A stretch of 64,000 nt of DNA. Source: Cupriavidus taiwanensis (lineage in GTDB: Bacteria > Pseudomonadota > Gammaproteobacteria > Burkholderiales > Burkholderiaceae). The stretch covers positions 1,751,301 through 1,815,300 of the forward strand of contig NZ_LT984804.1 in the NCBI RefSeq assembly GCF_900250115.1, in the 5' to 3' direction. A model generated the notes under the pieces. That model saw only the letters and a program-made list of their open reading frames with translations. It had not been told where the DNA came from and ran no database searches. Positions 1 to 64,000 of the stretch are shown one piece after another (the first letter of the stretch is position 1; every line of letters begins with the position of its first letter). Made by a program: the position numbers and the translations under genes.

Positions 1-161
1 GTCCGCGTCTTCACGCAGACGGACGTGATGCCCGCTGCGGCGAAAGCCCGGCGTGCACCGCGAGCACCTGCAGGCCGCCCGCCATCGCGAGGCCAGCCTC
101 GCACATGTAGCGATCTTCGCTTCCCGCCGCGTGCTCGCGACCTCGGGCCGCATTGTGGAAT
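1..161. other. left edge, no gene supported
   Basis: No coding region can be supported here. One minus-strand frame is open from about 160 down to a stop at 11-13 and has a fairly natural amino-acid mix, but it has no convincing start and I recognise no family. It could be the tail of something or chance in GC-rich DNA. Confidence 0.3.
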
Positions 162-803
162 CTATGCGCCGTAGGCCGCCAGGAAGACCCGTACGGCCTC
201 GCGCAGAAGAGCCCTGTTTTCCCGGGTATCTGGCATCTCGAGCTTCAGCAGTCCGCGCATGTGCCCGGAGCCCAGGAACATCGACAGGAACAGGTCCGCT
301 GCCTGAAGCGGGTTCCGCACCTTCAGCGTGCCCGCGGAGTTGGCACGGCGCAGGTATGCAGCCAGCTCGCTCTTCACACGCTCCGGGCCGTCCTTGTAGA
401 ACGTACGGCAGGCTTCCGGTTGCGCCCCCGCGACGCCGTAGACAGCGCGCAACGCGCCCAGGGCGTCGTCCCCGCGCGTCAGTGCGAGAAACCGGCCACC
501 GATCGCCAGCAGCGCCTGCTCGGGTTCGTCCGGGTCCAGCGCCCCGGCGCCCGGGACGCCAGCCACCACCGGCGCCGTCCGGTCGCGCACGATCGCCTGG
601 AACAGCCTCTCCTTGGAGCCGAAGTTGTTGTACACAGTCATCTTGGACACACCGGCGTCCGCGGCGATGGCATCCACGCTGGCACGCTCCAGGCCATGCT
701 CGTTGAAGTGCCTTTGCGCCGCTTCCAGGATGCGCCGCACGCGCTCCGGATCGCGTGGCCGCCCGCGTTGGGGCTTGGAAGCGGGAACTGGCGGGCGGGC
801 CAT
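162..803 (-). CDS. TetR/AcrR family transcriptional regulator
   Basis: A 213-residue TetR-type repressor. The N-terminal helix-turn-helix (about residues 22-68) has the usual TetR pattern, ending in VSKMTVYNNFGSKERLF. The C-terminal ligand-binding part is diverged and does not reveal the effector. The start at 803 (MARPPVPASK) was chosen over an upstream in-frame ATG at 959, because the extra 52 residues look unlike protein and cover a promoter-like AT-rich stretch. A perfect TATAAT -10 on the minus strand (831-836) lies just upstream. The gene is divergent from a flavoprotein gene at 1166, and the shared spacer holds repeated half-sites that may be its operators. Family assignment is firm; target and ligand are inference. 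Confidence 0.9.
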   Translation of the reverse strand: MARPPVPASKPQRGRPRDPERVRRILEAAQRHFNEHGLERASVDAIAADAGVSKMTVYNNFGSKERLFQAIVRDRTAPVVAGVPGAGALDPDEPEQALLAIGGRFLALTRGDDALGALRAVYGVAGAQPEACRTFYKDGPERVKSELAAYLRRANSAGTLKVRNPLQAADLFLSMFLGSGHMRGLLKLEMPDTRENRALLREAVRVFLAAYGA

Positions 804-1165
804 GGGCAGATTTAGTGGATTTGGCAGTCCATTATAGCTCACACACATTATTGGAATCTTAGTCCAGTAACTGACGCAGGCCCGCGGAGCGCCCATGACG
901 CAACCCGCGACGGTGGGCGCGCGAGCCGTGAGCAGCGGCAGCACCGGGCCATCAAGCATGGTGGTGTTTTAGATTATTTGTACTTGACAGTCTACTATTA
1001 CAGCCTAACATTACTATACTCATAGTCCAATAATAAATGGACCCATGACTTCCTCCTCCTGGCGCAGCCGCAGGTCGGCCCCGCTGCCCGTCTCGAGCGC
1101 GTAACGCTGGACGATATTGCGCGCCAGGTCCGGCCCACCCCTCCATCGACAACACGGAGCCCATC
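804..1165. promoter_or_regulatory. divergent promoter region with repeated AGTCyAnTA half-sites
   Basis: This 362-base spacer is AT-rich compared with its surroundings. A nonamer of the form AGTCyAnTA occurs four times on the plus strand, at 826-834, 861-869, 989-997 and 1024-1032. Two copies are part of imperfect TGGA...TCCA palindromes (about 817-830 and 852-866). The first overlaps the TATAAT of the tetR promoter. On the plus strand a TTGACA (984-989) is followed by a weak -10 (1006-1011, taacat) facing the flavoprotein gene. TetR autoregulation and control of the divergent gene is the simplest reading. Confidence 0.5.
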
Positions 1166-2059
1166 ATGAATGACGTCATCATCATCGGCGGCAGCTTTGC
1201 CGGCCTCGCCGCCGCCCTGCAACTCGGCCGTGCCCGCCGCAAGGTCACCGTTCTCGATACCGGCCGGCCGCGCAACCGCTTTGCCGGCCACTCGCATGGC
1301 CTGCTCGGCCACGATCACAAGCCGCCGCTGGACATCCTGGCAGAGGCGCGGCAGCAGCTGGTGCGCTATCCCACGATCAGGCTGGTCAATGCCCGGGCCG
1401 AGAGTGTGTCTGGCGCCATCGACGATTTCTGCGTCGTCACTGACGATAGCGAAAGCCTAAGGGCGCGCCGCGTGATCCTGAGCTATGGCGTCGCCGACCA
1501 GATGCCTGATGTTCCGGGCTTTGCCGAAAGCTGGGGCACGTCCATCGTGCCCTGCCCCTATTGCGACGGCTTTGAAGTCGCCGGCCAGCATTGGGGCCTC
1601 GTCTGGTCCGGCCAGCAGTCGCACCAGTCTGCCAGGCTGTTCCGCGACTGGACTGACAAGTTGACTGTCTTCGCCGATGGTCATGACATTGCGGCCGATA
1701 TCCAGGCCGATCTGGCGCGCCGCAACATATCTGTCGTCGATGGCCGGATCGTCGAGATCGCCCATCACCAGGGCCATATCGCCACCGTCAATCTCGATAC
1801 CCGCCGCAATGTCGCGGTCGACGTCCTGTTCGCCCATCCGCGCAACAAGCCGTCCGCAAGCCTGCATGAATCACTGGGCCTCGCCACGGTCGATACGCCC
1901 ACCGGCATCGTCCTCAAGGTCGACGAGCGCCGCCAAACCAGCATGCCCGGCATCTACGCCGCCGGCGACGTCGCCACGCCCTTCTTGCCCTCGGTCACCC
2001 AGGCATCATCGCAGGGCGCGATGGCGGGTATCTTCGCCCAGCAATCGATGGTGGCTTGA
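1166..2059 (+). CDS. thioredoxin-reductase-like NAD(P)/FAD-dependent oxidoreductase
   Basis: A 297-residue flavoprotein of the two-dinucleotide-binding fold. It begins with an FAD-binding motif (IIGGSFAG, residues 6-13), carries a redox-active CPYC pair (Cys130, Cys133) where thioredoxin reductase has CATC, and ends with the second FAD motif GIYAAGDVATP. The NADPH-binding part lies between residues 140 and 230 but lacks a clean GxGxxG. Length is close to that of TrxB (about 320). The partner may be a thioredoxin-like protein, but none is encoded nearby, so this is probably not the housekeeping TrxB. The ATG at 1166 follows GGAGCCC at good spacing. Lying opposite a TetR gene suggests inducible expression. 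Confidence 0.85.
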   Translation: MNDVIIIGGSFAGLAAALQLGRARRKVTVLDTGRPRNRFAGHSHGLLGHDHKPPLDILAEARQQLVRYPTIRLVNARAESVSGAIDDFCVVTDDSESLRARRVILSYGVADQMPDVPGFAESWGTSIVPCPYCDGFEVAGQHWGLVWSGQQSHQSARLFRDWTDKLTVFADGHDIAADIQADLARRNISVVDGRIVEIAHHQGHIATVNLDTRRNVAVDVLFAHPRNKPSASLHESLGLATVDTPTGIVLKVDERRQTSMPGIYAAGDVATPFLPSVTQASSQGAMAGIFAQQSMVA

Positions 2060-2200
2060 TGGCATAGATACCCTTCTCCGGTTGCCGTGGACTATCGCCA
2101 GAAGGGCGATCCCGGCGAGGGCGCGATCCGCATGACTTGCCGCTGATCAGGTGTGTGCGTGGCGGGCCATGCCGGGGGCCAGGCCTCACCATGGAGTGAT

Positions 2201-2662
2201 ATGAGCGTGCTTGAACTGAAGGTTCCTCCTCCCATCGTGGCGCTGGTCCTGGCGCTTCTTATGTGGCTGACGCCAGCTGTCGCGGGCCTTGTGCAGATTC
2301 CCTATGCGGCCCGCGTGCTGTGCGCGGTCGTTTTGGTGTGCGTCGGCCAAGGCATCAGCATCGCCGGTATGGTTGCGTTTCGGCGTGCCAAGACCACCGT
2401 GAACCCGGTTAAGGCAAGCTTGGCGTCCTCGTTGGTCATCCAGGGCGTGTACCGCTATACGCGCAACCCCATGTATGTCGGGCTCTTGCTTACCCTGTTG
2501 GCGTGGGCAGTGTTTCTGGCGAATCCGCTCGCTGTCCTATGGGTTGCCGTATACGTGCTTTACATCACTCGGTTCCAGATCATTCCAGAGGAACGCGTGT
2601 TGGCGTCTCTGTTTGGGGCGGAGTACGAGGCTTACAAAGGGCGGGTACGCAGATGGGTATGA
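2201..2662 (+). CDS. isoprenylcysteine carboxyl methyltransferase-like membrane protein
   Basis: A 153-residue integral membrane protein with about four hydrophobic segments. It carries the ICMT/phospholipid-methyltransferase signature RYTRNPMYVGLL near the middle, and a C-terminal EERVLASLFGAEYEAYKGRVRRW that is typical of this family. Such bacterial proteins are presumed SAM-dependent methyltransferases, but the substrate is generally unknown. The start at 2201 was chosen because GGAG lies five bases upstream (2193-2196); an in-frame start at 2153 would add 16 unlike-protein residues. It lies 141 bases downstream of the flavoprotein gene in the same direction and may share its control. Confidence 0.8.
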   Translation: MSVLELKVPPPIVALVLALLMWLTPAVAGLVQIPYAARVLCAVVLVCVGQGISIAGMVAFRRAKTTVNPVKASLASSLVIQGVYRYTRNPMYVGLLLTLLAWAVFLANPLAVLWVAVYVLYITRFQIIPEERVLASLFGAEYEAYKGRVRRWV

Positions 2663-2867
2663 GGCCCGACGGGTCTGCAAGAACTTTCCACCTTCGTCAA
2701 CCGCGCGACCAACGCTCCGGTTGCGCAGACAGCGCCAGATGGTCCGAACGATCAAGGATGGCGCCGCAGCAAGTGATAAAAGCCCGCCCTGGATTGCCGC
2801 CGGATATCCACTGGAAAATCGCCGCTGACCGCTCAGCGCGTGCCCGGACTCCCGCCCGGCCGGCGTT

Positions 2868-3899
2868 TCACCCCTTGCGCGGCGCCGCCGTGGATCCCCG
2901 CACGATGAGGTGTGGCTGCAGTTGCACGGTGACCGGGTCCGAGTCCGGCTTGCTGATCTTCCTGAGCAGGAGGCGCGCCGCCTCCTCGCCCATCTCGTGC
3001 ACGGCGATCCGGATGGTGGTCAGCGGCGGCGTCAGGGCATCGACGAAGGGCATGTCGTTGTGGCCGATGACCGAGATGTCGTCGGGGCAACGCAGGCCCT
3101 GCTCGCGCAGGTAGTCGTAGCAGCCCATCGCGACCAGGTCATTGGCCGCCGCAATCGCGGTCAGCGCGGGCAACACGGTCAGCAGTTGCTCGCAGGCGAC
3201 CCGTCCGGCATTGCGCGAATAGCTGGACGCCTCGACCACGTGCCAGTCCGCACGACGCAGGCGATGGCGCCTGACGGCCTGAATAAAGCCCTCGCGACGC
3301 AGGTAGCCGGTCGACAGCGATGCCGGCCCGGCGATATGCCCGATGCGGCGATGACCCAGTTCCACCAAGTGATCGACGGTCAGCTGCATGGCCCGCACGC
3401 TGTCGCTCACGACGGAGGACACGCTGCCCGATCCTTCGCCGCGGTTGACCATCACCACCGGGACGTGCCGTGCCAGGCAATACTCGAGCACCGGGTCGTC
3501 CCGTTCCGCGGTGGCCAGCACCAGCCCTTCGACCTGCCGCCCGAGCAGCTGATCGATCACGAAGCGCTGCCGGCCCTTGTCGCTTCCGGCATTGACCACG
3601 ATCGGCACATAGCCCTGCTGCGCGAGCACCACCTCGATCCCGGCCAGGATCGGCGGAAACACGGGGTTGGCAATATCGGGCAGCACCACGCCGATCAGCC
3701 CGGAGCGCTGGGTGCGCAGGCCGGCGGCAATGCGGTTGGGGGAAAAGCCGCGCGCCTCGGCAACGGCCAGCACCCGCGCCGCCACGTCCTCTGCCACGAG
3801 ATGCCGCGTCGCCGGGTTCATCACCCGCGACACGGTCGAGTAATGCACGTCGATTTCGGCAGCCAGGTCTTTGAGGGTGAGGCGCTTGCGCTCGGGCAT
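2868..3899 (-). CDS. LacI family transcriptional regulator of the catabolic unit
   Basis: A 343-residue LacI/GalR-type regulator. The N-terminal helix-turn-helix (LTLKDLAAEIDVHYSTVSRV) is followed by a hinge and a periplasmic-binding-protein-like effector domain with IGVVLPDIANPVF and the usual C-terminal PDDISVIGHNDMPF. The start at 3899 places the helix-turn-helix at residues 5-25 as in the family; an ATG at 3935 would add 12 residues, and neither has a clear ribosome site. It is the last gene of a same-strand series running from 10241. Two LacI-type palindromes in that unit (10253-10266 and 6201-6220) are its likely operators. The effector is probably the pathway substrate or an intermediate. 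Confidence 0.93.
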   Translation of the reverse strand: MPERKRLTLKDLAAEIDVHYSTVSRVMNPATRHLVAEDVAARVLAVAEARGFSPNRIAAGLRTQRSGLIGVVLPDIANPVFPPILAGIEVVLAQQGYVPIVVNAGSDKGRQRFVIDQLLGRQVEGLVLATAERDDPVLEYCLARHVPVVMVNRGEGSGSVSSVVSDSVRAMQLTVDHLVELGHRRIGHIAGPASLSTGYLRREGFIQAVRRHRLRRADWHVVEASSYSRNAGRVACEQLLTVLPALTAIAAANDLVAMGCYDYLREQGLRCPDDISVIGHNDMPFVDALTPPLTTIRIAVHEMGEEAARLLLRKISKPDSDPVTVQLQPHLIVRGSTAAPRKG

Positions 3900-3985
3900 G
3901 GAGGGTGAGGGCCGGGAAGGATGGGAGTACGCCATTTTAAGTCAGCCCGAAATCCATCTCCCCGCGCCACGCCCGCCCTCTGGCG

Positions 3986-4969
3986 CTACTGCCCCGCGAG
4001 CGCCCCGGACTGGCGGATGACCGGTGCAAGCTTGGCGATCTCTGCCTGGATATACGACGCGAATTCCTGCGGCGACGAGCGCTTCGGCTCTGCTCCCTGC
4101 GCCGCCAGGCGTTCGCGAACGTCGGGTGCGGCCAGCGCCTTGCCGATTTCCGCGTTGAGGGTATCGACGATCTCCCTCGGGGTGCCGGCCGGCGCCAGGA
4201 TGCCAAACCACGAGTCGAAGGCATAGCCCGGCAAGCCGGACTCGGCCACGGTCGGAATATCGGGCAGCGAACTGCTGCGCCTGGCCGTCGTGACCGCCAG
4301 CGCGCGCAGCTTGCCCTGCCGCACGAAGGGCATGGCCGACACCGTCGGGGCGAACATCATGTCGCCGCGGCCGGCCATGACGTCGGTCAGCGCCTCGCCC
4401 GTGCCCTTGTACGGGATATGGACGATGTCGAGGCCCGCCTGCATCCTGAACATCTCGCCGCTGAGATGGGTGGAGCTGCCGGAGCCGGCCGAATCGAAAT
4501 TCAGCTTGCCTGGCGCCGCCCTCGCGGCCGTCACCAGGTCGTGCACGGATTTGTACTTGCTGGCGGCGCTCACGACCAGCACGTTGGGCACCGTCGCCAC
4601 CAGCGACACCGGCGCGAAGTCCTTGACGGTGTCGTAAGCCAGCCTGGGATACAGCGTGGCGTTGATCGCATGGCCCACCGACACCAGGATCAGCGTGTAG
4701 CCATCCGGCGCCGCCTTGGCGACGCCGGACGCGCCGAGCGTGCCGCCGGCGCCCGGGCGGTTGTCGACGATCACCTGGTAGGTACCGCCTTCGCTCATCT
4801 TGGCGCCGATGATGCGCGCCAGGATGTCGGTGGCGCTGCCCGCCGAAAACGGCACCACCAGGCGGATCGGCTTGCCGGGATACGGCGCCTGGGCCACCGC
4901 GGCGGGCGCCACGGCAAGCATCAAGGACGAGCTCAGCGCCACCACGGCGCCGCGGATGGATCGAATCAT
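3986..4969 (-). CDS. Bug-family tripartite tricarboxylate transporter substrate-binding protein
   Basis: A 327-residue periplasmic binding protein of the Bug/TctC family. It has a signal peptide (residues 1-25, ending APAAVAQA), then the family opening YPGKPIRLVVPFSAG and the typical NFDSAGSGSSTHLSGEMF. Family members bind carboxylates or aromatic acids with direct hydrogen bonds. The start at 4969 is preceded by GAGGAGACAGACC. No membrane components (TctA/TctB) are encoded nearby, which is common: these proteins are greatly expanded in Burkholderiales. It lies 43 bases behind the porin gene, so both probably supply substrate to the enzymes upstream. Confidence 0.93.
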   Translation of the reverse strand: MIRSIRGAVVALSSSLMLAVAPAAVAQAPYPGKPIRLVVPFSAGSATDILARIIGAKMSEGGTYQVIVDNRPGAGGTLGASGVAKAAPDGYTLILVSVGHAINATLYPRLAYDTVKDFAPVSLVATVPNVLVVSAASKYKSVHDLVTAARAAPGKLNFDSAGSGSSTHLSGEMFRMQAGLDIVHIPYKGTGEALTDVMAGRGDMMFAPTVSAMPFVRQGKLRALAVTTARRSSSLPDIPTVAESGLPGYAFDSWFGILAPAGTPREIVDTLNAEIGKALAAPDVRERLAAQGAEPKRSSPQEFASYIQAEIAKLAPVIRQSGALAGQ

Positions 4970-5012
4970 GGTCTGTCTCCTCACTACCGGATCGGGTCGA
5001 AAGCGGCACGCC

Positions 5013-6122
5013 TCAGAAGAAATGGCGCATGCCGAGGGCGAAGGTCTGGGGGTCGGCGCCGGCGCTGACACCCAGTTCATTGATGGCAAAGTCGTAGATC
5101 GCATTGCGCTTGTTCTGGATGCGGCTGTAGTAGGCGTACAGCGCAGTGCGCTTGGACAGCGGATAGTCGTAGCCCACCGTCACCTGCGTGGCGCCCGTCT
5201 CCGCGCCGCTGCGGAAGAAGCCCACCGTCTCGGTGGCGTTGCCCGCGCCATTGCCGGCCAGCGCCACGCCCACGCGCACGCTGCCCGGGCCCAGCTTCTG
5301 CACCAGCGACGCGTAGTAGCCGTTACGCGTCAGATCGCCGGTGGCGGTGCGGTAGTGCAGCCGTTCATAGGCCAGCGCGACGGTCGTGCTGGGAAACTTG
5401 TAAGACACGCCCGCCTTGATTGCATCGTCATTGCGGCCCGCGGTCTGGTAGTGCTGGTGGAGCTCATACGCCAGCACCACGTTGAGCGGACCGTTGTCAT
5501 AGGCCGCGGAGAAGGAGTACAGCCCCGGATTGCGCGGCTCGCTGATCTTCTCCTCGTTGACACCCCAGGCCGCGGCACCGCTGAACCCCGCCAGCGAGGG
5601 CGTCTTGTAGACGATGATGTTCTTCTGGCGGCGGTCGAAGGCGCTGGTGTCCTGCACGTTGTCCGTGCTCGACGCCGACCCGTTGCCCATCAGCGCCATG
5701 TATCCGGCGGTGGTCGGGTAATACGGGTCATAGCCCGCGGTCGCCTCGGTATAAGGCGTCTGCCAGTGCCCCATGAACAGGGTGCCCGCCTTGCCCTGCA
5801 CGCCGATGCGCGAATTGCGGCCAGCGATCTGGCCCTGGCCGTTATCGAGCGACAGATTGCTCTCGATCTGCCAGATGGCCTTCAGGCTGCCGCCCAGTCC
5901 TTCTTCGCCTCGCATGCCGAAGACCGAGCGGTTGTTGGTCAGGCGGCCGGTGCCGCCGAGATCCGTGCCATCGGTGGCCGTGCTGGCGCGGGCATATTCC
6001 AGGGCCGTGTTAAGGCGCCCGTAGAGGGTCACGCTGGACTGGGCGCCGGCCTGCCCGGCCCAGCCGGCCGCGGCGCCCGCGGCCAGCAGCCAGGCCCTTG
6101 TGCGCATGGGGGCGGTTGTCAT
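5013..6122 (-). CDS. Gram-negative trimeric outer membrane porin
   Basis: A 369-residue porin with a signal peptide (cleavage after GQAGAQ), the Burkholderiales porin opening SSVTLYGRLNTALEY, alternating beta strands, and a C-terminal phenylalanine (GMRHFF) required for barrel assembly. It forms a general or substrate-selective channel in the outer membrane. Its start lies 111 bases behind the cupin gene, and that gap holds a 20-base LacI-type palindrome, so the porin, Bug and lacI genes probably have their own regulated promoter. A specific substrate cannot be read from the sequence. Confidence 0.93.
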   Translation of the reverse strand: MTTAPMRTRAWLLAAGAAAGWAGQAGAQSSVTLYGRLNTALEYARASTATDGTDLGGTGRLTNNRSVFGMRGEEGLGGSLKAIWQIESNLSLDNGQGQIAGRNSRIGVQGKAGTLFMGHWQTPYTEATAGYDPYYPTTAGYMALMGNGSASSTDNVQDTSAFDRRQKNIIVYKTPSLAGFSGAAAWGVNEEKISEPRNPGLYSFSAAYDNGPLNVVLAYELHQHYQTAGRNDDAIKAGVSYKFPSTTVALAYERLHYRTATGDLTRNGYYASLVQKLGPGSVRVGVALAGNGAGNATETVGFFRSGAETGATQVTVGYDYPLSKRTALYAYYSRIQNKRNAIYDFAINELGVSAGADPQTFALGMRHFF

Positions 6123-6200
6123 AGATGTCTCTTTTTCCTGTTTTGTGGTTGTGGTGGTGTGGCGGTTGTCGTCGCACTGGCTCCGGCAAGCGCTGCCAGG

Positions 6201-6220
6201 GGCTGCAATCGTTTGCAGCC
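6201..6220. promoter_or_regulatory. LacI-type operator upstream of the porin gene
   Basis: The sequence GGCTGCAATCGTTTGCAGCC is a 20-base palindrome with a single mismatched pair and a central CG, the hallmark of LacI/GalR operators. It lies about 80 bases upstream of the porin start. It shares the core TGCAAnCGTTTGCA with the site at 10253-10266. Confidence 0.75.
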
Positions 6221-6233
6221 TGGCGCTAAAAAA

Positions 6234-6575
6234 TCAGCCTGCCGGAAACGGCATCGCCAGCAGCAGCATTGCCGGACGATTGCCGGGATTCGACACCTGG
6301 CGCGACTCCCCGGGCGCAAGCCGGACCGAATCGAACTGACTCAGCAGCGCCGTTTGTTCCGGCGTGCGGATGCAGACCTCGCCCTCCAGCACGACGTAGT
6401 GCTTTTCCACCGCCGCGGCGTCGAGCGCGGTATGCCCTTGCGGCAGCAGCACCGAGACGCCGAGCCACAGGGACGCCGCGGGCCCCGCTTCATGGCCTTG
6501 CAGGCGCAGGCAATGCATGCCCTCATGGTTGGCCGGAAAATACGCCGGCGCCTGAGCGAACCGGGTGATGTTCAT
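6234..6575 (-). CDS. cupin domain protein
   Basis: A 113-residue single-domain cupin. The small beta-barrel motifs are visible: a first motif around GHTALDAAAVEKHYVVLEGEV and a second around PGESRQVSNPGNRPAMLLL. The metal ligands are only partly kept (one clear His in the first motif), so enzymatic activity is uncertain; a binding or isomerase role is possible. Its ATG overlaps the stop of the preceding oxidoreductase gene (ATGA, 6572-6575), implying translational coupling and a shared pathway. Confidence 0.8.
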   Translation of the reverse strand: MNITRFAQAPAYFPANHEGMHCLRLQGHEAGPAASLWLGVSVLLPQGHTALDAAAVEKHYVVLEGEVCIRTPEQTALLSQFDSVRLAPGESRQVSNPGNRPAMLLLAMPFPAG

Positions 6576-7549
6576 GGCTTGAGCACCACCCGCTCCGTCG
6601 CGCCCTGCAGCACGGCACGATAGGCATCCTTGGCCTGCGCCAGCGAATAGGTGTAGTCAGGCAGCACCGGGAACGGCCGCAGCTTGCCGCTGGCGAACAG
6701 CGGCGCAAGCTGGTCCAGGATGCGGGCGCAGGCATTGCTGTCGAGCGCCAGCGTGTCCACGCCCACATAGGTGTGCTGGCCGCGATAGAAGGCAAAGATG
6801 TCGAACGGCACCGGCTTCTCGATGGTCGAGATGAAGATCTGCGTGGCGCCGACCGCCATGCTGCGGTTGGCCTGCTCGAAGTACGGGCTGCCGACGGTGT
6901 TGTAGACGATGTCCGCGCCGTGCCCGCCGGTCTCCTCGCGCACGACCTCGGCAATCGGCTCGCGGCTGGCATCGATCATGCGGACCGCGCCGCTCGCATG
7001 GCCGCGGTAAGGCTGCTCGGTCCGCTCCACGGCAAAGACACGCGCGCCCAGCGCCGTGGCGATCTGGATGGTGGCCTGCCCGACCTTGCCATTGCCGCCG
7101 CACACCAGCACGGTGCTGCCGGCCTGCGGCATGCCCGCGCGGCGCAGTCCCTCATAGGCCGTGATGAACGGCACGCCCACCGCGCCCGCTTCGAGCAGCG
7201 ATACCGATGCCGGCTTGGCGCGCACCGAGGCCGCGTCGATGCGCAGAAACTTGCCGTGCGTGCCGTCGCGGCGAATCCCCAGTTCGCCGCCGCTGCCCCA
7301 CACCTGCAGCCCCAGCAGTTGCGACGGGCCATCGACCACCAGGCCGGCATAGTCGCGGCCGGGCGTGCGCGGCCAGACCGCATGCGGCATCAGTCCCAGC
7401 GTCGCTTTGACGTCGCTGGGGTTGACCCCGGCACTGGCGACTTCGATGATGCACTGGCCAGCCGCCGCGTGCGGACGCGGCATGCCTTGCAGTTCGAGCT
7501 GCAGGGTCTCGATATCGTTGGCTTTCTGGTTGACTCGAATAGCGTTCAT
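6572..7549 (-). CDS. medium-chain (MDR) quinone-oxidoreductase-like dehydrogenase
   Basis: A 325-residue MDR-superfamily NAD(P)H-dependent reductase. The N-terminal GroES-like domain (about 1-130) includes ASAGVNPSDVKATLG, and the Rossmann domain carries GNGKVGQATIQIATALGA. The structural and catalytic zinc cysteines of alcohol dehydrogenases are absent, placing it with the zinc-free quinone oxidoreductase/enoyl reductase group. In this context it could reduce an unsaturated ring-cleavage product (for example maleylacetate-type), although the classical maleylacetate reductase belongs to another family. It starts 39 bases after the BKACE gene and is coupled to the cupin. Confidence 0.88.
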   Translation of the reverse strand: MNAIRVNQKANDIETLQLELQGMPRPHAAAGQCIIEVASAGVNPSDVKATLGLMPHAVWPRTPGRDYAGLVVDGPSQLLGLQVWGSGGELGIRRDGTHGKFLRIDAASVRAKPASVSLLEAGAVGVPFITAYEGLRRAGMPQAGSTVLVCGGNGKVGQATIQIATALGARVFAVERTEQPYRGHASGAVRMIDASREPIAEVVREETGGHGADIVYNTVGSPYFEQANRSMAVGATQIFISTIEKPVPFDIFAFYRGQHTYVGVDTLALDSNACARILDQLAPLFASGKLRPFPVLPDYTYSLAQAKDAYRAVLQGATERVVLKP

Positions 7550-7588
7550 GATGGTTTCGGTTTGGTTGGAATCTCGTGCGGCGTTGCT

Positions 7589-8473
7589 TCAGGCCTCGCG
7601 CAGGCCCAGCGTGCGGCGCGCCTCAGCCGGCGAGGCCAGCTCGCCGCCGAGCGAGTGGACGATATCGCGCGCCCTGGCGACCAGCGCGGCGTTGTCGGGC
7701 GCGAGCACGCCCTTCTCCAGGTAGATGTTGTCTTCCAGTCCGACGCGCACATGGCCGCCGGCGAGCCACGCCTGCGCGACCATGGGAAACTCCGCGCGGC
7801 CGATGCCGAAGGCGGACCAGTGCGCGCCCGCGGGCAGCATGTTGCGGGCGTAGAAGATCGTTTCCGGCGTGGGCGCAAACCCATACTTGACGCCCAGCAC
7901 GAAGGTCCAGAGCCCGGGGCCGTCCAGCACCCCCGCGCGGATGAAATCGAGGGCCATGTTGAGGTCTCCCGAATCGAAGATCTCCAGCTCCGGCATCACG
8001 CCCGCGGCACGGATGATTTCTGCCATCTTGCGCACGTTGGCCGGCGTATTGATGACCACGTCGGCACCGGAATTCACGGTGTTCAGGTCGAGCGAGCATA
8101 CGTCCGGCCGCAGTGCGGCAATGTGTTCGACGCGCTTCGACGGGTGCAGCAGCGTCGTCCCGGGCGCGGCCACGCGCGGCTCGTGCTCGCTCGGCACGAA
8201 GCGCCCGCCCGGCCCGGTGGTGAGATTGATGATCAGCGAACGGTTGCGCTTGCGGATGCGGTCCATGACGTCGGCGTAGTAGTCGAGCGACATCGACGGG
8301 CGCCCGGTCTCCGGATCGCGCACATGGATATGCGCGGCGGCGGCGCCCGCTTCGGCGGCCTCCAGCGCGGCATCGGCGATCTGTGCCGGGGTCACGGGCA
8401 GGCCGGGATGCTGTTCAGGGGTGACGATGTTGCCGGTCACCGCGCAGGTGAGGATGGTCTTGCGTGCATGCAT
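7589..8473 (-). CDS. beta-keto acid cleavage enzyme (BKACE, DUF849)
   Basis: A 294-residue protein of the BKACE family (formerly DUF849; 3-keto-5-aminohexanoate cleavage enzyme). Family members condense a beta-keto acid with acetyl-CoA and cleave it to acetoacetate plus a new acyl-CoA, using a Zn ion in a TIM barrel. Seen here are the zinc motif HIHVRDPETGRPS near residue 48, the GPGG and SEHEPR segments, and the C-terminal GGHVRVGLEDNIYLEKG. The full length matches the family (about 300). Side-chain specificity cannot be read directly. Next to an intradiol dioxygenase, a 3-oxoadipate-like substrate is a reasonable inference. Confidence 0.93.
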   Translation of the reverse strand: MHARKTILTCAVTGNIVTPEQHPGLPVTPAQIADAALEAAEAGAAAAHIHVRDPETGRPSMSLDYYADVMDRIRKRNRSLIINLTTGPGGRFVPSEHEPRVAAPGTTLLHPSKRVEHIAALRPDVCSLDLNTVNSGADVVINTPANVRKMAEIIRAAGVMPELEIFDSGDLNMALDFIRAGVLDGPGLWTFVLGVKYGFAPTPETIFYARNMLPAGAHWSAFGIGRAEFPMVAQAWLAGGHVRVGLEDNIYLEKGVLAPDNAALVARARDIVHSLGGELASPAEARRTLGLREA

Positions 8474-8511
8474 GGCGTTGTCAGCGGTTGCGTGATTGGC
8501 GTGGCTGGGCG

Positions 8512-9261
8512 CTAGCCCAGCTGGCGGCCGCCATCGACGACGATGGTGGTGCCGGTGGCGAAGCGAAGCGAAGTGGCACAGGCAGCGATGGCATCGGCCA
8601 CGTCTTGCGCCTGGCCAATGCGGCGCAGCGGCGTGGTCCGGGCGGCGCGCTCGTTGAAGCTGTCGTCGCGCCCCGGCACGAAGCCGGTGTCGACCACGCC
8701 CGGGGAGACATTGAGCACGCGGATCGCCGGGGCCAGCGCGCGTCCCAGCGACATCGCCATGACGTCCAGGCCGGCCTTGGCCGCGCAGTAGGCCACGTTG
8801 CTGCCCTGCCCGGTGCGGCCAGCGATGGAGCCGACATTGACCACCAGCCCGTCACCGTGGGCACGCAGCAGCGGCGCGAAGGCGCGGATCGCGGCGAACT
8901 GGCCGCGCCAGTTGATGGCGAACAGCGCGTCGATCAGGCCGTCGTCCAGCGCGTCGAGGTCAGCATGGGGGATGGGCCGGGTAAAGCCCGCGCTGTTCAC
9001 CAGGATATCCACGCGCCCGTAGTGGTGGCTGGCCGTGTCAGCCAGCTGGCGCAGCGATGCGCTGTCACCGATCTCGGCCACCGCGGCCAGGTGGTTGCCG
9101 GCCGGCAGCGCGGCCGCGGCGCTGGCCGTCTTGTCGGCATCGCGGCCCGCCAGCACGATGCTGGCGCCCAGGTGCGCCAGCGTTGCACCGGCCGCCAGGC
9201 CAATGCCACCGCTGCCGCCGAGGATCACGGCTACCTTGCCGGAAAGAGAAGATGCGCTCAT
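8512..9261 (-). CDS. short-chain dehydrogenase/reductase (SDR)
   Basis: A 249-residue classical SDR. It shows the NAD(P) motif GGSGGIG near residue 15, the NSAG motif, the active-site Ser in NVGSIAGRTG and the YCAAK Tyr/Lys pair, then PGVVDTGF and a C-terminal VVDGGRQLG. It catalyses NAD(P)-dependent oxidation or reduction of an alcohol/ketone. It is placed between the dioxygenase and BKACE genes (41- and 38-base gaps), which points to a step in the same pathway, either preparing the ring substrate or reducing a keto intermediate. Substrate unknown. Confidence 0.93.
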   Translation of the reverse strand: MSASSLSGKVAVILGGSGGIGLAAGATLAHLGASIVLAGRDADKTASAAAALPAGNHLAAVAEIGDSASLRQLADTASHHYGRVDILVNSAGFTRPIPHADLDALDDGLIDALFAINWRGQFAAIRAFAPLLRAHGDGLVVNVGSIAGRTGQGSNVAYCAAKAGLDVMAMSLGRALAPAIRVLNVSPGVVDTGFVPGRDDSFNERAARTTPLRRIGQAQDVADAIAACATSLRFATGTTIVVDGGRQLG

Positions 9262-9302
9262 GGTTTCGATATGGGTAGTCAGGGATGATGCGAAAGCAGC
9301 GC

Positions 9303-10241
9303 TCAGTCGATGGGCGGCCTGGGAAAGGTCTGCTCGCCCGGCTCGAGCGTGAAATCAAAGGCGAGCGTAAAGAACGGCGCCGGCACGTTGCCCCACGGGC
9401 TGCTTCCGTGGTCGTGCCGCTGCAGCTGGCCGACCAGCTGGCGGTGCACGCCAAAGGTGACATCGGATTCCAGCTGGGCCGGTTCATCGGCGAATACCTG
9501 CGTCACCAGCGTGCGATAGCCCGGCGCCGCGACGATGAAATGGATATGCGCCGGCCGGTATGGCTGACGGCGCTGCGCGGCGAGCAAGGCGCCCACCGGG
9601 CCGTCGGTCGGCACCGGATAGCCTGCCGGGCGCACGGAGCGGAAATGGTAGTGGCCGCCTTCATCGGCATGGAAGCAGCCGCGCAGGTTGCGGTCGGGCT
9701 GGTTCGGATCCTGGTTGTCGTACAGCCCCACCGGCGAAGCCTGCCAGACCTCGACCAGCGCCCCCGGCAGCGGCGTGCCATCGGTGGCGCGCACCGTGCC
9801 GCTGACGAACATGGGCAGGCCGGGCGCGTTGTCCTGGACCACGCAGTCGCCGCACGCATAGCGCGGCGCATTGGCGCGGTAGAACGGGCCCAGCAGCGCC
9901 CCGGGCGTGCGTCCGTGCCGTGTGCCGTTGTTCATCACGGTCACCAGGGTCGACAATCCGAGCACGTCCGCTGCCAGCACGACTTCGTTGTGGGTGGCGT
10001 GCGTGGCCTGACCCAGGCGGGCCACGAACTCGAGCGCGAACTCGAATTCCGCATCGGTCAGGCGCGCCTCCCGCAGAAAGGCATGCAGGTGCCTGACCAG
10101 CGCACCCATGACAAGACGCAGGCGCGGATCGGCCGTGTCCGCCATCGCGGACTCGACGATGCGGGTGACCGACCACTCGTCGTCCACCAGTGACAGCGGG
10201 CGGTCCGGGGATCGCTGTTCGGGTTCCAGGTATGTATCCAT
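9303..10241 (-). CDS. intradiol ring-cleavage dioxygenase, hydroxyquinol/catechol 1,2-dioxygenase type
   Basis: A 312-residue non-haem Fe(III) dioxygenase. It has the N-terminal helical dimerisation domain of catechol/hydroxyquinol 1,2-dioxygenases (about 1-110), then the catalytic beta sandwich with LLGPFY and VEVWQASPVGLYDNQ. The four iron ligands are visible as Tyr174, Tyr208, His232 and His234, with family spacing. It opens an ortho-diol ring between the hydroxyls. Length and the 'VEVWQA' type fit hydroxyquinol 1,2-dioxygenase best, but chlorocatechol-like specificity is not excluded. The start at 10241 follows GGAGGGCAG directly, and a LacI-type operator sits 12 bases upstream, so this is the first gene of the unit. 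Confidence 0.93.
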   Translation of the reverse strand: MDTYLEPEQRSPDRPLSLVDDEWSVTRIVESAMADTADPRLRLVMGALVRHLHAFLREARLTDAEFEFALEFVARLGQATHATHNEVVLAADVLGLSTLVTVMNNGTRHGRTPGALLGPFYRANAPRYACGDCVVQDNAPGLPMFVSGTVRATDGTPLPGALVEVWQASPVGLYDNQDPNQPDRNLRGCFHADEGGHYHFRSVRPAGYPVPTDGPVGALLAAQRRQPYRPAHIHFIVAAPGYRTLVTQVFADEPAQLESDVTFGVHRQLVGQLQRHDHGSSPWGNVPAPFFTLAFDFTLEPGEQTFPRPPID

Positions 10242-10252
10242 CTGCCCTCCTT

Positions 10253-10266
10253 TGCAAACGTTTGCA
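10253..10266. promoter_or_regulatory. LacI-type operator at the head of the catabolic unit
   Basis: TGCAAACGTTTGCA is a perfect 14-base palindrome with central CG, 12 bases upstream of the dioxygenase start codon. Its position near the presumed transcription start fits repression by steric block. It shares its core with the site at 6201-6220. Confidence 0.78.
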
Positions 10267-10456
10267 GTGGCTTGCATTATCGCCGCCGGCGAAATCCGGT
10301 CAAGGCGATTTCGCTGCGCGGTTCGGGCCGGATGGCGCGACAGCGGCGATTAGCGCAATAAATTCAAGGCGCTACGGCGGGAGGCTGGGACAAACCCCTA
10401 GGTGTAGCAAAGTGCGGAGATAGCAACCGGCTTGTGACCCGCTGCCAGCCGTCTCG

Positions 10457-11380
10457 TCAAAACGCAGCGGAAACCTGCTGTTGGGCCCGCCGTTCCAGGT
10501 ACGCGGCGGCAAAGTCCGCGAATACACGGCACGCCGGGTTATGTGTTGCCTCCCGCCAGATCAGGTGCAATTCGGCGCGCACGTCGTCGCGCCAGATCGG
10601 GCGGAACAACACCTGCGGAAAGTGAAGGTGGCGCGCCGACGCTGGCACCAGCGCCACGCCGAGGCCCGCGCGGACCAGGGCGATCACGCTGTGGGTCTGG
10701 CTCATCTGCTGAACCACGCGCGGCGGCCGCGCCGTACCGGCCAGTACCGAACCGATCAGGTCATGAAAATACTTGCCCTCGGTCGCGGAGTACTGGATGA
10801 ACGGCAGGCCTGCCAGGTCCTTGCTGCCGATCTGCTTGCGCCGCGCCAGCGCGTGTCCCGCCGGCATTGCCAGCTGCAGCGGCTCGCTGACTGCCAGGCG
10901 CCATTGCAGTTCCGGCTCCATGTCAGCGATCGGCCGCATAAAGCCGAGGTCGATGGTGCCCGCCTGCAGCGCACTGACCTGTGCGACCGTGACCATTTCA
11001 TGCAGGGTCGCCTCGATCTCCGGCAGCGCTTCGCCGGCCGTTGCGATGAGGTTCGGCACGAGATCGTAGCCCGCTACCGCGGTAAAGCCGATACGCACCT
11101 TGCCGCTCACGCCCTGGTCGATCCGGCGCGCCGTGTCGACTGCGTTGCCGGCCAGCGCGAGCAGGCGCCGGGCGTCGTCGAGCAGCGCGGCGCCGGCGGC
11201 GGTAAGCCGCACCGCGCGGCTGTTGCGGTCGAACAGCCGCACGCCGAGGGTCTCCTCCAGCAGCCGGATCTGCCGGCTCAGCGGCGATTGGGTCATGAAC
11301 AGCCTGGCGGCTGCACGGCCGAAATGCAGCTCTTCGCCTACGGCGATGAAGCAGCGCAACTGGTTAAGGTCGGGAATCAT
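10457..11380 (-). CDS. LysR family regulator divergent from a hydroxyacid dehydrogenase
   Basis: A 307-residue LysR-type regulator. The N-terminal winged helix (MIPDLNQLRCFIAVGEELHF through LSRQIRLLEETLG) is followed by a type 2 periplasmic-binding-like effector domain (about 90-300). The ATG at 11380 was used; a TTG four codons upstream is less likely. The gene is divergent from the 2-hydroxyacid dehydrogenase gene at 11483, and a long inverted repeat lies between them, the usual LysR arrangement. It probably activates the dehydrogenase-Bug-SnoaL series and represses itself. Confidence 0.93.
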   Translation of the reverse strand: MIPDLNQLRCFIAVGEELHFGRAAARLFMTQSPLSRQIRLLEETLGVRLFDRNSRAVRLTAAGAALLDDARRLLALAGNAVDTARRIDQGVSGKVRIGFTAVAGYDLVPNLIATAGEALPEIEATLHEMVTVAQVSALQAGTIDLGFMRPIADMEPELQWRLAVSEPLQLAMPAGHALARRKQIGSKDLAGLPFIQYSATEGKYFHDLIGSVLAGTARPPRVVQQMSQTHSVIALVRAGLGVALVPASARHLHFPQVLFRPIWRDDVRAELHLIWREATHNPACRVFADFAAAYLERRAQQQVSAAF

Positions 11381-11400
11381 GGATCGTGCCAATTCTTGGA

Positions 11401-11440
11401 TTGATCAATGCAAATTGTAGTTTAGACATGCATTGATCGA
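11401..11440. promoter_or_regulatory. inverted repeat in the LysR/dehydrogenase divergent promoter
   Basis: TTGATCAATGCA (11401-11412) and TGCATTGATCGA (11429-11440) form an inverted repeat with 11 of 12 positions matching and a 16-base spacer. It lies 20 bases upstream of the lysR start and 42 bases upstream of the dehydrogenase start. This is a likely LysR recognition/activation region. Confidence 0.65.
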
Positions 11441-11482
11441 GTTCCTATACTCGGCCCATTCCAACCCGACCTCATCTCGCCA

Positions 11483-12421
11483 GTGAAACGCGCCATTCTC
11501 CTGACACAGCCGGTCGTGCCCAGCCTGGAAACCAGGCTGCAGGCCGATTACGAGATTCACCGCCTGTATGGCACCACCACGCCCGACGCGCTGCTCGACG
11601 AGATCGGCCCGCGCATCGAGGCAGTCGTCACCGGCGGCTCGCTCGGCCTCAGGGAAGCGCAAATGCGCCGCCTCCCGGCCCTGAAGATCGTGGCGGTATC
11701 CGGCGTCGGCACCGACGCGGTGGACCTGACCTACGCACGCGAGCGCGGCATCCACGTGACCACCACCCCCAACGTGCTGACCGCTGACGTTGCCGACCAG
11801 GCGCTCGGCTTGCTGATTGCTGTGTATCGCCGCCTGACGCAGGCCGAGCGCTACGTGCGTGCCGGCCAGTGGGGCAAGGCCCCGCTGCCGCTGGCCCACC
11901 GCTTCAGCGGCAAACGCGTCGGCATCGTCGGCCTCGGCCGGGTGGGCCGGGCCATTGCCGCGCGCGCGGCGGCCTTCGACTGCCCGGTGTCGTACACCGA
12001 CCTGCGCGCCTTTACCGACGTGCCTTACACCTTCATGCCGGACATCGCCACGCTGGCTGCCAATTGCGACGCCCTGGTGCTGGCCGCTTCGGCCGACGGC
12101 GCCAGGCCGGTAGTGGATGCCGCCGTGCTGGACGCGCTCGGGAAGCATGGCGTACTGGTCAATGTCGCGCGCGGCAGGCTGGTGGACGAGTCGGAACTGG
12201 TGCGTGCGCTGGCATCCGGTCGCATCGCCGGCGCCGGGCTGGATGTCTTCGCCGACGAACCCGCCGTGCCCGCCGCCCTCCTCCAGATGGACAACGTCGT
12301 GGTCCAGCCCCATCGCGCCAGCGCCACCTGGGAAACCCGCGACGCGATGGGCGAGATCGTGCTGGCCAATCTGCGCGCCGGCCTGGCCGGTCAGCGCCCG
12401 CCCGACACCGTGCTGGCATAG
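11483..12421 (+). CDS. D-2-hydroxyacid dehydrogenase (NAD(P)-binding)
   Basis: A 312-residue member of the D-isomer-specific 2-hydroxyacid dehydrogenase family (glyoxylate/hydroxypyruvate reductase-like). The Rossmann motif GIVGLGRVG is at residues 147-155. The catalytic Arg230 (NVARGR), Glu259 (FADEP) and His277 (QPHRAS) are all present. It reduces a 2-keto acid to the D-2-hydroxy acid, or the reverse. The start is a GTG at 11483. It is followed 80 bases later by a Bug binding protein gene in the same direction, which suggests use of an imported hydroxy- or keto-carboxylate. Confidence 0.92.
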   Translation: MKRAILLTQPVVPSLETRLQADYEIHRLYGTTTPDALLDEIGPRIEAVVTGGSLGLREAQMRRLPALKIVAVSGVGTDAVDLTYARERGIHVTTTPNVLTADVADQALGLLIAVYRRLTQAERYVRAGQWGKAPLPLAHRFSGKRVGIVGLGRVGRAIAARAAAFDCPVSYTDLRAFTDVPYTFMPDIATLAANCDALVLAASADGARPVVDAAVLDALGKHGVLVNVARGRLVDESELVRALASGRIAGAGLDVFADEPAVPAALLQMDNVVVQPHRASATWETRDAMGEIVLANLRAGLAGQRPPDTVLA

Positions 12422-12501
12422 GCCCCCGTCCGCGCGGACGGCCATCGCTTCATCGAACAGGCGCCAGCCAGGAGCGCCACAAGAATTTTCCGGAGACACT
12501 C

Positions 12502-13506
12502 ATGCCAAACCGCGATCCGTTCGCCCACTCCCTTTCACTGCTTGCGCCCGGCTTGCTGGCCGTGACGGCCGTCGTCGCCGTCGCTCCGCAGGCAGCACAC
12601 GCCGGCGCTTACCCCGAGCGCCCGGTCACGATCGTCGTGCCCTTCCCCCCGGGCGGCGGCACCGACACCGGCGCACGGCTGATCGCACAGCGCCTGGCCG
12701 AACTGTGGGGCCACGCCGTCGTCGTCGAGAACAAGCCAGGCGCCGCGGGCCAGATCGGCAGCGCTTACGTGGCGCGGGCGAAGCCGGATGGCTACACCCT
12801 GCTGATGGGCAACATCGGTACGCATTCGATCAACCCGACGCTGTACAAGACGGTGCCCTACAACGCCGTCAAGGACTTCGCGCCGGTGTCGCTGGTGGCG
12901 GAACTGCCACTGGTCATGGTGACCGCCAGCGGCAACGCCGCCAGCACCGTGCCGCAGGCCATCGCGGCGGGCAAGCGCGAGCCGGGCAAGGTCACCTACG
13001 GCAGCTCCGGCAGCGGCAGCTCGATGCATCTTGCCGGCGCCGTCTTTGCGCGCCAGGCCGGCGTCGACATGCTGCACGTGGCCTACAAGGGAGGCGGCCC
13101 GGCCGTGGCAGACGTGATGGCGGGGCACGTGAACTACGCCTTCGCGACGCTCTACGAAACCATGGGCCTGATCAAAGGCGGCAAGCTCAAGGCCGTGGCG
13201 GTAACCAGCGAGAAGCGCGCGCCGCTCATGCCCGAGGTGCCGACCGTGGCCGAAGCCGGGCTACCGGGGTACGAGTCGATCTCGTGGATCGGCATGCTGG
13301 CCCCCGCCGGCACGCCGCCAGCCATCGTCGGCAAGATTGCGCAGGACGTGCGCACCGCTTTGGCCGATCCCAAGGTCAAGCAGACGCTCGCCGATCAGGG
13401 TGCAGTGCCGTCCGGCAGCACGCCAGAGGCGTTTGCTTCCGTGATGGCACGGGATACGACACGGTATGCCAAGGTTATCCGCGAGCAGAACATCAAGGCG
13501 GAATGA
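12502..13506 (+). CDS. Bug-family tripartite tricarboxylate transporter substrate-binding protein
   Basis: A 334-residue periplasmic binding protein. It has an N-terminal signal segment (about residues 1-34, ending in PQAAHA), then YPERPVTIVVPFPPGGGTDT and the family block GKVTYGSSGSGSSMHLAG. The start at 12502 follows CCGGAGACACTC. As with the Bug protein at 3986, no TctAB membrane genes are nearby. Linkage to the 2-hydroxyacid dehydrogenase and the LysR gene makes a carboxylic acid ligand likely. The two Bug proteins in the window are clearly homologous but not close copies. Confidence 0.93.
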   Translation: MPNRDPFAHSLSLLAPGLLAVTAVVAVAPQAAHAGAYPERPVTIVVPFPPGGGTDTGARLIAQRLAELWGHAVVVENKPGAAGQIGSAYVARAKPDGYTLLMGNIGTHSINPTLYKTVPYNAVKDFAPVSLVAELPLVMVTASGNAASTVPQAIAAGKREPGKVTYGSSGSGSSMHLAGAVFARQAGVDMLHVAYKGGGPAVADVMAGHVNYAFATLYETMGLIKGGKLKAVAVTSEKRAPLMPEVPTVAEAGLPGYESISWIGMLAPAGTPPAIVGKIAQDVRTALADPKVKQTLADQGAVPSGSTPEAFASVMARDTTRYAKVIREQNIKAE

Positions 13507-13538
13507 TCGACCAGACAACCTCGAATAAAGGAGACACC

Positions 13539-13997
13539 ATGACCACACTGCTTTCCCGGACCCTGCGCACGCTGCTGCCTGCCCTTGTCGTGGCGACCTC
13601 GCCAGCGCTGCACGCACAGACATCGGAAGCCCCCCAGCAACTTGCCGCGGCCAACGAAAGGCTTCGCGCCGCCATGCTCGCACCCGACGCGGTACAGCTC
13701 GACGCCTTGCTGCATGAGCATCTGACTTACGGCCACTCGTCGGCCAAGGTCGACACCAAGGGCAGCCTGGTGAAGGCACTTCTCACTGGCACTTCGAAAT
13801 TCACACGCCTCGATTTCACCGACCAGAAGATCGACGTGGTCGGCCAGGTCGCAACCATCCGCTATACCTTCGACGCCGATACCCATCCTGCTGGCAAGTC
13901 CCCCACCGCCGTGCACCTGCAGGTCTTGTCGGTGTGGCTGCAGCAGCCGTCGGGCTGGCAATTGTTCGCCCGGCAGGCGGTGACGCAGCCGAGGTGA
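13539..13997 (+). CDS. secreted SnoaL/DUF4440-like (NTF2 fold) protein
   Basis: A 152-residue protein with a signal peptide (residues 1-27, ending SPALHAQ) and a NTF2-like domain: LAAANERLRAAMLAPDAVQLDALLHEHLTY is the typical helical start, and the end (LSVWLQQPSGWQLFARQAV) the typical last strands. Such domains are small-molecule binding or isomerase-like; no catalytic residues can be assigned. It starts after AAAGGAGACACC, 32 bases behind the Bug gene, and is probably the last gene of that transcript. Confidence 0.8.
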   Translation: MTTLLSRTLRTLLPALVVATSPALHAQTSEAPQQLAAANERLRAAMLAPDAVQLDALLHEHLTYGHSSAKVDTKGSLVKALLTGTSKFTRLDFTDQKIDVVGQVATIRYTFDADTHPAGKSPTAVHLQVLSVWLQQPSGWQLFARQAVTQPR

Positions 13998-14014
13998 ACG
14001 AACGGATCCAGTGA

Positions 14015-14042
14015 CGCAAGGCTGAGCCCGGACGGCCTTGCG
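14015..14042. terminator. weak hairpin between convergent genes
   Basis: CGCAAGGC (14015-14022) and GCCTTGCG (14035-14042) form an 8-base stem with a 12-base loop between two convergent genes. There is no T-run, so it is only a possible terminator. Confidence 0.3.
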
Positions 14043-14071
14043 CATCCGTTGCCCCGCCTCGCGGCGCCGCG

Positions 14072-15442
14072 CTAGCGCGACAGCGCTTCCGCCACGGCCC
14101 TGAAGGCCCGGAACGTGATCGCGTTGTTGGCGGCGTTGCCGGCCACCGGGTGCGAGGCGTAGCGCACGATGGTCAGTTCGGCTTGCGGGTCGATGTAGAT
14201 GCGCTGGCCATGGATGCCCGCGGCCTGGAACATGCCGTGGCTGTCGTGCGAAACCCACCACATGTCGCGATAGCTCCAGCCCGGCAACGCCGCGGCGCTG
14301 CCGGACCTGGCAAACAGCTCGCGGCTGCCGCCGCGGCGGATATCGGCCACCACCGACGCCGGGATGATCTGCTTGCCGTTGAAGCGCCCGTTGCCGCGGA
14401 TGGTCTCGCCAAAGCGCGCGAGATCGCGCAGCGTGGTGTTCAGGCCGCCGCCGCCGGATTCGGTGCCGATGCTGTCGACGGTGAAATACGCGTCCTGCTC
14501 GGCGCCCATCGGCTGCCAGATCCGCTCGGACAGCAGCTTCGCCAGCGACTGGCCCGAGGCACGGCGCACGATCCACGCCAGCACCTCGGCATTGACGGTC
14601 TTGTAGGCAAAGGCGGCATCGTGGCCGCCGTCCTTCTGGAGCGTCTTCAGGAAGTCATAGAAGGTGCCGGGGCCGTTGTAGTTGGCCGGGCGCGCCAGCA
14701 TGCCGCCGGCGCGCGCGTAGTCCCAGACCTCGGCCTTCGGATCGGCATAGTCCTCGGAGTAGCGCACGCCGATGGTCATGTCCATCACCTGCCGCACCGT
14801 CGCATCGCCATACGCGGTGCCGGCCATCTCCGGCAGGTAGCGCGTCACCGGCGCGGCCGGGTCGAGCTTGCCCTCTGCCGCCAGCATCGCGGCCAGCGTG
14901 CCGACGAACGACTTGGTCACCGACATCGCGATATGCGGCGTATGGCTGTCGAGCGCGCCGAAATAGCGCTCGTAGACGACCTTGCCCTGGTGCATTACCA
15001 GGATGCCGTCGGTATAGGTCAGCGCCAGCATCTCGTCGAAGGTGCGGCGCGTACCGTCGGCGTCGGTGAACGGGATCGCGCCGATGGCCTGCTCCGCGCG
15101 CGGCAGCGTGCTGGCCGGGCCGGGGCCGCGCCATACCGATACGGTCGGCCCCAGTTCACGCACGTGCGAGAACAGCCAGCGGTTGCGCGGAAACCTGTTG
15201 CCCCCCGGCACATGGGTGATCAGCTTGTCCGGCGGCGGTGGAAAGCCCTGCATCCAGCCCATGAGGTTCGGATCGGTGGCCAGTGCCGCCGCCACCGTCG
15301 TCGCCGGTGCGGCAGCCGCAGGCGCTGCGCTGGCGGCGCCGGCGGCGGGCTGACTCCAGGCCGGCAGGCTCGCCGCGAACAGGGCCACGCCAGCCAGGCG
15401 GCGCCATGAGCGCGGGGATTTACGATGGGACGTCAACAACAT
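14072..15442 (-). CDS. secreted serine hydrolase, beta-lactamase/6-aminohexanoate-dimer-hydrolase type
   Basis: A 456-residue serine beta-lactamase-fold hydrolase with a signal peptide (about 1-31). The nucleophile motif SVTK is at Ser174-Lys177, and a Tyr in RYSEDY (Tyr228) is placed as in 6-aminohexanoate-dimer hydrolase (NylB) and its esterase relatives. The lysine-Thr-Gly type third motif of true beta-lactamases is replaced by a C-terminal HPVAGNAANN segment. Activity on esters or amides is likely, antibiotic resistance less so. The start at 15442 follows AAGGAGACAGC. It lies 25 bases behind a MarR gene and is probably co-transcribed with it. Confidence 0.88.
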   Translation of the reverse strand: MLLTSHRKSPRSWRRLAGVALFAASLPAWSQPAAGAASAAPAAAAPATTVAAALATDPNLMGWMQGFPPPPDKLITHVPGGNRFPRNRWLFSHVRELGPTVSVWRGPGPASTLPRAEQAIGAIPFTDADGTRRTFDEMLALTYTDGILVMHQGKVVYERYFGALDSHTPHIAMSVTKSFVGTLAAMLAAEGKLDPAAPVTRYLPEMAGTAYGDATVRQVMDMTIGVRYSEDYADPKAEVWDYARAGGMLARPANYNGPGTFYDFLKTLQKDGGHDAAFAYKTVNAEVLAWIVRRASGQSLAKLLSERIWQPMGAEQDAYFTVDSIGTESGGGGLNTTLRDLARFGETIRGNGRFNGKQIIPASVVADIRRGGSRELFARSGSAAALPGWSYRDMWWVSHDSHGMFQAAGIHGQRIYIDPQAELTIVRYASHPVAGNAANNAITFRAFRAVAEALSR

Positions 15443-15467
15443 GCTGTCTCCTTGCATTATTTTTTGA

Positions 15468-15968
15468 TCAGGGTTCTCCGCCCTCGCCTCGGTCCGCCGC
15501 TGCCTGCTCTCCTTGCTGATGCGCGATCAGGGCGTTGGTGAGCTTGTCGATGCAGCGGTCCAGGGTCTTGACTTCAGCCTCGGTCAGCACCGACAGGAAC
15601 ATCTTCTCCAGCACGTCGCCGCGCTGGTAGGTCCGCGCCACCAGCGCTTCGCCGGCCGGCGTCAGGTAGAGGTTCAGCTGCCGGGCATCGGCTTCGCCCA
15701 CTTCCCGGCGCAGCAGGCCGCGCCTGGACAGCGCGGTGACCAGCTTCGATGTCACCGTTTTTTCCAGCAGCACCAGTTCCATCAAGCGCGTCAGCGTCAG
15801 CCCTGGCTCCAACCCGGCGAAACGCAGCACACGCAATTCCCGCAGGCCGATACCGAATTCCCGCTCGTAGAAGCCGGAGGCGGAATTCTTGGTCATTTCG
15901 CAGAGCCGGTTCAGGCGGAACGACATGAATTCGAGGATCGAGTGGGTCGAGCGGGCGACGTTGGACAT
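15468..15968 (-). CDS. MarR family transcriptional regulator
   Basis: A 166-residue MarR-type winged-helix regulator. It has the N-terminal dimerisation helix (ILEFMSFRLNRLCEM), the DNA-binding region around RLMELVLLEKTVTSKLVTALSRRGLLRRE, and a beta wing with DARQLNLYLTPAG. It probably represses itself and the serine hydrolase gene behind it. A perfect palindrome sits 40 bases upstream of its start (16008-16028). The ligand is unknown; MarR proteins often sense phenolic compounds. Confidence 0.92.
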   Translation of the reverse strand: MSNVARSTHSILEFMSFRLNRLCEMTKNSASGFYEREFGIGLRELRVLRFAGLEPGLTLTRLMELVLLEKTVTSKLVTALSRRGLLRREVGEADARQLNLYLTPAGEALVARTYQRGDVLEKMFLSVLTEAEVKTLDRCIDKLTNALIAHQQGEQAAADRGEGGEP

Positions 15969-16007
15969 GAGGAAAGAAGGTGGGGCGGCGAATGGATTCT
16001 ATTTGCA

Positions 16008-16028
16008 ATAGTTGCCAATGGCAACTAT
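16008..16028. promoter_or_regulatory. perfect 21-base palindrome, likely MarR operator
   Basis: Two ten-base arms (ATAGTTGCCA and TGGCAACTAT) flank a single central A, giving a perfect palindrome in the spacer between the ribA stop and the marR start. The size and symmetry fit a MarR dimer site. It probably controls the marR-hydrolase transcript. Confidence 0.72.
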
Positions 16029-16075
16029 ATGGGCCAATAAATGCCCCTGCCGGGGCATCATGCGCGTCAGCGCTG

Positions 16076-16672
16076 TCAGTCGAGCAAATGCCCCATGCGG
16101 GTGCGCTTGGTCGCCAGGTATTTCTCGTTCTCGGCGTTGGACGGGACGATGTGGCGCAGTTGCTCCGACACCGTAATGCCGGCCTTCTCGAGCGCTGCCG
16201 CCTTCAGCGGGTTGTTGCTCATCAGGCGCACGGACTTGACACCCCACTGGTGCAGAAGGTCGGCGGCGAAGGCGTAGTTGCGGGCGTCGATGGCCTGGCC
16301 CAGGGCCAGATTGGCGTCGACGGTGTCGAGGCCGCCGTCTTGCAGGCGGTAGGCCCGGATCTTTTCGGCCAGGCCGATGCCGCGCCCTTCGTGGCCACGC
16401 AGGTACAGCAGGATGCCGCGTCCCTCGGCGGCGATCTTTTCCATGGCGAGTTCGAGTTGCGGCCCGCAATCGCAGCGGCAAGAGCCGAATACGTCACCGG
16501 TCAGGCATTCGGAGTGCATGCGGATCAGCACGTTGTCGCCCGCCACCTGGCCGACGCTGAGGGCCAGGTGCTCGATGCCTGAATCGGCGCCCTTGAAGGC
16601 GTGCGCCGTAAAGTCGCCGAATCGCGTCGGCAGGCGCGCCGAGTCGATCAGCTCAATTTCTGTGTCGTTCAT
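16076..16672 (-). CDS. ribA: GTP cyclohydrolase II
   Basis: A 198-residue GTP cyclohydrolase II, which opens GTP to 2,5-diamino-6-ribosylamino-4-pyrimidinone 5'-phosphate as the first step of riboflavin synthesis. The three zinc cysteines are in SECLTGDVFGSCRCDCG. The catalytic and GTP-binding segment LRGHEGRGIGL and the end GHLLD match the family closely. The ATG at 16672 (MNDTEIELIDSARLP) fits the usual N-terminus; a TTG six codons upstream is less likely. It is a stand-alone enzyme rather than a RibBA fusion. A second, diverged GTP-cyclohydrolase-II-like protein is encoded at 36619-37857. Confidence 0.96.
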   Translation of the reverse strand: MNDTEIELIDSARLPTRFGDFTAHAFKGADSGIEHLALSVGQVAGDNVLIRMHSECLTGDVFGSCRCDCGPQLELAMEKIAAEGRGILLYLRGHEGRGIGLAEKIRAYRLQDGGLDTVDANLALGQAIDARNYAFAADLLHQWGVKSVRLMSNNPLKAAALEKAGITVSEQLRHIVPSNAENEKYLATKRTRMGHLLD

Positions 16673-16934
16673 ACCGGAATTCTTGGTCAATAGGCGGGGG
16701 CGCAGCCCGGCACCGCCGACATTATGAGCGGAATCGGGCGTTCGCGCTGGAATTACCCGCCGGGCCTGGCGCCCGGGGTGGTCGGTTAATTCCTACAAGC
16801 GCAAGCGCCGTCGACTTATGCAGGCGTTTCGAACGGGTCTCTAGACTCGGTTTACAGGACACGGGTCGACCCCGGCGGGCACCGAAACGGTGTGCAGCAC
16901 CCGCCGCGCGGCACGGCCGCCGCAGGAGTTCGCC

Positions 16935-17465
16935 ATGACAGCCAATCCATTGATTGCCGAGGCCGCAAGCACCAAGATCGCGGCATTGTTCGACACCAAG
17001 CTCGCCGCCAGCAGCGCCGCCGAGCGCGTTTGCTACGAGGCCCACCTGAAGCGAGGGCAGGTGCGGCTGGTGCACCCGTACGAGGCCCATTTCGGCCGCA
17101 AGCTCGAGCCCGAGAACGACGGCATCGTCCACACCGCGGTGCGCTCGCACCTGATGATGGCAGCGCTGGGCGCCGTGATCGGCTTCGCCGTGGTCGGCAT
17201 CCTGCACCGGCAGGAAATCGACGCGGTGATGCAGAGCCCGGGCCTGGCGGCCGGCGCGGCGATTTTCCTGGGCGTGATGTTCGGCATGCTGCTGGCCGGC
17301 CTGATGACAGCGCGCCCGGACCACCAGCTGGTGATCACGCCGGTGCGCGAGGCCGTGCAGCATGGCCGCTGGGCGGTGCTGGTGCATCCCACCACGCCGC
17401 AGCAATGCAACGAGGCCCTGCGCGCCCTGCGCAACACCACCAGCGAAGTGCTCAGGACGGCCTGA
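16935..17465 (+). CDS. hypothetical inner membrane protein with a two-helix hairpin
   Basis: A 176-residue protein of unknown function. A soluble N-terminal part (1-70) is followed by two membrane helices (about 73-91 and 103-124, joined by HRQEIDAVMQSPG) and a C-terminal soluble tail with VREAVQHGRWAVLVHPTTPQQ. The glycine-rich hairpin and the tail suggest a small stress- or envelope-associated membrane protein, but I cannot name a family. The start at 16935 follows GCAGGAG. It ends one base before the end of the convergent lrp-type gene. Confidence 0.75.
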   Translation: MTANPLIAEAASTKIAALFDTKLAASSAAERVCYEAHLKRGQVRLVHPYEAHFGRKLEPENDGIVHTAVRSHLMMAALGAVIGFAVVGILHRQEIDAVMQSPGLAAGAAIFLGVMFGMLLAGLMTARPDHQLVITPVREAVQHGRWAVLVHPTTPQQCNEALRALRNTTSEVLRTA

Positions 17466-17936
17466 TCACGGCTCGACCGAAGTCTCGCGCTTGAGCGTGC
17501 GCAGCACGAAGGTCGAGCGGCTGTGGCGCAGCCCGGGCAGCTTGTAGAGCTTGTGCCGCAGGAATTCCTCATACCCCTGCGTGCCGGCTACGGCGACCTT
17601 GATCAGGTAGTCGTATTCGCCTGTCAGCAGGTAGGCCTCCATCACCTCGGGCAGTTCCGCCAGCGCCTTGCCAAAGCGGTAGAGCATGTCGTCGTCGTGC
17701 CGCTCCAGCGTGACTTCGATCAGCACGGTGTCGGGCAAGCCCAGCGCCTTCTGGTTCAGCAGCGCGGCGTAGCCTTCGATTACCCCGCTTTCCTCCAGCG
17801 CGCGCACGCGGTTCCAGCATGGCGTGGCCGACAGCCCCACCTGCTCAGCCAGCCGCGCATTGGACAGGCGGCCGTCGCGCCGCAGTTCGCGCAGGATGCG
17901 GCGGTCAGTGTCATCGAGTTTGGGTGACTGTGCCAT
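17466..17936 (-). CDS. Lrp/AsnC family transcriptional regulator
   Basis: A 156-residue Lrp/AsnC protein. The N-terminal helix-turn-helix (LDDTDRRILRELRRDGRLSN to GLSATPCWNRVRALEE) is joined to a C-terminal RAM ligand-binding domain with AYLLTGEYDYLIKVAV. Such regulators respond to amino acids. It is divergent from a small ACT-like gene at 18089. The stop directly abuts the convergent gene at 17465. The ATG at 17936 is used. Confidence 0.93.
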   Translation of the reverse strand: MAQSPKLDDTDRRILRELRRDGRLSNARLAEQVGLSATPCWNRVRALEESGVIEGYAALLNQKALGLPDTVLIEVTLERHDDDMLYRFGKALAELPEVMEAYLLTGEYDYLIKVAVAGTQGYEEFLRHKLYKLPGLRHSRSTFVLRTLKRETSVEP

Positions 17937-17952
17937 CAAACACCTTCGAAAA

Positions 17953-17974
17953 AGAATAATCTCCTTTTCATTCT
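17953..17974. promoter_or_regulatory. AGAAT-N12-ATTCT inverted repeat, possible Lrp-type site
   Basis: AGAAT (17953-17957) and ATTCT (17970-17974) form an inverted repeat in an AT-rich stretch 17 bases upstream of the lrp-type start. It is a candidate autoregulatory site. The short arms make chance occurrence possible. Confidence 0.4.
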
Positions 17975-18088
17975 AGCAAAATAGGTTTGTTATCCTCATA
18001 ACGAGCCAAAAACGTAGAGAATCAGAAAGCCAATTCCGCGCGCCGGCTGGTAAATTTACCTGCATAGATCGACTGCCGGAAACGAAAC

Positions 18089-18430
18089 ATGCCAGCCACC
18101 CGCCACCTTCCCACCGTGCGCCTGTCGCTGCGTCTCGCCCCTGCCGACCTGTTCGGCGCGATGGAATGGGTGCTGGCCAATGCGCGTCGTACCGGACTGG
18201 CGCCGCAGCAGCTGAGCTTCGACGCCGCCCCGCAGGCCGTGCTGCATGCCACGCTGACGGCAGGCGACGCTGGCCTGCTGTGGCTGTTTTTGCGCCGCCT
18301 CGATAACGGCTTCGACGTGGAGCTGCTGGTCGCGGACGTGGACGATCCCGACCACGACACCATGGCCGAGCCGGCCCCGCGCGCCGCCAGCCGCCGCGAC
18401 CTGCCCGCCGAACTGATGCTGACGGCTTGA
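18089..18430 (+). CDS. small protein, possibly ACT-like (IlvM-type)
   Basis: A 113-residue protein. Its first 80 residues alternate strands and helices (RLSLRLAPADLFGAMEWVL, then HATLTAGDAGLLWLFLRRLD) in a way that resembles the ACT domain of acetolactate synthase small subunits such as IlvM. This is a fold-level impression, not a firm family match. The acidic tail (residues 82-113) has no recognised motif. It is divergent from an Lrp/AsnC gene, which would suit an amino-acid-linked role. No large subunit is encoded nearby. Confidence 0.55.
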   Translation: MPATRHLPTVRLSLRLAPADLFGAMEWVLANARRTGLAPQQLSFDAAPQAVLHATLTAGDAGLLWLFLRRLDNGFDVELLVADVDDPDHDTMAEPAPRAASRRDLPAELMLTA

Positions 18431-18458
18431 ATCGCTCCGGTCGCCGCTCCGGTCGCCG

Positions 18459-19382
18459 CTACGCGGCCGGCGCCAGCAGCTCGATGCCGTCGAGCCGCGC
18501 CGCGCAGGTATCGCGCACGATCGCGACAAAATCCGCCACGTAGGGCCGCCGCGCCATCGCGGCCGGCACGGTCGCGTAGAGTTCGCTCCACAGCCCTTTC
18601 ACGCCAATGCGCTTGGCCAGCACGTAGTCGTGGTCGACGTAGTTCTTGACGCCCCAGTTGGGCAGCGCCGCCACGCCACGGCGGCTGGCCACCAGTTGCA
18701 GCACCGCCACCGTCAGTTCGGCGGTGCGCCGCTCCAGGTGGATGCCGGCGGGCTCCAGCACCTCGCGGATCAGGTCGATGCGTGACTCGGGCACCGGATA
18801 GGTGATCAGGGTTTCGCCGGCTAGGTCGGCGGCTTCGAGGCGGCGCTTGTTGCGCAGCCGGTGTTCGTTGGCGATGACCGCGAGGATCTCGAAGCGGAAC
18901 AGCGGCGCCACCTCCAGCCCGCGCCGCGCCGCCGGCTGCGACCCGATCACCATGTCGGCGCGGCCGTTGCGCAGCAGCGCGATCGGGTCGGCATGGAAGC
19001 CCGCCACCAGGTCCACCTCCACTTCGGGCCAGCGCCGGCGGAATTCGTCCATCACCGGCATCAGCCAGTCAAAGCAGGTATGACATTCCAGCACCACGCG
19101 CAACTCGCCGCGGGTGTCGCCCTTGAGCCGTTCGATATCACGGTCGGCCGCGCTGACCGCGGCCAGCACCTCGCGCGCCAGCGCCAGCAGGCGCTCGCCC
19201 GCCGGCGTGAAGCGCAGCCCCTGGCGGGTGCGGTCGAACAGCGGCACGCAGTAGTGCGACTCGATCGCCTTGATCTGGTGCGACAGCGCCGACTGGCTGA
19301 CATGCACGCGCTCGGCCGCGGTGGCGAGCCGGCCCGACTCGGCAATCGCCACCAGCGAACGCAAATGGCGGACCTCGATCAT
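18459..19382 (-). CDS. metR: LysR-type regulator of methionine genes, MetR
   Basis: A 307-residue LysR protein. The start MIEVRHLRSLVAIAESGRL and the effector region GELRVVLECHTCFDWLMPVM match MetR, which uses homocysteine as co-activator and controls metE and related genes. It is encoded divergently from metE, the standard arrangement, with a TGAA-N5-TTCA MetR box between them. It probably activates metE and represses its own gene. Confidence 0.93.
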   Translation of the reverse strand: MIEVRHLRSLVAIAESGRLATAAERVHVSQSALSHQIKAIESHYCVPLFDRTRQGLRFTPAGERLLALAREVLAAVSAADRDIERLKGDTRGELRVVLECHTCFDWLMPVMDEFRRRWPEVEVDLVAGFHADPIALLRNGRADMVIGSQPAARRGLEVAPLFRFEILAVIANEHRLRNKRRLEAADLAGETLITYPVPESRIDLIREVLEPAGIHLERRTAELTVAVLQLVASRRGVAALPNWGVKNYVDHDYVLAKRIGVKGLWSELYATVPAAMARRPYVADFVAIVRDTCAARLDGIELLAPAA

Positions 19383-19418
19383 GCAAGCCCCCCGCGCCGC
19401 CGCCCTCTCGTCTTGATA

Positions 19419-19431
19419 TGAAATTGATTCA
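19419..19431. promoter_or_regulatory. MetR box (TGAA-N5-TTCA)
   Basis: TGAAATTGATTCA matches the MetR consensus TGAANNNNNTTCA exactly and lies in the metR-metE spacer. A second half-like element, CTTGATTCATTTTA, follows at about 19453-19466 nearer the metE start, so two sites may act together. No B12 riboswitch is visible before metE. Confidence 0.75.
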
Positions 19432-19512
19432 TACGTTGTTTAAAACTTGTCGCTTGATTCATTTTATGGGCAAACCGACACTGTGCGCCAGACCTCTACC
19501 GGAGCAACATCC

Positions 19513-21903
19513 ATGGCACGCACCCATATCCTCGGCTTTCCCCGCATCGGCGAACGCCGTGAACTGAAATTCGCGCAGGAAGCGTTCTGGCGCGGCGAAC
19601 GTACCGAGGCCGAGCTGCGCACGGTGGCCGCCGAACTGCGCCGACGCCACTGGCAACTGCAGGCCGAACGCGGCCTGGACACCGTTGCCACCGGCGACTT
19701 TGCCTACTACGACCAGATGCTGAGCCTGAGCGCGCTGCTGGGCGCGCTGCCGCGCCGCTTCGGCTTCGATCCGGCACAACTGACGCTGGCGCAGTATTTC
19801 GAGCTGGCGCGCGGCAACCCCGAGCAGCCGGCGATGGAAATGACCAAGTGGTTCGACACCAACTACCACTACCTGGTCCCGGAGCTGGACGCCGACACCA
19901 GCTTCGACGGCGGCCCGCAATGGCTCTTCGAGGAAACCGATGAAGCGCTGGCGCTGGGGCTGCGCGCCCGTCCCGCGCTGATCGGCCCGGTCACCTACCT
20001 GTGGCTGTCGAAGAGCCATGTGCCTGGTTTCGACCGCCTGTCGCTGCTGCCGCGGCTGCTGCGGGCCTATCGCCGCATCCTGGGCCAGCTCAAGGCACGC
20101 GGCATCGAATGGGTGCAGATCGACGAGCCGGCGCTGTGCCTCGACCTGCCACCGGCCTGGCTCGACGCCTTCGACACCGCCTATGCCGCGCTGCATGAGG
20201 GTGGCCCGGCGGCGCGCCCGAAGCTGCTGCTGGCGACTTACTTCGACAGCGCCGCCGACCATGCGCAGCGCGTGGTCGCGCTGCCGGTCGATGGCTTCCA
20301 TCTCGACCTGGTGCGCGCCCCCGCGCAACTGTCGGCATGGCAGGCCGTGCTGCCCGGACATGCGGTGCTGTCGCTCGGCGTGATCGACGGCCGCAATATC
20401 TGGCGCACCGACCTGCGCCGCGTGCTGGACCTGCTGCGCCCGCTGCACGGCGCGCTGGGCGAGCGCCTGTGGCTGGCGCCGTCGTGCTCGCTGCTGCATG
20501 TGCCGGTGTCGCTGGCGCAGGAAGCGCGGCTCGACGCCGAGCTGAAGTCCTGGCTCGCCTTCGCCACGGAAAAGCTCGACGAACTGTCGGTGCTGGCGCG
20601 CGCGCTGAACCAGGGCGACGGGGCCGTCGCCGACGCCCTGGCCGCATCGGACTCCGCCCAGGCTTCGCGCCGGGCCTCGCGGCGCGTGGTCAACCCGCGC
20701 GTGCAGCAGCGCCTGGCTGGCGTGGATGAGACCATGGCGCACCGCGCCAGCCCCTTTGCCGAGCGCATCGAGCGCCAGCGCGCGGCGCTGGCGCTGCCGC
20801 TGCTGCCGACCACCACGATCGGCTCGTTCCCGCAGACCGCCGCGATCCGCCAGAGCCGGGCCGCGTTCAGGCGCGGCGAGATCGGCGCGCTGGAATACCT
20901 GGAACGCATCCGCGCCGAGATCGCGCTGGCGGTGCGCAAGCAGGAAGCACTGGGGTTGGACGTGCTGGTGCACGGCGAGGCCGAGCGCAACGACATGGTC
21001 GAATACTTCGGCGAACAGCTGTGCGGCTATGGCTTCACCGAGAACGGCTGGGTGCAGAGCTACGGCTCGCGCTGCGTCAAGCCGCCGGTGATCTATGGCG
21101 ACGTGTACCGGCCGGAACCGATGACGGTCGACACCGCCCGCTACGCGCAATCGCTGACCGAGCGGCCGATGAAGGGCATGCTGACCGGCCCCATCACCAT
21201 GCTGCAGTGGTCGTTCGTGCGCGACGACCAGCCGCGCGCCACTACCGCGCGCCAGCTCGCGCTGGCGATCCGCGACGAGGTGTGCGACCTCGAGCACGCC
21301 GGCATCCGTGTGATCCAGATCGACGAACCGGCGCTGCGCGAAGGGCTGCCGCTGCGCCGCGCCGACTGGGACGCCTACCTGGAGTGGGCCGTGACCGCGT
21401 TCCGCCTGTCGGCCAGCGGCGTGCAGGACCAGACCCAGATCCACACGCATATGTGCTACGCCGAATTCAACGACATCCTGCCCGCGATCGCGGCGATGGA
21501 CGCGGACGTGATCACCATCGAGACCTCGCGCTCGGCGATGGAACTGCTGGAAGGCTTTGGCGACTTCGACTACCCCAACGAGATCGGCCCGGGCGTCTAT
21601 GACATCCACTCGCCGCGCGTGCCGTCGGTGCAGGCGATGGCGCGGCTGCTGGACCGCGCCTGCGAGGTGGTGCCGCCGCAACGGCTGTGGGTCAATCCGG
21701 ACTGCGGGCTGAAGACGCGCGGCTGGGAAGAAACCGAAGCGGCGCTGGCCAACATGGTCAGCGCGGCCCGCGCGCTGCGCCAGCGCCTGTCGGCGCCAGG
21801 AATCGCGGCGTGGCAGCGCGTTGAACGCAGCGTCCCGGCCGGCACCGCACCAGTGCCGCACGCGGCCGGCGCCTGCACTGCCTGCGCCACGCACGCGCAC
21901 TGA
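19513..21903 (+). CDS. metE: cobalamin-independent methionine synthase
   Basis: A 796-residue 5-methyltetrahydropteroyltriglutamate-homocysteine methyltransferase, making methionine without B12. Both halves of the duplicated barrel are present: the N-terminal [14 protein letters not shown] and the C-terminal [14 protein letters not shown]. The zinc site is visible as His646 and Cys648 (HTHMCY), with further ligands in the IETSRS and NPDCGLKTR segments. It is about 40 residues longer than the E. coli enzyme because of a tail ending CTACATHAH, a His/Cys-rich extension of unknown role. The start at 19513 follows GGAG, and metR lies divergently upstream. Confidence 0.97.
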
Positions 21904-21936
21904 CAAGCTAGCCCCACGCAAGACAACGCAGCATCA

Positions 21937-21978
21937 GCAAACAGGCCGCATGCCGATCAGGGCATGCGGCCTGTTTGC
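21937..21978. terminator. strong bidirectional hairpin terminator after metE
   Basis: A perfect 18-base stem (21937-21954 with 21961-21978) and six-base loop lie between the convergent metE and DUF1254 genes. The stem ends in GTTTGC rather than a pure T-run, but its strength and position fit a two-way terminator. Confidence 0.75.
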
Positions 21979-21996
21979 CTGCGGGCGCCACGCAGA

Positions 21997-23409
21997 TCAG
22001 TTCACGCGCATCACCGGCGGCGGCATCCAGCTGCCGTCCAGCAGCGCCTGTTCCGGCCAGTACGCGCGCAGCATCATGTTGAGGCCATCGGGCGGCGCCG
22101 GCAGCCAGTTGGCGGCGTTGGCGCCGGCCGGGCGCTCATGCTGGATGTAGATGTCGAGCGAGCCGTCGCGGTTGTAGCGCAGGCGGTCGCGGCTGCCGAT
22201 GGCGTAGCGCTGGATCGGGTTAGGCACGAACGCCTGGCGCTCGTTGTACAGCGTCAGCGACCAGAATGCGCGCGCCGGCGGCAGCTGGTTCCTGTCGAAG
22301 TGCAGCACGTAACGGGCCCCGCCCTGCAGCGGCTTGCCGTTGGCGTCGGTGCGGGTGGAGGCGTAGATCGCGTCCTCCGGCAGGTTGGCGCCCAGACCGA
22401 CCCACGCCGTGACCGCGCGGCGGCCATAGCTGGTGCCGTAGGTGCCCAGGTCGCGATGCATGACCCAGCCGTTGCCGGCATCGGCGTTGCCCTTGCGCGC
22501 CGCCTGCTCGATCGCCGCCAGCGCGGCCGTGGCCCCTTCCTGAACGGCCCGCGCGGTGGACGGCTCCATCACCGTGGTCTTGAACGGCACGCCCGGGCGG
22601 ATGCCCATGCGACGCATCTTTTCGACCATGGCGCTGTCGGCCGGTGCCGGCGGATTGGCCGGCAGCAGCGCGGCAAAGCGCGTGAAGAACGCCTGCGCGT
22701 CCATCGCCGCCACCTGCTCGACCGGCGCGCTGTCGGGGTCCAGCGAGGGCCGCGCGGCGGCCTTGTCCGGCACGCGACGGCCGCCGCCCCAGGCCGACAG
22801 CGGGGTCAGCCGGTACTGGTCCTGCAGCCGGTGCACCGCCGCGAAATCCTGCTTGCCGCTGGCCTGGGTGCGGCCGATCAGCCAGACCATCGAGGTGGGC
22901 GAGCGGATTTCCTGCACGCCCTTGGGCAGCGTGCCGCGCCAGTCCGGACCGGTGATGGCGAAATTGCCGCGGCGGGTGCCGGTGGTGCGCTTGCCCGGCG
23001 CGGCAAACACATTGGTCCAGGCATCCATCAGCGGCATCAGGTAATAGCGCCCGCGCGTATCGGGCACGGACAGGATCACCGGCTCGCGCGACAGGTCCAG
23101 CCACGCCGACGAGTACAGCGTGTCGGCATTGGGACTGACCACATCGGTGAAGGTGGCGTCGGGGAAGGTGCGCTTGTGGCTGAAGGTGTTGGCGGGCGTG
23201 CGCAGCGTCATCAGCTCGCGCGTCACGTCCATCAGCACCATCGGATAGGCAAAGGTAAAGACCTCGGCGGACAAGGCCTTCATGGCCTGGTCGGAGGGCG
23301 GCTGCTCGGCGGCCGCCGGGTTGCCGGCATAGTCGGGCCCGGTGGCGCAGCCGGACAGCATGACGGCGAGCGTGACCGCGCCCGCCAATTGACGAAAGAT
23401 AGGCTTCAT
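21997..23409 (-). CDS. DUF1254/DUF1214 lipoprotein
   Basis: A 470-residue predicted lipoprotein with lipobox LSGC near residue 20. The N-terminal DUF1254 domain contains AYPMVLMDVTRELM and NADTLYSSAWLDLSREP. The C-terminal DUF1214 domain contains GTSYGRRAVTAWVGLGANLPEDAIY and FWSLTLYNERQAFV. These paired domains are common in soil proteobacteria and resemble a dehydratase-like barrel, but no reaction is established. The start at 23409 was chosen because it places the signal sequence at the N-terminus; an upstream in-frame start at 23499 adds 30 residues that look non-coding. Confidence 0.87.
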   Translation of the reverse strand: MKPIFRQLAGAVTLAVMLSGCATGPDYAGNPAAAEQPPSDQAMKALSAEVFTFAYPMVLMDVTRELMTLRTPANTFSHKRTFPDATFTDVVSPNADTLYSSAWLDLSREPVILSVPDTRGRYYLMPLMDAWTNVFAAPGKRTTGTRRGNFAITGPDWRGTLPKGVQEIRSPTSMVWLIGRTQASGKQDFAAVHRLQDQYRLTPLSAWGGGRRVPDKAAARPSLDPDSAPVEQVAAMDAQAFFTRFAALLPANPPAPADSAMVEKMRRMGIRPGVPFKTTVMEPSTARAVQEGATAALAAIEQAARKGNADAGNGWVMHRDLGTYGTSYGRRAVTAWVGLGANLPEDAIYASTRTDANGKPLQGGARYVLHFDRNQLPPARAFWSLTLYNERQAFVPNPIQRYAIGSRDRLRYNRDGSLDIYIQHERPAGANAANWLPAPPDGLNMMLRAYWPEQALLDGSWMPPPVMRVN

Positions 23410-23637
23410 GACCCCGATTCCCAAAGTTCTTGCGTGTGCTCCGGGCATTTCGGCTATGACTGCCGGCATGTCGTCCCGAAGGCGCATATGTCCGCGCATC
23501 TTGTCCGCGCGCTAGCGGGCTGTCAATGACTCGGATGCGGGGATCCGGGACCGGGCGCACCAACGGCAAGAACTCACGGCGAAGGGGTGCATGATAAGCC
23601 ACGCGACCGGACTACGAAAAGCCCGGCCGGCCGCGCC

Positions 23638-24417
23638 TCAGCGCGTCAGGAAATCGACCACGACCTTGCTGAAGGCCTGTGCCTGCTCCAGGTTGGAGAG
23701 ATGCGCGGCTTCCAGCTCGACGTAGTGCGCGGCGGGAATCGTCTGCGCCAGATACACGCCATCGCGCGGCGGCGTGGGCAGGTCGCCGGAGCCGGCAATC
23801 ACCAGCGTGGGCGCGGCAATGGCGCCGATCCCGGCGCGCAGGTCGGCGTCTCGCACCGCCACGCAGTTGGCGGCATAGCCCGCGGCCGGGCTGGCGCCGA
23901 GCATGGCGCGCAGCGACGCCACCAGTTCCGGATGCGCGGCCGCGTAGGCCGGCGTCAGCCACTTGTCGACCACCGCCGCGGCGATCGACGCCACGCCGTC
24001 GCGCTCGACCGCCGCGGCGCGATTGGTCCAGTTCTCGGGCGGGCCGATATACGCCGCGGTATTGCACAGCACCAGCTTGCGCAGCCGCGGCGCATGGTTC
24101 AGCGCCAGCCACATGCCGGTGATGCCGCCCATCGACAGGCCGCAGAAGCTGGCCTGCCCGATGCCAAGCTGGTCGAGCAGCCCGATCACATCGCCGCCCA
24201 GTTGCGCGATGCCGTAGGGACCCGGCGGCACCGACGACTGGCCATGCCCGCGCGTGTCATAGCGCAGCACGCGGAAATGCTGACTGAAGGCATCCACCTG
24301 CGGCGCCCACATGTCCAGGTTGGTGCCAAGGGAGTTGGACAGCACCAGCACCGGCAGGTGCTCGGCGCCATCGAGGCGGTAGTGCAAACGAACGTCGGGA
24401 AGATCGGCGAAGGGCAT
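23638..24417 (-). CDS. pcaD: 3-oxoadipate enol-lactonase
   Basis: A 259-residue alpha/beta hydrolase of the PcaD type. It hydrolyses 3-oxoadipate enol-lactone to 3-oxoadipate in the beta-ketoadipate pathway. The nucleophile is Ser95 in GLSMGG, with Asp212 (AGSGDLPTPP) and His239 (ELEAAHLSN) completing the triad. The length and the PYGIAQLGGDVIGLLD segment fit the family. It lies 49 bases behind a catC gene, which makes the enol-lactone it needs. Related hydrolases share much of this pattern, so some uncertainty remains. Confidence 0.85.
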   Translation of the reverse strand: MPFADLPDVRLHYRLDGAEHLPVLVLSNSLGTNLDMWAPQVDAFSQHFRVLRYDTRGHGQSSVPPGPYGIAQLGGDVIGLLDQLGIGQASFCGLSMGGITGMWLALNHAPRLRKLVLCNTAAYIGPPENWTNRAAAVERDGVASIAAAVVDKWLTPAYAAAHPELVASLRAMLGASPAAGYAANCVAVRDADLRAGIGAIAAPTLVIAGSGDLPTPPRDGVYLAQTIPAAHYVELEAAHLSNLEQAQAFSKVVVDFLTR

Positions 24418-24466
24418 GGTATCGGTCAGTCGGGGATCACGGGCGGTGCCGCAAGGCGGGACCGGC

Positions 24467-24751
24467 TCAGTTCTGCGCGATCGCGGAACCGTGCTGGGCC
24501 AGCGGCGTGACCTTGATCTCCATGTACGGGTACAGCGGCAGCGCGGTCAGCAAGGTGTGCAGTTCATCGTTGTCGCTGACGTCGAAGATGCTGACGTTGG
24601 CGTACTGGCCCACCACGCGCCACAGGTGGCGCCATTTGCCTTCGCGCTGCAGGCGCTGCGACATGGCCTTTTCATCGGCCTTGAGTTGCTCGACCAGTTG
24701 CGGGTCGAGCGATGCGGGAATCCTGACGGTCATTTCGGCCATGAACAGCAT
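24467..24751 (-). CDS. catC: muconolactone delta-isomerase
   Basis: A 94-residue muconolactone isomerase, converting muconolactone to 3-oxoadipate enol-lactone in the catechol branch. The family opening MLFMAEMTVRIP, the KADEKAMSQRLQREGKWRHLWRV-type helix and the LPLYPYMEIKVTPLAQH end are all present, and the length matches the usual 92-96. The start follows AGGAGACCTC. It is flanked by pcaD and a YciI-like gene. No catA or catB is in the window, so these genes would have to work with enzymes encoded elsewhere. Confidence 0.94.
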   Translation of the reverse strand: MLFMAEMTVRIPASLDPQLVEQLKADEKAMSQRLQREGKWRHLWRVVGQYANVSIFDVSDNDELHTLLTALPLYPYMEIKVTPLAQHGSAIAQN

Positions 24752-24799
24752 GAGGTCTCCTGGGGTTGGGTGGCGATGGGGCAGCGTGCGCGGCCCGGT

Positions 24800-25096
24800 T
24801 TACAGACGGCAGGTGCCGTCGAGATAGGCCTTGCGCCAGCGCACGATGCGCACCTCGGCAAACAGGCCCGCCGCGGCGAACGGGTCGGCGTCGATAAAAC
24901 GCTGCGCGGCCTCGCGGCTGTCGACATCGACGATATAGACACCGCCACCGGCGTCGGAGCCGTCATCGTTGAGCTTGGCGCCGCAGGCCAGCAGCAGCGC
25001 CTTGTTGGTCTCCAGGTATTCCAGGTGGCTGGCGCGGGTGGCCTGGCGCACGTGCTGGTGGTTGAGCTTGTCGACGGTTTCGATCAGGTACGGCAT
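24800..25096 (-). CDS. YciI-like family protein
   Basis: A 98-residue YciI-type dimeric alpha/beta protein, related in fold to muconolactone isomerase. It has the typical ATRASHLEYLETNKALLLACG and YIVDVDSREAAQRFIDADPFAAAGLF segments. YciI-like proteins have been linked to catabolic steps such as dehydrochlorinase-like or hydratase reactions, but no reaction can be assigned here. The start at 25096 follows AGGAGAACCGC. Its position between catC and the permease gene suggests an accessory catabolic role. Confidence 0.85.
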   Translation of the reverse strand: MPYLIETVDKLNHQHVRQATRASHLEYLETNKALLLACGAKLNDDGSDAGGGVYIVDVDSREAAQRFIDADPFAAAGLFAEVRIVRWRKAYLDGTCRL

Positions 25097-25133
25097 GCGG
25101 TTCTCCTGTCGGCCTTGCGGCCGGGCATCAAAG

Positions 25134-26474
25134 TCAGGCAATCTGCGCGCCCCACATCAGCATCGCAGCGATATAGATCAGGCCAACCCAGAACATCATG
25201 ATCACGGTGTAGCCCATCACGTCCTTCAGGTTCAGCTTCGACAGCGCCAGCGCGGGCAGGATCCAGAACGGCTGCACCAGGTCGTTCCAGGCGTTGCCGA
25301 GCATCACCGACATCGACGTCTGGCTGACCGAGCTGTTGATGGCCTTGGCGGCATCGACCATGAACGGCCCCTGGATCACCCAGTGGCCGCCGCCCGACGG
25401 CGCGAAGAAGTTGATCACGAAGGAACTGACCAGCCCCCAGAACGGCAGCGTCTGCGGCGTGGCGATGTCGACGAACACGCGCGAGATGGTATCCACCAGA
25501 CCCGAACCGGCCATGATCGCCATGATGCCTGCATAGAACGGATACTGCAGGATGATGCCGGAAATGGTCTTGATGCCTTCGTTGAGCTTGGCCACGTAGT
25601 TGACCGGCGTGCCCAGCAGCAGCACCCCGCCGAACAGGATCAGGAAGTTGATCAGGTTCAGGTCCAGCGAGCCGCCCTGGGTGAAGTAGATGACGGCATA
25701 GGCCATGCCGCACAGTCCGATCGCCAGGCTCAGGATGCGGCTGTGGTTCAGGCGCCCGGCCAGGGTGTCCTTGCCGCCGATGCTGTGCGCCGGGCCGGCC
25801 TCGGTCCGCGCCGGTTCCTGCTCGCGGCGGATCTCGACCACTTCGGCCGGATGGCGCGGGTGCAGCCAGGCGTTGAGCAGCGGCAGCGTGACGATCACCG
25901 CCAGGCTCGTCAGCAGCATCGGCGTCGAGAAGATGGTCTCCGACAGCGGAATCACGCCCATGGCTTTTTCCATCGGGTGCCCCGGGGTCGAGATCAGCAC
26001 CGGAATGCTGGCCGACAGGCCCAGGCCGTACAGCGTGAAGCCGCTGTATGCCGAAGCGATGATCAGCGGGTAATGCACGCCGCGGACCTTGAGCGCCAGC
26101 TTCTTGGCGATGATGCCGCCGATGACCAGGCCGAAGCCCCAGTTCAGGTAGCTGCCGATGCCGCCCACCAGCGTGGCGACGATAATTGCGGTGCGCGGCG
26201 TATGCACGGCGCCGACGATGCGGTCCAGCATGCGGTCGGTCAGCGGCGCGGTGGCCAGCACGTAGCCCATCGCCAGGATCACGGCCATCTGCGTGGTGAA
26301 GGCCAGCAGGTTCCAGAAGCCCTTGCCCCAGCTGGCGATCACCGCCGGCGCCGCCTGCCCCTGCACCAGCACTGCCAGCGCCATGGTCAGCAGCGTCAGG
26401 CCGATGGCAAATACAAAGGGATCCGGCAGGTACCGGCGCATGAGTTCGGTGAAGAACCCGGCGATCTTGTTCAT
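25134..26474 (-). CDS. atoE: AtoE-type short-chain fatty acid transporter
   Basis: A 446-residue integral membrane protein of the AtoE/short-chain fatty acid transporter family, with about 11-12 membrane segments. The family motif APSGGGHWVIQGPFM and the N-terminal FTELMRRYLPDPFVFAIGLT are clear. Members import small carboxylates such as butyrate or acetoacetate. As first gene of a transcript with yciI-like, catC and pcaD genes, it could import an aromatic-derived carboxylate or lactone instead of a fatty acid. The symbol reflects the family only. A three-part repeat element lies upstream. Confidence 0.85.
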   Translation of the reverse strand: MNKIAGFFTELMRRYLPDPFVFAIGLTLLTMALAVLVQGQAAPAVIASWGKGFWNLLAFTTQMAVILAMGYVLATAPLTDRMLDRIVGAVHTPRTAIIVATLVGGIGSYLNWGFGLVIGGIIAKKLALKVRGVHYPLIIASAYSGFTLYGLGLSASIPVLISTPGHPMEKAMGVIPLSETIFSTPMLLTSLAVIVTLPLLNAWLHPRHPAEVVEIRREQEPARTEAGPAHSIGGKDTLAGRLNHSRILSLAIGLCGMAYAVIYFTQGGSLDLNLINFLILFGGVLLLGTPVNYVAKLNEGIKTISGIILQYPFYAGIMAIMAGSGLVDTISRVFVDIATPQTLPFWGLVSSFVINFFAPSGGGHWVIQGPFMVDAAKAINSSVSQTSMSVMLGNAWNDLVQPFWILPALALSKLNLKDVMGYTVIMMFWVGLIYIAAMLMWGAQIA

Positions 26475-26512
26475 GACTTCCTAGTCTCCAGAGTCGGCTA
26501 ACGTTACGCCAT

Positions 26513-26538
26513 TAGAACCACAGTTCTATATGCGAACT
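26513..26538. promoter_or_regulatory. three-half-site repeat upstream of the permease-catC-pcaD transcript
   Basis: TAGAAC (26513-26518), CACA and GTTCTA (26523-26528) form a perfect inverted repeat. A third half-site, CGAACT (26533-26538), makes a second inverted pair with AGTTC (26522-26526). Three-part operators like this are known for IclR-type regulators of protocatechuate and catechol genes. No such regulator is encoded next to it. Confidence 0.5.
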
Positions 26539-26672
26539 TAGCGAAGGCGCGTGGCTATGCTAAAGGTCGTTAGACCGACAGGTCAAGGAAATGGGAAGCC
26601 GCGATTACCGCTGTTTAGCGCAATAGTTACGCGCTTGTGCGCCCCGTATTTTCGGTGGAGCGACGGCGCGGT

Positions 26673-27050
26673 TCAGTAGCGCATCTGGACATCGTCGACC
26701 TTGCCGGTGCGCGCGTTGTACAGGCAGGCGTAGTGGAAGCCGATTGCGGCCGAGCTGTCGTCCGGCTCGAACACGCCTTCGCCGTTGACCGAGGTCTGCG
26801 CGTTGGGGCGCTGGTAGTACTGTTCGCGGTCGGCCAGCAGCATGACACTGCCGGGTTGCGGATAACGGCGCTGGAGGGCTTCCGCGACCGCCGGCTCGCA
26901 GGCCGCGGATGCCGCGCGCGACATGGCCTGGGGGTCGACCGTAATGTGGGTGGCGGGCGGCGGCACCGGGCGCGGTGCCAGCTGTGGCGGCGTCCCGCAG
27001 GCCGCCACCAGGCACGCAACCGTCAGGCACAGATAAGAAGCTCGGATCAC
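26673..27050 (-). CDS. small lipoprotein of unknown function
   Basis: A 125-residue lipoprotein. The signal peptide ends in lipobox LVAACG (Cys18), followed by a proline-rich linker and a folded part ending VDDVQMRY. It has CEPAVAEALQRRYPQPGSV and a tandem of two Cys that may form a disulfide. The start is a GTG at 27050 with a strong GGAGG ribosome site eight bases upstream, which decides it. It is divergent from the Nudix-MBL gene. No family recognised. Confidence 0.8.
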   Translation of the reverse strand: MIRASYLCLTVACLVAACGTPPQLAPRPVPPPATHITVDPQAMSRAASAACEPAVAEALQRRYPQPGSVMLLADREQYYQRPNAQTSVNGEGVFEPDDSSAAIGFHYACLYNARTGKVDDVQMRY

Positions 27051-27301
27051 GCGGACCTCCTCCTATGGGAGCGCCGGCGGTGGCGCTCCGGAAAGTGAAG
27101 CGGAGCCATCAGGTTACTGCCTGTGGCCGGAAAAGCCAAAGCCCGTCCGTCCGCGCCCCGGGGCCAGGAGGACCGTGGCAGCGGCCGCGGCGCCGGGATT
27201 CCCCGGACTTTCGAATCCGCGAACGCAGCTAAACTAGCGCACGCGGCGGCGCCCTGGCTTGCCCCTGGCGCGCCGCGCGTACAACCCACGATGCCGACCC
27301 C

Positions 27302-28999
27302 ATGACAACTACAGAGACAAGCGGCAACCGCCCCGCCAATCCCACCCCACTGCTGCGCACGGCCGCCAGCCTGCTGGTGGTGCGCGACGCGCCCGCCGGC
27401 ATGGAAGTGCTGCTGGTGCGCCGCGTCGAACGCGCCAACGACCGCAGCAGCGGCGCCTATGTTTTTCCCGGTGGCACCCTCGATGCGCAAGACCGGCACC
27501 TGCACGCTCACGCCCACGGCCTGGATGACGTGCTCGCCAGCGAACGCCTGGGCCTGCCGGCCAGCGGCCTGGACTTTTACCTGGCCGCGGTGCGCGAATG
27601 CTTCGAAGAGGCCGGCCTGCTGTTCGCCTGCGACCATCAAGGGCACCTGCGCGCGCCGCACGAACTGGACGCCGCCCAGCAGTCCCTGCTGCGCGAGGCC
27701 GTGCAACGCGGCGGCCCCGGGCTGGCCCAGGCCTGCGAGCAACTGGGCCTGCGTCTGGCGGCGGACCGCCTTGCTTATCACAGCTACTGGCTGACACCGC
27801 CCGGCCTGCCCAAGCGTTTCGACACCCGCTTCTTCGTCGCCATCGCTCCCGAAGGCCAGCTGGCCGTGCCCGACGGCACCGAGATCGTCGAGCACCGCTG
27901 GGTGCGCCCGGCCGAGGCCGCCGACCCGGCCAGCGGCCTGCCGATGATGCATGTCACCCGCCGCACGCTGGGTTCGATCGCGCAGTTCGAGACCGCCGCC
28001 GCCTGCTTTGCGTATTTTTCGCAACTGCGCGGCATCGCCTGCATCATGCCGCGGCTGGCGAACGGCGCGGCCGGGGTGCGCCCGGTGATGCCGAACGAGC
28101 CGTGCTACGCCGAGATCGGCCGCATCGATCCCGACGGCAAGGTGCACGGCCGCTACGAGCTTGCACCCGGCGTGCCGGTGCAACTGTCGCAGCGGGTATG
28201 GCGCGTCACCGCCAACAACGGCAGCGTGATGACCGGCCCGGGCACCAACACCTACCTGGTCGGCGGCGGCGCGCGCAATGAATGGGCCGTGATCGATCCG
28301 GGCCCGGACGATGGCGAGCATGTGCGCGCCATCCTGGACGCGGCGCCCGGCCCGATCCGCTGGATCCTCGCCACGCACACGCACCTGGACCATTCGCCGG
28401 CGGCGGCGGCATTGCAGGCCGCCACCGGCGCCACCGTGCTCGGACGCGCCGCACCCACCGGCCCCTGGCAGGACGCCACCTTCGCGCCGCAGCGCGAACT
28501 GCGGCACGGCGAGCGCCTGGCCCTGGCCGACGACTGCACGCTGCGGGTCTGCCACACCCCGGGCCATGCGTCCAACCACCTCTGCTACCTGCTCGAGGAA
28601 GAAAAGACGCTCTTCACCGGCGACCACGTGATGCAGGGCTCGACGGTGGTGATCGGTCCGCCCGATGGCGACATGCGCGCCTACCTCGACTCGCTCGCGG
28701 CGCTGCAGGAAGAAGACCTGGAGTGGCTGGCGCCGGGGCACGGCTTCCTGATCGCACGCCCGCAGGATGCCATCCGCATCCTGGTGCGCCACCGCCTGCA
28801 GCGCGAGGCCAAGGTCGCCGCCGCGCTGCGCGAACTCGGCCCTGCCGCGCTCGGCGAACTGGTGCTGCGCGTCTATGACGATGTGCCGGCGCGCATGCAT
28901 CCGGTGGCGCAGCGCTCGCTGCTGGCGCACCTGCTCAAGCTGCGCGACGAAGGCAAGGCGCAGGAGGCGGATGGGGTCTGGTCGGAAGCCGCGGGCTGA
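27302..28999 (+). CDS. Nudix hydrolase fused to metallo-beta-lactamase-fold hydrolase
   Basis: A 565-residue two-domain protein. The N-terminal Nudix domain (about 15-260) has FPGGTLD separated by a long insertion from the catalytic RECFEEAGLLF, as in NUDT7/NUDT19-type CoA or nucleotide diphosphatases. The C-terminal part (about 300-560) is an MBL-fold hydrolase of the LACTB2 type, with HTHLDHSP, TPGHASNHLCYL and TGDHVMQGSTV metal motifs, and ends in a winged-helix-like tail. Both active sites look intact. The two domains could act in turn on a CoA ester or nucleotide-linked thioester, but substrates are unknown. It starts at ATG 27302 and appears monocistronic. Confidence 0.88.
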   Translation: MTTTETSGNRPANPTPLLRTAASLLVVRDAPAGMEVLLVRRVERANDRSSGAYVFPGGTLDAQDRHLHAHAHGLDDVLASERLGLPASGLDFYLAAVRECFEEAGLLFACDHQGHLRAPHELDAAQQSLLREAVQRGGPGLAQACEQLGLRLAADRLAYHSYWLTPPGLPKRFDTRFFVAIAPEGQLAVPDGTEIVEHRWVRPAEAADPASGLPMMHVTRRTLGSIAQFETAAACFAYFSQLRGIACIMPRLANGAAGVRPVMPNEPCYAEIGRIDPDGKVHGRYELAPGVPVQLSQRVWRVTANNGSVMTGPGTNTYLVGGGARNEWAVIDPGPDDGEHVRAILDAAPGPIRWILATHTHLDHSPAAAALQAATGATVLGRAAPTGPWQDATFAPQRELRHGERLALADDCTLRVCHTPGHASNHLCYLLEEEKTLFTGDHVMQGSTVVIGPPDGDMRAYLDSLAALQEEDLEWLAPGHGFLIARPQDAIRILVRHRLQREAKVAAALRELGPAALGELVLRVYDDVPARMHPVAQRSLLAHLLKLRDEGKAQEADGVWSEAAG

Positions 29000-29034
29000 G
29001 GGCGGCGGCCGTTGAAGATTTTTCGGCGGGGGGC

Positions 29035-29062
29035 TTGCGCAATTCAATAATTGCGATACAAT
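29035..29062 (+). promoter_or_regulatory. promoter of the tRNA-Arg gene
   Basis: A -35 TTGCGC (29035-29040) and -10 TACAAT (29057-29062) are separated by 16 bases. The predicted start is a few bases before the tRNA at 29077. Confidence 0.65.
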
Positions 29063-29076
29063 TGCGCCTCTCGTGT

Positions 29077-29153
29077 GCGGCTGTAGCTCAGTTGGATAGA
29101 GTACTTGGCTACGAACCAAGGGGTCGTGGGTTCGAATCCTGCCAGCCGCGCCA
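29077..29153 (+). tRNA. tRNA-Arg (anticodon ACG)
   Basis: A 77-base tRNA cloverleaf. The acceptor arms GCGGCTG and CAGCCGC pair fully, the anticodon stem CTTGG/CCAAG encloses loop CTACGAA with anticodon ACG at 29111-29113, and the T arm has GGTTCGAATCC. The CCA end is encoded (29151-29153). The A34 is expected to be deaminated to inosine, reading CGU, CGC and CGA. Confidence 0.97.
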
Positions 29154-29170
29154 CCTATGCAGAAAGAAAA

Positions 29171-29199
29171 AGGGCTTCCGGAAACGGAAGCCCTTTTTT
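29171..29199 (+). terminator. intrinsic terminator of tRNA-Arg
   Basis: A ten-base stem (29171-29180 with 29185-29194), GAAA tetraloop and following run of T form a textbook Rho-independent terminator 17 bases after the tRNA. Confidence 0.92.
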
Positions 29200-29239
29200 G
29201 TCGCCGCGCGCCTGTCACGCGCGGCTGCCCCCACCACAC

Positions 29240-30178
29240 CTACCACCGATATCTCGCGCCGACGGTGCCGCTCGGGTTGCGCCCGGCCCGGACCTTGAAC
29301 CACAGCTTCACGCCGGTCTTGGTATTGCCATGCGCGCCGATATTGAACGAGAACAGTCCGCGCAGCAGGTCGGCATCGATCTTGGTGCCGTTGATATTGA
29401 TGACCTGCTTGCGGCTTTCCTGCCACCAGTCGGCCTCGACGAACGGATAGATGCCGGCCAGCCGCGTCGGCTGCGCGCCGTAAAGGCGCACGCCGATGCC
29501 GGTGGCGCTGGCATCGCCGGGCATGGTGTCCGACAACTTGTTCGGGTCCGCGCTCATGCCGGGCTGGTAGGCCAGCTGCAGCCGCGGCTGGATGGTCAGC
29601 CCGCCCGCGCGCGGCACCACGGCATCAACCGCGAGCGCCATGGCGCGCATGCGATGGTCGGCAAAACCGCTGGCAGCGGTGATGTCATCGAGATGCAGCG
29701 ACAGGCGACGCCCACGCTCCGGCATGGAGGCGGTCTCGCGGTCCACGGCGGCAACACCGGGGGCATCGTCATCGGGCCCGGCGCCGCTGGCGCGCGGCAA
29801 GGTGGAAGAAGACGAGGATGAGGATGGCGCGGGCACGGCCGCGTATTCGACCACCACCGGCTCGAGCGGCTGGACCATCCAGCCGCTCGCGTCGGAGCCG
29901 TCGGCCGGTTGCCCAAAAACCTGCGCCGGTTGCGTCGGATCCGCCGGATCCGCCGGATCCGCTAGCGCGAGGCTGGCCTGCAGCGGCAGGTCAGAGGCAG
30001 ACGGGCCCTGGAAATCCGGCAAGGCTTCGTCCGCGTGGGCCAGCGCACACATCAGCATGGCCAGCATGGCGCAGAAATGCAGGTGATGGTGGACGATGCC
30101 GGGATGCGCGGCACAGCCGTGCCATCCGGGGCTGGTCCCCGCCTCCCTCTCTGTCGATGATGACAAGACCACAGTCAT
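29240..30178 (-). CDS. outer membrane protein with autotransporter-like barrel end
   Basis: A protein of up to 312 residues. It has a hydrophobic signal-like segment ending in CALAHADEA (about residue 50), a low-complexity Asp/Pro/Ser linker with a GGATCCGCC tandem repeat in the DNA (about 29937-29962), and a C-terminal 170 residues resembling the last strands of an autotransporter beta domain: YPFVEADWW near the middle and a final GARYRW. No passenger domain is present. The start is uncertain: ATG 30178 is used, but a later Met just before the signal core is possible. It is divergent from the diguanylate cyclase gene. Confidence 0.65.
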   Translation of the reverse strand: MTVVLSSSTEREAGTSPGWHGCAAHPGIVHHHLHFCAMLAMLMCALAHADEALPDFQGPSASDLPLQASLALADPADPADPTQPAQVFGQPADGSDASGWMVQPLEPVVVEYAAVPAPSSSSSSSTLPRASGAGPDDDAPGVAAVDRETASMPERGRRLSLHLDDITAASGFADHRMRAMALAVDAVVPRAGGLTIQPRLQLAYQPGMSADPNKLSDTMPGDASATGIGVRLYGAQPTRLAGIYPFVEADWWQESRKQVININGTKIDADLLRGLFSFNIGAHGNTKTGVKLWFKVRAGRNPSGTVGARYRW

Positions 30179-30420
30179 GGCAACCACCTTCGGGACGTTA
30201 TAAGAGCCTGCCCGATGAGCTTGAGCATAGGTCAAATGCCCCGCCAGCGTTAGCCGCGAATGTTCGGCTGCGCGCGCCCGCGCGAACTTGCCGGAGAGCG
30301 GCTGCCGCTGGCGCAAATCGCAGAAGATTTGGACAGGTGCCGGGGCCTTTTCGTCAATAATGTCGGGAATGACAGAATTTCCACGCATGGCCCGGCCGCT
30401 GGCAGCCGGGTGGAGACAGC

Positions 30421-32247
30421 ATGGCCCTGCGGCAACGTGCCCGACAGCTTGATCCCGGCAACGGCACTGCGCTGGCCGCCGGCAACGGACCGCGCCGCAG
30501 CCTGCAGCGCAAACTGGCGGTGGCCACCACGGCGGGCGGCCTGTGCACGGTGGTGCTGGCCGCGCTGGTGATCGCCGCCTCGTACGGCGACTTCGCCGCA
30601 GCCCGGCAGAACCTGTACGACATCTCGGCGTACCGCGACGTGCTGGACGCGGCCAACACGCTTTCCGCCGAACGCGGCCCGGCCAACAGCGTGCTGGGCG
30701 AGCCTCCCTTACTCCACAGCGCCGCGCGCGAGCGCCTGCAGGCGTTCCGCGCCCGCAGCGACGCCGCGCTGGCACGGCTGTCGGCGCCGCCGCCCGTCCC
30801 CTTCGGCCTGCACGGCCACCACCTGCCGCCGCTGATGGTCGAGCGCGTGCGCGAGCGCCTGGCGCGGGCGCGCGCCGAGATCGACGAGCTCGCCGCGCGC
30901 GTGCCGCAGCAGCGCGACATGGACGAAATCCGCCACGCCATCGAAGGCATGTTCGAGGTCGTCGACGCACTGCAGCCTGCCATCGCCTGGCAGGTGCGCG
31001 AGCTTTCCGTTTGCGATGACGGGCTGGCCGCGCCCGCGCTGACCGGCAAGATGCTGGGCGACCTGCGCGAGTATGCGGGGCGCATGGCGTCGCAGATCAT
31101 GGCACCGGTGGCAGCGCGCCAGCCGATGCCGGTGCAGAGCATGGTCGACGCGACCCGCTCGCGTGGACGGCTGCTGGCGCTGTGGCAGCTGGCCGGGCCG
31201 GCTTACGACATGTTCGGCGCGGCGCCGGCGCTGGAGCAGGCTTATGCCGACGCCGGCCACCAGTTCTTCGGCCGCGGCGTGGCCATGGTCGACAGCCTGG
31301 TCGCGCAGGGGCGCATCTCGGGCAACTACTCGATGACGCCCACCGAACTGACCAACCGCTACGTGCCCACGCTGGAGCCGCTGGAGCGGCTGCGCAGCGT
31401 GTTCCTGGACGAAGTGGTGGCGCATTTCACCAGCACGCGCGAGCGCGCGCTGCGCCGGCTCGCGGCCGCGTGCGGCACTTCGGCGCTGATCCTCGCGGTG
31501 CTGGGCTACATGCTGGTGTTCGCGCGGCGCGCGGTGTTCCTGCCGCTGCTGCGCGCGCGGGCGGAGGTGATCGCGCTGGCCGAGGACCGCGGCCAGCCGC
31601 ACGCGACCCCGCCATCGGGGGCCGCCATGCTGGCCAGGCGCACCGGCCAGGCCGCCGAGATGCGGCGCCTGTTCGATGCCATCGACATCCTGCGCCGCAA
31701 GCTGCGCGAGCGCGCCGCGCTGACCGCGCAACTGGAGCAGCAGGCTCGCACCGACAGCCTTACCGGCCTGCTGAACCGGCGTGCGCTGGAACTGGTGGCG
31801 GCCCGCTACGGCGCGCACCAGCACGCCAGCCTGGTGCTGATCGACGTCGACCGCTTCAAGCAGATCAATGACCGCCACGGCCACGCCGCCGGCGACCAGG
31901 TGTTGCGCGACATCGCCGCGCAGATGCGCGCGCTGGTGCCGGCCGAGGGCGTGCTGGCCCGCTTCGGCGGCGAGGAGTTTGCGCTGTGGCTGCCGCACGG
32001 GCGGCCCGGCGAAGCCGCGGCGCTGGCCGAGACGCTGCGCGCGGCCGTCGCGGCGCGGCCGGTCTACCTGTCCGGCACCACCCGGCTTGGCGTGACCGCC
32101 AGCTTCGGCGTCGCCATCGGCCACGGCGGTGCGAGCCACTGGCAGCGCCTGTTCGGCGCGGCCGACGCAGCCATGTACCGCGCCAAGGCGGACGGGCGCA
32201 ATTGCGTGCGCGAGGCGCAGGACCTGGAGGGGATGCCGGCGCGATGA
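30421..32247 (+). CDS. membrane-bound diguanylate cyclase (GGDEF)
   Basis: A 608-residue inner membrane signalling protein. A first membrane helix (about 36-58) is followed by a large helical periplasmic sensor domain (about 60-340), a second membrane helix (about 346-366), a HAMP-like linker and a C-terminal GGDEF domain (about 440-600). The active-site motif is GGEEF at residues 516-520, so it should make cyclic di-GMP. The RxxD inhibitory site expected just before it (here VPAEGVLA) is missing. The start at 30421 follows GGTGGAGACAGC. No c-di-GMP effector is encoded next to it. Confidence 0.93.
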   Translation: MALRQRARQLDPGNGTALAAGNGPRRSLQRKLAVATTAGGLCTVVLAALVIAASYGDFAAARQNLYDISAYRDVLDAANTLSAERGPANSVLGEPPLLHSAARERLQAFRARSDAALARLSAPPPVPFGLHGHHLPPLMVERVRERLARARAEIDELAARVPQQRDMDEIRHAIEGMFEVVDALQPAIAWQVRELSVCDDGLAAPALTGKMLGDLREYAGRMASQIMAPVAARQPMPVQSMVDATRSRGRLLALWQLAGPAYDMFGAAPALEQAYADAGHQFFGRGVAMVDSLVAQGRISGNYSMTPTELTNRYVPTLEPLERLRSVFLDEVVAHFTSTRERALRRLAAACGTSALILAVLGYMLVFARRAVFLPLLRARAEVIALAEDRGQPHATPPSGAAMLARRTGQAAEMRRLFDAIDILRRKLRERAALTAQLEQQARTDSLTGLLNRRALELVAARYGAHQHASLVLIDVDRFKQINDRHGHAAGDQVLRDIAAQMRALVPAEGVLARFGGEEFALWLPHGRPGEAAALAETLRAAVAARPVYLSGTTRLGVTASFGVAIGHGGASHWQRLFGAADAAMYRAKADGRNCVREAQDLEGMPAR

Positions 32248-32334
32248 ACCGTCGGCCCAGGCCGCGTCCGCAAACAACCGACAAAAAAAAGCCCGCTCGC
32301 GCGGACCTGGCTGCCATGGAGCATGGCCTGAAAC

Positions 32335-32360
32335 GAAAAAAGGCTCGCTTGCGCGAGCCT
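32335..32360 (-). terminator. intrinsic terminator of tRNA-Leu
   Basis: Read on the minus strand, AGGCTCGC and GCGAGCCT (32360-32341) form an eight-base stem followed by a T-run, 11 bases after the tRNA-Leu 3' end. Confidence 0.88.
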
Positions 32361-32370
32361 TTCCGAATTT

Positions 32371-32457
32371 TGGTGCCCAGAAGAGGACTCGAACCTCCAC
32401 AGTGTTGCCACCGCTAGGACCTGAACCTAGTGCGTCTACCAATTCCGCCATCTGGGC
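32371..32457 (-). tRNA. tRNA-Leu (anticodon CAG)
   Basis: An 87-base class II tRNA with the long variable arm of leucine tRNAs. Acceptor arms GCCCAG and CTGGGC pair, the anticodon stem CTAGG/CCTAG encloses TTCAGGT with anticodon CAG (complement at 32421-32423), the T arm has GGTTCGAGTCC, and CCA is encoded (32371-32373). It reads the common CUG codon. Confidence 0.97.
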
Positions 32458-32505
32458 TTCGTATTGCTGCTGCGACTGCTTTGCAACTGCGATGCGAAGA
32501 ACGAA

Positions 32506-32534
32506 ATTATGCCGAGTGCCGAGGGCACTGTCAA
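32506..32534 (-). promoter_or_regulatory. sigma-70 promoter of tRNA-Leu
   Basis: On the minus strand, a perfect TTGACA (32534-32529) is followed after 17 bases by CATAAT (32511-32506). The tRNA begins about 49 bases downstream of the -10. Confidence 0.8.
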
Positions 32535-32562
32535 CACCCGCCTGCAAAAAACTTTGTGCACG

Positions 32563-33849
32563 CTATGCCGCACCGCCGCCGCGCCGGAAATCCACCTGCG
32601 CCGGCCGTCCCGGCAGCGCCAGCGCCGCGGTCGCCGCCGGCATGGTGGCGACGGTCTTGCCGGCGCGCAGCACGCGCAGCCGCGTGGCGCGCAGCCGGAT
32701 CGCCTCGACCGGATCGCGCGCCTGCAGCAGCACCAGGTCGGCGCGGCAGCCCGGCGCCAGGCCATAGTCCTCCAGCCCCAGGATGCGCGCCGGCGTGGCG
32801 GTGACCGCGTCGAAGCAGGCGCGCATCGCCTCCTGCCCGGTCATCTGCGCCACGTGCAGGCCCATGTGCGCGACTTCCAGCATGTCGCCGGAGCCCAGGC
32901 CATACCACGGGTCCATCACGCAATCGTGGCCGAAGGCTACCGGCACGCCGGCCGCCATCAGCTCGGGCACGCGCGTCATGCCGCGGCGCCGCGGATAGGT
33001 GTCGTGCCGCCCCTGCAGCGTGATGTTGATCAGCGGATTGGCGATCGCCGCCACGCCCGCTTCGCGCATCAGCGGGATCAGCTTGGACACGTAGTAGTTG
33101 TCCATCGAATGCATCGAGGTCAGGTGCGATCCCGCCACCCTGCCCTGCAGGCCCAGCCGCACGGTTTCGCTGGCAAGGGTCTCGATATGGCGCGACAGCG
33201 GATCGTCGCTTTCGTCGCAATGCATGTCGACGCGCAGGCCGCGCTGCGCCGCCAGCTCGCACAGCAGCCGCACCGATTCGGCCCCCTGCGCCATGGTGCG
33301 CTCGAACTGCGGAATGCCGCCGACCACGTCGACCCCCAGCTCGAGCGCGCGCTTCAGATTGGCGAGCGCGCCGGGCGCGCGCAGCACGCCGTCCTGCGGG
33401 AAAGCCACCAGCTGCAGGTCCAGGTATGGCCGCACGCGTTCGCGCACGTGCAGCAGCGCCTCCACCGCCAGCAGGCGCGGATCGCACACATCGACATGCG
33501 AGCGGATCGCCAGCAGCCCGCGCGCCACGGCCCAGTCGCAATAGGCAAGCGCGCGCTCGACGATGGCATCCTGCGTCAGCAACGGCTTGAGCTCGCCCCA
33601 CAGCGCAATGCCCTCCAGCAGCGTGCCCGACTGGTTCACGCGCGGCAGCCCGTACGACAGCGTCGAATCCATATGGAAGTGCGCGTCGACGAACGGCGGC
33701 GTCACCAGCTGGCCGGCCGCGTCGATCTCTTCGCCGGCGCGCGTGGCCAGGGCTGGCTCGACTGCGGCGATGCGCCCGTCGGCAATGCCGATGTCGATGC
33801 CGGTGCGCCCGTCGGGCAGGTTGCAATGCCGCAGGATCAGGTCGAGCAT
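32563..33849 (-). CDS. codA: cytosine deaminase (CodA-like amidohydrolase)
   Basis: A 428-residue metal-dependent amidohydrolase. It shows the metal motif VDAHFHMDS (His57, His59), RSHVDVCD, the MHCDESDD segment and GHDCVMDPWYGLGSGDML, all as in cytosine deaminase. It converts cytosine to uracil and ammonia. Related isopropylammelide hydrolases share the pattern, but the genes in front of it (uracil phosphoribosyltransferase, RutR-like, URC1 and URC4) strongly favour a pyrimidine substrate. It starts 30 bases behind the RutR-like gene and is the last gene of the cluster. Confidence 0.9.
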   Translation of the reverse strand: MLDLILRHCNLPDGRTGIDIGIADGRIAAVEPALATRAGEEIDAAGQLVTPPFVDAHFHMDSTLSYGLPRVNQSGTLLEGIALWGELKPLLTQDAIVERALAYCDWAVARGLLAIRSHVDVCDPRLLAVEALLHVRERVRPYLDLQLVAFPQDGVLRAPGALANLKRALELGVDVVGGIPQFERTMAQGAESVRLLCELAAQRGLRVDMHCDESDDPLSRHIETLASETVRLGLQGRVAGSHLTSMHSMDNYYVSKLIPLMREAGVAAIANPLINITLQGRHDTYPRRRGMTRVPELMAAGVPVAFGHDCVMDPWYGLGSGDMLEVAHMGLHVAQMTGQEAMRACFDAVTATPARILGLEDYGLAPGCRADLVLLQARDPVEAIRLRATRLRVLRAGKTVATMPAATAALALPGRPAQVDFRRGGGAA

Positions 33850-33879
33850 GGGCGATGTGGTGGTATCCGGTATGGGATC

Positions 33880-34560
33880 TCAGGCCAGCGGCACCGGCGC
33901 CAGGCCGCAGCCGCGCAGCAGCATCACCACCACGTGCTCGGTGGCATGCGCATAGTCCTGCGGCTGCAGCCGGCTGATACCCAGCACCGCGCACACCTGC
34001 GCTTCAAAGTCCGCGTAGGTCTGCGTGGCGGCCCAGATGGTGAAGAACAGGTGCTGCGGATCGACCGGCGCCATCTGGCCGCGGTCGATCCACTGCTGCA
34101 CCACCGCGGCCTTGCGCGACACCAGTTCGCGCAAGGCATGGCGCAGCACCTCGCCGATCTCGGGCGCGCCGTGCAGCAGTTCGTTGGCGAACACCCGCGA
34201 CGCATCCGGATGGCTGGCCGAGAGCCGCATCTTGGCGCGGATGTACTGCTCCAGCGCCACCTGCGGCGGCAGTTCGGCGCGGATCACGTCGGCTTCCGAC
34301 AGCCACAGCTGCAGCGTGTGCGCGAGCACCGCCCGGTACAGCGCCTGCTTGGTGCGGAAGTAGTAATGCAGGTTCGACTTGGGCACGCCCGCGCGCATGG
34401 CGATCTCCGCCATGGTGGCGCCGGCAAACCCGGCGCGCGCAAACACATGTTCGGCCGCGCGCAGGATCATGGCCTGGTTCTCCTGCCGGATGCGGCCGCC
34501 AGCCGCCACGCGCGCGGTCGGCGCGCGCAGTGTCGGCGCGAGGCCGGCGCGCGGGTCCAT
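33880..34560 (-). CDS. RutR-like TetR family regulator of pyrimidine catabolism
   Basis: A 226-residue TetR protein. The helix-turn-helix (MAEIAMRAGVPKSNLHYYFRTKQALYRAVL) and the effector domain, with LEQYIRAKMRLSASHPDASRVFANELLHGAPEI and MAPVDPQHLFFTIWAATQTYADFEAQV, track E. coli RutR closely. RutR responds to uracil or thymine. Its ATG shares one base with the upp stop (TGATG at 34558-34562), so it is translated with upp. A RutR-like operator precedes the first gene of the cluster at 37882-37899. It probably represses the cluster until uracil is present. Confidence 0.9.
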   Translation of the reverse strand: MDPRAGLAPTLRAPTARVAAGGRIRQENQAMILRAAEHVFARAGFAGATMAEIAMRAGVPKSNLHYYFRTKQALYRAVLAHTLQLWLSEADVIRAELPPQVALEQYIRAKMRLSASHPDASRVFANELLHGAPEIGEVLRHALRELVSRKAAVVQQWIDRGQMAPVDPQHLFFTIWAATQTYADFEAQVCAVLGISRLQPQDYAHATEHVVVMLLRGCGLAPVPLA

Positions 34561-35255
34561 CAGCGCGTGCCGTACAGGCGGTCGCCGGCGTCGCCCAGGC
34601 CGGGCACGATATAGCCGTGCTCGTTGAGGGTCTCGTCGATGGCCGCGGTGACGATGCCGACGTCCGGATGCGCGGCGCGCAGGGCGCGCAGGCCCGGGCG
34701 CGAGGCGATCAGGCATACATACTTCATGGTGGTGACACCGGCCTCCCTGAGCCGGTTCAGCGCGGCGATGGCCGAATTGCCGGTGGCCAGCATCGGGTCG
34801 ACCACGATCACCATGCGTTCCTGGATGTCCTCAGGCATCTTGAAGTAATACTCGATCGGCTCCAGCGTCTCGGGGTCGCGGTACAGGCCGATATGCCCGA
34901 CGCGCGCCGCCGGCAGCAGGTCGAGCATGCCATCGATAAAGCCGTTGCCCGCGCGCAGGATCGACACCAGGCACAGCTTCTTGCCGGACAGCACGCGCGA
35001 CTGCGTGGCCGCGATCGGCGTGCGGATCGCGATGGTCTCCATCGCCAGGTCGCGCGTGGCCTCGTAGGTCAGCAGCTGGCTGATCTCGCGCACCAGGCGG
35101 CGGAAGTTGTCGGTGGTGGTCTCCTCGCTGCGCACCAGCGTGACCTTGTGCTGCACCAGCGGATGGTCGACCACCATCACCCCGGACAGGCAGGCAAGGT
35201 CGGCGGGATCCGGCTCGCCGGGCTCGACTGCGGGAACAGCGGACATGTCGTTCAT
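34560..35255 (-). CDS. upp: uracil phosphoribosyltransferase
   Basis: A 231-residue UPRT, converting uracil and PRPP to UMP. The PRPP-binding motif [15 protein letters not shown], the flexible loop [17 protein letters not shown] and the uracil-binding [16 protein letters not shown] end are all present. It is longer than E. coli Upp (208 residues) because of an acidic N-terminal extension of about 20 residues. The start at 35255 follows CAGGAGCG. In this cluster it corresponds to URC6 of the yeast uracil-catabolism pathway, which needs UPRT activity for degradation rather than only salvage. Confidence 0.95.
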
Positions 35256-35326
35256 GATGACGCTCCTGATGCCACGTTGCACAAGCCAGCCTGCCAGCGA
35301 CGCCGCCCGCGCCGCCGGCCGCGCGT

Positions 35327-36618
35327 TCAGAAGACCGTGCCGTCGCTGGTGATGGCAAACGGCGGCGCGCCGCCGGGCCGGCGCTTGGCGGCGATGCGCC
35401 GTCCCGCCGCCCAGGTGCCGCCTTCGAGCACGCGCGCCAGCGGGAACTGCGCTTCCTCCAGGCCCAGCGCCTGGCGCACGCAGTCGGCCACCAGGTCCAG
35501 GCCGCTGACGGTCAGCGCGCGCCATTCGACGATGACGGGCTCATCCACCGCGTGCGGCTCGGCGGCGAAGCCCGGGTCGCGCGGCACCATCAGCTCGAAG
35601 TCGTACAGCAGGCCGCCGTTACGGTACTCGGGCAGGCCGGTCAGCGCATCCAGGCCGGTCACGGTCAGGCCGGCGTCCTCGAGCGGCTCCAGCAGCGAAT
35701 AGGTCAGCCACTGGGTCAGCTTGTGGAACGGCACCAGCCCGCCCGGCGCCGCCGGGTGGCGCCAGCAGTCGCCCAGCGACACGCCCTCGACCACGATGCG
35801 CCCCGGCCACACCGGGCCGAGCCCCACCAGCAAGGTGCGCAGCAGGAAGCCGGCATCGAGCTGGCCGCCGACGGCGTGCGCCTTCAGGTAGTCATAGAGG
35901 TTGCCGAGCCGCGCCGGCCGGCCGAACAGCGCCGGGGTCGCGTCCATCACCTCGCCCAGCCGGCGCAGCAGCCCGGCGCGGCCTTCCAGCCCCACCAGCG
36001 GGTTGTGCTGCGCGACCTGGAAGGCGTGGGCAATGCTGTCGGCGTCGATGCGCTGCAGCCGCTCGGCATCCGCGCGCAGTGGATCGCCCGGCGCCGCCGA
36101 AAAGCCGCCGCGCGCGAACAGGTCGAAGCTGGCCGCGCCCAGCCCTTCCGAGCGCGTCAGCACCGCGTCGCTGGCCGGATCGCGGTAGCGCCATTCCGGG
36201 CCGGCGCCCGCATCCAGCAGCACGCTGGGAATCACCAGGTCGATGCCGATGCGGGCGCGCTCCTCGCGGTGTTCGGGCCCGCTCAGGGCGGCGCGCTCGC
36301 ACAGCACCTGCCAGCGGTCCGTGCGCTGGTCGCCCCCGCCGCTTTCGAAGTGGCGCCAGCGGCTGTGGTACGGCACCTGCAGGTCCGGATAGCGCTGCCG
36401 GATGGTGCTGGCGACGTAATCGGCAATCGCATGCACGCGGTCCGGGTGCCAGGTGAAGCGCTCGGACGCGCCGCTGGCCACGTGTTCGGTAACTGCCGCG
36501 CAATGGGTGCGCACCGCCTCGGCGCACAGCAGCGCCGCCGCGGGATGCCCTTCGGGCACCGGGCTCAGCCAGCCGTTGCCATGGCCTTCGTTGCCGGCAC
36601 TGTCCTCGGGATACCTCG

Positions 36619-36622
<4 letters not shown>
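35327..36622 (-). CDS. DUF1688 protein, URC4/Urg3 family
   Basis: A 431-residue protein of the DUF1688 family, the bacterial relatives of yeast URC4 and fungal Urg3. Recognisable segments include [45 protein letters not shown], and [21 protein letters not shown]4 is required for uracil use in Lachancea kluyveri, but its reaction is not firmly established. It overlaps the URC1-like gene in front by four bases (ATGA, 36619-36622) and lies 71 bases before upp, so these are almost certainly co-transcribed. Confidence 0.9.
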
Positions 36623-37857
<1,235 letters not shown>

Positions 37858-37881
37858 GACATCCTCGGTTCCCGATGGAAT

Positions 37882-37899
37882 CCTGACCAAGCGGTCAGG
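37882..37899. promoter_or_regulatory. RutR-like operator before the URC cluster
   Basis: CCTGACCAAGCGGTCAGG is a palindrome with perfect seven-base arms and a four-base centre. It differs from the E. coli RutR consensus TTGACCAnnTGGTCAA at only three positions. It ends 25 bases upstream of the URC1-like start, where a repressor would block transcription. The RutR-like gene lies in the same cluster. Confidence 0.78.
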
Positions 37900-37919
37900 T
37901 TTACAATTCCATACTAGGC

Positions 37920-38130
37920 AACCTTTGTGCCATCGCCCAATGCCCGTTTACGCCAGTGTGGCGCCGCTGTGTGGGGCGCCCAACGCGAGTCCGCGGCGGG
38001 CCATGCACGCGGGGCGTGCCGACGGCACCACGCCGGCGGCTTGCCTGCACCACGCGGATGCCGGATGCCGCGGGCGACCATGCCACGCGCGCAGCAGCCG
38101 CGTAGTGCCGCGCGCCGATGCTTGCAAGGG
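37920..38130. other. intergenic region, nothing recognised
   Basis: About 210 GC-rich bases between the URC promoter and the end of the acyltransferase gene. I see no gene, repeat or RNA here; frames on both strands look like shadows. Confidence 0.5.
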
Positions 38131-39255
38131 TTACATGGTCGGGCGGCTTGCCGAGCCCGGCCCCGAGTTGCGTGCCGCGCCACCGCGGCCGCCCGGCAAT
38201 GCCCGTAGCGCAGCGAACGGCTGCGCGCTTTCAACGAAGCGGTAGAACAACGCGCCCGCCACATTGCTCAGGGCCCAGGCCGCCGCCATGCCAAGCGCAT
38301 TCAGCACCGGCTGCGCGGGGGCCAGGTGCGACACCAGTGCATTGACCACCAGGCACACCGGGAAATGGACCAGGAACACGGAATAGGAAATGCGCCCGAA
38401 GTAGCCCACCACGCGCGACCGCGGCCAGCGTTCCAGCCACTCGCCGCGCCGTGCCAGCGCCAGCAGCAGTGCGGTGGCCAGCGCCACGGCAATGCGCAGC
38501 CGGAAGTCCAGCGCCAGCGCTGCCAGCGCCACCGCGCCGATCAGCGCCAGCGGCAGCAGCGGCCGGCCGGGCGCTGACGCCCAGTAGGCTAAAGTGCCCA
38601 TGCCATAGGCACCGAAGAAGTACACCGCCCAGATATCCCACGCCGCATCGCGGTTGAACCAGAACAGCGAAGCCACCGCCGCCAGCGCCACCAGGCCGAT
38701 GCTGAGCGCCACGGCCCTCGGCGCCCTGCCGCGCGACACCGCGCGCACGGCCCACAGCGTGCCCAGCAGCAGCGCGAACAATTGCAGGTCGATGGCCACG
38801 TACCAGGCCCCCGCCGACAAGGCATCGACGTCGACGATGTCATGGAGCAGCGCCAGGTGCGCGAGCAGCTGGCCCGGCGTGGGCGACGCCGGGATCGAGT
38901 CATGCGTCATCCAGTGCCGCGCCACGGCGGCGCCGGCAATGCTGAGCAGGATCGCCGCGGCAAACGGCACCACCAGTTTCTGGTAACGCCGCCACAGCAT
39001 CGACAGCGGATGCTGGCGGATCTCCAGCCGTCCGCTCGGTGCCAGGCTGCGCGCGGCCAGGAAGCCGCTGATCACCAGGAACACCTGCACCGCGATGCGG
39101 GCGTAGTCATAGAGCCAGTCCACCAGCCCCGGCGCCAGCACGTACGCGGCGTCGGACATCGGTCCATAGAAGGCGAGGTGGTGCAAGACGATCAGTTGCG
39201 AGCTGACGGCTTTCAGGGCGTCGATGCACGGCAGGCGCGACGGACGGGAGTTCAT
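38131..39255 (-). CDS. acyltransferase 3 family membrane protein
   Basis: A 374-residue membrane protein of the acyltransferase 3 (OafA-like) family with about ten membrane segments. The catalytic-type motif IDALKAVSSQLIVLHH near the N-terminus, the FLVISGFLAARSL segment and the later GRISYSVFLVHFPV are family hallmarks. Members O-acylate surface polysaccharides or other exported molecules. The target here is unknown, and no polysaccharide genes lie next to it. It appears monocistronic. Confidence 0.88.
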   Translation of the reverse strand: MNSRPSRLPCIDALKAVSSQLIVLHHLAFYGPMSDAAYVLAPGLVDWLYDYARIAVQVFLVISGFLAARSLAPSGRLEIRQHPLSMLWRRYQKLVVPFAAAILLSIAGAAVARHWMTHDSIPASPTPGQLLAHLALLHDIVDVDALSAGAWYVAIDLQLFALLLGTLWAVRAVSRGRAPRAVALSIGLVALAAVASLFWFNRDAAWDIWAVYFFGAYGMGTLAYWASAPGRPLLPLALIGAVALAALALDFRLRIAVALATALLLALARRGEWLERWPRSRVVGYFGRISYSVFLVHFPVCLVVNALVSHLAPAQPVLNALGMAAAWALSNVAGALFYRFVESAQPFAALRALPGGRGGAARNSGPGSASRPTM

Positions 39256-39412
39256 TGTTATAGGGATGATGCAAAAGGCAGGGAAGGCGCGATTCTACCC
39301 GCTGCACGGGAATGCAATGTGGCGCAATGCATACATTTTGCAGATTGGTTACACAGTCGGCCGGCTTGTTGCCAGTTCGACGCCGCTGCGGTGGCAAGGC
39401 GCCGGTGCCGGG

Positions 39413-39553
39413 CTACCGGCACAACGCCAGCAGCGCCATCCACGCCTGGGCATGGGCAGGATCCAGCCATCCCGCCAGCGCCACCGCGCACAAGGCGGCG
39501 CAACCGAGTACCGACAGCCAGGCGGCGAGCGCGGTGGCGCCGGGCCGTGTCAT
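39413..39553 (-). CDS. 46-residue single-pass membrane protein
   Basis: A very small ORF (46 residues) with one membrane helix (about residues 8-29) and a short end, AHAQAWMALLALCR. Its ATG overlaps the stop codon of the MFS transporter gene by four bases (ATGA, 39550-39553), which argues that it is really translated and coupled to the transporter. It could be a transporter-associated small protein. No family recognised. Confidence 0.55.
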   Translation of the reverse strand: MTRPGATALAAWLSVLGCAALCAVALAGWLDPAHAQAWMALLALCR

Positions 39554-40848
39554 GGCCGTGCCGGCGCCAGGCCGCTGCGGACGATCTGGCGATCGTCGAT
39601 CGGCGAATGCAGCGCCGCGGCCACGATGCCCAGCCCCATGGCGCCATACCAGACCGCGTCGTACGAGCGCGCCAGCTCGAACACCAGCCCGCCCAGCCAC
39701 ACACCCAGGAAAGAGCCGAGCTGATGACCCAGGAACACGAAGCCGAACAGCGTGGCGAGATACCGCACGCCGAACACCTGGGCCAGAATGCCGTTGGTGA
39801 GCGGCACCGTGCCCAGCCACAGCAACCCCATCGCCGCACTGAAGCCGTACAACGTCGCCGGGCTGAGCGGCAGCAGCAGGAACAGCGCCATCGTCGCGGT
39901 GCGCGCGAGATAGATGCCGGCGAGCAGGTACTTCTTGCTGTAACGCCCGCCCAGCAGCCCGCACGCATAGATGCCGGCCACATTGGCCAGCGCGATGATG
40001 GCGAGTGCCGCCATGCCGTCGGCAGGACGCATGCCGCGATCCAGCAAATAGGCCGGCAAATGGCTGGCGATAAAGGCAAGCTGGAAGCCGCACGCAAGAA
40101 AGCCCAGGTTGAGCAGCCAGAAGCCCGCATGGCCGAAGGCCTCGCGCACGGCGGCGTGCAGCGGCTGGCGCCCGGCCCCGTCCGGCACATGGTGGTCCGG
40201 CGCGTGGTGGTCCGGCGCTGCCGCCGCGCCGCGATCCTGGAATGGCAGCGCCAGTGGCACCAGCGCGGCCAGCACCACGGCAAGCAGCAGCAGTGCGCCC
40301 GCCCACCCGGTCCCGGCAAGCAGCGCCTGGACGCCCGGCACCAGTGCAAACTGGGCGATGCCGCCGACGGCGCCGGCCAGTCCCAGCGCGCGGCTGCGCT
40401 GCGCGGCGCCGGTCATCCGGCTGAGCGCGCCGTAGACCACGCCGAAGGTGGTGCCGGACAAGGCAATGCCGATGCACAGTCCCGCCGACCACGCCAGCGC
40501 CGTCGACGTATGCGCCTGCGTCATCCCATAGAGCCCCGCGGCATACAGCGCCAGCCCGCCCGCCATCACCTTCCACGAGCCGTAGCGGTCGGCCAGCATG
40601 CCGGTGAAGGGCTGCGCCAGCCCCCACGCCAGGTTCTGCACCGCCATGGCAAAGGCGAAGGTCTCGCGGCTCCAGCCGCGCTCGGCAATGATGGGCAACA
40701 TGAACAGCCCTTGCACATGGCGCACGCCCAGCGCCATTCCCATCAGCAAGCCACCGGCCAGCACCAGCACTCGGAGTTGCCGCCACCAGGGCGTGCAAGG
40801 CCCGGCCGAGGGGGTGGAAGCGGACGGGCGCGGCAGATGGATGGTCAT
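39550..40848 (-). CDS. MFS transporter
   Basis: A 432-residue major facilitator with 12 predicted membrane segments. The loop 2-3 signature GMLADRYGSWKVMAGG is present, and a His/Pro/Asp-rich central loop (DHHAPDHHVPDG) separates the halves. The sequence resembles the oxalate/formate antiporter-like and CynX-like carboxylate group more than drug exporters. It is divergent from a frameshifted LysR gene, whose product may once have controlled it. Substrate unknown. Confidence 0.88.
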   Translation of the reverse strand: MTIHLPRPSASTPSAGPCTPWWRQLRVLVLAGGLLMGMALGVRHVQGLFMLPIIAERGWSRETFAFAMAVQNLAWGLAQPFTGMLADRYGSWKVMAGGLALYAAGLYGMTQAHTSTALAWSAGLCIGIALSGTTFGVVYGALSRMTGAAQRSRALGLAGAVGGIAQFALVPGVQALLAGTGWAGALLLLAVVLAALVPLALPFQDRGAAAAPDHHAPDHHVPDGAGRQPLHAAVREAFGHAGFWLLNLGFLACGFQLAFIASHLPAYLLDRGMRPADGMAALAIIALANVAGIYACGLLGGRYSKKYLLAGIYLARTATMALFLLLPLSPATLYGFSAAMGLLWLGTVPLTNGILAQVFGVRYLATLFGFVFLGHQLGSFLGVWLGGLVFELARSYDAVWYGAMGLGIVAAALHSPIDDRQIVRSGLAPARP

Positions 40849-40920
40849 GACAGTCTCTGGTCGGTCATGGTGCGCGCAGGCGCAATGGCTCTATTGCAAG
40901 CTGCGGCAGGCCTTTCTTCA

Positions 40921-40964
40921 ACCGATCTTTCGGTCGCTCTGCCATGCGTGATGCGCATGGCAGA
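40921..40964. promoter_or_regulatory. two palindromes in the MFS/LysR divergent promoter
   Basis: ACCGATCTTTCGGT (40921-40934) has perfect five-base arms. Just after it, an eleven-base inverted repeat (40938-40948 with 40954-40964) has a five-base centre. Both lie between the MFS and LysR starts and are possible regulator-binding sites. Confidence 0.45.
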
Positions 40965-41018
40965 AGCGTCCAGGATCGTGCTGTAATGAGGTTCCCGCGC
41001 CTGCCTGGAGCCCACTGC

Positions 41019-41950
41019 ATGTCCACCCCGCTGGTTCGCCTGTTTTCGCTCGACTTGCTCAAGGGCTTCGTCGCCGTCGGCCGGCGCATGAGCATTACGC
41101 TGGCAGCCGACGACCTGTGCCTGACCCAGTCGGCGGTAAGCCGCCAGATCCATGCGCTGGAGGCGCAGCTGAAGGTGCAGCTGTTCGTGCGCAAGCATCG
41201 CGGCGTCGCCTTCACCGCCGAGGGCGAGCGCCTGTTCCGCAGCGCCGACAGCGCGCTGCAGCAGCTGCAGGATGTGGTGGCCGAGGTGCGCCGCAGCGAG
41301 GGCCGGCAGCCGGTCACCGTCACCGCCAGCATCGGCGTGACCGGCCTGTGGCTGCTGCCGCGGCTGGGCAGCCTGCAGAAAGCCCATCCGCACCTGGATG
41401 TGCGCCTGTCAGCCAGCAACCGTATCAGTGACCTGCGTGAGGAGGGGATCGACCTCGCGGTGCGCTATTGCCGCGACGCCGCGGCGCCACCCGATGCCGT
41501 GCGCCTGTTCGGCGAGCACATCGCCCCGATCGCGCATCCGTCGCTGCTGGCGGCGCTCGCGCCGCACAGCGATGCGCTGCTGCAGCTGCCGCTGCTGGAA
41601 TTCGACGATCCGCGCCCGTGGCTGCAATGGCGCGGCTGGCTGGGCCCGCGCGACCTCCGTCAGGCCAGCCAGCGCGGCATGCTTCGCTTCAATCAGTATG
41701 ACCAGGTCATCCAGGCGGCACTGGCGGGCAAGGGGTTGCGCTGGGACGGCTCGAACTGGTGCGGCCGCTGGTCGACGGTGGCCAGCTGGCGCTGGTGCCG
41801 ACCGCGCGGCAAGCGCCGCCAAGCCCGAATGCGTACTGGCTGATCCAGGCCGCCGCGCTGCCGCGCGCCGACGTCAAGCGCGTGGCGCAGTGGATCTGCC
41901 AGGAAGCGGCGCACACCGTCATGACGCCCGCGCGCCCCGCAGCCAGCTGA
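41019..41950 (+). pseudogene. LysR family (GcvA-like) regulator with a frameshift
   Basis: A LysR gene read in two frames. The first frame (from ATG 41019) gives a normal winged helix (LCLTQSAVSRQIHALEAQ) and most of the effector domain, up to AALAGKG, then turns into tryptophan/arginine-rich nonsense. From about 41736, the +1 frame supplies the expected end: LVRPLVDGGQLALVPTARQ, then AYWLIQAAALPRADVKRVAQW, stopping at 41950. The switch falls in a run of four G (41732-41735), where five would restore GVALGRLELV. Either the gene is inactivated by a one-base deletion, or the read lacks one G. The gene is divergent from the MFS transporter. Confidence 0.85.
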
Positions 41951-42206
41951 GCCGCAGCGGCCCGACCCGGCGCGGTGGCGCTTCGATCCGGCACAGCGCC
42001 GGGCCGGCGCCATGCAGCGCGGCGACAAAGACCTCGGCGTCGGCTTGCAGCCGATGGCGCTGGCCCGGCGCCAGCACCACATCAGGCGACGGCCGTCCCG
42101 GCGCCTCGAAGGTGAGCCACAGGTTGCCGCCGCGGCAGACCAGTTCCGTGCCGGCGCGCAGCCGCAGGCCGAGGCATTCCGCTTCGAGGGAAAAAGTGCA
42201 TGACAT
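41919..42206 (-). CDS. DUF2917 family protein
   Basis: A 95-residue protein matching DUF2917, a small cupin-like fold seen mainly in Burkholderiales: LRLRAGTELVCRGGNLWLTFE, DVVLAPGQRHRLQADAEVFVAAL. Function unknown. DUF2917 genes often sit beside GcvA-like LysR genes, as here, where the two are convergent and overlap by about 30 bases. The start at 42206 (MSCTFSLEAE) is chosen by similarity to family length. Confidence 0.78.
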   Translation of the reverse strand: MSCTFSLEAECLGLRLRAGTELVCRGGNLWLTFEAPGRPSPDVVLAPGQRHRLQADAEVFVAALHGAGPALCRIEAPPRRVGPLRLSWLRGARAS

Positions 42207-42304
42207 GAAAGGCTCCGGTTGGCCTTTCCATTGTGCGGTTCGCCATCGGGCCCTGCCATGAGCAATGCGCCGCCCCGGCATACACGGGCGGCATGCCAGC
42301 CTGG

Positions 42305-43645
42305 CTAGCGCTGTCCCGCACGCATCCCCAGCTGGACCAGCGCCTCGCTGGGCGGGGCCACGTCCAGCGCGGCCAGCAGCAGCCCCATGCCGGCCAGGAT
42401 GCGGTACTGGCTGGCCAGTTCGGTGTACTGGCCGGTCACGTAAGCGGTGCGCGCGCTGAAGTATTCATTCTCGGCATTGAGCAGGTCCAGCAGACTGCGC
42501 TGGCCGATGCGGAACTGGCGGCCGTAGCTGACACGCGTGGCATCGCTCGCCTGCACATACTGCTGCAGGCTTCCCAGCCGCTCCTGAGCGGTGCGATAGG
42601 CGTTGTAGGCCAGCGAAACGCTCTCCTGCACCTGCCGGCGCAGCCGCTCCAGGTTCTGCTCGGCTTCCTGGATCTGGAAGCCGGCCTCGTTGATGCGCGC
42701 CTTGTCGGCGTTGCCGCGGAACAGGTTGTAGCGCACGCGCAGCATCACCCTGCGCTCGTCGGTCGTGCCCAGCACGCGATCGCGGTCGCGCCCGGCGCCG
42801 AGTTCCAGGTCCAGTTTCGGCCACAGGGCCGAGCGTGCCAGCGAGCGCGCGGCCTCGGCTTCGGCAATGTCGGCCTGGCCCGCGCCCAGTGCGGGATGGC
42901 TGGCACTGGCCACCTGCTGCGCTTCCTGCTCGCTCGCGGGTAGCACCCCGGTGAGCGAGCCGGGACGGGACAAGCGCTGCGGCGCCGCCCCGACCACCCG
43001 CACGAACGCCGCCACGGCATCCTGCAGCGCACCTTCCTCGGCGCGCAAACTGGCCTGCGCCAGCGCCAGCCGGCTCTCGGCCTGGAACAGGTCGGCGCGG
43101 CGCAGTACGCCGTTGTCGACGCCGAGCCGGATCTGGTCATGAATATGCTGGTGTGCCTGGAGGTTGGCCACGCCGATCGCCACCGTTTCCTGGCGGCGCA
43201 GCACCTCCACATACACCCCCACGGTGCGCAGCGCGATGTCCTCGGCAGTGGCGCCGACCCGATAGGCCGCGCCGTCGATCCTTGCGCCCTGGCGCTCGAC
43301 GTCGCTGCTGACTGCGAAGCCGTCGAACAGCATCTGCGTGATGGTGACGTCGGCGGCATGGCGCGCATATGAGGAATCCGACACACCCATCGCGCGCGAA
43401 CTCTGGCTGTCCAGGCGCACCTGGCCACCGGCGCCGCTGACATCGACGCGCGGCAGGTAACCGGCGCGCGCCTGCTTCAGCCCCTCGTCGGCCGCCAGGC
43501 GGCGGCTGCCCGCCGCCAGCACTTCGGGATTGCTGCGCACGGCATGCTCCACCGCCTGCGGCAACGCCTGTGCTGCCGCAGCCTGCGGAAACAGCATCGC
43601 TGCCCATAGCAGTGCGGGTGCCAGCCAGCACCATGTCATCTTCAT
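42305..43645 (-). CDS. TolC family outer membrane channel of the type I secretion system
   Basis: A 446-residue TolC-type protein with a signal peptide (about 1-25, ending AAAQA). It contains the two repeated OEP domains, each with long helices: LPQAVEHAVRSNPEVLAAGSR at the start and SLAYNAYRTAQERLGSLQQYV in the second half. It forms the outer membrane exit channel and is the last gene of a minus-strand series with the ABC, HlyD and RTX genes. The gap to the RTX gene is 182 bases and holds a GC hairpin, so expression of tolC may be stepped down from the adhesin. Confidence 0.93.
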   Translation of the reverse strand: MKMTWCWLAPALLWAAMLFPQAAAAQALPQAVEHAVRSNPEVLAAGSRRLAADEGLKQARAGYLPRVDVSGAGGQVRLDSQSSRAMGVSDSSYARHAADVTITQMLFDGFAVSSDVERQGARIDGAAYRVGATAEDIALRTVGVYVEVLRRQETVAIGVANLQAHQHIHDQIRLGVDNGVLRRADLFQAESRLALAQASLRAEEGALQDAVAAFVRVVGAAPQRLSRPGSLTGVLPASEQEAQQVASASHPALGAGQADIAEAEAARSLARSALWPKLDLELGAGRDRDRVLGTTDERRVMLRVRYNLFRGNADKARINEAGFQIQEAEQNLERLRRQVQESVSLAYNAYRTAQERLGSLQQYVQASDATRVSYGRQFRIGQRSLLDLLNAENEYFSARTAYVTGQYTELASQYRILAGMGLLLAALDVAPPSEALVQLGMRAGQR

Positions 43646-43665
43646 GCTTCCCCCTGCCCGGGTTC

Positions 43666-43699
43666 ACCGCGTCCGCGCGCTGCGCGCGGCGGACGCGGT
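43666..43699. other. GC-rich hairpin between the RTX and tolC genes
   Basis: Eleven-base arms (43666-43676 with 43689-43699) form a strong hairpin in the 182-base gap. There is no T-run on either strand, so it is more likely an RNA-stability or attenuation element than a terminator. Confidence 0.45.
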
Positions 43700-43827
43700 T
43701 GCCCAGCCTGCTTCTTATGGTTATATGCCCTGCCGGCAGCGATGCCGCCGTCCTGCATTGCCGCCTGGCCGCGGCCTCCTCCCCTGCCCTGTCTTTTGCG
43801 CGGCTCCGCCGGTTCTCCGGGACCCCG

Positions 43828-46800
43828 TCAGACCATGTGGATATTGCCGTTGCTCAACAGGGTATTCAGGTCAAGCCCCACCATGCCCTGCAGCACGGCG
43901 ACATCCTGGAACCCGGTGGCGGTGCCGGTACCGTCGCGGTCCAGGCTGACCACGGTATTGCCATCGACTTCCGCCAGCCGCACGAACTGCGCGACGTTGT
44001 CGCCGGTGACGCTGGCGCCCGACAGCAGGTCGGACAGGTCCAGCACATCGCCGCCGCTGGCCGCGGGCGCCAGGTTGAAGTCAGTGATCGTGTCGACCGA
44101 GGCGGAATCGGCGCGCATGAAGCGGAAGGTGTCGCTGCCATCACCGCCGGCCAGTGTGTCCGAGCCGGCGCCGCCGCTGAGCAGGTCATTGCCGGCAGCG
44201 CCTGCCAGCAGGTCATTGCCGTCGCCGCCACGCAGCACGTCGTTGCCGGCGGAACCCGCTATCGTGTCGTTGAACGCCGAACCGACCACGCCTTCCATCC
44301 TGGTGTAGCTGTCGGTGCCCAGATTGACGGCGCCGAGGTTGACCGCAGTCACACCGCTGCCCTGCACCAGCGTGAAGTCGATCGCGCCGGCCGCGTCGGA
44401 GAAATCCAGCAGGTCGATGCCGGCGCCGCCATCGATGTTGTCATTGCCGGCGCCGCCGCGCAGGATGTCGTTGGCACCGCTGCCGGTGAGGGAGTCATTG
44501 AAGCGCGAACCGATCACCCCTTCCATGTTGCTGTAGGTATCGCTGCCGAGGCCCACGCCGGACAGGTTGACCAGTGTGTTGCTGCCCTGCGTCAGCGTAA
44601 AGCTCAACCCGCCGTTGGCATCCGAAAGATCCAGCATGTCGATGCCGGCGCCGCCGTCGAGCGTATCGTCGCCGCCGGCCCCGCGCAGGACGTCATCGCC
44701 GGCGCCGCCGCGCAGCGTGTCGCTCGCGGCCCCGCCGATCAACACATCGCCGGTGGCAGCGCCCGTCAGCGTGTCGCTGTTGCTGCCGCCATCGAGATAG
44801 GAGGCCTGGTAGCTCTGCCCCGCCAGCGACACCGTGGCCGCGCCATTGGTAGACGAGACATTGACTGTCACGGTAGCCGTGCTGGTGCCGCCTGCGCCAT
44901 CGGCAACGGTATAGCTGAAGCTGCCCGTGGCCGCGTTGCCGGAGTCGAACATGATGTAGCTGTTATTGCTTCCCGGCGCGAATCTCAGGTTGCTGACGGC
45001 TCCGCTAGCCCCGCCCAGACCGGTGATGGAAAGCGCCAGGCCGTCGACGTCGACGTCATTGCCGAGCAAGGCACTGACCGGTATCAGGATGCCGCTGGTG
45101 TTGTTCGAGACATGGACCACATCCGCGGTGGCGATCGGAGCGTCATTGACCGGACTGAGGGTGATCGCCACCGAATCGGTGTCGGTGGCTGCGCCGTCGC
45201 TGGTCTGCATCTGCAGCAAGGCCCCGCCGGCATAATCCCTGTCGCCGGTAAATTGCAGGCCATCGAGCGCGGCATTGATGTCCGCGTCGCTGCCGGTGAA
45301 GGTCATGGTGCCGTCCGCGCTGCCGTCACCCGCAAGGAACTGCAGTCCCGTCGTGCCGTTCAGCGTGATGGTGCCGGCGCTTGCCGTCAGGGTCACCGTG
45401 TGGCTGGTGCCGTCCACGTCGGAGACGCTGAGCGCATTGCCGGAGGCAGTGCCGAATACCAGCGGCGTGTCTTCGTTGACGGACTGGGCCACCGGAACAC
45501 TGTTGACGACGGCGTCGTTGGTGCCCGCGATATTGACCTTGATTTCCTGGCTTGTGCTGAGATCCGCCGAATGCACGGTCAGCGAATCGCTGACCAGCTG
45601 CCCGGCCGTCAGCGCGTCAGCCTTGTTGTTATCGAGCGTGTAGGTCCACGCGCCGGTGTCGCTGTCGAAGGTGAACGTGCCGTATTGGCCGACCAGGCTT
45701 TCCGGCGCCACCGCGGCAAAGCGAGCCTGGCCGGCATCGACATCACTGACCGTCAGCGTACCGCTGGCCGCGGCGTCGCCGGCCGTGCCGTTGGCCACGC
45801 CGCCGGCTTCGGTCACCGCCGTGTCTTCGCTGGTCGAGGCGGTGATGGTCGCCGCGTCGTTGCTGCCGGTGATGTTGACGGTGATGGTCTGCTGCGCAGT
45901 CTGGTCGGCCGACGTCACCGTCAAGGAATCGCTGACCAGCTGACCCGCCGTCAGCGTGTCCGCCTTGCTGTTATCCAACGTGTAGGTCCATGCTCCGGTC
46001 GCGCTGTCGAAGGTGAACGTGCCGTACTGGCCGACCAGGCTTTCCGTCGCCACCGCGGCAAAGCGAGCCTGGCCGGCGTCGACATCGCTGACCGTCAGCG
46101 TGCCGCCGGCAGTGTTGTCTCCTGCAACAGCGTTCGCCACACCGCCGGCTTCGGTCACCGCCGTGTCCTCGCTCGTCGACGCGGTAATGGTCGCCGCATC
46201 GTTGCTGCCCGTGATATTGACCGTGATGGTCTGCTGCGCGGTCAGGTCGCTCGATGACACCATCAAGGCGTCGGTGACCTGTTGCCCGGCGGTCAGTGCG
46301 TCGGCCTTGCCGTTATCCAGCGTGTAGGTCCAGGCTCCGGTCGTGCTGTCGAAGGTGAAGGTGCCGTACTGGCCGACCAGATTCTCCGGCGCCACCGCGG
46401 CAAAGTGCGCTTCGCCGGCGTCGACATCACTGACGGTCAGCGTGCCGCCGGCCGACGTGTCGCCCGCCGTCGCGTTCGCCACACCGCCCGCCTCGGTCAC
46501 CAACGTGTCTTCGCTCGTCGACGCGGAAATCGTCGCCACATCGTTGGCCCCGTTGATCCGGATGCTCAGCGTCGATGCGGCCGATGCCTGGCCGTCTGTC
46601 ACGCTATAGCCGAACGAGTCATCGACATGCTCGCCGAGGCGCAGCGACTGGATCTGCGGATTGCCGTTGTCCAGGGTATAGCTGTAGCTGCCGTCGGCGT
46701 GGATCTGCAGTGTGCCGTACTGGCCGACATAGGTGCCGGGACTGGCCACCGCCAGCACATTGCCGGCATCGACATCGCTGTCATTGGACAGTACGTTGCC

Positions 46801-47748
46801 GCTAATCGGATTGGGTTGGTTGTCTTCGCCGATGGCGTTGGCATCGGCCGCGGCGATAGGGGCGTGGTTGTCGTAGCCGGCGAAATCGGACTTGGCCAGG
46901 TCATGCAGGCCGTCAAGCCGGATCACCATTTCCGCCGTGGCGGGATTGCCGTCGACATCCACGTAGACATAGGTGTTGCCGCCGGACTGCTGGTGCCAGG
47001 CGCCATGGGCCGTCGGCGTCAGGCCGCCCCACTGGAAACCGGTGTCGCCCAGCACGGGGCGCAGGTCCAGCCGGTCGGTGCCGCGCTGGAAGTCGGTGAT
47101 GACATCCATCCCCGCCGCGGTGGAATCGGACACGGCGTGGTAGACAAAGGTGTCGCGGCCGGCGCCGCCGCCGAGCATGTCGCCGCCGCCCCCGCCGGCG
47201 ATCGTGTCGTTGCCGCCTTCGCCGAAGATGGTGTCCCTGCCGTTGCCGCCGGCAATGATGTCATCGCCACCGACGAACGCGCCGTCGCCGTTGTCGCCGT
47301 AGATCAGGTCGTCGCCATTGCCACCCTGGATGCGGTCGTTGCCTGGCTGGGCCGACCCATGGCCGGGCCCGAGCAGGTAGTCGGCATAGCTGTCGTAGCC
47401 GTCGCCGTAGAGCGTATCGCCGCCGTTGTCGCCGGAGTAGAGCGTCGACGCGCCGTCGGCGCTGCCGATCACGTCGTCGCCGCTGCCGCCATAGACCGCG
47501 TCGGTGCCGTTGCCGCCGGACAAGATGTCGTTGCCGCGCCCGCCGAACAGGCGGTCTTTGCCATTGGCGCCGAGCAGCGTGTCGTCGCCGGCGCCCCCCT
47601 CGACGATATCGTCGCCATTGCCGGCATCGACATAGTCGCTGCCATCGCCGGCGCTGACATAGTCGCTGCCGTTGCCGCTGAGGATGGTGTCGCTGCTTGC
47701 GGTGCCGGTGAGGGTGTCGCTGCCGTTGGTGCCAGTCAGGGTTGCCAT
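43828..47748 (-). CDS. large RTX/VCBS repeat protein, type I secretion substrate
   Basis: A 1306-residue repeat protein. In order: RTX calcium-binding nonapeptides from the N-terminus (about 1-200; GGxGxDxxx repeats such as GGRGNDILS); a serralysin-type linker with DVITDFQRGTDRLDL; a cadherin/Ig-like domain; three near-identical VCBS repeats of 114 residues (about 405-745); two more Ig-like domains; then RTX blocks near the C-terminus, ending with a short tail GNIHMV that may hold the secretion signal. It should fold on calcium outside the cell and act in adhesion or biofilm. No LapG-type double-alanine retention module is seen, so it may be released. The ATG at 47748 follows GGAGAGAGAAACC. 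The exporter genes lie directly upstream. Confidence 0.93.
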   Translation of the reverse strand: MATLTGTNGSDTLTGTASSDTILSGNGSDYVSAGDGSDYVDAGNGDDIVEGGAGDDTLLGANGKDRLFGGRGNDILSGGNGTDAVYGGSGDDVIGSADGASTLYSGDNGGDTLYGDGYDSYADYLLGPGHGSAQPGNDRIQGGNGDDLIYGDNGDGAFVGGDDIIAGGNGRDTIFGEGGNDTIAGGGGGDMLGGGAGRDTFVYHAVSDSTAAGMDVITDFQRGTDRLDLRPVLGDTGFQWGGLTPTAHGAWHQQSGGNTYVYVDVDGNPATAEMVIRLDGLHDLAKSDFAGYDNHAPIAAADANAIGEDNQPNPISGNVLSNDSDVDAGNVLAVASPGTYVGQYGTLQIHADGSYSYTLDNGNPQIQSLRLGEHVDDSFGYSVTDGQASAASTLSIRINGANDVATISASTSEDTLVTEAGGVANATAGDTSAGGTLTVSDVDAGEAHFAAVAPENLVGQYGTFTFDSTTGAWTYTLDNGKADALTAGQQVTDALMVSSSDLTAQQTITVNITGSNDAATITASTSEDTAVTEAGGVANAVAGDNTAGGTLTVSDVDAGQARFAAVATESLVGQYGTFTFDSATGAWTYTLDNSKADTLTAGQLVSDSLTVTSADQTAQQTITVNITGSNDAATITASTSEDTAVTEAGGVANGTAGDAAASGTLTVSDVDAGQARFAAVAPESLVGQYGTFTFDSDTGAWTYTLDNNKADALTAGQLVSDSLTVHSADLSTSQEIKVNIAGTNDAVVNSVPVAQSVNEDTPLVFGTASGNALSVSDVDGTSHTVTLTASAGTITLNGTTGLQFLAGDGSADGTMTFTGSDADINAALDGLQFTGDRDYAGGALLQMQTSDGAATDTDSVAITLSPVNDAPIATADVVHVSNNTSGILIPVSALLGNDVDVDGLALSITGLGGASGAVSNLRFAPGSNNSYIMFDSGNAATGSFSYTVADGAGGTSTATVTVNVSSTNGAATVSLAGQSYQASYLDGGSNSDTLTGAATGDVLIGGAASDTLRGGAGDDVLRGAGGDDTLDGGAGIDMLDLSDANGGLSFTLTQGSNTLVNLSGVGLGSDTYSNMEGVIGSRFNDSLTGSGANDILRGGAGNDNIDGGAGIDLLDFSDAAGAIDFTLVQGSGVTAVNLGAVNLGTDSYTRMEGVVGSAFNDTIAGSAGNDVLRGGDGNDLLAGAAGNDLLSGGAGSDTLAGGDGSDTFRFMRADSASVDTITDFNLAPAASGGDVLDLSDLLSGASVTGDNVAQFVRLAEVDGNTVVSLDRDGTGTATGFQDVAVLQGMVGLDLNTLLSNGNIHMV
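45520..46545. repeat. three tandem 342-base VCBS repeats inside the RTX gene
   Basis: Three consecutive units of 342 bases (114 codons) are very similar in DNA, for example in the ASTSEDT-AVTEAGGVAN and DSATGAWTYTLDN segments. They are a likely site of recombination that changes repeat number. Confidence 0.8.
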
Positions 47749-47837
47749 GATGGTTTCTCTCTCCGTCCTGAATGCAGGCCTCGCGGCCATGCCTTGCTTG
47801 TTATCGTTGCGAAAGACTCGCGCCCCAACCGCGGGTC

Positions 47838-49220
47838 CTACCGTTCACGGAACGCCATGTCGCGGGTCTTGATGATGGGCTTGAGCAGGTAATGGAGCAC
47901 CGTCTTCCGGCCCGTCAAGACATCCACCGTGGCGACCATGCCGGGCAGGATGGGAACCTGCACGGCGCTTCCGGCGGGCCGGTTGTCGCGGGTGCGCACG
48001 CGCACCAGGTAGTAGCTTTCCGGCCGCTCCCCGGGGCGCTCCGGCGTGAGCGTATCGGCGCTGATATGTTCGACGGTGCCGGCAAAGCCGCCATAGATGG
48101 AGAAGTCGTAGGCCGACAGCTTGACCACGGCGGGCTGCCCTGGCCGCAGGAAGGCGATGTCGGCGGGACGCACGCGCGCCTCGACCAGCAGGGTGTCCTC
48201 CAGCGGCACGATCTCCACCAGGTCCATGCCGGGCTGGACCACGCCTCCTACGGTATTGACCTTGAGCTGCTTGACGATCCCGGCCAGCGGCGCCCGCACC
48301 ATGGTGCGATCGACCCGGTCCTGCAAGGCGGTGTTGGTCGCGCTCAGCGCCGCCTGCTCCGCCTTGGCCTGGTTGAGCTCGCGCATGGCCTCGGCGCGAA
48401 AATGCGCGCTCGCCTCATCGAGCTTCTGCTGGCTCTCGCGATAGGCCGCTTCCAGGCGCGGCATCGCCAGCCGCGAGGCATCGAGCTCGCCCTTCAGGTC
48501 ATTGGTCTGCCGCTCCAGCCGCAGCACATCGACATCGGAGACCACGCCCTGCGCCACCATCGGCCGCATCATCGCCAGTTCCTGCGCCACCAGGCGGTGG
48601 CTTTGACGCAGTTGCTGCTCGCGCGAGCGCTTTTCGGCCAGTTCCTGCCGGCGCTGCTCAGACTGCTGGCGCAGCACCGCGAGGTTCGCTTCCAGCGCTT
48701 GCTTGCGCGAGGCGTACAGCGAGCGTTCCTCGGCCATGAAACGGCGGGATTCGTCATCGCCGTGCGCGCTGGCGAAGAAGTCCGTGCCGGCGGCCTCGGC
48801 GCTCAGGCGCGCGATGCGTGCCACCAGCGCGTCGTCCTTGGTGCGGCCCTCCTGGTACGAGGCGGTGAAGCGCGTATCGTCGATGCGCATCAGCGGCTGG
48901 TCCTTGCTGACGACCTGCCCGGGCCGCACCATGATCTGCGCCACGATGCCGCCCTCGAGGTTCTGCACCACCTGCACCTGGCTGGAGGGGATCACCTTGC
49001 CCTCGCCCACGGTCACCTCATTCACCTGCGCCAGTGCCGCCCAGGCCAGCGCCATGGCGACAAAAACCACCGCGCACCACAGTATCCAGTGCGTGAACCA
49101 GCGTGGCGCCGACAGCGCCGCCGCGTCGCGCGCATCCATGAAGGCGGTGTCGTCCGCGTGCGGCCGCAGCGCGTCGGCCAGGCGGCGCGCCAGCGTGCGT
49201 GGCTCAGGCCGAGGCGACAT
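47838..49220 (-). CDS. HlyD family type I secretion periplasmic adaptor
   Basis: A 460-residue membrane fusion protein. A short cytoplasmic N-terminus and one membrane helix (about 40-62, WFTHWILWCAVVFVAMALA) precede the biotinyl-lipoyl-like strands, a long coiled coil (about 130-300) and the barrel domain with the HlyD signature PADIAFLRPGQPAVVKLSAYDFSIYG. It links the ABC pump to TolC. Its start lies inside the end of the ABC gene (17-base overlap at 49204-49220), so the two are translationally coupled. It is followed 89 bases later by the RTX gene. Confidence 0.94.
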   Translation of the reverse strand: MSPRPEPRTLARRLADALRPHADDTAFMDARDAAALSAPRWFTHWILWCAVVFVAMALAWAALAQVNEVTVGEGKVIPSSQVQVVQNLEGGIVAQIMVRPGQVVSKDQPLMRIDDTRFTASYQEGRTKDDALVARIARLSAEAAGTDFFASAHGDDESRRFMAEERSLYASRKQALEANLAVLRQQSEQRRQELAEKRSREQQLRQSHRLVAQELAMMRPMVAQGVVSDVDVLRLERQTNDLKGELDASRLAMPRLEAAYRESQQKLDEASAHFRAEAMRELNQAKAEQAALSATNTALQDRVDRTMVRAPLAGIVKQLKVNTVGGVVQPGMDLVEIVPLEDTLLVEARVRPADIAFLRPGQPAVVKLSAYDFSIYGGFAGTVEHISADTLTPERPGERPESYYLVRVRTRDNRPAGSAVQVPILPGMVATVDVLTGRKTVLHYLLKPIIKTRDMAFRER

Positions 49221-51417
49221 GGAGCTTCCTCCCCGCGAGCGCGTCCAGCACTTCGGCCTTCGGCCCATCCGCCACCACGCGTCCCTGGTCCATCACGATC
49301 AGCCGGTCGACCAGGCTCAGCAGCGAACCACGGTGGGTCACCAGCAGCAGCGTGCGCTCGCCCAGCGCCGCCGCAAGGCGCGCCTTGAACTGCTCTTCGG
49401 TGCGGTTGTCCATGGCACTGCTGGGCTCGTCGAGCAGCAGGACGGGCGGCTGCAACAGCTCGGCCCGAGCGATGGCGATGGCTTGCCGCTGCCCGCCCGA
49501 CAGCCCCTCGCCGCGCTCGCCCAGGCGCAGCTCATAGCCCTCCGGCAGGCGGTCGATGAAGTCGCTGACGCCACCGAGGCGCGCCGCGCGCAACACCGCG
49601 GCGTCGGCGGCATAGGGCGCGCCCATCACGATGTTGTCGCGCACGGTGCCGCTGAACAGCATCACGTCTTGCGGCACATAGCCGATGTCGCGCCGCAGCG
49701 CCGAGGGATCGAGCTGGCGCAGCTCGGCACCGTCGACCAGCACCGAGCCGGCATCCGGCGCATACAGTCCCAGGATCAGCTTTTCGATGGTGGTCTTGCC
49801 CGAGCCGATGCGGCCGATCAGCCCGACCCGCTCGCCACTGGCAATGCGGAATGACACACCGTCGAGCGCCGCACCGTCGCGGCCGGGATAGCGGAAACTG
49901 ACGCCGCGGAATTCAATCTCGCCGCGCAGCGGCGGGCGGTGCAGGAAATGCTTGCCAGGCGGGCGCTCGACCGGCAGCGCCATGACCCGGTCGAGGCCGG
50001 CCAGCGCCGTGCGCGCCTGGTGGTAGCGCGTGGTCAGGCCGGCCATCTGCGACAGCGGCGCCAGCGCACGTCCGGCCAGCAGGGTGCAGGCAATCAGGCC
50101 GCCCATGGTGAGACGGTCGTCGGCAATCTGGTAGACGCCGATGACCACCACCGCCAGAGTGGCGGCCTGCTGGGCGAATAGCGCGGCGTTGATGACGCAA
50201 GCCGACAGCCAGCGCGAGCGCAGCCCGAGCCTGGCCATCTGTCCGACTACCTGCTCCCACTGGCGCTGGGCGGCGCCTTCCGCGCCGGCGGTCTTGATCG
50301 CCTCGAGGCCCACCAGCGTCTCCACCAGCGCCGCCTGGCGCTGCGCCGCGCAGGCGCTGCTGGCCCGCACCGCGCGCGACAGCGGTCGCTGCAGCGCCAG
50401 GCTCAGGCCCAGCACCACCGGCACCGCCAGCAGCGGCACCCATGCAAGCGGGCCGCCCACCCAGAACATCGCGGCGATGAAGACCGCGGCGAAGGGCAGG
50501 TCGATCAGCGTGGTGATCGTGGCCGACGTCAGGAAATCGCGCACCGACTCGAACTCCTGCAGCTGGCTGCTGAGGCTGCCGATCGAGGCGGGCCGTGACT
50601 TCATCTCGATGCCCAGGACTTTTTCGAACACGCTGGCGGATACCGTCACGTCGATGCGCCGGCCCGCCACGTCGACAAAGTAGCCGCGCAGCATGCGCAT
50701 CGCGAATTCGAACAGCAGCACCAGGCCGACACCGACGGCCAGCGCCCACAGCGTTTCCAGCGCATGATTCGGCACCACGCGGTCATAGACGTTCATGGTG
50801 AACAGCGGCATGACCAGCGCGAACACGCTCAACAGCAGCGAAGCCACCAATACCTCGCCATAAACCGGCCACGACTGCTGCATCACGCCCCAGAACCAGG
50901 CTTGCGGCGAGGCATGCGGGCCATCATCGGGCGCGGCATGGGAAGCTGGCGGCACGGCCTCGGCTCGGTACGCGGGGCGGGCAAAGATGGCGAGCCCGGT
51001 GTGGCGCGCCAGCAGTTCCTCGCCCCGCACCGCCTGTTCGCCGTCGCCGTATTCGGGCATGACCACCACCAGCATGCCGTCATCGCCACGTCGCAGCAGC
51101 AAGCACGCCTGATCCTGGTCGAGCAGCAGGATCGCGGGCAACACCCGGTCAGGGATCTCGTCGGGCTTGCGCCGCACCAGCCGCGCGGACAGGCCGGCGC
51201 GCGCCGCCGCGCGCGCGAACAGCGCCGGGCTCAGGCGATGGGATTCCAGCGGCAGGCCCGCTACCACCGACTCGGCGGAAGCCGGATGCCGGAAGTGCCG
51301 TGCCAGCCAGAGCAGGCAGTCCAGCAGCGCATCGTCGGGACGCGCATGGCCGGACCGGCCGTGCATGGCCGTGCCGGCATGCGTGGCTGCGCGCACGGGC
51401 GTGGCGGCTGCGTGCAT
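49204..51417 (-). CDS. type I secretion ABC transporter (LapB/HlyB type)
   Basis: A 737-residue ABC exporter with three parts: a C39-peptidase-like domain (about 28-150), a six-helix membrane domain (about 180-460) and an ATPase domain with GRIGSGKTT, LSGGQRQAIA and LLLDEPSSAMD. The peptidase-like domain lacks the catalytic Cys of true C39 proteases (DDALLDCLLWLARHF is followed by no Cys-His pair), so it is a docking domain, as in HlyB. The start at 51417 gives a His/Ala-rich leader of about 27 residues; an internal Met is also possible. It is the first gene of the secretion operon. Confidence 0.94.
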   Translation of the reverse strand: MHAAATPVRAATHAGTAMHGRSGHARPDDALLDCLLWLARHFRHPASAESVVAGLPLESHRLSPALFARAAARAGLSARLVRRKPDEIPDRVLPAILLLDQDQACLLLRRGDDGMLVVVMPEYGDGEQAVRGEELLARHTGLAIFARPAYRAEAVPPASHAAPDDGPHASPQAWFWGVMQQSWPVYGEVLVASLLLSVFALVMPLFTMNVYDRVVPNHALETLWALAVGVGLVLLFEFAMRMLRGYFVDVAGRRIDVTVSASVFEKVLGIEMKSRPASIGSLSSQLQEFESVRDFLTSATITTLIDLPFAAVFIAAMFWVGGPLAWVPLLAVPVVLGLSLALQRPLSRAVRASSACAAQRQAALVETLVGLEAIKTAGAEGAAQRQWEQVVGQMARLGLRSRWLSACVINAALFAQQAATLAVVVIGVYQIADDRLTMGGLIACTLLAGRALAPLSQMAGLTTRYHQARTALAGLDRVMALPVERPPGKHFLHRPPLRGEIEFRGVSFRYPGRDGAALDGVSFRIASGERVGLIGRIGSGKTTIEKLILGLYAPDAGSVLVDGAELRQLDPSALRRDIGYVPQDVMLFSGTVRDNIVMGAPYAADAAVLRAARLGGVSDFIDRLPEGYELRLGERGEGLSGGQRQAIAIARAELLQPPVLLLDEPSSAMDNRTEEQFKARLAAALGERTLLLVTHRGSLLSLVDRLIVMDQGRVVADGPKAEVLDALAGRKLHVASA

Positions 51418-51791
51418 GGTGCGGCCCGTCCGCTAGCGGGCCTGCGGACCAGGCCGTTGCAGCACGATGGCGCGTGCCGCCACCCTCCTGCCGCGCCCGC
51501 GCTTGCTTGCTGCCATAGTGACCCCCGTGCCATCGCTGTGACGTTTTTTGCAAGCGTAGGCCAGCAAGGGTGGCGAGCCCATCGGTCAAATGGCGCAACC
51601 GACGCCTCGACGGTGCCGGTATGCCTCATCCGTTTGGCGTTTCACGATTGCAACCGGGGCGGAAACCCACGCGCTGGCCAGCCGTTGCGGCGGGAATTTG
51701 CTTATGACGACAATGTCCTTCGCCTTGTCCTTGCTGGGGTATACCCTAGCGTCTTTGCCGCATTGCCGGCCGCTTCCCGGTTTCTCTTCGC
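51418..51791. promoter_or_regulatory. divergent promoter region, secretion operon and binding protein
   Basis: This 374-base spacer separates two outward-facing genes. On the plus strand, a TTGTCC and a TATACC lie near 51727-51752 and may form a promoter for the binding protein gene. No strong promoter, palindrome or RNA is visible for the secretion operon; the rest is GC-rich sequence without clear signals. Confidence 0.35.
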
Positions 51792-52733
51792 ATGTCTGTC
51801 CTTGCCTTGCCCGTTTCGATCCGCATTGCCCGTGTCCGCCGCCCGCTCGCGGTCATCGCCCTCGCCCTGGCCACCGGCGCCGCCGCCATGCTGGCCCCGG
51901 CTGCCGCCCGCGCCCAGAGCCCGGTGCTCGACAAGATCCGCGACGCCGGCACCATCGTGCTGGGCTACCGCGAATCCGCGCTGCCGTTCTCGTTTGCCGA
52001 CGACAAGGGCCAGCCCGCCGGGTATGCCGTCGACCTGTGCCTGCGCGCCGCCGAGGCGGCGCGCCAGAAGCTGGGCCTGAAGGACCTGAAGGTGCGCTGG
52101 ATGCCGCTGACGCCGCAGAACCGCATCCCGGCGGTGGCGAACGGGCTGGTCGACCTCGATTGCGCGCCCAACACCAACTCGCTCGAGCGCCAGAAGCAGG
52201 TTGCGTTCAGCGTCTCGCACTATGTGTCGACGGTGCGCATGCTGGTCCGCGCCGATTCGGGCATCCGCTCGTTCGGCGACCTGCGCGGCAAGACCGTGGT
52301 CACCAGCGCGGGCTCGACCGGCGACCGCCACGTGCGCCGCTTCAAGGGCCAGTATGGCTATCACGACGTCTATGCCAAGGACCACGGCGAATCGTTCCTG
52401 CTGCTGGAATCGGGCCGGGCCCAGGCCTTCGTGATGGACGACGTACTGCTGGCCGGCCTGCGCGCGCGCGCCAAGGATCCTTCGCAATACGTCATCGTGG
52501 GTCCGGCGCTGTCCGTCGAGCAGAACGCGCTGATGCTGCCCAAGGCCGATCCGGAATGGAAGCGCCTGGTGGACCAGACCCTGGCCGCAACCTTTGCCGG
52601 CCCCGAGGTCACGGCGCTGCAGCAGCGCTGGTTCCAGCAGCCCATCGGCAGCCGCGGCATCAACCTGGCGCTGGCGCCTTCGGGCGAGGTGCGCGCGGCC
52701 TGGAAGCATCCGTCCGACGCGGTCACCGAATAA
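51792..52733 (+). CDS. GltI-like amino acid ABC transporter substrate-binding protein
   Basis: A 313-residue periplasmic binding protein of the polar amino acid family (SBP family 3). It has a long signal peptide (about 1-42, ending AAARAQ), then LDKIRDAGTIVLGYRESALPFSF and GYAVDLCLR typical of glutamate/aspartate binders. The pair RADSGIRSFGDLRGKTVVTSAGSTGDRH is also family-typical. No permease or ATPase genes follow, so it would have to work with a transporter encoded elsewhere, or as a solitary sensor-like binder. The ATG at 51792 is used. Confidence 0.9.
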   Translation: MSVLALPVSIRIARVRRPLAVIALALATGAAAMLAPAAARAQSPVLDKIRDAGTIVLGYRESALPFSFADDKGQPAGYAVDLCLRAAEAARQKLGLKDLKVRWMPLTPQNRIPAVANGLVDLDCAPNTNSLERQKQVAFSVSHYVSTVRMLVRADSGIRSFGDLRGKTVVTSAGSTGDRHVRRFKGQYGYHDVYAKDHGESFLLLESGRAQAFVMDDVLLAGLRARAKDPSQYVIVGPALSVEQNALMLPKADPEWKRLVDQTLAATFAGPEVTALQQRWFQQPIGSRGINLALAPSGEVRAAWKHPSDAVTE

Positions 52734-52918
52734 GGCGTGCCGCGGCGCCATGCGCAATCGGGCCGGCGCCGCAATTCAGGGTTTCCATGAGGTTGCCGCG
52801 CCGGGCAAGCCCCAAGTTGACAGTCGTGAACGATGTTGGCGACACTGGCCCGAGCCATCCCTGTACCGGGCAGGCCATAGACACGACCGCCCGACGGCGG
52901 CATATCTCAGGAGAAACC

Positions 52919-53242
52919 ATGAACAAGTTCGTCGCGACCGCGATCGCACTCTGCCTTGGCGCCGCATCGCTGGCCGTGCAGGCACAGACCGGCGGCAAGC
53001 AGCAGTTCGATCCGTATTCCCAGGGTGCCAAGGCGGGCGAGAAGTTCGACCCGTACAGCCAGGGGGCCAAGGCCGGCGACAAGTTCGATCCGTACAGCCA
53101 GGGCGCGAACAAGAGCACCCGCACCGACCTGGCCGACCCCTCCGCGCCGGCGGCCGACAAGAAGCCGGCCAAGCAAGGCACCAAGAAAAAGAACGACAAG
53201 AGCAGCAAGAAGAAAGCCACCCCCGCTCCGGCCGCCAGCTGA
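52919..53242 (+). CDS. secreted lysine-rich protein with FDPYSQGA repeats
   Basis: A 107-residue exported protein. The signal peptide (about 1-23, ending SLAVQAQ) is followed by three near-perfect copies of FDPYSQGAKAG(E/D)K starting near residue 30, then a lysine-rich tail (PAKQGTKKKNDKSSKKKAT) ending in Pro/Ala. Such a basic tail may bind DNA, lipid A or cell-wall polymer, but this is a guess. The start follows CAGGAGAAACC, and a strong terminator follows. I recognise no family. Confidence 0.7.
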   Translation: MNKFVATAIALCLGAASLAVQAQTGGKQQFDPYSQGAKAGEKFDPYSQGAKAGDKFDPYSQGANKSTRTDLADPSAPAADKKPAKQGTKKKNDKSSKKKATPAPAAS

Positions 53243-53257
53243 ACCACGGCTGCTACC

Positions 53258-53297
53258 GGAGACAAGAAAACCCGCCACGGCGGGTTTTCTTGTCTCC
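53258..53297. terminator. perfect bidirectional terminator hairpin
   Basis: Nineteen-base arms (53258-53276 with 53279-53297) pair perfectly around two bases, with an internal AAAA/TTTT block giving a U-run on either strand. It lies between two convergent genes. Confidence 0.9.
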
Positions 53298-53323
53298 ATG
53301 CGGGCGAGCTGGCATGGCGCCGG

Positions 53324-54235
53324 CTACGGCGCCTGCGTATCGCGCTCCAGCGCGGTGACATCGACGCGCTGCACCTTGTCGTCCTGGCGCACCTCGGTGC
53401 GCAGCACGAAGGCCTCGGCCGGGCAGTACCAGTCGGTGACGTGCATCACGGTGGGCTCGACCTGCACCAGTTCGCCACCGATCATCAGCGGCCCCAGCGA
53501 GGTGCGCTTGTCATAGGAAATCGGCTGGCATTCCTTGCGCCCCATCAGGGTGTCGATCATCTGCAGCCTGCCCACGTGGCGCGAGCCGATATGGATGGTC
53601 GCACGCTGAGCGTCCATGGTGCTGACCGCTTCATCGGAGCCCAGCGGATAGACCTTCAGCGAAACGCTCGAGCGAAACACTTCTCCCTCCAGCGTGGTGC
53701 CTTCGCGCAGGTCCAGGCCGGCGTAGTTGAACACCCCCTTGCCGCGGAACGCCGCCTCGCCATACATGCGGGCATAGCGGGCGCGCGCGTTGATGACCGC
53801 ATGCTGGCTTTCGATGCTGGTCTGCGCCTCGGGCGCACTGCGCTCGATCACCACCTCGTGGACCTGGTTGGTAATCACCGGCGGCCCCATCAGCGCGGAC
53901 AGCGCCGACTTGGAATTGACCTCGAGCTGAGCGCGGCATCCGGTCGGGCTACGCTGAACCTCGCGCAGGGTCATGCGGATCGACATCGGCATCACGCCGT
54001 CGCCTTCCATCTGCACATGCGACCCGGAGCGGAACCACGGCGCATTGCACAGCACCGCGGCGGCGGCGGCCTGCACCTGGCTGGCCGCGGCCTGGGCGAT
54101 ACCGCCGGTGCCGGGCAGCACCGCCATGCCCTGCGCGCCGGCGGGTTGGGGGGATAGCCCCACAAATAGCGCCACGAACGTCGCCGCGCACGCCACCAGG
54201 CCGGCCTGCCGGATTTGCTGAACCTCTGTCTTCAC
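53324..54235 (-). CDS. secreted protein of unknown function
   Basis: A protein of about 303 residues if read from a GTG at 54235. That start gives a good signal peptide (KTEVQQIRQAGLVACAATF through PQPAGAQG). In-frame ATGs at 54346 and 54334 would put 30-40 polar residues in front and are less likely. The mature part has SPTGCRAQLEVNSKSALS, a MIDTLMGRKECQPISYDKRTSLGPL block and a late DWYCPAEAFVLRTE, with several Cys that could form disulfides. It resembles periplasmic or surface proteins of unknown role. It is convergent to the lysine-rich gene. Confidence 0.65.
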   Translation of the reverse strand: MKTEVQQIRQAGLVACAATFVALFVGLSPQPAGAQGMAVLPGTGGIAQAAASQVQAAAAAVLCNAPWFRSGSHVQMEGDGVMPMSIRMTLREVQRSPTGCRAQLEVNSKSALSALMGPPVITNQVHEVVIERSAPEAQTSIESQHAVINARARYARMYGEAAFRGKGVFNYAGLDLREGTTLEGEVFRSSVSLKVYPLGSDEAVSTMDAQRATIHIGSRHVGRLQMIDTLMGRKECQPISYDKRTSLGPLMIGGELVQVEPTVMHVTDWYCPAEAFVLRTEVRQDDKVQRVDVTALERDTQAP

Positions 54236-54689
54236 ATCGCGCCCCGTTCTGGATTGTCCCGCCCCGCATTCAGCGCCCGCCTGGCTGGCACCTGCGCAAA
54301 TGGCTATCGGAATTATCGCGTTTTTGTTGCGCATGTAAGTGGTCATTTCACGCCGGCACGGGTCTAACCGGCATGCCGACAAGGATGCCGGTGCCAACCT
54401 TGCGTTCACCAGGTCTTATATGCCTTGTACAATACATTTGACGCTCACCGGCGCTGTCGCCACTCCCGGCATCCGTTCGGAGTGACTTGATCGCCGTGCT
54501 ACCATTGCGCGCCTCGCGTATGCCTGCGCTTGTGGCGTCCCAGGCGCCTGGCGGTCACGGCGCCCGCAGCGCGCCGGCGCGGACCTTCCGGTCCGCTGTC
54601 CACCGCCGGCGCCGGTTCTGCGTTGTGATGGCTTCCCCGCCGCCGCGCGTCGCCCGAGCCCCCGTCCGTCGCGCTTTTCCAGGAGATCC
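54236..54689. promoter_or_regulatory. region upstream of the arn operon
   Basis: About 450 bases between the divergent unknown gene and arnT. An AT-rich stretch near 54415-54440 (ggtcttatatgccttgtaca) is promoter-like, and TTGTACAA there is palindromic, but I cannot set -10/-35 boxes firmly for either strand. No PmrA-type CTTAAT direct repeat is visible. Confidence 0.35.
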
Positions 54690-56423
54690 ATGCGTAGTTC
54701 ATCGACCTCGCGGTTTGCCGCCGCGCCGTCCATCGGAGCCGCCGCAAGTACCGTCATGCTGGTTGGCCTGCTGATCCTGCTGGTCTGGTTCGGTACCCTG
54801 GACATGCGCCACCTGCTGCGCTCCGATGAAGGCCGCTACGCCGAGATTGCCCGCGAGATGGTCGCCACCGGCGACTGGGTCACGATCCGCTACCACGAAC
54901 TCAAGTATTTCGAGAAGCCGCCCTTCCACATGTGGGTGACGGCGCTGGCCTACACCCTGTTTGGCGTCGGCGACTGGCAGGCACGCCTGTGCGTGGCGTT
55001 GTCCGGCATGCTCGGCATCGGCGTGTCGATGCTGGCCGCGGCGCGCTGGTACGGTTGCCGCGTGGCGATGCTGACCGGCCTGGTGCTGGTGTCGACGCCG
55101 ATGTGGAATGTCGCCGGGCACTTCAATTCGCTGGACATGACACTGTCCGCAGCCATGGCGTGCGTGCTCGCCTGCATGCTGCTGGCGCAGCATCCCGCGG
55201 CCACGCCGGCCGCGCGGCGCAACTGGATGCTGGCGTGCTGGGCGGCCATGGGTGTAGCGGTGCTGGTCAAGGGACTGGTCGGCCTGGCCTTGCCGGGCCT
55301 GGTGCTGGTGGTCTATACGCTGGCGACGCGTGACTGGAAGCTGTGGGGCCGCCTGCATCTGCCGGCTGGCATCGCGGTGCTGCTGGCGGTCACGGTGCCG
55401 TGGTTCTGGCTGATGTCCGAACGCAACCCGGAGTTCCTGCGCTTCTTCTTTATCCACGAGCACTGGCAGCGCTACACCTCCAGCGTGCATCACCGCGAGG
55501 GCGCGCTCTGGTTCTTCGTGCCGCTGCTGCTGGCCGGCTTCCTGCCGTGGCTGGGCCTGGTGCTGCAGATGTGGCAGGCGGTGCGGGAGCGCGCCGGAGT
55601 GGCGCGCGGCAATGCGCCGCGCCCGTTCCAGCCGGCGCTGCTGGCCGGGCTGTGGGCGGTGGCGATCTTCGTTTTCTTCAGCCTGTCCGGCTCCAAGCTG
55701 CCCGGCTATATCGTGCCGGTCTTCCCGGCGCTGGCTTTGCTTGCCGGCGTAGCTTTGGACACCACCACGGAACGCACGTGGCGCCGGCAGGTCAATGCCA
55801 TGGTCGCGCTCGGCGTGATCGGGCTGATCGCGATGCCGTTCGTCGGCATGATGGAAAAACCGGGCACGCCCAACGCGGTGTATCGTGAATTCGCCGCATG
55901 GCTCGCCATCGCCTTTGCCGTGATGCTGGGTGGCGCGCTGCTGGCACGCCGGCTGCTGCGCACGCGCGGCGTGTTCCCCAGCGTGGTGGCCTATGCGCTG
56001 GCCATGTTCCTGTGCGCCACGATCGGACTGCGTGCCCACGAAGCAATGGGCAGGCCGAGCTCGGGCGCGGACCTGGTGCCTGCGATCAACGCCGTGCTGG
56101 CGCCCGACATGCCGCTGTACAGCGTGCGGCTGCTGGACCACACGCTGCCGTTTTACCTGCGCCGCACCACGATCCTCGTCGAGCATCCGGACGAACTCGA
56201 GTTCGGCATCAGGCAGGAACCGCAGAAGTGGATCCCGAGCCTCGACCAGTTCCTCGCGCGCTGGCAGGACGGCCAGCGCGCGGTGGCGATCATGGCGCCG
56301 CAGACCTACGCCGCGCTGGCCGCGCGCGGCGTGCCGATGCACAAGATCGCCGGTGACCGCCGGCGCGTGGCCGTCGCCAATTTCGCTCTGCCCGGACAGC
56401 CAGCACGGACGCCAGCACCGTAA
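54690..56423 (+). CDS. arnT: ArnT-family lipid A aminoarabinose transferase
   Basis: A 577-residue inner membrane glycosyltransferase of the ArnT/PMT type (GT-C fold) with about 12 membrane helices. The catalytic N-terminal loop has RSDEGRYAEIAREMVATGDW and FEKPPFHMW, as in ArnT. It moves 4-amino-4-deoxy-L-arabinose from undecaprenyl phosphate to lipid A in the periplasm, reducing negative charge and polymyxin binding. It is the first of seven same-strand arn genes. The start at 54690 follows AGGAGATCC. Confidence 0.94.
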   Translation: MRSSSTSRFAAAPSIGAAASTVMLVGLLILLVWFGTLDMRHLLRSDEGRYAEIAREMVATGDWVTIRYHELKYFEKPPFHMWVTALAYTLFGVGDWQARLCVALSGMLGIGVSMLAAARWYGCRVAMLTGLVLVSTPMWNVAGHFNSLDMTLSAAMACVLACMLLAQHPAATPAARRNWMLACWAAMGVAVLVKGLVGLALPGLVLVVYTLATRDWKLWGRLHLPAGIAVLLAVTVPWFWLMSERNPEFLRFFFIHEHWQRYTSSVHHREGALWFFVPLLLAGFLPWLGLVLQMWQAVRERAGVARGNAPRPFQPALLAGLWAVAIFVFFSLSGSKLPGYIVPVFPALALLAGVALDTTTERTWRRQVNAMVALGVIGLIAMPFVGMMEKPGTPNAVYREFAAWLAIAFAVMLGGALLARRLLRTRGVFPSVVAYALAMFLCATIGLRAHEAMGRPSSGADLVPAINAVLAPDMPLYSVRLLDHTLPFYLRRTTILVEHPDELEFGIRQEPQKWIPSLDQFLARWQDGQRAVAIMAPQTYAALAARGVPMHKIAGDRRRVAVANFALPGQPARTPAP

Positions 56424-56441
56424 TCCGCCAACCGCCTTGCC

Positions 56442-56813
56442 ATGACGCTTTCCACCTTTGCTTTCATCCTGACCGGCGTGCTGCTCAATGCGGCGGCGCA
56501 GCTGCTGCTCAAGGCCGGCGTCAACGCCGTCGGCGCCATCACGCTCGACCGTGGCACGCTGCTGGTGACGGCGCTGCGCGTGCTGACGCAATGGCCGGTG
56601 CTGGCCGGGCTGACGCTGTACGTGGTCAGCGTGGGGGTCTGGATCGTGGGCCTGTCGCGCGTCGATGTGTCGATCGCCTATCCGATGCTGTCGCTGGGCT
56701 ACGTGGTCAATGCGCTCGCGGCCTGGTGGCTGTTCGGCGAGATCATCGGCCCCTTGCGCGTGGCCGGCATCCTGCTGATACTGGCGGGCGTATTCCTGAT
56801 CGCCCGCTCCTGA
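56442..56813 (+). CDS. arnE: SMR-type flippase subunit, ArnE/ArnF-like
   Basis: A 123-residue four-helix membrane protein of the EamA/SMR group. The VSIAYPMLSLGYVVNALAAWW and GIIL-LAGVFLIARS ends fit ArnE/ArnF, which flip undecaprenyl-phosphate aminoarabinose to the periplasmic face. E. coli uses two such proteins (ArnE and ArnF); only one is encoded here, so it may work as a homodimer, or its partner lies elsewhere. It starts 18 bases behind arnT. Confidence 0.82.
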   Translation: MTLSTFAFILTGVLLNAAAQLLLKAGVNAVGAITLDRGTLLVTALRVLTQWPVLAGLTLYVVSVGVWIVGLSRVDVSIAYPMLSLGYVVNALAAWWLFGEIIGPLRVAGILLILAGVFLIARS

Positions 56814-56865
56814 AGGCTGTCCGCGCCTTCGCCTGGCCTGACCGCCGCTGCCTCCTTCACTTGCC

Positions 56866-58038
56866 ATGACCGCCTCCGCTTCCGCCTTCCTGCCGTTTGT
56901 GCGGCCCGAGATCGACGCCGCCGCCATTGCCGAGGTCGGCAAGGTACTGGCCTCGGGCTGGATTACCTCCGGACCGAAGATGCAGGCCTTCGAGGCCGCG
57001 CTGTCCGACCTGTTCGGCGGGCGCCAGGTGCGCACCTTCGCCAACGGCTCGGCGACCATGGAGATCGCGCTGCGCATCGCCGATATCGGCCCCGGCGACG
57101 AGGTCATCACCACGCCGGTCACGTGGGTCGCCACCGCCAACGTGGTGGTGGCCGTGGGAGCCAGGCCGGTGTTCGTCGACATCGACCCGCGCACGCGCAA
57201 CCTGGATCTCGACGCGGTCGAGGCCGCCATCTCGCCGCGCACGCGCGCCATCATGCCGGTCTACCTGTCCGGCCTGCCGGTCGACATGGAGCGCCTGTAC
57301 GCGATCGCCGCCAGGCACGGGCTGCGCGTGATCGAAGACGCGGCCCAGGCGATCGACTCGCGCTGGCGCGGCCAGCGCATCGGCGCCTTCGGCGACCTGG
57401 TCAGCTTCAGCTTCCAGGCCAACAAGAACATCACCACCATCGAAGGCGGCTGCCTGGTGATGAACACGCCCGAAGAAGCCGTGCGCGCCGAGCGCCTGCG
57501 CCTGCAGGGCGTGATCCGCACCGGCATGGACGGCATGGATGTCGAAGAGCCGGGCGGCAAGTTCAACCTGACCGATGTCAACGCCGCCGTTGGCCTGGCC
57601 CAGCTGGAGCGGCTCGACGCCATCACCGCGCGCCGCGCCGAACTGGCCGACGCCTACTTCCGCTGCGCCGCCGACAGCGGCCTGCAGGCCCTCGGCATCG
57701 AGCTGCCGCCGCCGCTGGACCCGCAATCCGCCACCACCAACTGGCACATGTTCCAGGTGGTGCTGCCGACCGACCGCATGCAGGGCGGCCCGGCACAGGC
57801 GCGGCACAAGCTCATGGAAGCCATGCGCGAGCGCGGCATCGGCACCGGCGTGCACTACCCGCCGGTCCATCTTTTCACTTACTACCGCTCACTCGGCTGG
57901 CGCGAAGGCATGCTGCCGCACGCCGAGCGCATCGGGCGCGGCATCGTCACGCTGCCGTTGTTCCCGGCGATGCAAGCCTCGGACGTGGAGCGGGTCTGCG
58001 CAATCCTCAGCGAAACATGCAAACGTCTTTCCCAATGA
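56866..58038 (+). CDS. arnB: UDP-4-amino-4-deoxy-L-arabinose aminotransferase
   Basis: A 390-residue PLP aminotransferase of the DegT/DnrJ/EryC1 family. The PLP lysine is Lys187 in SFQANKNITTIEGG, with the HGLRVIEDAAQA aspartate region before it and GVHYPPVHLFTYYR near the end, matching ArnB. It makes UDP-L-Ara4N from the 4-keto sugar with glutamate. It ends in an ATGA overlap with arnC. Confidence 0.94.
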   Translation: MTASASAFLPFVRPEIDAAAIAEVGKVLASGWITSGPKMQAFEAALSDLFGGRQVRTFANGSATMEIALRIADIGPGDEVITTPVTWVATANVVVAVGARPVFVDIDPRTRNLDLDAVEAAISPRTRAIMPVYLSGLPVDMERLYAIAARHGLRVIEDAAQAIDSRWRGQRIGAFGDLVSFSFQANKNITTIEGGCLVMNTPEEAVRAERLRLQGVIRTGMDGMDVEEPGGKFNLTDVNAAVGLAQLERLDAITARRAELADAYFRCAADSGLQALGIELPPPLDPQSATTNWHMFQVVLPTDRMQGGPAQARHKLMEAMRERGIGTGVHYPPVHLFTYYRSLGWREGMLPHAERIGRGIVTLPLFPAMQASDVERVCAILSETCKRLSQ

Positions 58039-59009
58039 GCCCGGTCCAGGTCTCGGTCGTCATTCCGGTCTACAACGAAGAAGACGGGCTGCAAGCCCTG
58101 TTCGATCGCCTCTATCCGGCGCTGGATGGCCTCGGCGAAAGCTACGAGATCATCTTCATCAACGACGGCAGCGTCGACCGCTCGGCGCAGATGCTGGCGG
58201 CGCAGTTCCACAAGCGCCCGGACGTGACCCGGGTGGTGCTGTTCAATGGCAATTTCGGCCAGCACATGGCGATCCTGGCGGGCTTCGAGCACACCCGCGG
58301 CAAGATCGTGATCACGCTGGACGCCGACCTGCAGAATCCCCCCGAGGAGATTCCGCGCCTGGTCGAGACCATGCGCGCCGGCCACGACTACGTCGGCACC
58401 ATCCGCCGCCAGCGCAACGACACCGCGTTCCGCCGCTATGCCTCGCGCGCGATGAACCGGCTGCGCGAGCGCATCACCAAGATCCGCATGACGGACCAGG
58501 GCTGCATGCTGCGCGCCTATGACCGCGCCGTGATCGACACCATCAACGCGTGCCGCGAGGTCAATACCTTTATTCCGGCGCTGGCGTACACCTTTGCCTC
58601 GAACCCGGTCGAGATCGAAGTCGGGCACGAGCAGCGCCACGCGGGCGAATCGAAGTACTCGCTGTACCAGCTGATCCGCCTGAATTTTGACCTCGTCACC
58701 GGCTTCTCGATCGTGCCGCTGCAGTGGTTCTCGGCCATCGGCACGATCCTGTCGCTGTTCTCCGGCGTACTGTTCCTGGTGCTGCTGGTGCGCCGCTTCG
58801 TGATGGGGTCGGAAGTGCAGGGTGTGTTCACCCTGTTCGCCATGAACTTCTTCCTGATCGGCATCCTGCTGTTCGGCGTGGGCCTGCTGGGCGAATACGT
58901 CGGCCGCATCTACCAGGAAGTGCGCGACCGACCGCGCTACCGCATCAAGGCCGTGCTCGAGGCCGACCCGGCACGCACTGCACCGGCCCGCACCGGCGTG
59001 GAGCCATGA
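58035..59009 (+). CDS. arnC: undecaprenyl-phosphate 4-deoxy-4-formamido-L-arabinose transferase
   Basis: A 324-residue GT2 glycosyltransferase with two C-terminal membrane helices (about 233-256 and 270-292). The N-terminal VVIPVYNEEDGLQALFDRLY, the metal-binding LDADLQNPPEEI and MTDQGCMLRAY fit ArnC. It attaches formyl-aminoarabinose to undecaprenyl phosphate. The ATG at 58035 overlaps the arnB stop (ATGA); an ATG at 58017 would add six residues and overlaps arnB further. It is coupled to the next gene by a second ATGA overlap. Confidence 0.94.
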   Translation: MSPVQVSVVIPVYNEEDGLQALFDRLYPALDGLGESYEIIFINDGSVDRSAQMLAAQFHKRPDVTRVVLFNGNFGQHMAILAGFEHTRGKIVITLDADLQNPPEEIPRLVETMRAGHDYVGTIRRQRNDTAFRRYASRAMNRLRERITKIRMTDQGCMLRAYDRAVIDTINACREVNTFIPALAYTFASNPVEIEVGHEQRHAGESKYSLYQLIRLNFDLVTGFSIVPLQWFSAIGTILSLFSGVLFLVLLVRRFVMGSEVQGVFTLFAMNFFLIGILLFGVGLLGEYVGRIYQEVRDRPRYRIKAVLEADPARTAPARTGVEP

Positions 59010-59962
59010 TGCGCGCCGTCGTCTTTGCCTACCACAATGTCGGCGACCGCTGCCTGCGCGTGCTGCATGCGCGCGGGGTGGACGTGGCGCTGGTGATCAC
59101 GCACCGCGACCGGCCTGACGAGAACATCTGGTTCCGCCGCGTGGCGGATACCGCCACCGAGCTGGGAATCCCGTTCCTCTATGGCGACGATCCCGGCGAT
59201 CCCGCCCTCGCACAGGCGGTGCGCGACGCGCGCCCGGACGTGATCTTCTCGTTCTATTACCGCGCCATGATCCCCGCCGGCGTGCTGGCGCTGGCGCCGG
59301 CAGGAGCGTTCAACATGCACGGCTCGCTGTTGCCGAAATACCGCGGCCGCGTGCCGGTCAACTGGGCCGTGCTGCACGGCGAGACCGAAACCGGCGCTAC
59401 GCTGCACGTGATGGAAGCCAGGCCGGACGCAGGCGATATCGTCGACCAGACCGCCGTGCCGATCCTGCCCGACGATACCGCCGGCGCCGTGTTCGACAAG
59501 GTCACGGTGGCGGCCGAGCAGACGCTGTGGCGCGCCCTGCCCGCGATGATGGCGGGACAGGTGCCGCGCCGCCCCAACCGGCTGGTCGAGGGCAGCTACT
59601 ACTCGGGGCGCAAGCCCGAGGACGGCCGCATCGACTGGAACCGCCCCGCCGCCGAGGTCTACAACCTGATCCGCGCGGTCGCGCCACCCTATCCCGGCGC
59701 CTTCACGGAACTTGGCGGGCAGCGCTTCATCGTGGCGCAGGCACGCCGGCCGCTGGCGGGTCCCGCGCAGCCGATGCCTGGCGCCGCACCAGGCGGCGCG
59801 GCAACCGGCCTGCAGGTGCGCGACGGACAGGTCGTCGGCGTGTGCGGCGACGGCGGCCTGGTCATCATCACGCAGCTATTGGCAGCGGACGGCGCCGCCG
59901 TCACGCCGCAGGCACTTGCCCGACATCTCCATACCGAACAGTCCAACGAGGGAAACCGATGA
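59006..59962 (+). CDS. arnA: ArnA formyltransferase half, separate gene
   Basis: A 318-residue formyltransferase equal to the N-terminal half of E. coli ArnA. The active-site FNMHGSLLPKYRGRVPVNWA (Asn and His) and the ARPDAGDIVDQ aspartate are present, followed by the C-terminal formyltransferase domain. It formylates UDP-L-Ara4N. In E. coli this domain is fused to the decarboxylase; here the two are separate genes overlapping by four bases (59959-59962). Confidence 0.92.
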   Translation: MMRAVVFAYHNVGDRCLRVLHARGVDVALVITHRDRPDENIWFRRVADTATELGIPFLYGDDPGDPALAQAVRDARPDVIFSFYYRAMIPAGVLALAPAGAFNMHGSLLPKYRGRVPVNWAVLHGETETGATLHVMEARPDAGDIVDQTAVPILPDDTAGAVFDKVTVAAEQTLWRALPAMMAGQVPRRPNRLVEGSYYSGRKPEDGRIDWNRPAAEVYNLIRAVAPPYPGAFTELGGQRFIVAQARRPLAGPAQPMPGAAPGGAATGLQVRDGQVVGVCGDGGLVIITQLLAADGAAVTPQALARHLHTEQSNEGNR

Positions 59963-61011
59963 AAAAGGTCCTGATTCTCGGCGTCAACGGCTTCATCGGC
60001 CACCACCTGACGCGCCGCATCCTGGAAACCACGCCGTGGGAGGTCTACGGCATGGACATGAACACCGATCGCCTGGGCGACCTCGTCGAGCACCCGCGCA
60101 TGCACTTCTTCGAAGGCGACATCACCATCAACAAGGAGTGGATCGAGTACAACATCCGCAAGTGCGACGTGGTGCTGCCGCTGGTCGCCATCGCCACCCC
60201 GGCCACCTACGTGCGCCAGCCGCTGCGCGTGTTCGAGCTGGACTTCGAGGCCAACCTGCCGATCGTGCGCGCCGCGGTCAAGTACGGCAAGCACCTGGTG
60301 TTCCCGTCGACCTCCGAGGTCTACGGCATGTGCGGCGACGATGAATTCGACCCCGACGCCTCGCCGCTGGTCTACGGCCCGATCAACAAGCCGCGCTGGA
60401 TCTACGCCTGCTCCAAGCAGCTGATGGACCGCGTGATCCACGCCTATGGCATGGAGCAAGGCCTGAACTACACGCTGTTCCGCCCCTTCAACTGGATCGG
60501 CGCGGGGCTGGACTCGATCTTCGAATCGAAGGAAGGCTCGTCGCGCGTGGTGACGCAGTTCCTCGGCCATATCGTGCGCGGCGAGCCGATCAGGCTGGTC
60601 GACGGCGGCGCGCAGCAACGCGCCTTCGCCGACATCGCCGACGGCATCAGCGCGCTGATGCGCATCATCGAGAATCACGGCGGCGTGGCCAGCGGCAAGA
60701 TCTACAACATCGGCAACCCGGGCAATATCCATTCGGTGCGCGAGCTCGCCGAGATGATGCTGAAGATGGCCGCCGACTACCCGGAATACGCGCAGGAAGC
60801 GCGCCACACCCGCATCGTCGAGACCTCGTCGGGCGACTTCTACGGCAAGGGTTACCAGGACGTGCAGCACCGCGTGCCGAAGATCGACAACACCATCGAG
60901 GACCTGGGCTGGCGCCCGGAGATCGGCATGGAAGCGGCGCTGCGGCGCATCTTCGAGGCGTACCGGGGCAAGGTGGTCGAGGCCCGCACGCTGGTCGATT
61001 CCAGCCACTGA
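59959..61011 (+). CDS. arnA: ArnA UDP-glucuronic acid decarboxylase half, separate gene
   Basis: A 350-residue extended SDR equal to the C-terminal half of E. coli ArnA. It has the NAD motif LGVNGFIGHHL, the catalytic PSTSEVYG and YACSK Tyr/Lys, and an R-containing GKGYQDVQHRVP near the end. It oxidatively decarboxylates UDP-glucuronate to the UDP-4-keto-pentose used by ArnB. It overlaps the formyltransferase gene by ATGA, and arnD follows 12 bases later. Confidence 0.94.
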   Translation: MKKVLILGVNGFIGHHLTRRILETTPWEVYGMDMNTDRLGDLVEHPRMHFFEGDITINKEWIEYNIRKCDVVLPLVAIATPATYVRQPLRVFELDFEANLPIVRAAVKYGKHLVFPSTSEVYGMCGDDEFDPDASPLVYGPINKPRWIYACSKQLMDRVIHAYGMEQGLNYTLFRPFNWIGAGLDSIFESKEGSSRVVTQFLGHIVRGEPIRLVDGGAQQRAFADIADGISALMRIIENHGGVASGKIYNIGNPGNIHSVRELAEMMLKMAADYPEYAQEARHTRIVETSSGDFYGKGYQDVQHRVPKIDNTIEDLGWRPEIGMEAALRRIFEAYRGKVVEARTLVDSSH

Positions 61012-61023
61012 GCGCGCACGCAC

Positions 61024-61923
61024 ATGGCACGGATCGCCCTGAAGGTCGACGTCGACACGCTGCGCGGCACGCGCCAGGGCGTGCCGCGGCTGCTGTCGCT
61101 GCTGGCGGCCGCGCAGGCACAGGCTACCTTCCTGTTCAGCCTGGGCCCAGACCATACCGGCTGGGCGCTGCGGCGCGTGTTCCGCCCCGGCTTTCTGCGC
61201 AAGGTGTCGCGCACCTCGGTGGTGTCGAACTACGGCTTGCGCACGCTGATGTACGGCGTGCTGCTGCCCGGCCCGGATATCGGCCGCAAGGGCGCGGCCG
61301 AGATGCGCGCGGCGCGCGCCGCCGGGCATGAATGCGGCATCCACACCTGGGACCACGTCTACTGGCAGGACAATGTGCGCGAGCGCGATGCCGCCTGGAC
61401 CCGCGACCAGATGCAGCGCGCCTTCGCGCGCTTCCGCGAGATCTTCGGCGCGCCTCCGGTCACGCACGGCGCCGCCGGCTGGCAGATGAACGAGGCCGCG
61501 TTCCGCCAGATCGACATCTGGGACATGGCCTACGCGTCCGACGGCCGCGGTACCGCGCCCTATATCCCCACGATCGGCGGCGTGCCCTGTCGCCACGTGC
61601 AGATGCCGACCACGCTGCCGACGCTGGACGAGCTGATCGGCACCGACGGCCTGACCGAGGACAACGTGCACACGGCCCTGCTGAAGCTGACCGAAGGCAC
61701 GCGCGACCATGTGTTCACGCTGCATGCCGAGCTCGAAGGCGGCAAGCTCGCGCCCGTGTTCGAACGGCTGCTGGCGGGCTGGCGTGCGCAGGGGCACGAG
61801 CTGGTGTCGATGGGCACGTGGTATCGCGGGCTGGATTGCGCAACGCTGCCGCGCCTGCCGGTGACGTGGGGGGAGATTCCGGGGCGAAGCGGGGAGTTGA
61901 TCGTGCAGCCCGCACCAGGCTGA
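61024..61923 (+). CDS. arnD: 4-deoxy-4-formamido-L-arabinose-phosphoundecaprenol deformylase
   Basis: A 299-residue polysaccharide-deacetylase-fold protein. It begins with KVDVDTLRGTRQGVPRL (metal-binding Asp), has ECGIHTWDHVYWQD (His pair) and THGAAGWQMNEAAFR, as in ArnD. It removes the formyl group before flipping. It is the last arn gene, and the stem-loop at 61946-61985 follows. Confidence 0.94.
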   Translation: MARIALKVDVDTLRGTRQGVPRLLSLLAAAQAQATFLFSLGPDHTGWALRRVFRPGFLRKVSRTSVVSNYGLRTLMYGVLLPGPDIGRKGAAEMRAARAAGHECGIHTWDHVYWQDNVRERDAAWTRDQMQRAFARFREIFGAPPVTHGAAGWQMNEAAFRQIDIWDMAYASDGRGTAPYIPTIGGVPCRHVQMPTTLPTLDELIGTDGLTEDNVHTALLKLTEGTRDHVFTLHAELEGGKLAPVFERLLAGWRAQGHELVSMGTWYRGLDCATLPRLPVTWGEIPGRSGELIVQPAPG

Positions 61924-61945
61924 AGAGCCGTGCCACCAACCGGGT

Positions 61946-61985
61946 GTTTGCTCCCATCTCCCGCAAGCGGGAGAGGGGAGCAAAC
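61946..61985. terminator. bidirectional hairpin between arnD and the P-type ATPase
   Basis: Nineteen-base arms (61946-61964 with 61967-61985) pair with one mismatch around two bases, between convergent genes. The core (CTCTCCCGC...GCGGGAGAG) resembles a palindrome that is common between genes in related genomes. Confidence 0.75.
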
Positions 61986-61987
61986 CC

Positions 61988-64000
61988 TCAGCAATAATCA
62001 ACGCGCCGAGCCCCCACCCGCAGCCCATTGAACACCACCAGCAGACTCGCCCCCATGTCGGCGAACACTGCCATCCACATCGTCCCCATCCCCAGCACCG
62101 TCAGCACCAGGAACACCGCCTTGATGCCCAGCGCCAGCGCGATGTTCTGCCTGAGGATGCTGGCGGTGCGGCGCGACAGCCGGACGAAGGCCGGGATCTT
62201 GCGCAGGTCGTCGTCCATCAGCGCCACGTCGGCGGTTTCGATCGCGGTGTCGGTGCCCGCGGCGCCCATGGCGAAGCCGACGTCGGCACGCGCCAGCGCC
62301 GGGGCGTCGTTGATGCCGTCGCCGACCATGCCGATGCGGCCGCCGCGGGCATGGGCCGCGTCGGCCAGCTCGGCGATGGCATCGGCCTTGTCCTGCGGCA
62401 GCTGATTGCCGCGGGCCTCGTCGATGCCGACCTGCGCCGCGATCGCCTCTGCCGTGTGCGGGTTGTCGCCGGACAGCATCAGCGTCTTGACGCCCAGCGC
62501 ATGCAGCTCGGCAATCGCCTGGCGGCTGGTGTCGCGCACGGTGTCGGCGACCGCGAACAACGCCAGCGCGGTGGCCGCGCCCCGGCCGTCGACCCGCGCC
62601 AGCAGCACCACGGTCTTGCCCTCGCGCTCCAGTGCTTCCAGCCGTGCTTCCAGCGCCGGCGAGCACGCGCCCAGCTCATGCACCAGGCGGTGGTTGCCGA
62701 GCCGGTATTCGACGCCCTGCACCGTGCCGCGCGTGCCGCGCCCCGCCAGCGCCTCGAACGCCTCCACCGGCAGCGTGGCGATGCCGTCGGCCTGCGCCGC
62801 CGCGGCCACCGCACGCGAGACCGGATGGTCGGAGCGCGCCGCCAGGCTGGCGGCAATGGCGCGCGCGTGCGGCACATCGTCGGCAAGCAGCGCGTGGTCG
62901 GTCTGCGCGGGCTTGCCGTGGGTGATGGTGCCGGTCTTGTCCAGCGCCACCCAGGCCAGCTCGCGGCCCTGCTCCAGGTAGACCCCGCCCTTGACCAGGA
63001 TGCCGCGCCGCGCGGCCGCGGCCAGCCCGCTGACGATGGTGACGGGAGTGGAGATCACCAGCGCGCACGGGCACGCGATCACCAGCAGCACCAGCGCCTT
63101 GTAGATCCAGTCCACCCAGCCGCCGCCCGCCAGCAGTGGCGGCACCACCGCCACTGCCAGCGCGATCGCGAACACCGTGGGCGTGTAGATGCGCGCGAAC
63201 TGGTCGACAAAGCGCTGCGTGGGGGCGCGGCTGCCCTGCGCGGCCTCCACCGCGTGGATGATGCGCGCCAGTGTCGAGTCGCTGGCGGGCGCGCTCACGA
63301 TGTATTCCAGTTCACCGGACTGGTTGATCGAGCCCGCGTAGAGCGCATCGCCTTCGGCCTTGTCGACCGGCACGCTTTCGCCGGTGATGGGCGCCTGGTC
63401 CAGCGCCGACTGTCCGCGCACGACCTTGCCGTCGAGCGCCACGCGCTCGCCCGGGCGCAGCCGCACCAGCGTGCCGACGGCCACCCCGGCGGCCGGCACG
63501 GTGTCCCAGCTGCCATCGGCACGCCGCACCGTGGCCCGCTCCGGCGCCATCGCCATCAGGCCGCGGATGGCATTGCGGGCGCGGTCCAGCGACGCCGCCT
63601 CGATGCGCTCGGCCAGCGCGAACAGCACCATGACCATCGCCGCTTCCGGCCACTGGCGCAGCAGCAGCGCGCCGGTCACGGCAATGCTCATCAGCGCGTT
63701 GATGTTCAGGTTGCCGTTGCGCAGGGCGATCCAGCCCTTGCGGTAGGTGGTAAGCCCGCCCAGCGCCACCGCGGCGAGCGCCAGCACCGCCGGCAGCCAC
63801 GGCAACCCCAGGCCCAGCCATTCCGTGGCCTCGGCCCCCAGCGCGGCGACACCGGCCAGCGCCAGTGGCCACCACGGCTTGCGCGCGGCGGTTTCGGGCA
63901 TCACCTGCTGTGCGGCTTCGGCGCTGAGCGGGACCGGCCGCATGCCCAGGCTTTCGATGGCGCGGGCCACCGGCTCCGCCGACGGCAGGGTGTGGTGCAC
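61988..64000 (-). CDS. heavy-metal P1B-type ATPase (Zn/Cd/Pb type), 5' end cut
   Basis: The visible 670 residues of a P1B ATPase that exports divalent soft metals. Seen are two early membrane pairs, the actuator TGES in APITGESVPVDKAEGD, the metal-site ACPCAL in the sixth helix, the phosphorylation DKTGT, the nucleotide-domain HPVSRAV and GDGINDAPAL. The CPC motif with a late Lys/Asp in helices 7-8 suits Zn/Cd/Pb (ZntA/CadA/PbrA). The frame stays open to the window edge, so one or more N-terminal metal-binding domains probably lie outside. It is convergent to the arn operon. Confidence 0.92.
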   Translation of the reverse strand: MHHTLPSAEPVARAIESLGMRPVPLSAEAAQQVMPETAARKPWWPLALAGVAALGAEATEWLGLGLPWLPAVLALAAVALGGLTTYRKGWIALRNGNLNINALMSIAVTGALLLRQWPEAAMVMVLFALAERIEAASLDRARNAIRGLMAMAPERATVRRADGSWDTVPAAGVAVGTLVRLRPGERVALDGKVVRGQSALDQAPITGESVPVDKAEGDALYAGSINQSGELEYIVSAPASDSTLARIIHAVEAAQGSRAPTQRFVDQFARIYTPTVFAIALAVAVVPPLLAGGGWVDWIYKALVLLVIACPCALVISTPVTIVSGLAAAARRGILVKGGVYLEQGRELAWVALDKTGTITHGKPAQTDHALLADDVPHARAIAASLAARSDHPVSRAVAAAAQADGIATLPVEAFEALAGRGTRGTVQGVEYRLGNHRLVHELGACSPALEARLEALEREGKTVVLLARVDGRGAATALALFAVADTVRDTSRQAIAELHALGVKTLMLSGDNPHTAEAIAAQVGIDEARGNQLPQDKADAIAELADAAHARGGRIGMVGDGINDAPALARADVGFAMGAAGTDTAIETADVALMDDDLRKIPAFVRLSRRTASILRQNIALALGIKAVFLVLTVLGMGTMWMAVFADMGASLLVVFNGLRVGARRVDYC

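Follow-up and report, generated by a model that had tools for sequence, protein, structure and literature searches.

A putatively LacI-controlled ring-cleavage unit of Cupriavidus taiwanensis combining a hydroxyquinol-type dioxygenase with a BsfD-like BKACE

Introduction

How might the breakdown of a polyhydroxylated ring be completed by an operon that encodes a ring-cleaving dioxygenase together with a BKACE-family (DUF849) enzyme, but contains no PcaIJ, PcaF or maleylacetate reductase? The question is raised by a unit of eight genes in the window, that is, the whole stretch of 64,000 nucleotides of Cupriavidus taiwanensis DNA analysed here; the founding paper on the BKACE enzymes is reportedly Bastard 2014. 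We tentatively read the locus as a self-contained unit, repressed by LacI, for the catabolism of a small polyhydroxylated ring, most likely hydroxyquinol or a precursor handled by the short-chain dehydrogenase/reductase (SDR) and the cupin, with the BKACE providing the ending. The porin and the Bug protein would aid uptake, and the SDR and cupin could convert the substrate into hydroxyquinol. The dioxygenase would open hydroxyquinol between two neighbouring hydroxyl groups to give 3-hydroxymuconate, tautomerising to maleylacetate, in which the MDR would reduce the C=C bond beside the ketone to yield 3-oxoadipate. The BKACE, with Arg91 holding the distal carboxylate, would then convert 3-oxoadipate and acetyl-CoA into succinyl-CoA and acetoacetate.

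Organisation and probable control of the unit

The unit occupies positions 2868-10241 of a single strand (Table 1), and open reading frames and profile searches place all eight genes, with their families, where the original prediction had them. The interval given at that time, 2868 to 10266, is right for the genes, but its outer limit coincides with the end of the palindrome TGCAAACGTTTGCA, not with that of a gene. From the dioxygenase to the LacI gene, the intergenic gaps measure 41, 38, 39, -4, 111, 43 and 50 bases, the negative value being a 4-base overlap of the cupin gene with the MDR stop. The dioxygenase starts at an ATG at 10241, preceded by GGAGGG, in the 312-residue reading. A LysR gene at 10457-11392 was left out of the unit because it adjoins the dioxygenase in only two of the 22 loci L009-L030 (L009 and L012).

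Table 1. Features of the unit, with positions in the window
Feature	Position	Strand	Details
Intradiol dioxygenase, hydroxyquinol 1,2-dioxygenase type (supported by homology)	9303..10241	-	312 aa; PF04444+PF00775
SDR (short-chain dehydrogenase/reductase)	8512..9261	-	249 aa; PF13561
BKACE (DUF849), Arg91/Phe166 BsfD-like kind	7589..8473	-	294 aa; PF05853, 333.7 bits (cut-off 24.8)
MDR reductase, quinone oxidoreductase/enone reductase kind	6572..7549	-	325 aa; PF00107+PF08240
Small cupin	6234..6575	-	113 aa; PF07883 23.9 bits, under cut-off 27.2
Gram-negative porin	5013..6122	-	PF13609
Bug/TctC solute-binding protein	3986..4969	-	PF03401
LacI-family regulator	2868..3935	-	PF00356+PF13377
LacI-type palindrome TGCAAACGTTTGCA	10253..10266	.	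11 bases ahead of dioxygenase start codon
Second LacI-type palindrome, TGCAATCGTTTGCA on +	6204..6217	.	ahead of porin

One TGCAAWCGWTTGCA palindrome stands ahead of each of two gene groups, and the 7.0-Mb genome has no exact match besides these two. Of 49 related loci, 40 have a GCAANCGNTTGC-type site near the dioxygenase start, no more than 400 bases before it or 40 bases inside the gene, and a LacI homologue accompanies the conserved genes in all 21 loci L009-L029. A LacI regulator is thus paired with palindromic putative operators at promoters, as in a LacI regulon at the level of sequence, and control of the unit by its own LacI protein is likely. Since exactly two palindromes occur genome-wide, no hydroxylase seems to be part of the regulon, and the ring therefore probably arrives already hydroxylated.

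Conservation of a five-gene block

The genes for dioxygenase, SDR, BKACE, MDR and cupin form a block that is conserved over Alpha- and Betaproteobacteria and found as a set in Burkholderiaceae, Pigmentiphaga, Skermanella, Bosea and rhizobia. Comparing the neighbourhoods of BKACE genes in related genomes, as originally proposed, revealed constant company with the dioxygenase: across 299 Burkholderiaceae genomes, 42 of the 45 BKACE matches with an identity of 66% or more have a block dioxygenase at most 8 kb away, and all 41 dioxygenase matches with an identity of 54% or more lie equally close to a unit-type BKACE. Within the source genome, one of nine BKACE places (one of the nine being partial) is near any of the four intradiol dioxygenase places. 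That the genes are chance neighbours, or serve separate pathways on a shared stretch of DNA, is hardly credible and was rejected because of these counts and the unique palindrome pair; recurrence in Alphaproteobacteria likewise speaks against it.

Wider searches were sparser. A class-wide BKACE search (E <= 1e-95) matched the source genome alone among 369 genomes, few of them of its order, and an order-wide dioxygenase search (E <= 1e-82) matched four other genomes among 300 at 44-50% identity, with no block BKACE, SDR, MDR or cupin around the four matches (L171-L174, 3.8 to 16 kb read). Over 45 loci, the pairwise distances of the five block proteins show correlations of 0.86-0.95; lacking a species-tree control, these are not used as proof. 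Additional genes in some loci encode an amidohydrolase, an aldehyde dehydrogenase and RidA, in part with operator-like sites nearby, and a GST gene stands ahead of the dioxygenase in rhizobial loci. Annotations in these genomes can mislead, the BKACE being named 3-keto-5-aminohexanoate cleavage protein or even NADPH:quinone reductase.

The dioxygenase

Both the Dioxygenase_N and the Dioxygenase_C domain score above cut-off in the unit's dioxygenase. The iron ligands first read from it, Tyr174, Tyr208, His232 and His234, are borne out in the 312-residue reading and conserved in all 50 block enzymes. Among solved structures the enzyme is closest to hydroxyquinol 1,2-dioxygenases (1tmx, E 1.9e-62), the best catechol type reaching 5.9e-35, and it falls short of the catechol/chlorocatechol 1,2-dioxygenase NCBIfam equivalogs (152 vs 359, 150 vs 392 and 140 vs 404 bits); both results point away from a catechol or protocatechuate type, which is not favoured. 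Leu89 and Asp92, present in all 50 block enzymes, correspond to Leu80 and Asp83 of 1TMX, positions that we take to set selectivity. Their equivalents occur in the four related enzymes of a second type that were compared (L140, L159, L168, L177); sister-clade dioxygenases have Gly at the Asp site (3/3 compared; L161, L163, L164). Homology and pocket residues together support a hydroxyquinol-type enzyme.

The BKACE and its likeness to BsfD

The zinc motif of the BKACE was correctly predicted, its ligands being His48, His50 and Glu247 in all 56 proteins compared, with their identity as ligands taken from the description of BsfD (PMC12871164). The same 56 proteins carry Phe166 instead of the catalytic BKACE Tyr (Tyr145 in CcaKce, Tyr173 in PdKce), a residue called universal in BKACEs (PMC12871164). 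The closest solved relative is BsfD itself (9zsc), 56% identical in a gapless alignment; the fetched BsfD gene was matched to 9ZSC on four sequence stretches. Phe166, Arg91 and the CoA contacts Arg226, Tyr251 and Lys254 of BsfD are all present in the unit's enzyme, and in the tree BsfD branches within this operon's BKACE clade. The substrate of BsfD, which is also the closest characterised relative, is 3-oxo-4-phosphonobutanoate, a beta-keto acid whose distal acid group lies near Arg91, although the Arg91-phosphonate contact forms only once the acetyl has been transferred, and the chemistry of BsfD halts short of cleavage, at C-acetylation and decarboxylation (PMC12871164). Because the unit's BKACE shares Phe166 and Arg91 with this non-cleaving enzyme, which is nested in its clade, retro-Claisen cleavage is plausible but not assured. 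Against the NCBIfam model NF053568 (3-oxoadipate:acetyl-CoA acetyltransferase) the BKACE scores 178 and 173 bits, the cut-off being 350, and nothing in the genome reaches it. An AlphaFold model of the BKACE was of low confidence and was set aside (mean pLDDT 72; residues 88-91 and 98-107 under 50).

The shared residues, the gapless alignment and the nesting of the BsfD gene in the block clade would also suit an enzyme that works as BsfD does: C2 of the beta-keto acid would receive the acetyl group of acetyl-CoA, and the product would decarboxylate to a beta-diketone (4,6-dioxoheptanoate from 3-oxoadipate) with no cleavage, the diketone then passing to other enzymes. We regard this as distinctly unlikely, as it offers little gain for a catabolic operon, no diketone hydrolase was seen retained in the block, and Phe166 occurs throughout the compared subfamily, of which BsfD is one derived member. 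More doubtful still is a widespread ring-cleavage operon whose non-cleaving BKACE-family enzyme makes a beta-diketone that MDR, SDR and cupin then process. To our knowledge, C-acetylation to a beta-diketone is known only from flavophos biosynthesis, and on this reading that chemistry would have been recruited from aromatic catabolism.

SDR, MDR and cupin

The original prediction allowed either MDR or SDR to act as maleylacetate reductase. As the SDR gene also adjoins a BKACE of the same kind in loci that yielded no dioxygenase (L107, L143, L175), the SDR is more likely a partner of the BKACE, and the MDR is kept as the proposed reductase. The company of SDR and BKACE also favours a somewhat unlikely reading in which the ring is a relative of hydroxyquinol (tetrahydroxybenzene, a substituted hydroxyquinol or a ring derived from an alicyclic polyol) and the SDR supplies the BKACE with its beta-keto acid by oxidising a beta-hydroxy acid. 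Polyol-like effectors would be in keeping with LacI regulators and Rbs-type importers, and the additional genes of some loci, with their operator-like sites, would fit as well; so would the dehydrogenase preceding a BKACE-family enzyme in the deoxyribonate and phloroglucinol pathways, as given in the available parts of PMC6365646 and PMC10470551. However, the dioxygenase retains the compared hydroxyquinol-pocket residues, and in Ensifer (L149, 14.9 kb read) the block otherwise stands with no SDR found.

The nearest NCBIfam model of the MDR is quinone_pig3, below its cut-off (115 vs 297 bits), and no MDR was found in one locus with BKACE and dioxygenase (L093). With its nearest subfamily in mind, the MDR might be a quinone reductase keeping hydroxyquinol reduced, the BKACE cleaving maleylacetate, itself a beta-keto acid, to acetoacetate and fumaryl- or maleyl-CoA; or a distant reductase homologue might act in trans. 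Such a homologue, sharing 51% identity with a protein annotated as maleylacetate reductase, lies about 0.52 Mb off on the same contig, and the rhizobial GST gene is in keeping with this idea, which we consider unlikely. What tells against it is an Agrobacterium plasmid (L140), where an annotated maleylacetate reductase and another intradiol dioxygenase are encoded some 3.8 kb from a related BKACE, both on the other strand and beyond a LysR gene, and where no match to the unit's MDR was found. This may be a swap of MDR for reductase, yet not a clean one, because other MDR-type genes are annotated there.

To return to the proposed route, the claim that a classical maleylacetate reductase is lacking stands for the unit and fails for the genome, and the argument that the MDR is required for want of one is rejected. 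Three PcaI/ScoA-type genes also score above cut-off elsewhere in the genome; the unit therefore need not replace these enzymes. The cupin is predicted to be a single-domain cupin fold (mean pLDDT 90.8), but no function follows, as the model resembles, among the matches listed, generic small cupins, the polyketide cyclase RemF and the lyase DddK at 12-24% identity.

Weighing the route

The route from hydroxyquinol through 3-oxoadipate to the BKACE products gains from the dioxygenase type, the constant company of the BKACE and the lack of PcaIJ, PcaF and reductase in the unit; it loses by Phe166, the NF053568 result and the closeness to BsfD. Links to maleylacetate metabolism come from the dioxygenase/BKACE loci L140 and L159, and from a block locus (L092) whose importers share 50-63% identity with those encoded next to another such dioxygenase (L168, genus Cupriavidus). 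In L159 (Sinorhizobium terangae), however, a second dioxygenase and a maleylacetate reductase homologue follow a complete block, and that reductase would be redundant. If true, the route would give the hydroxyquinol branch an ending without CoA-transferase, thiolase or classical maleylacetate reductase, in a block common to dozens of soil and root-nodule genomes, and would show whether a DUF849 enzyme with Phe for the catalytic Tyr still cleaves, and where the flavophos enzyme originated.

Comparison with known systems

No paper was found that joins '3-keto-5-aminohexanoate cleavage' with 'hydroxyquinol', and 'maleylacetate' is absent from the papers found to combine two BKACE or maleylacetate terms. 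The layout does differ from the described pathways compared below, but the replacement of PcaIJ and PcaF by a BKACE is not new. According to the available parts of PMC8963497 and PMC12379598, a DUF849/BKACE gene (kce) takes the place of pcaIJ and pcaF in the pca/van cluster of Methylobacterium and is proposed to convert 3-oxoadipate to succinyl-CoA and acetoacetate; the BKACE grouping is retold in the same portion of PMC8963497 and in that of PMC4922564. Both are ring-cleavage operons with a BKACE and without PcaIJ or PcaF. The Methylobacterium cluster, as far as these sources go, belongs to the protocatechuate branch, with several BKACEs in group G4, whereas the Cupriavidus unit has a hydroxyquinol-type dioxygenase, MDR, SDR, cupin, probable LacI control and a BsfD-like BKACE.

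With the classical hydroxyquinol branch the unit shares a related dioxygenase and, in one locus pair (L092, L168), the same sugar-like importer type, but it lacks the iron-dependent maleylacetate reductase and adds BKACE, MDR, SDR and cupin. BsfD of the flavophos cluster (PMC12871164, 9ZSC) agrees with the unit's enzyme in its zinc ligands, Phe166, Arg91 and CoA contacts; its setting is biosynthetic, and there it performs C-acetylation and decarboxylation in contrast to cleavage. Phloroglucinol degradation in Clostridium scatologenes (PMC10470551) and deoxyribonate catabolism (PMC6365646), in the parts of these papers available, resemble the unit in placing a dehydrogenase, an SDR for deoxyribonate, before a BKACE-family enzyme; that the BKACE receives its beta-keto acid through oxidation of a beta-hydroxy acid is proposed for deoxyribonate and shown for phloroglucinol. 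These two pathways, as described there, differ in having no ring-cleaving dioxygenase and in using other BKACE enzymes and substrates.

Gene content of the unit

The eight-gene set originally predicted is present in the window, all of it on the minus strand, with intergenic gaps of -4 to 111 bases (see table). For the dioxygenase, the ATG at 10241, preceded by GGAGGG, is the most likely start codon, and with it the residue numbers predicted for the enzyme are correct. The unit is real and conserved, and our search for a published description of it found none. Elsewhere, the window encodes a 1320-aa glycine/aspartate-rich repeat protein (42305-51417) accompanied by genes which we take to resemble a type I secretion set.

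Table. Genes of the ring-cleavage unit in window coordinates
Gene	Position	Strand	Basis
Dioxygenase	9303-10241	-	reading frames and Pfam
SDR	8512-9261	-	reading frames and Pfam
BKACE	7589-8473	-	reading frames and Pfam
MDR	6572-7549	-	reading frames and Pfam
Cupin	6234-6575	-	reading frames; Pfam Cupin_2 slightly under cut-off
Porin	5013-6122	-	reading frames and Pfam
Bug/TctC protein	3986-4969	-	reading frames and Pfam
LacI	2868-3935	-	reading frames and Pfam

Conservation of the enzyme block

The comparison of BKACE neighbourhoods that the original prediction had proposed bears out the association with the dioxygenase. Across 299 Burkholderiaceae genomes, the own genome included, with the best candidates per genome scored (at most 8 for BKACE and 7 for the dioxygenase), for 42 of the 45 BKACE matches of at least 66% identity the dioxygenase (49% or higher) is no more than 8 kb away, and each of the 41 dioxygenase matches at or above 54% has this BKACE within that distance. 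The three exceptions (G034:C1, G284 and G253) also lack such a dioxygenase in the surrounding 17-18 kb stretches (L175, L107, L108). All five enzyme genes (dioxygenase, SDR, BKACE, MDR and cupin, hereafter the block) occur in 22/22 loci found via the dioxygenase, the cupin of the Pigmentiphaga locus L030 lying on the opposite strand from the rest, and in 14 of 16 further loci (L091-L106) chosen for having BKACE and dioxygenase. MDR was not found in L093 and cupin was not found in L103; the cupin of L101 is incomplete, and the block is split in L103, L104, L105 and L106. On the other strand near the MDR-less block (L093:9771-10361) lies what is presumably a flavodoxin-like NAD(P)H reductase.

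On plasmids, 561 records matched, and 22 of the 40 matches listed were examined. Fifteen of these, from Skermanella, Bosea, Roseomonas, Agrobacterium, Neorhizobium, Sinorhizobium, Ensifer, Pararhizobium, Rhizobium and Shinella, have a BKACE of at least 57.5% identity, and ten carry all five genes. The Ensifer locus L149 has four, SDR not being found; the Agrobacterium locus L140 combines an annotated maleylacetate reductase with a different intradiol dioxygenase; in L142, L143 and L148 nothing matched the dioxygenase. The seven with BKACE below 57.5% have no block, two of them (L154, L156) showing a weak dioxygenase match (32-35%) about 1.7 kb past BKACE; L110 has a similarly weak one (34%) about 4 kb from BKACE. 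The BKACEs of these three loci are more distant members of the Phe type described below. The transporters adjoining the block vary by locus (Bug, TRAP, branched-chain-type ABC, Rbs-type ABC), and accessory genes recur, encoding a gamma-carbonic-anhydrase-like protein, alpha/beta hydrolase, GST, RidA, amidohydrolase and aldehyde dehydrogenase, some with operator-like sites close by.

Probable regulation by the LacI protein

The palindrome TGCAAACGTTTGCA lies at 10253-10266, 11 bases ahead of the dioxygenase, and a second palindrome at 6204-6217, ahead of the porin. The 7,009,602-base genome contains the pattern TGCAAWCGWTTGCA just twice, both times in the unit, and its reversed control pattern not at all. 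Of 49 related dioxygenase loci, a set with many close relatives, 40 have a site matching GCAANCGNTTGC within 400 bases upstream or 40 bases inside the called dioxygenase start, at a median distance of 14. These zones (21,560 bases) hold 55 of the 103 such sites in the 905,456 bases scanned. The zones without one are those of L093, L095, L106, L144, L145, L149, L150, L151 and L159; L095 has a site 106 bases inside a start call that is itself over-long, and L144, L145 and L149 have sites 5.6-5.9 kb upstream, by transporter genes preceding the dioxygenase. A LacI homologue (at least 45% identity over 150 residues) is in the stretch read for 38 of 47 loci with the full block. Of the remaining nine, L031 is a short fragment of the unit in the window itself, the annotated LacI of L144 and L145 is truncated by the edge of the stretch, and no homologue was found in the stretches read of L105, L106, L147, L150, L151 and L159. 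Given the two places genome-wide and the recurrence of site and LacI in relatives, the LacI protein probably controls the unit and little else, and its regulon seems to include no hydroxylase.

The dioxygenase

The nearest solved proteins are hydroxyquinol 1,2-dioxygenases (1tmx, E 1.9e-62; 8r2w, 4.8e-58), the best catechol 1,2-dioxygenase falling far behind (E 5.9e-35), and the enzyme is under the cut-off of the NCBIfam catechol and chlorocatechol equivalog models. Leu89 and Asp92, the alignment partners of 1TMX Leu80 and Asp83, which we take to have a role in the substrate pocket, are retained in 50/50 block enzymes, as they are in four representatives of a second type (L140, L159, L168, L177). 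A sister clade, 47-49% identical to the window enzyme, has Gly at the Asp site in all three members compared (L161, L163, L164); judged by their first residues, neighbours in L162-L164 are presumably genes for dehydroquinase, shikimate dehydrogenase, hydratase or aldolase. Three more places in the own genome pass the Pfam cut-off for the dioxygenase, one distant and two adjoining, the latter by position a PcaGH-like pair. As these match the queries at only 28-34% identity, the window enzyme looks like the genome's only hydroxyquinol-like one.

The BKACE and its relation to BsfD

The BKACE clearly belongs to its family (333.7 bits), with His48, His50 and Glu247 as zinc ligands, and is one of nine family matches in its genome, one of them partial. 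It is below the cut-off of the NCBIfam 3-oxoadipate BKACE model. In public records this BKACE is named 3-keto-5-aminohexanoate cleavage protein or NADPH:quinone reductase, and neither name matches the evidence on it.

The closest solved relative is BsfD (9zsc), a DUF849 enzyme of the flavophos cluster, which aligns without gaps over residues 2-292. According to PMC12871164, all BKACEs carry Tyr at a site where BsfD carries Phe166, an inserted loop places Arg91 near the phosphonate, and BsfD acetylates 3-oxo-4-phosphonobutanoate, the product then decarboxylating. Phe166, Arg91, Arg226, Tyr251 and Lys254 of BsfD are also in the window BKACE. Phe166 and Arg91 occur in 56/56 related BKACEs, whether or not the dioxygenase is nearby. 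Thirteen of another 15 rows (L021 counted in both sets) have them too, and the two that do not are paralogues from the own genome, 25 and 30% identical. A Tyr-type BKACE gene, 30% identical, lies about 4.7 kb past the window end (G000:C2:1820033-1820842), and none of the own-genome dioxygenase places is near it.

A tree of 49 sequences chosen for the purpose groups the block BKACEs in a single clade (support 97/94). Nested within that clade is the BsfD gene, which shares a fork (99/94) with L110 and eight block enzymes from rhizobia; several other branches of the tree are long or open. BsfD was thus probably recruited from the block's catabolic lineage. Either Phe-type enzymes can cleave, BsfD having lost cleavage otherwise, or the whole subfamily works differently. 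Contact of Arg91 with a distal acid would fit a diacid substrate, 3-oxoadipate or maleylacetate for example, although in BsfD, according to PMC12871164, Arg91 reaches the phosphonate only after acetyl transfer.

Proposed pathway and comparison with known systems

The scheme originally predicted, from hydroxyquinol through maleylacetate to 3-oxoadipate and, with BKACE and acetyl-CoA, to succinyl-CoA and acetoacetate, is a tentative best single guess. It is context that points to a place for the block in hydroxyquinol metabolism: L140, the Sinorhizobium terangae locus L159, and the importer of the block locus L092, whose subunits are 50, 63 and 54% identical to those of L168. In L140, the reductase and dioxygenase genes lie at least about 3.8 kb from BKACE on the opposite strand, with LysR, not LacI, between. 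The L168 cluster has another hydroxyquinol-type dioxygenase and, a few kb past the importer, a maleylacetate reductase homologue. Genomes of the window's genus (L167, L168, L177) show such a second dioxygenase cluster, presumably encoding an Rbs-type importer together with a YciI-like protein; those of L168 and L177 presumably add a GMC-type oxidoreductase.

The prediction had left the maleylacetate step to MDR or SDR. In L140 the reductase is present and nothing matches this MDR, a hint that MDR may take the reductase's place; however, other MDR-type genes are annotated in L140, MDR and a maleylacetate reductase homologue occur together in L159, and the own genome has a lone reductase homologue (51% to that of L140) adjoining a Bug gene. 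SDR accompanies BKACE without dioxygenase in L107 (60%), L143 (51%) and L175 (66% identity) and was not found in L149, so the step is not assigned to it. In L106 and L107 (genomes of about 2 Mb), BKACE and SDR stand with what we take to be a tartrate-dehydratase-like enolase-superfamily protein and a cyclase-family hydrolase, L107 presumably having a fumarylacetoacetate-hydrolase-like gene in place of dioxygenase and MDR. The cupin could be assigned no role from the analyses run. Oxidation of a 3-hydroxy acid is the more likely SDR role, a reaction described for the deoxyribonate (PMC6365646) and phloroglucinol (PMC10470551) pathways.

Replacement of PcaIJ and PcaF by BKACE, as originally predicted, is not new: Methylobacterium pca clusters have a DUF849 gene and lack pcaIJF, and the same reaction is proposed (PMC8963497, PMC12379598). 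In the window unit, it is the coupling of BKACE with a hydroxyquinol-type dioxygenase that is new.
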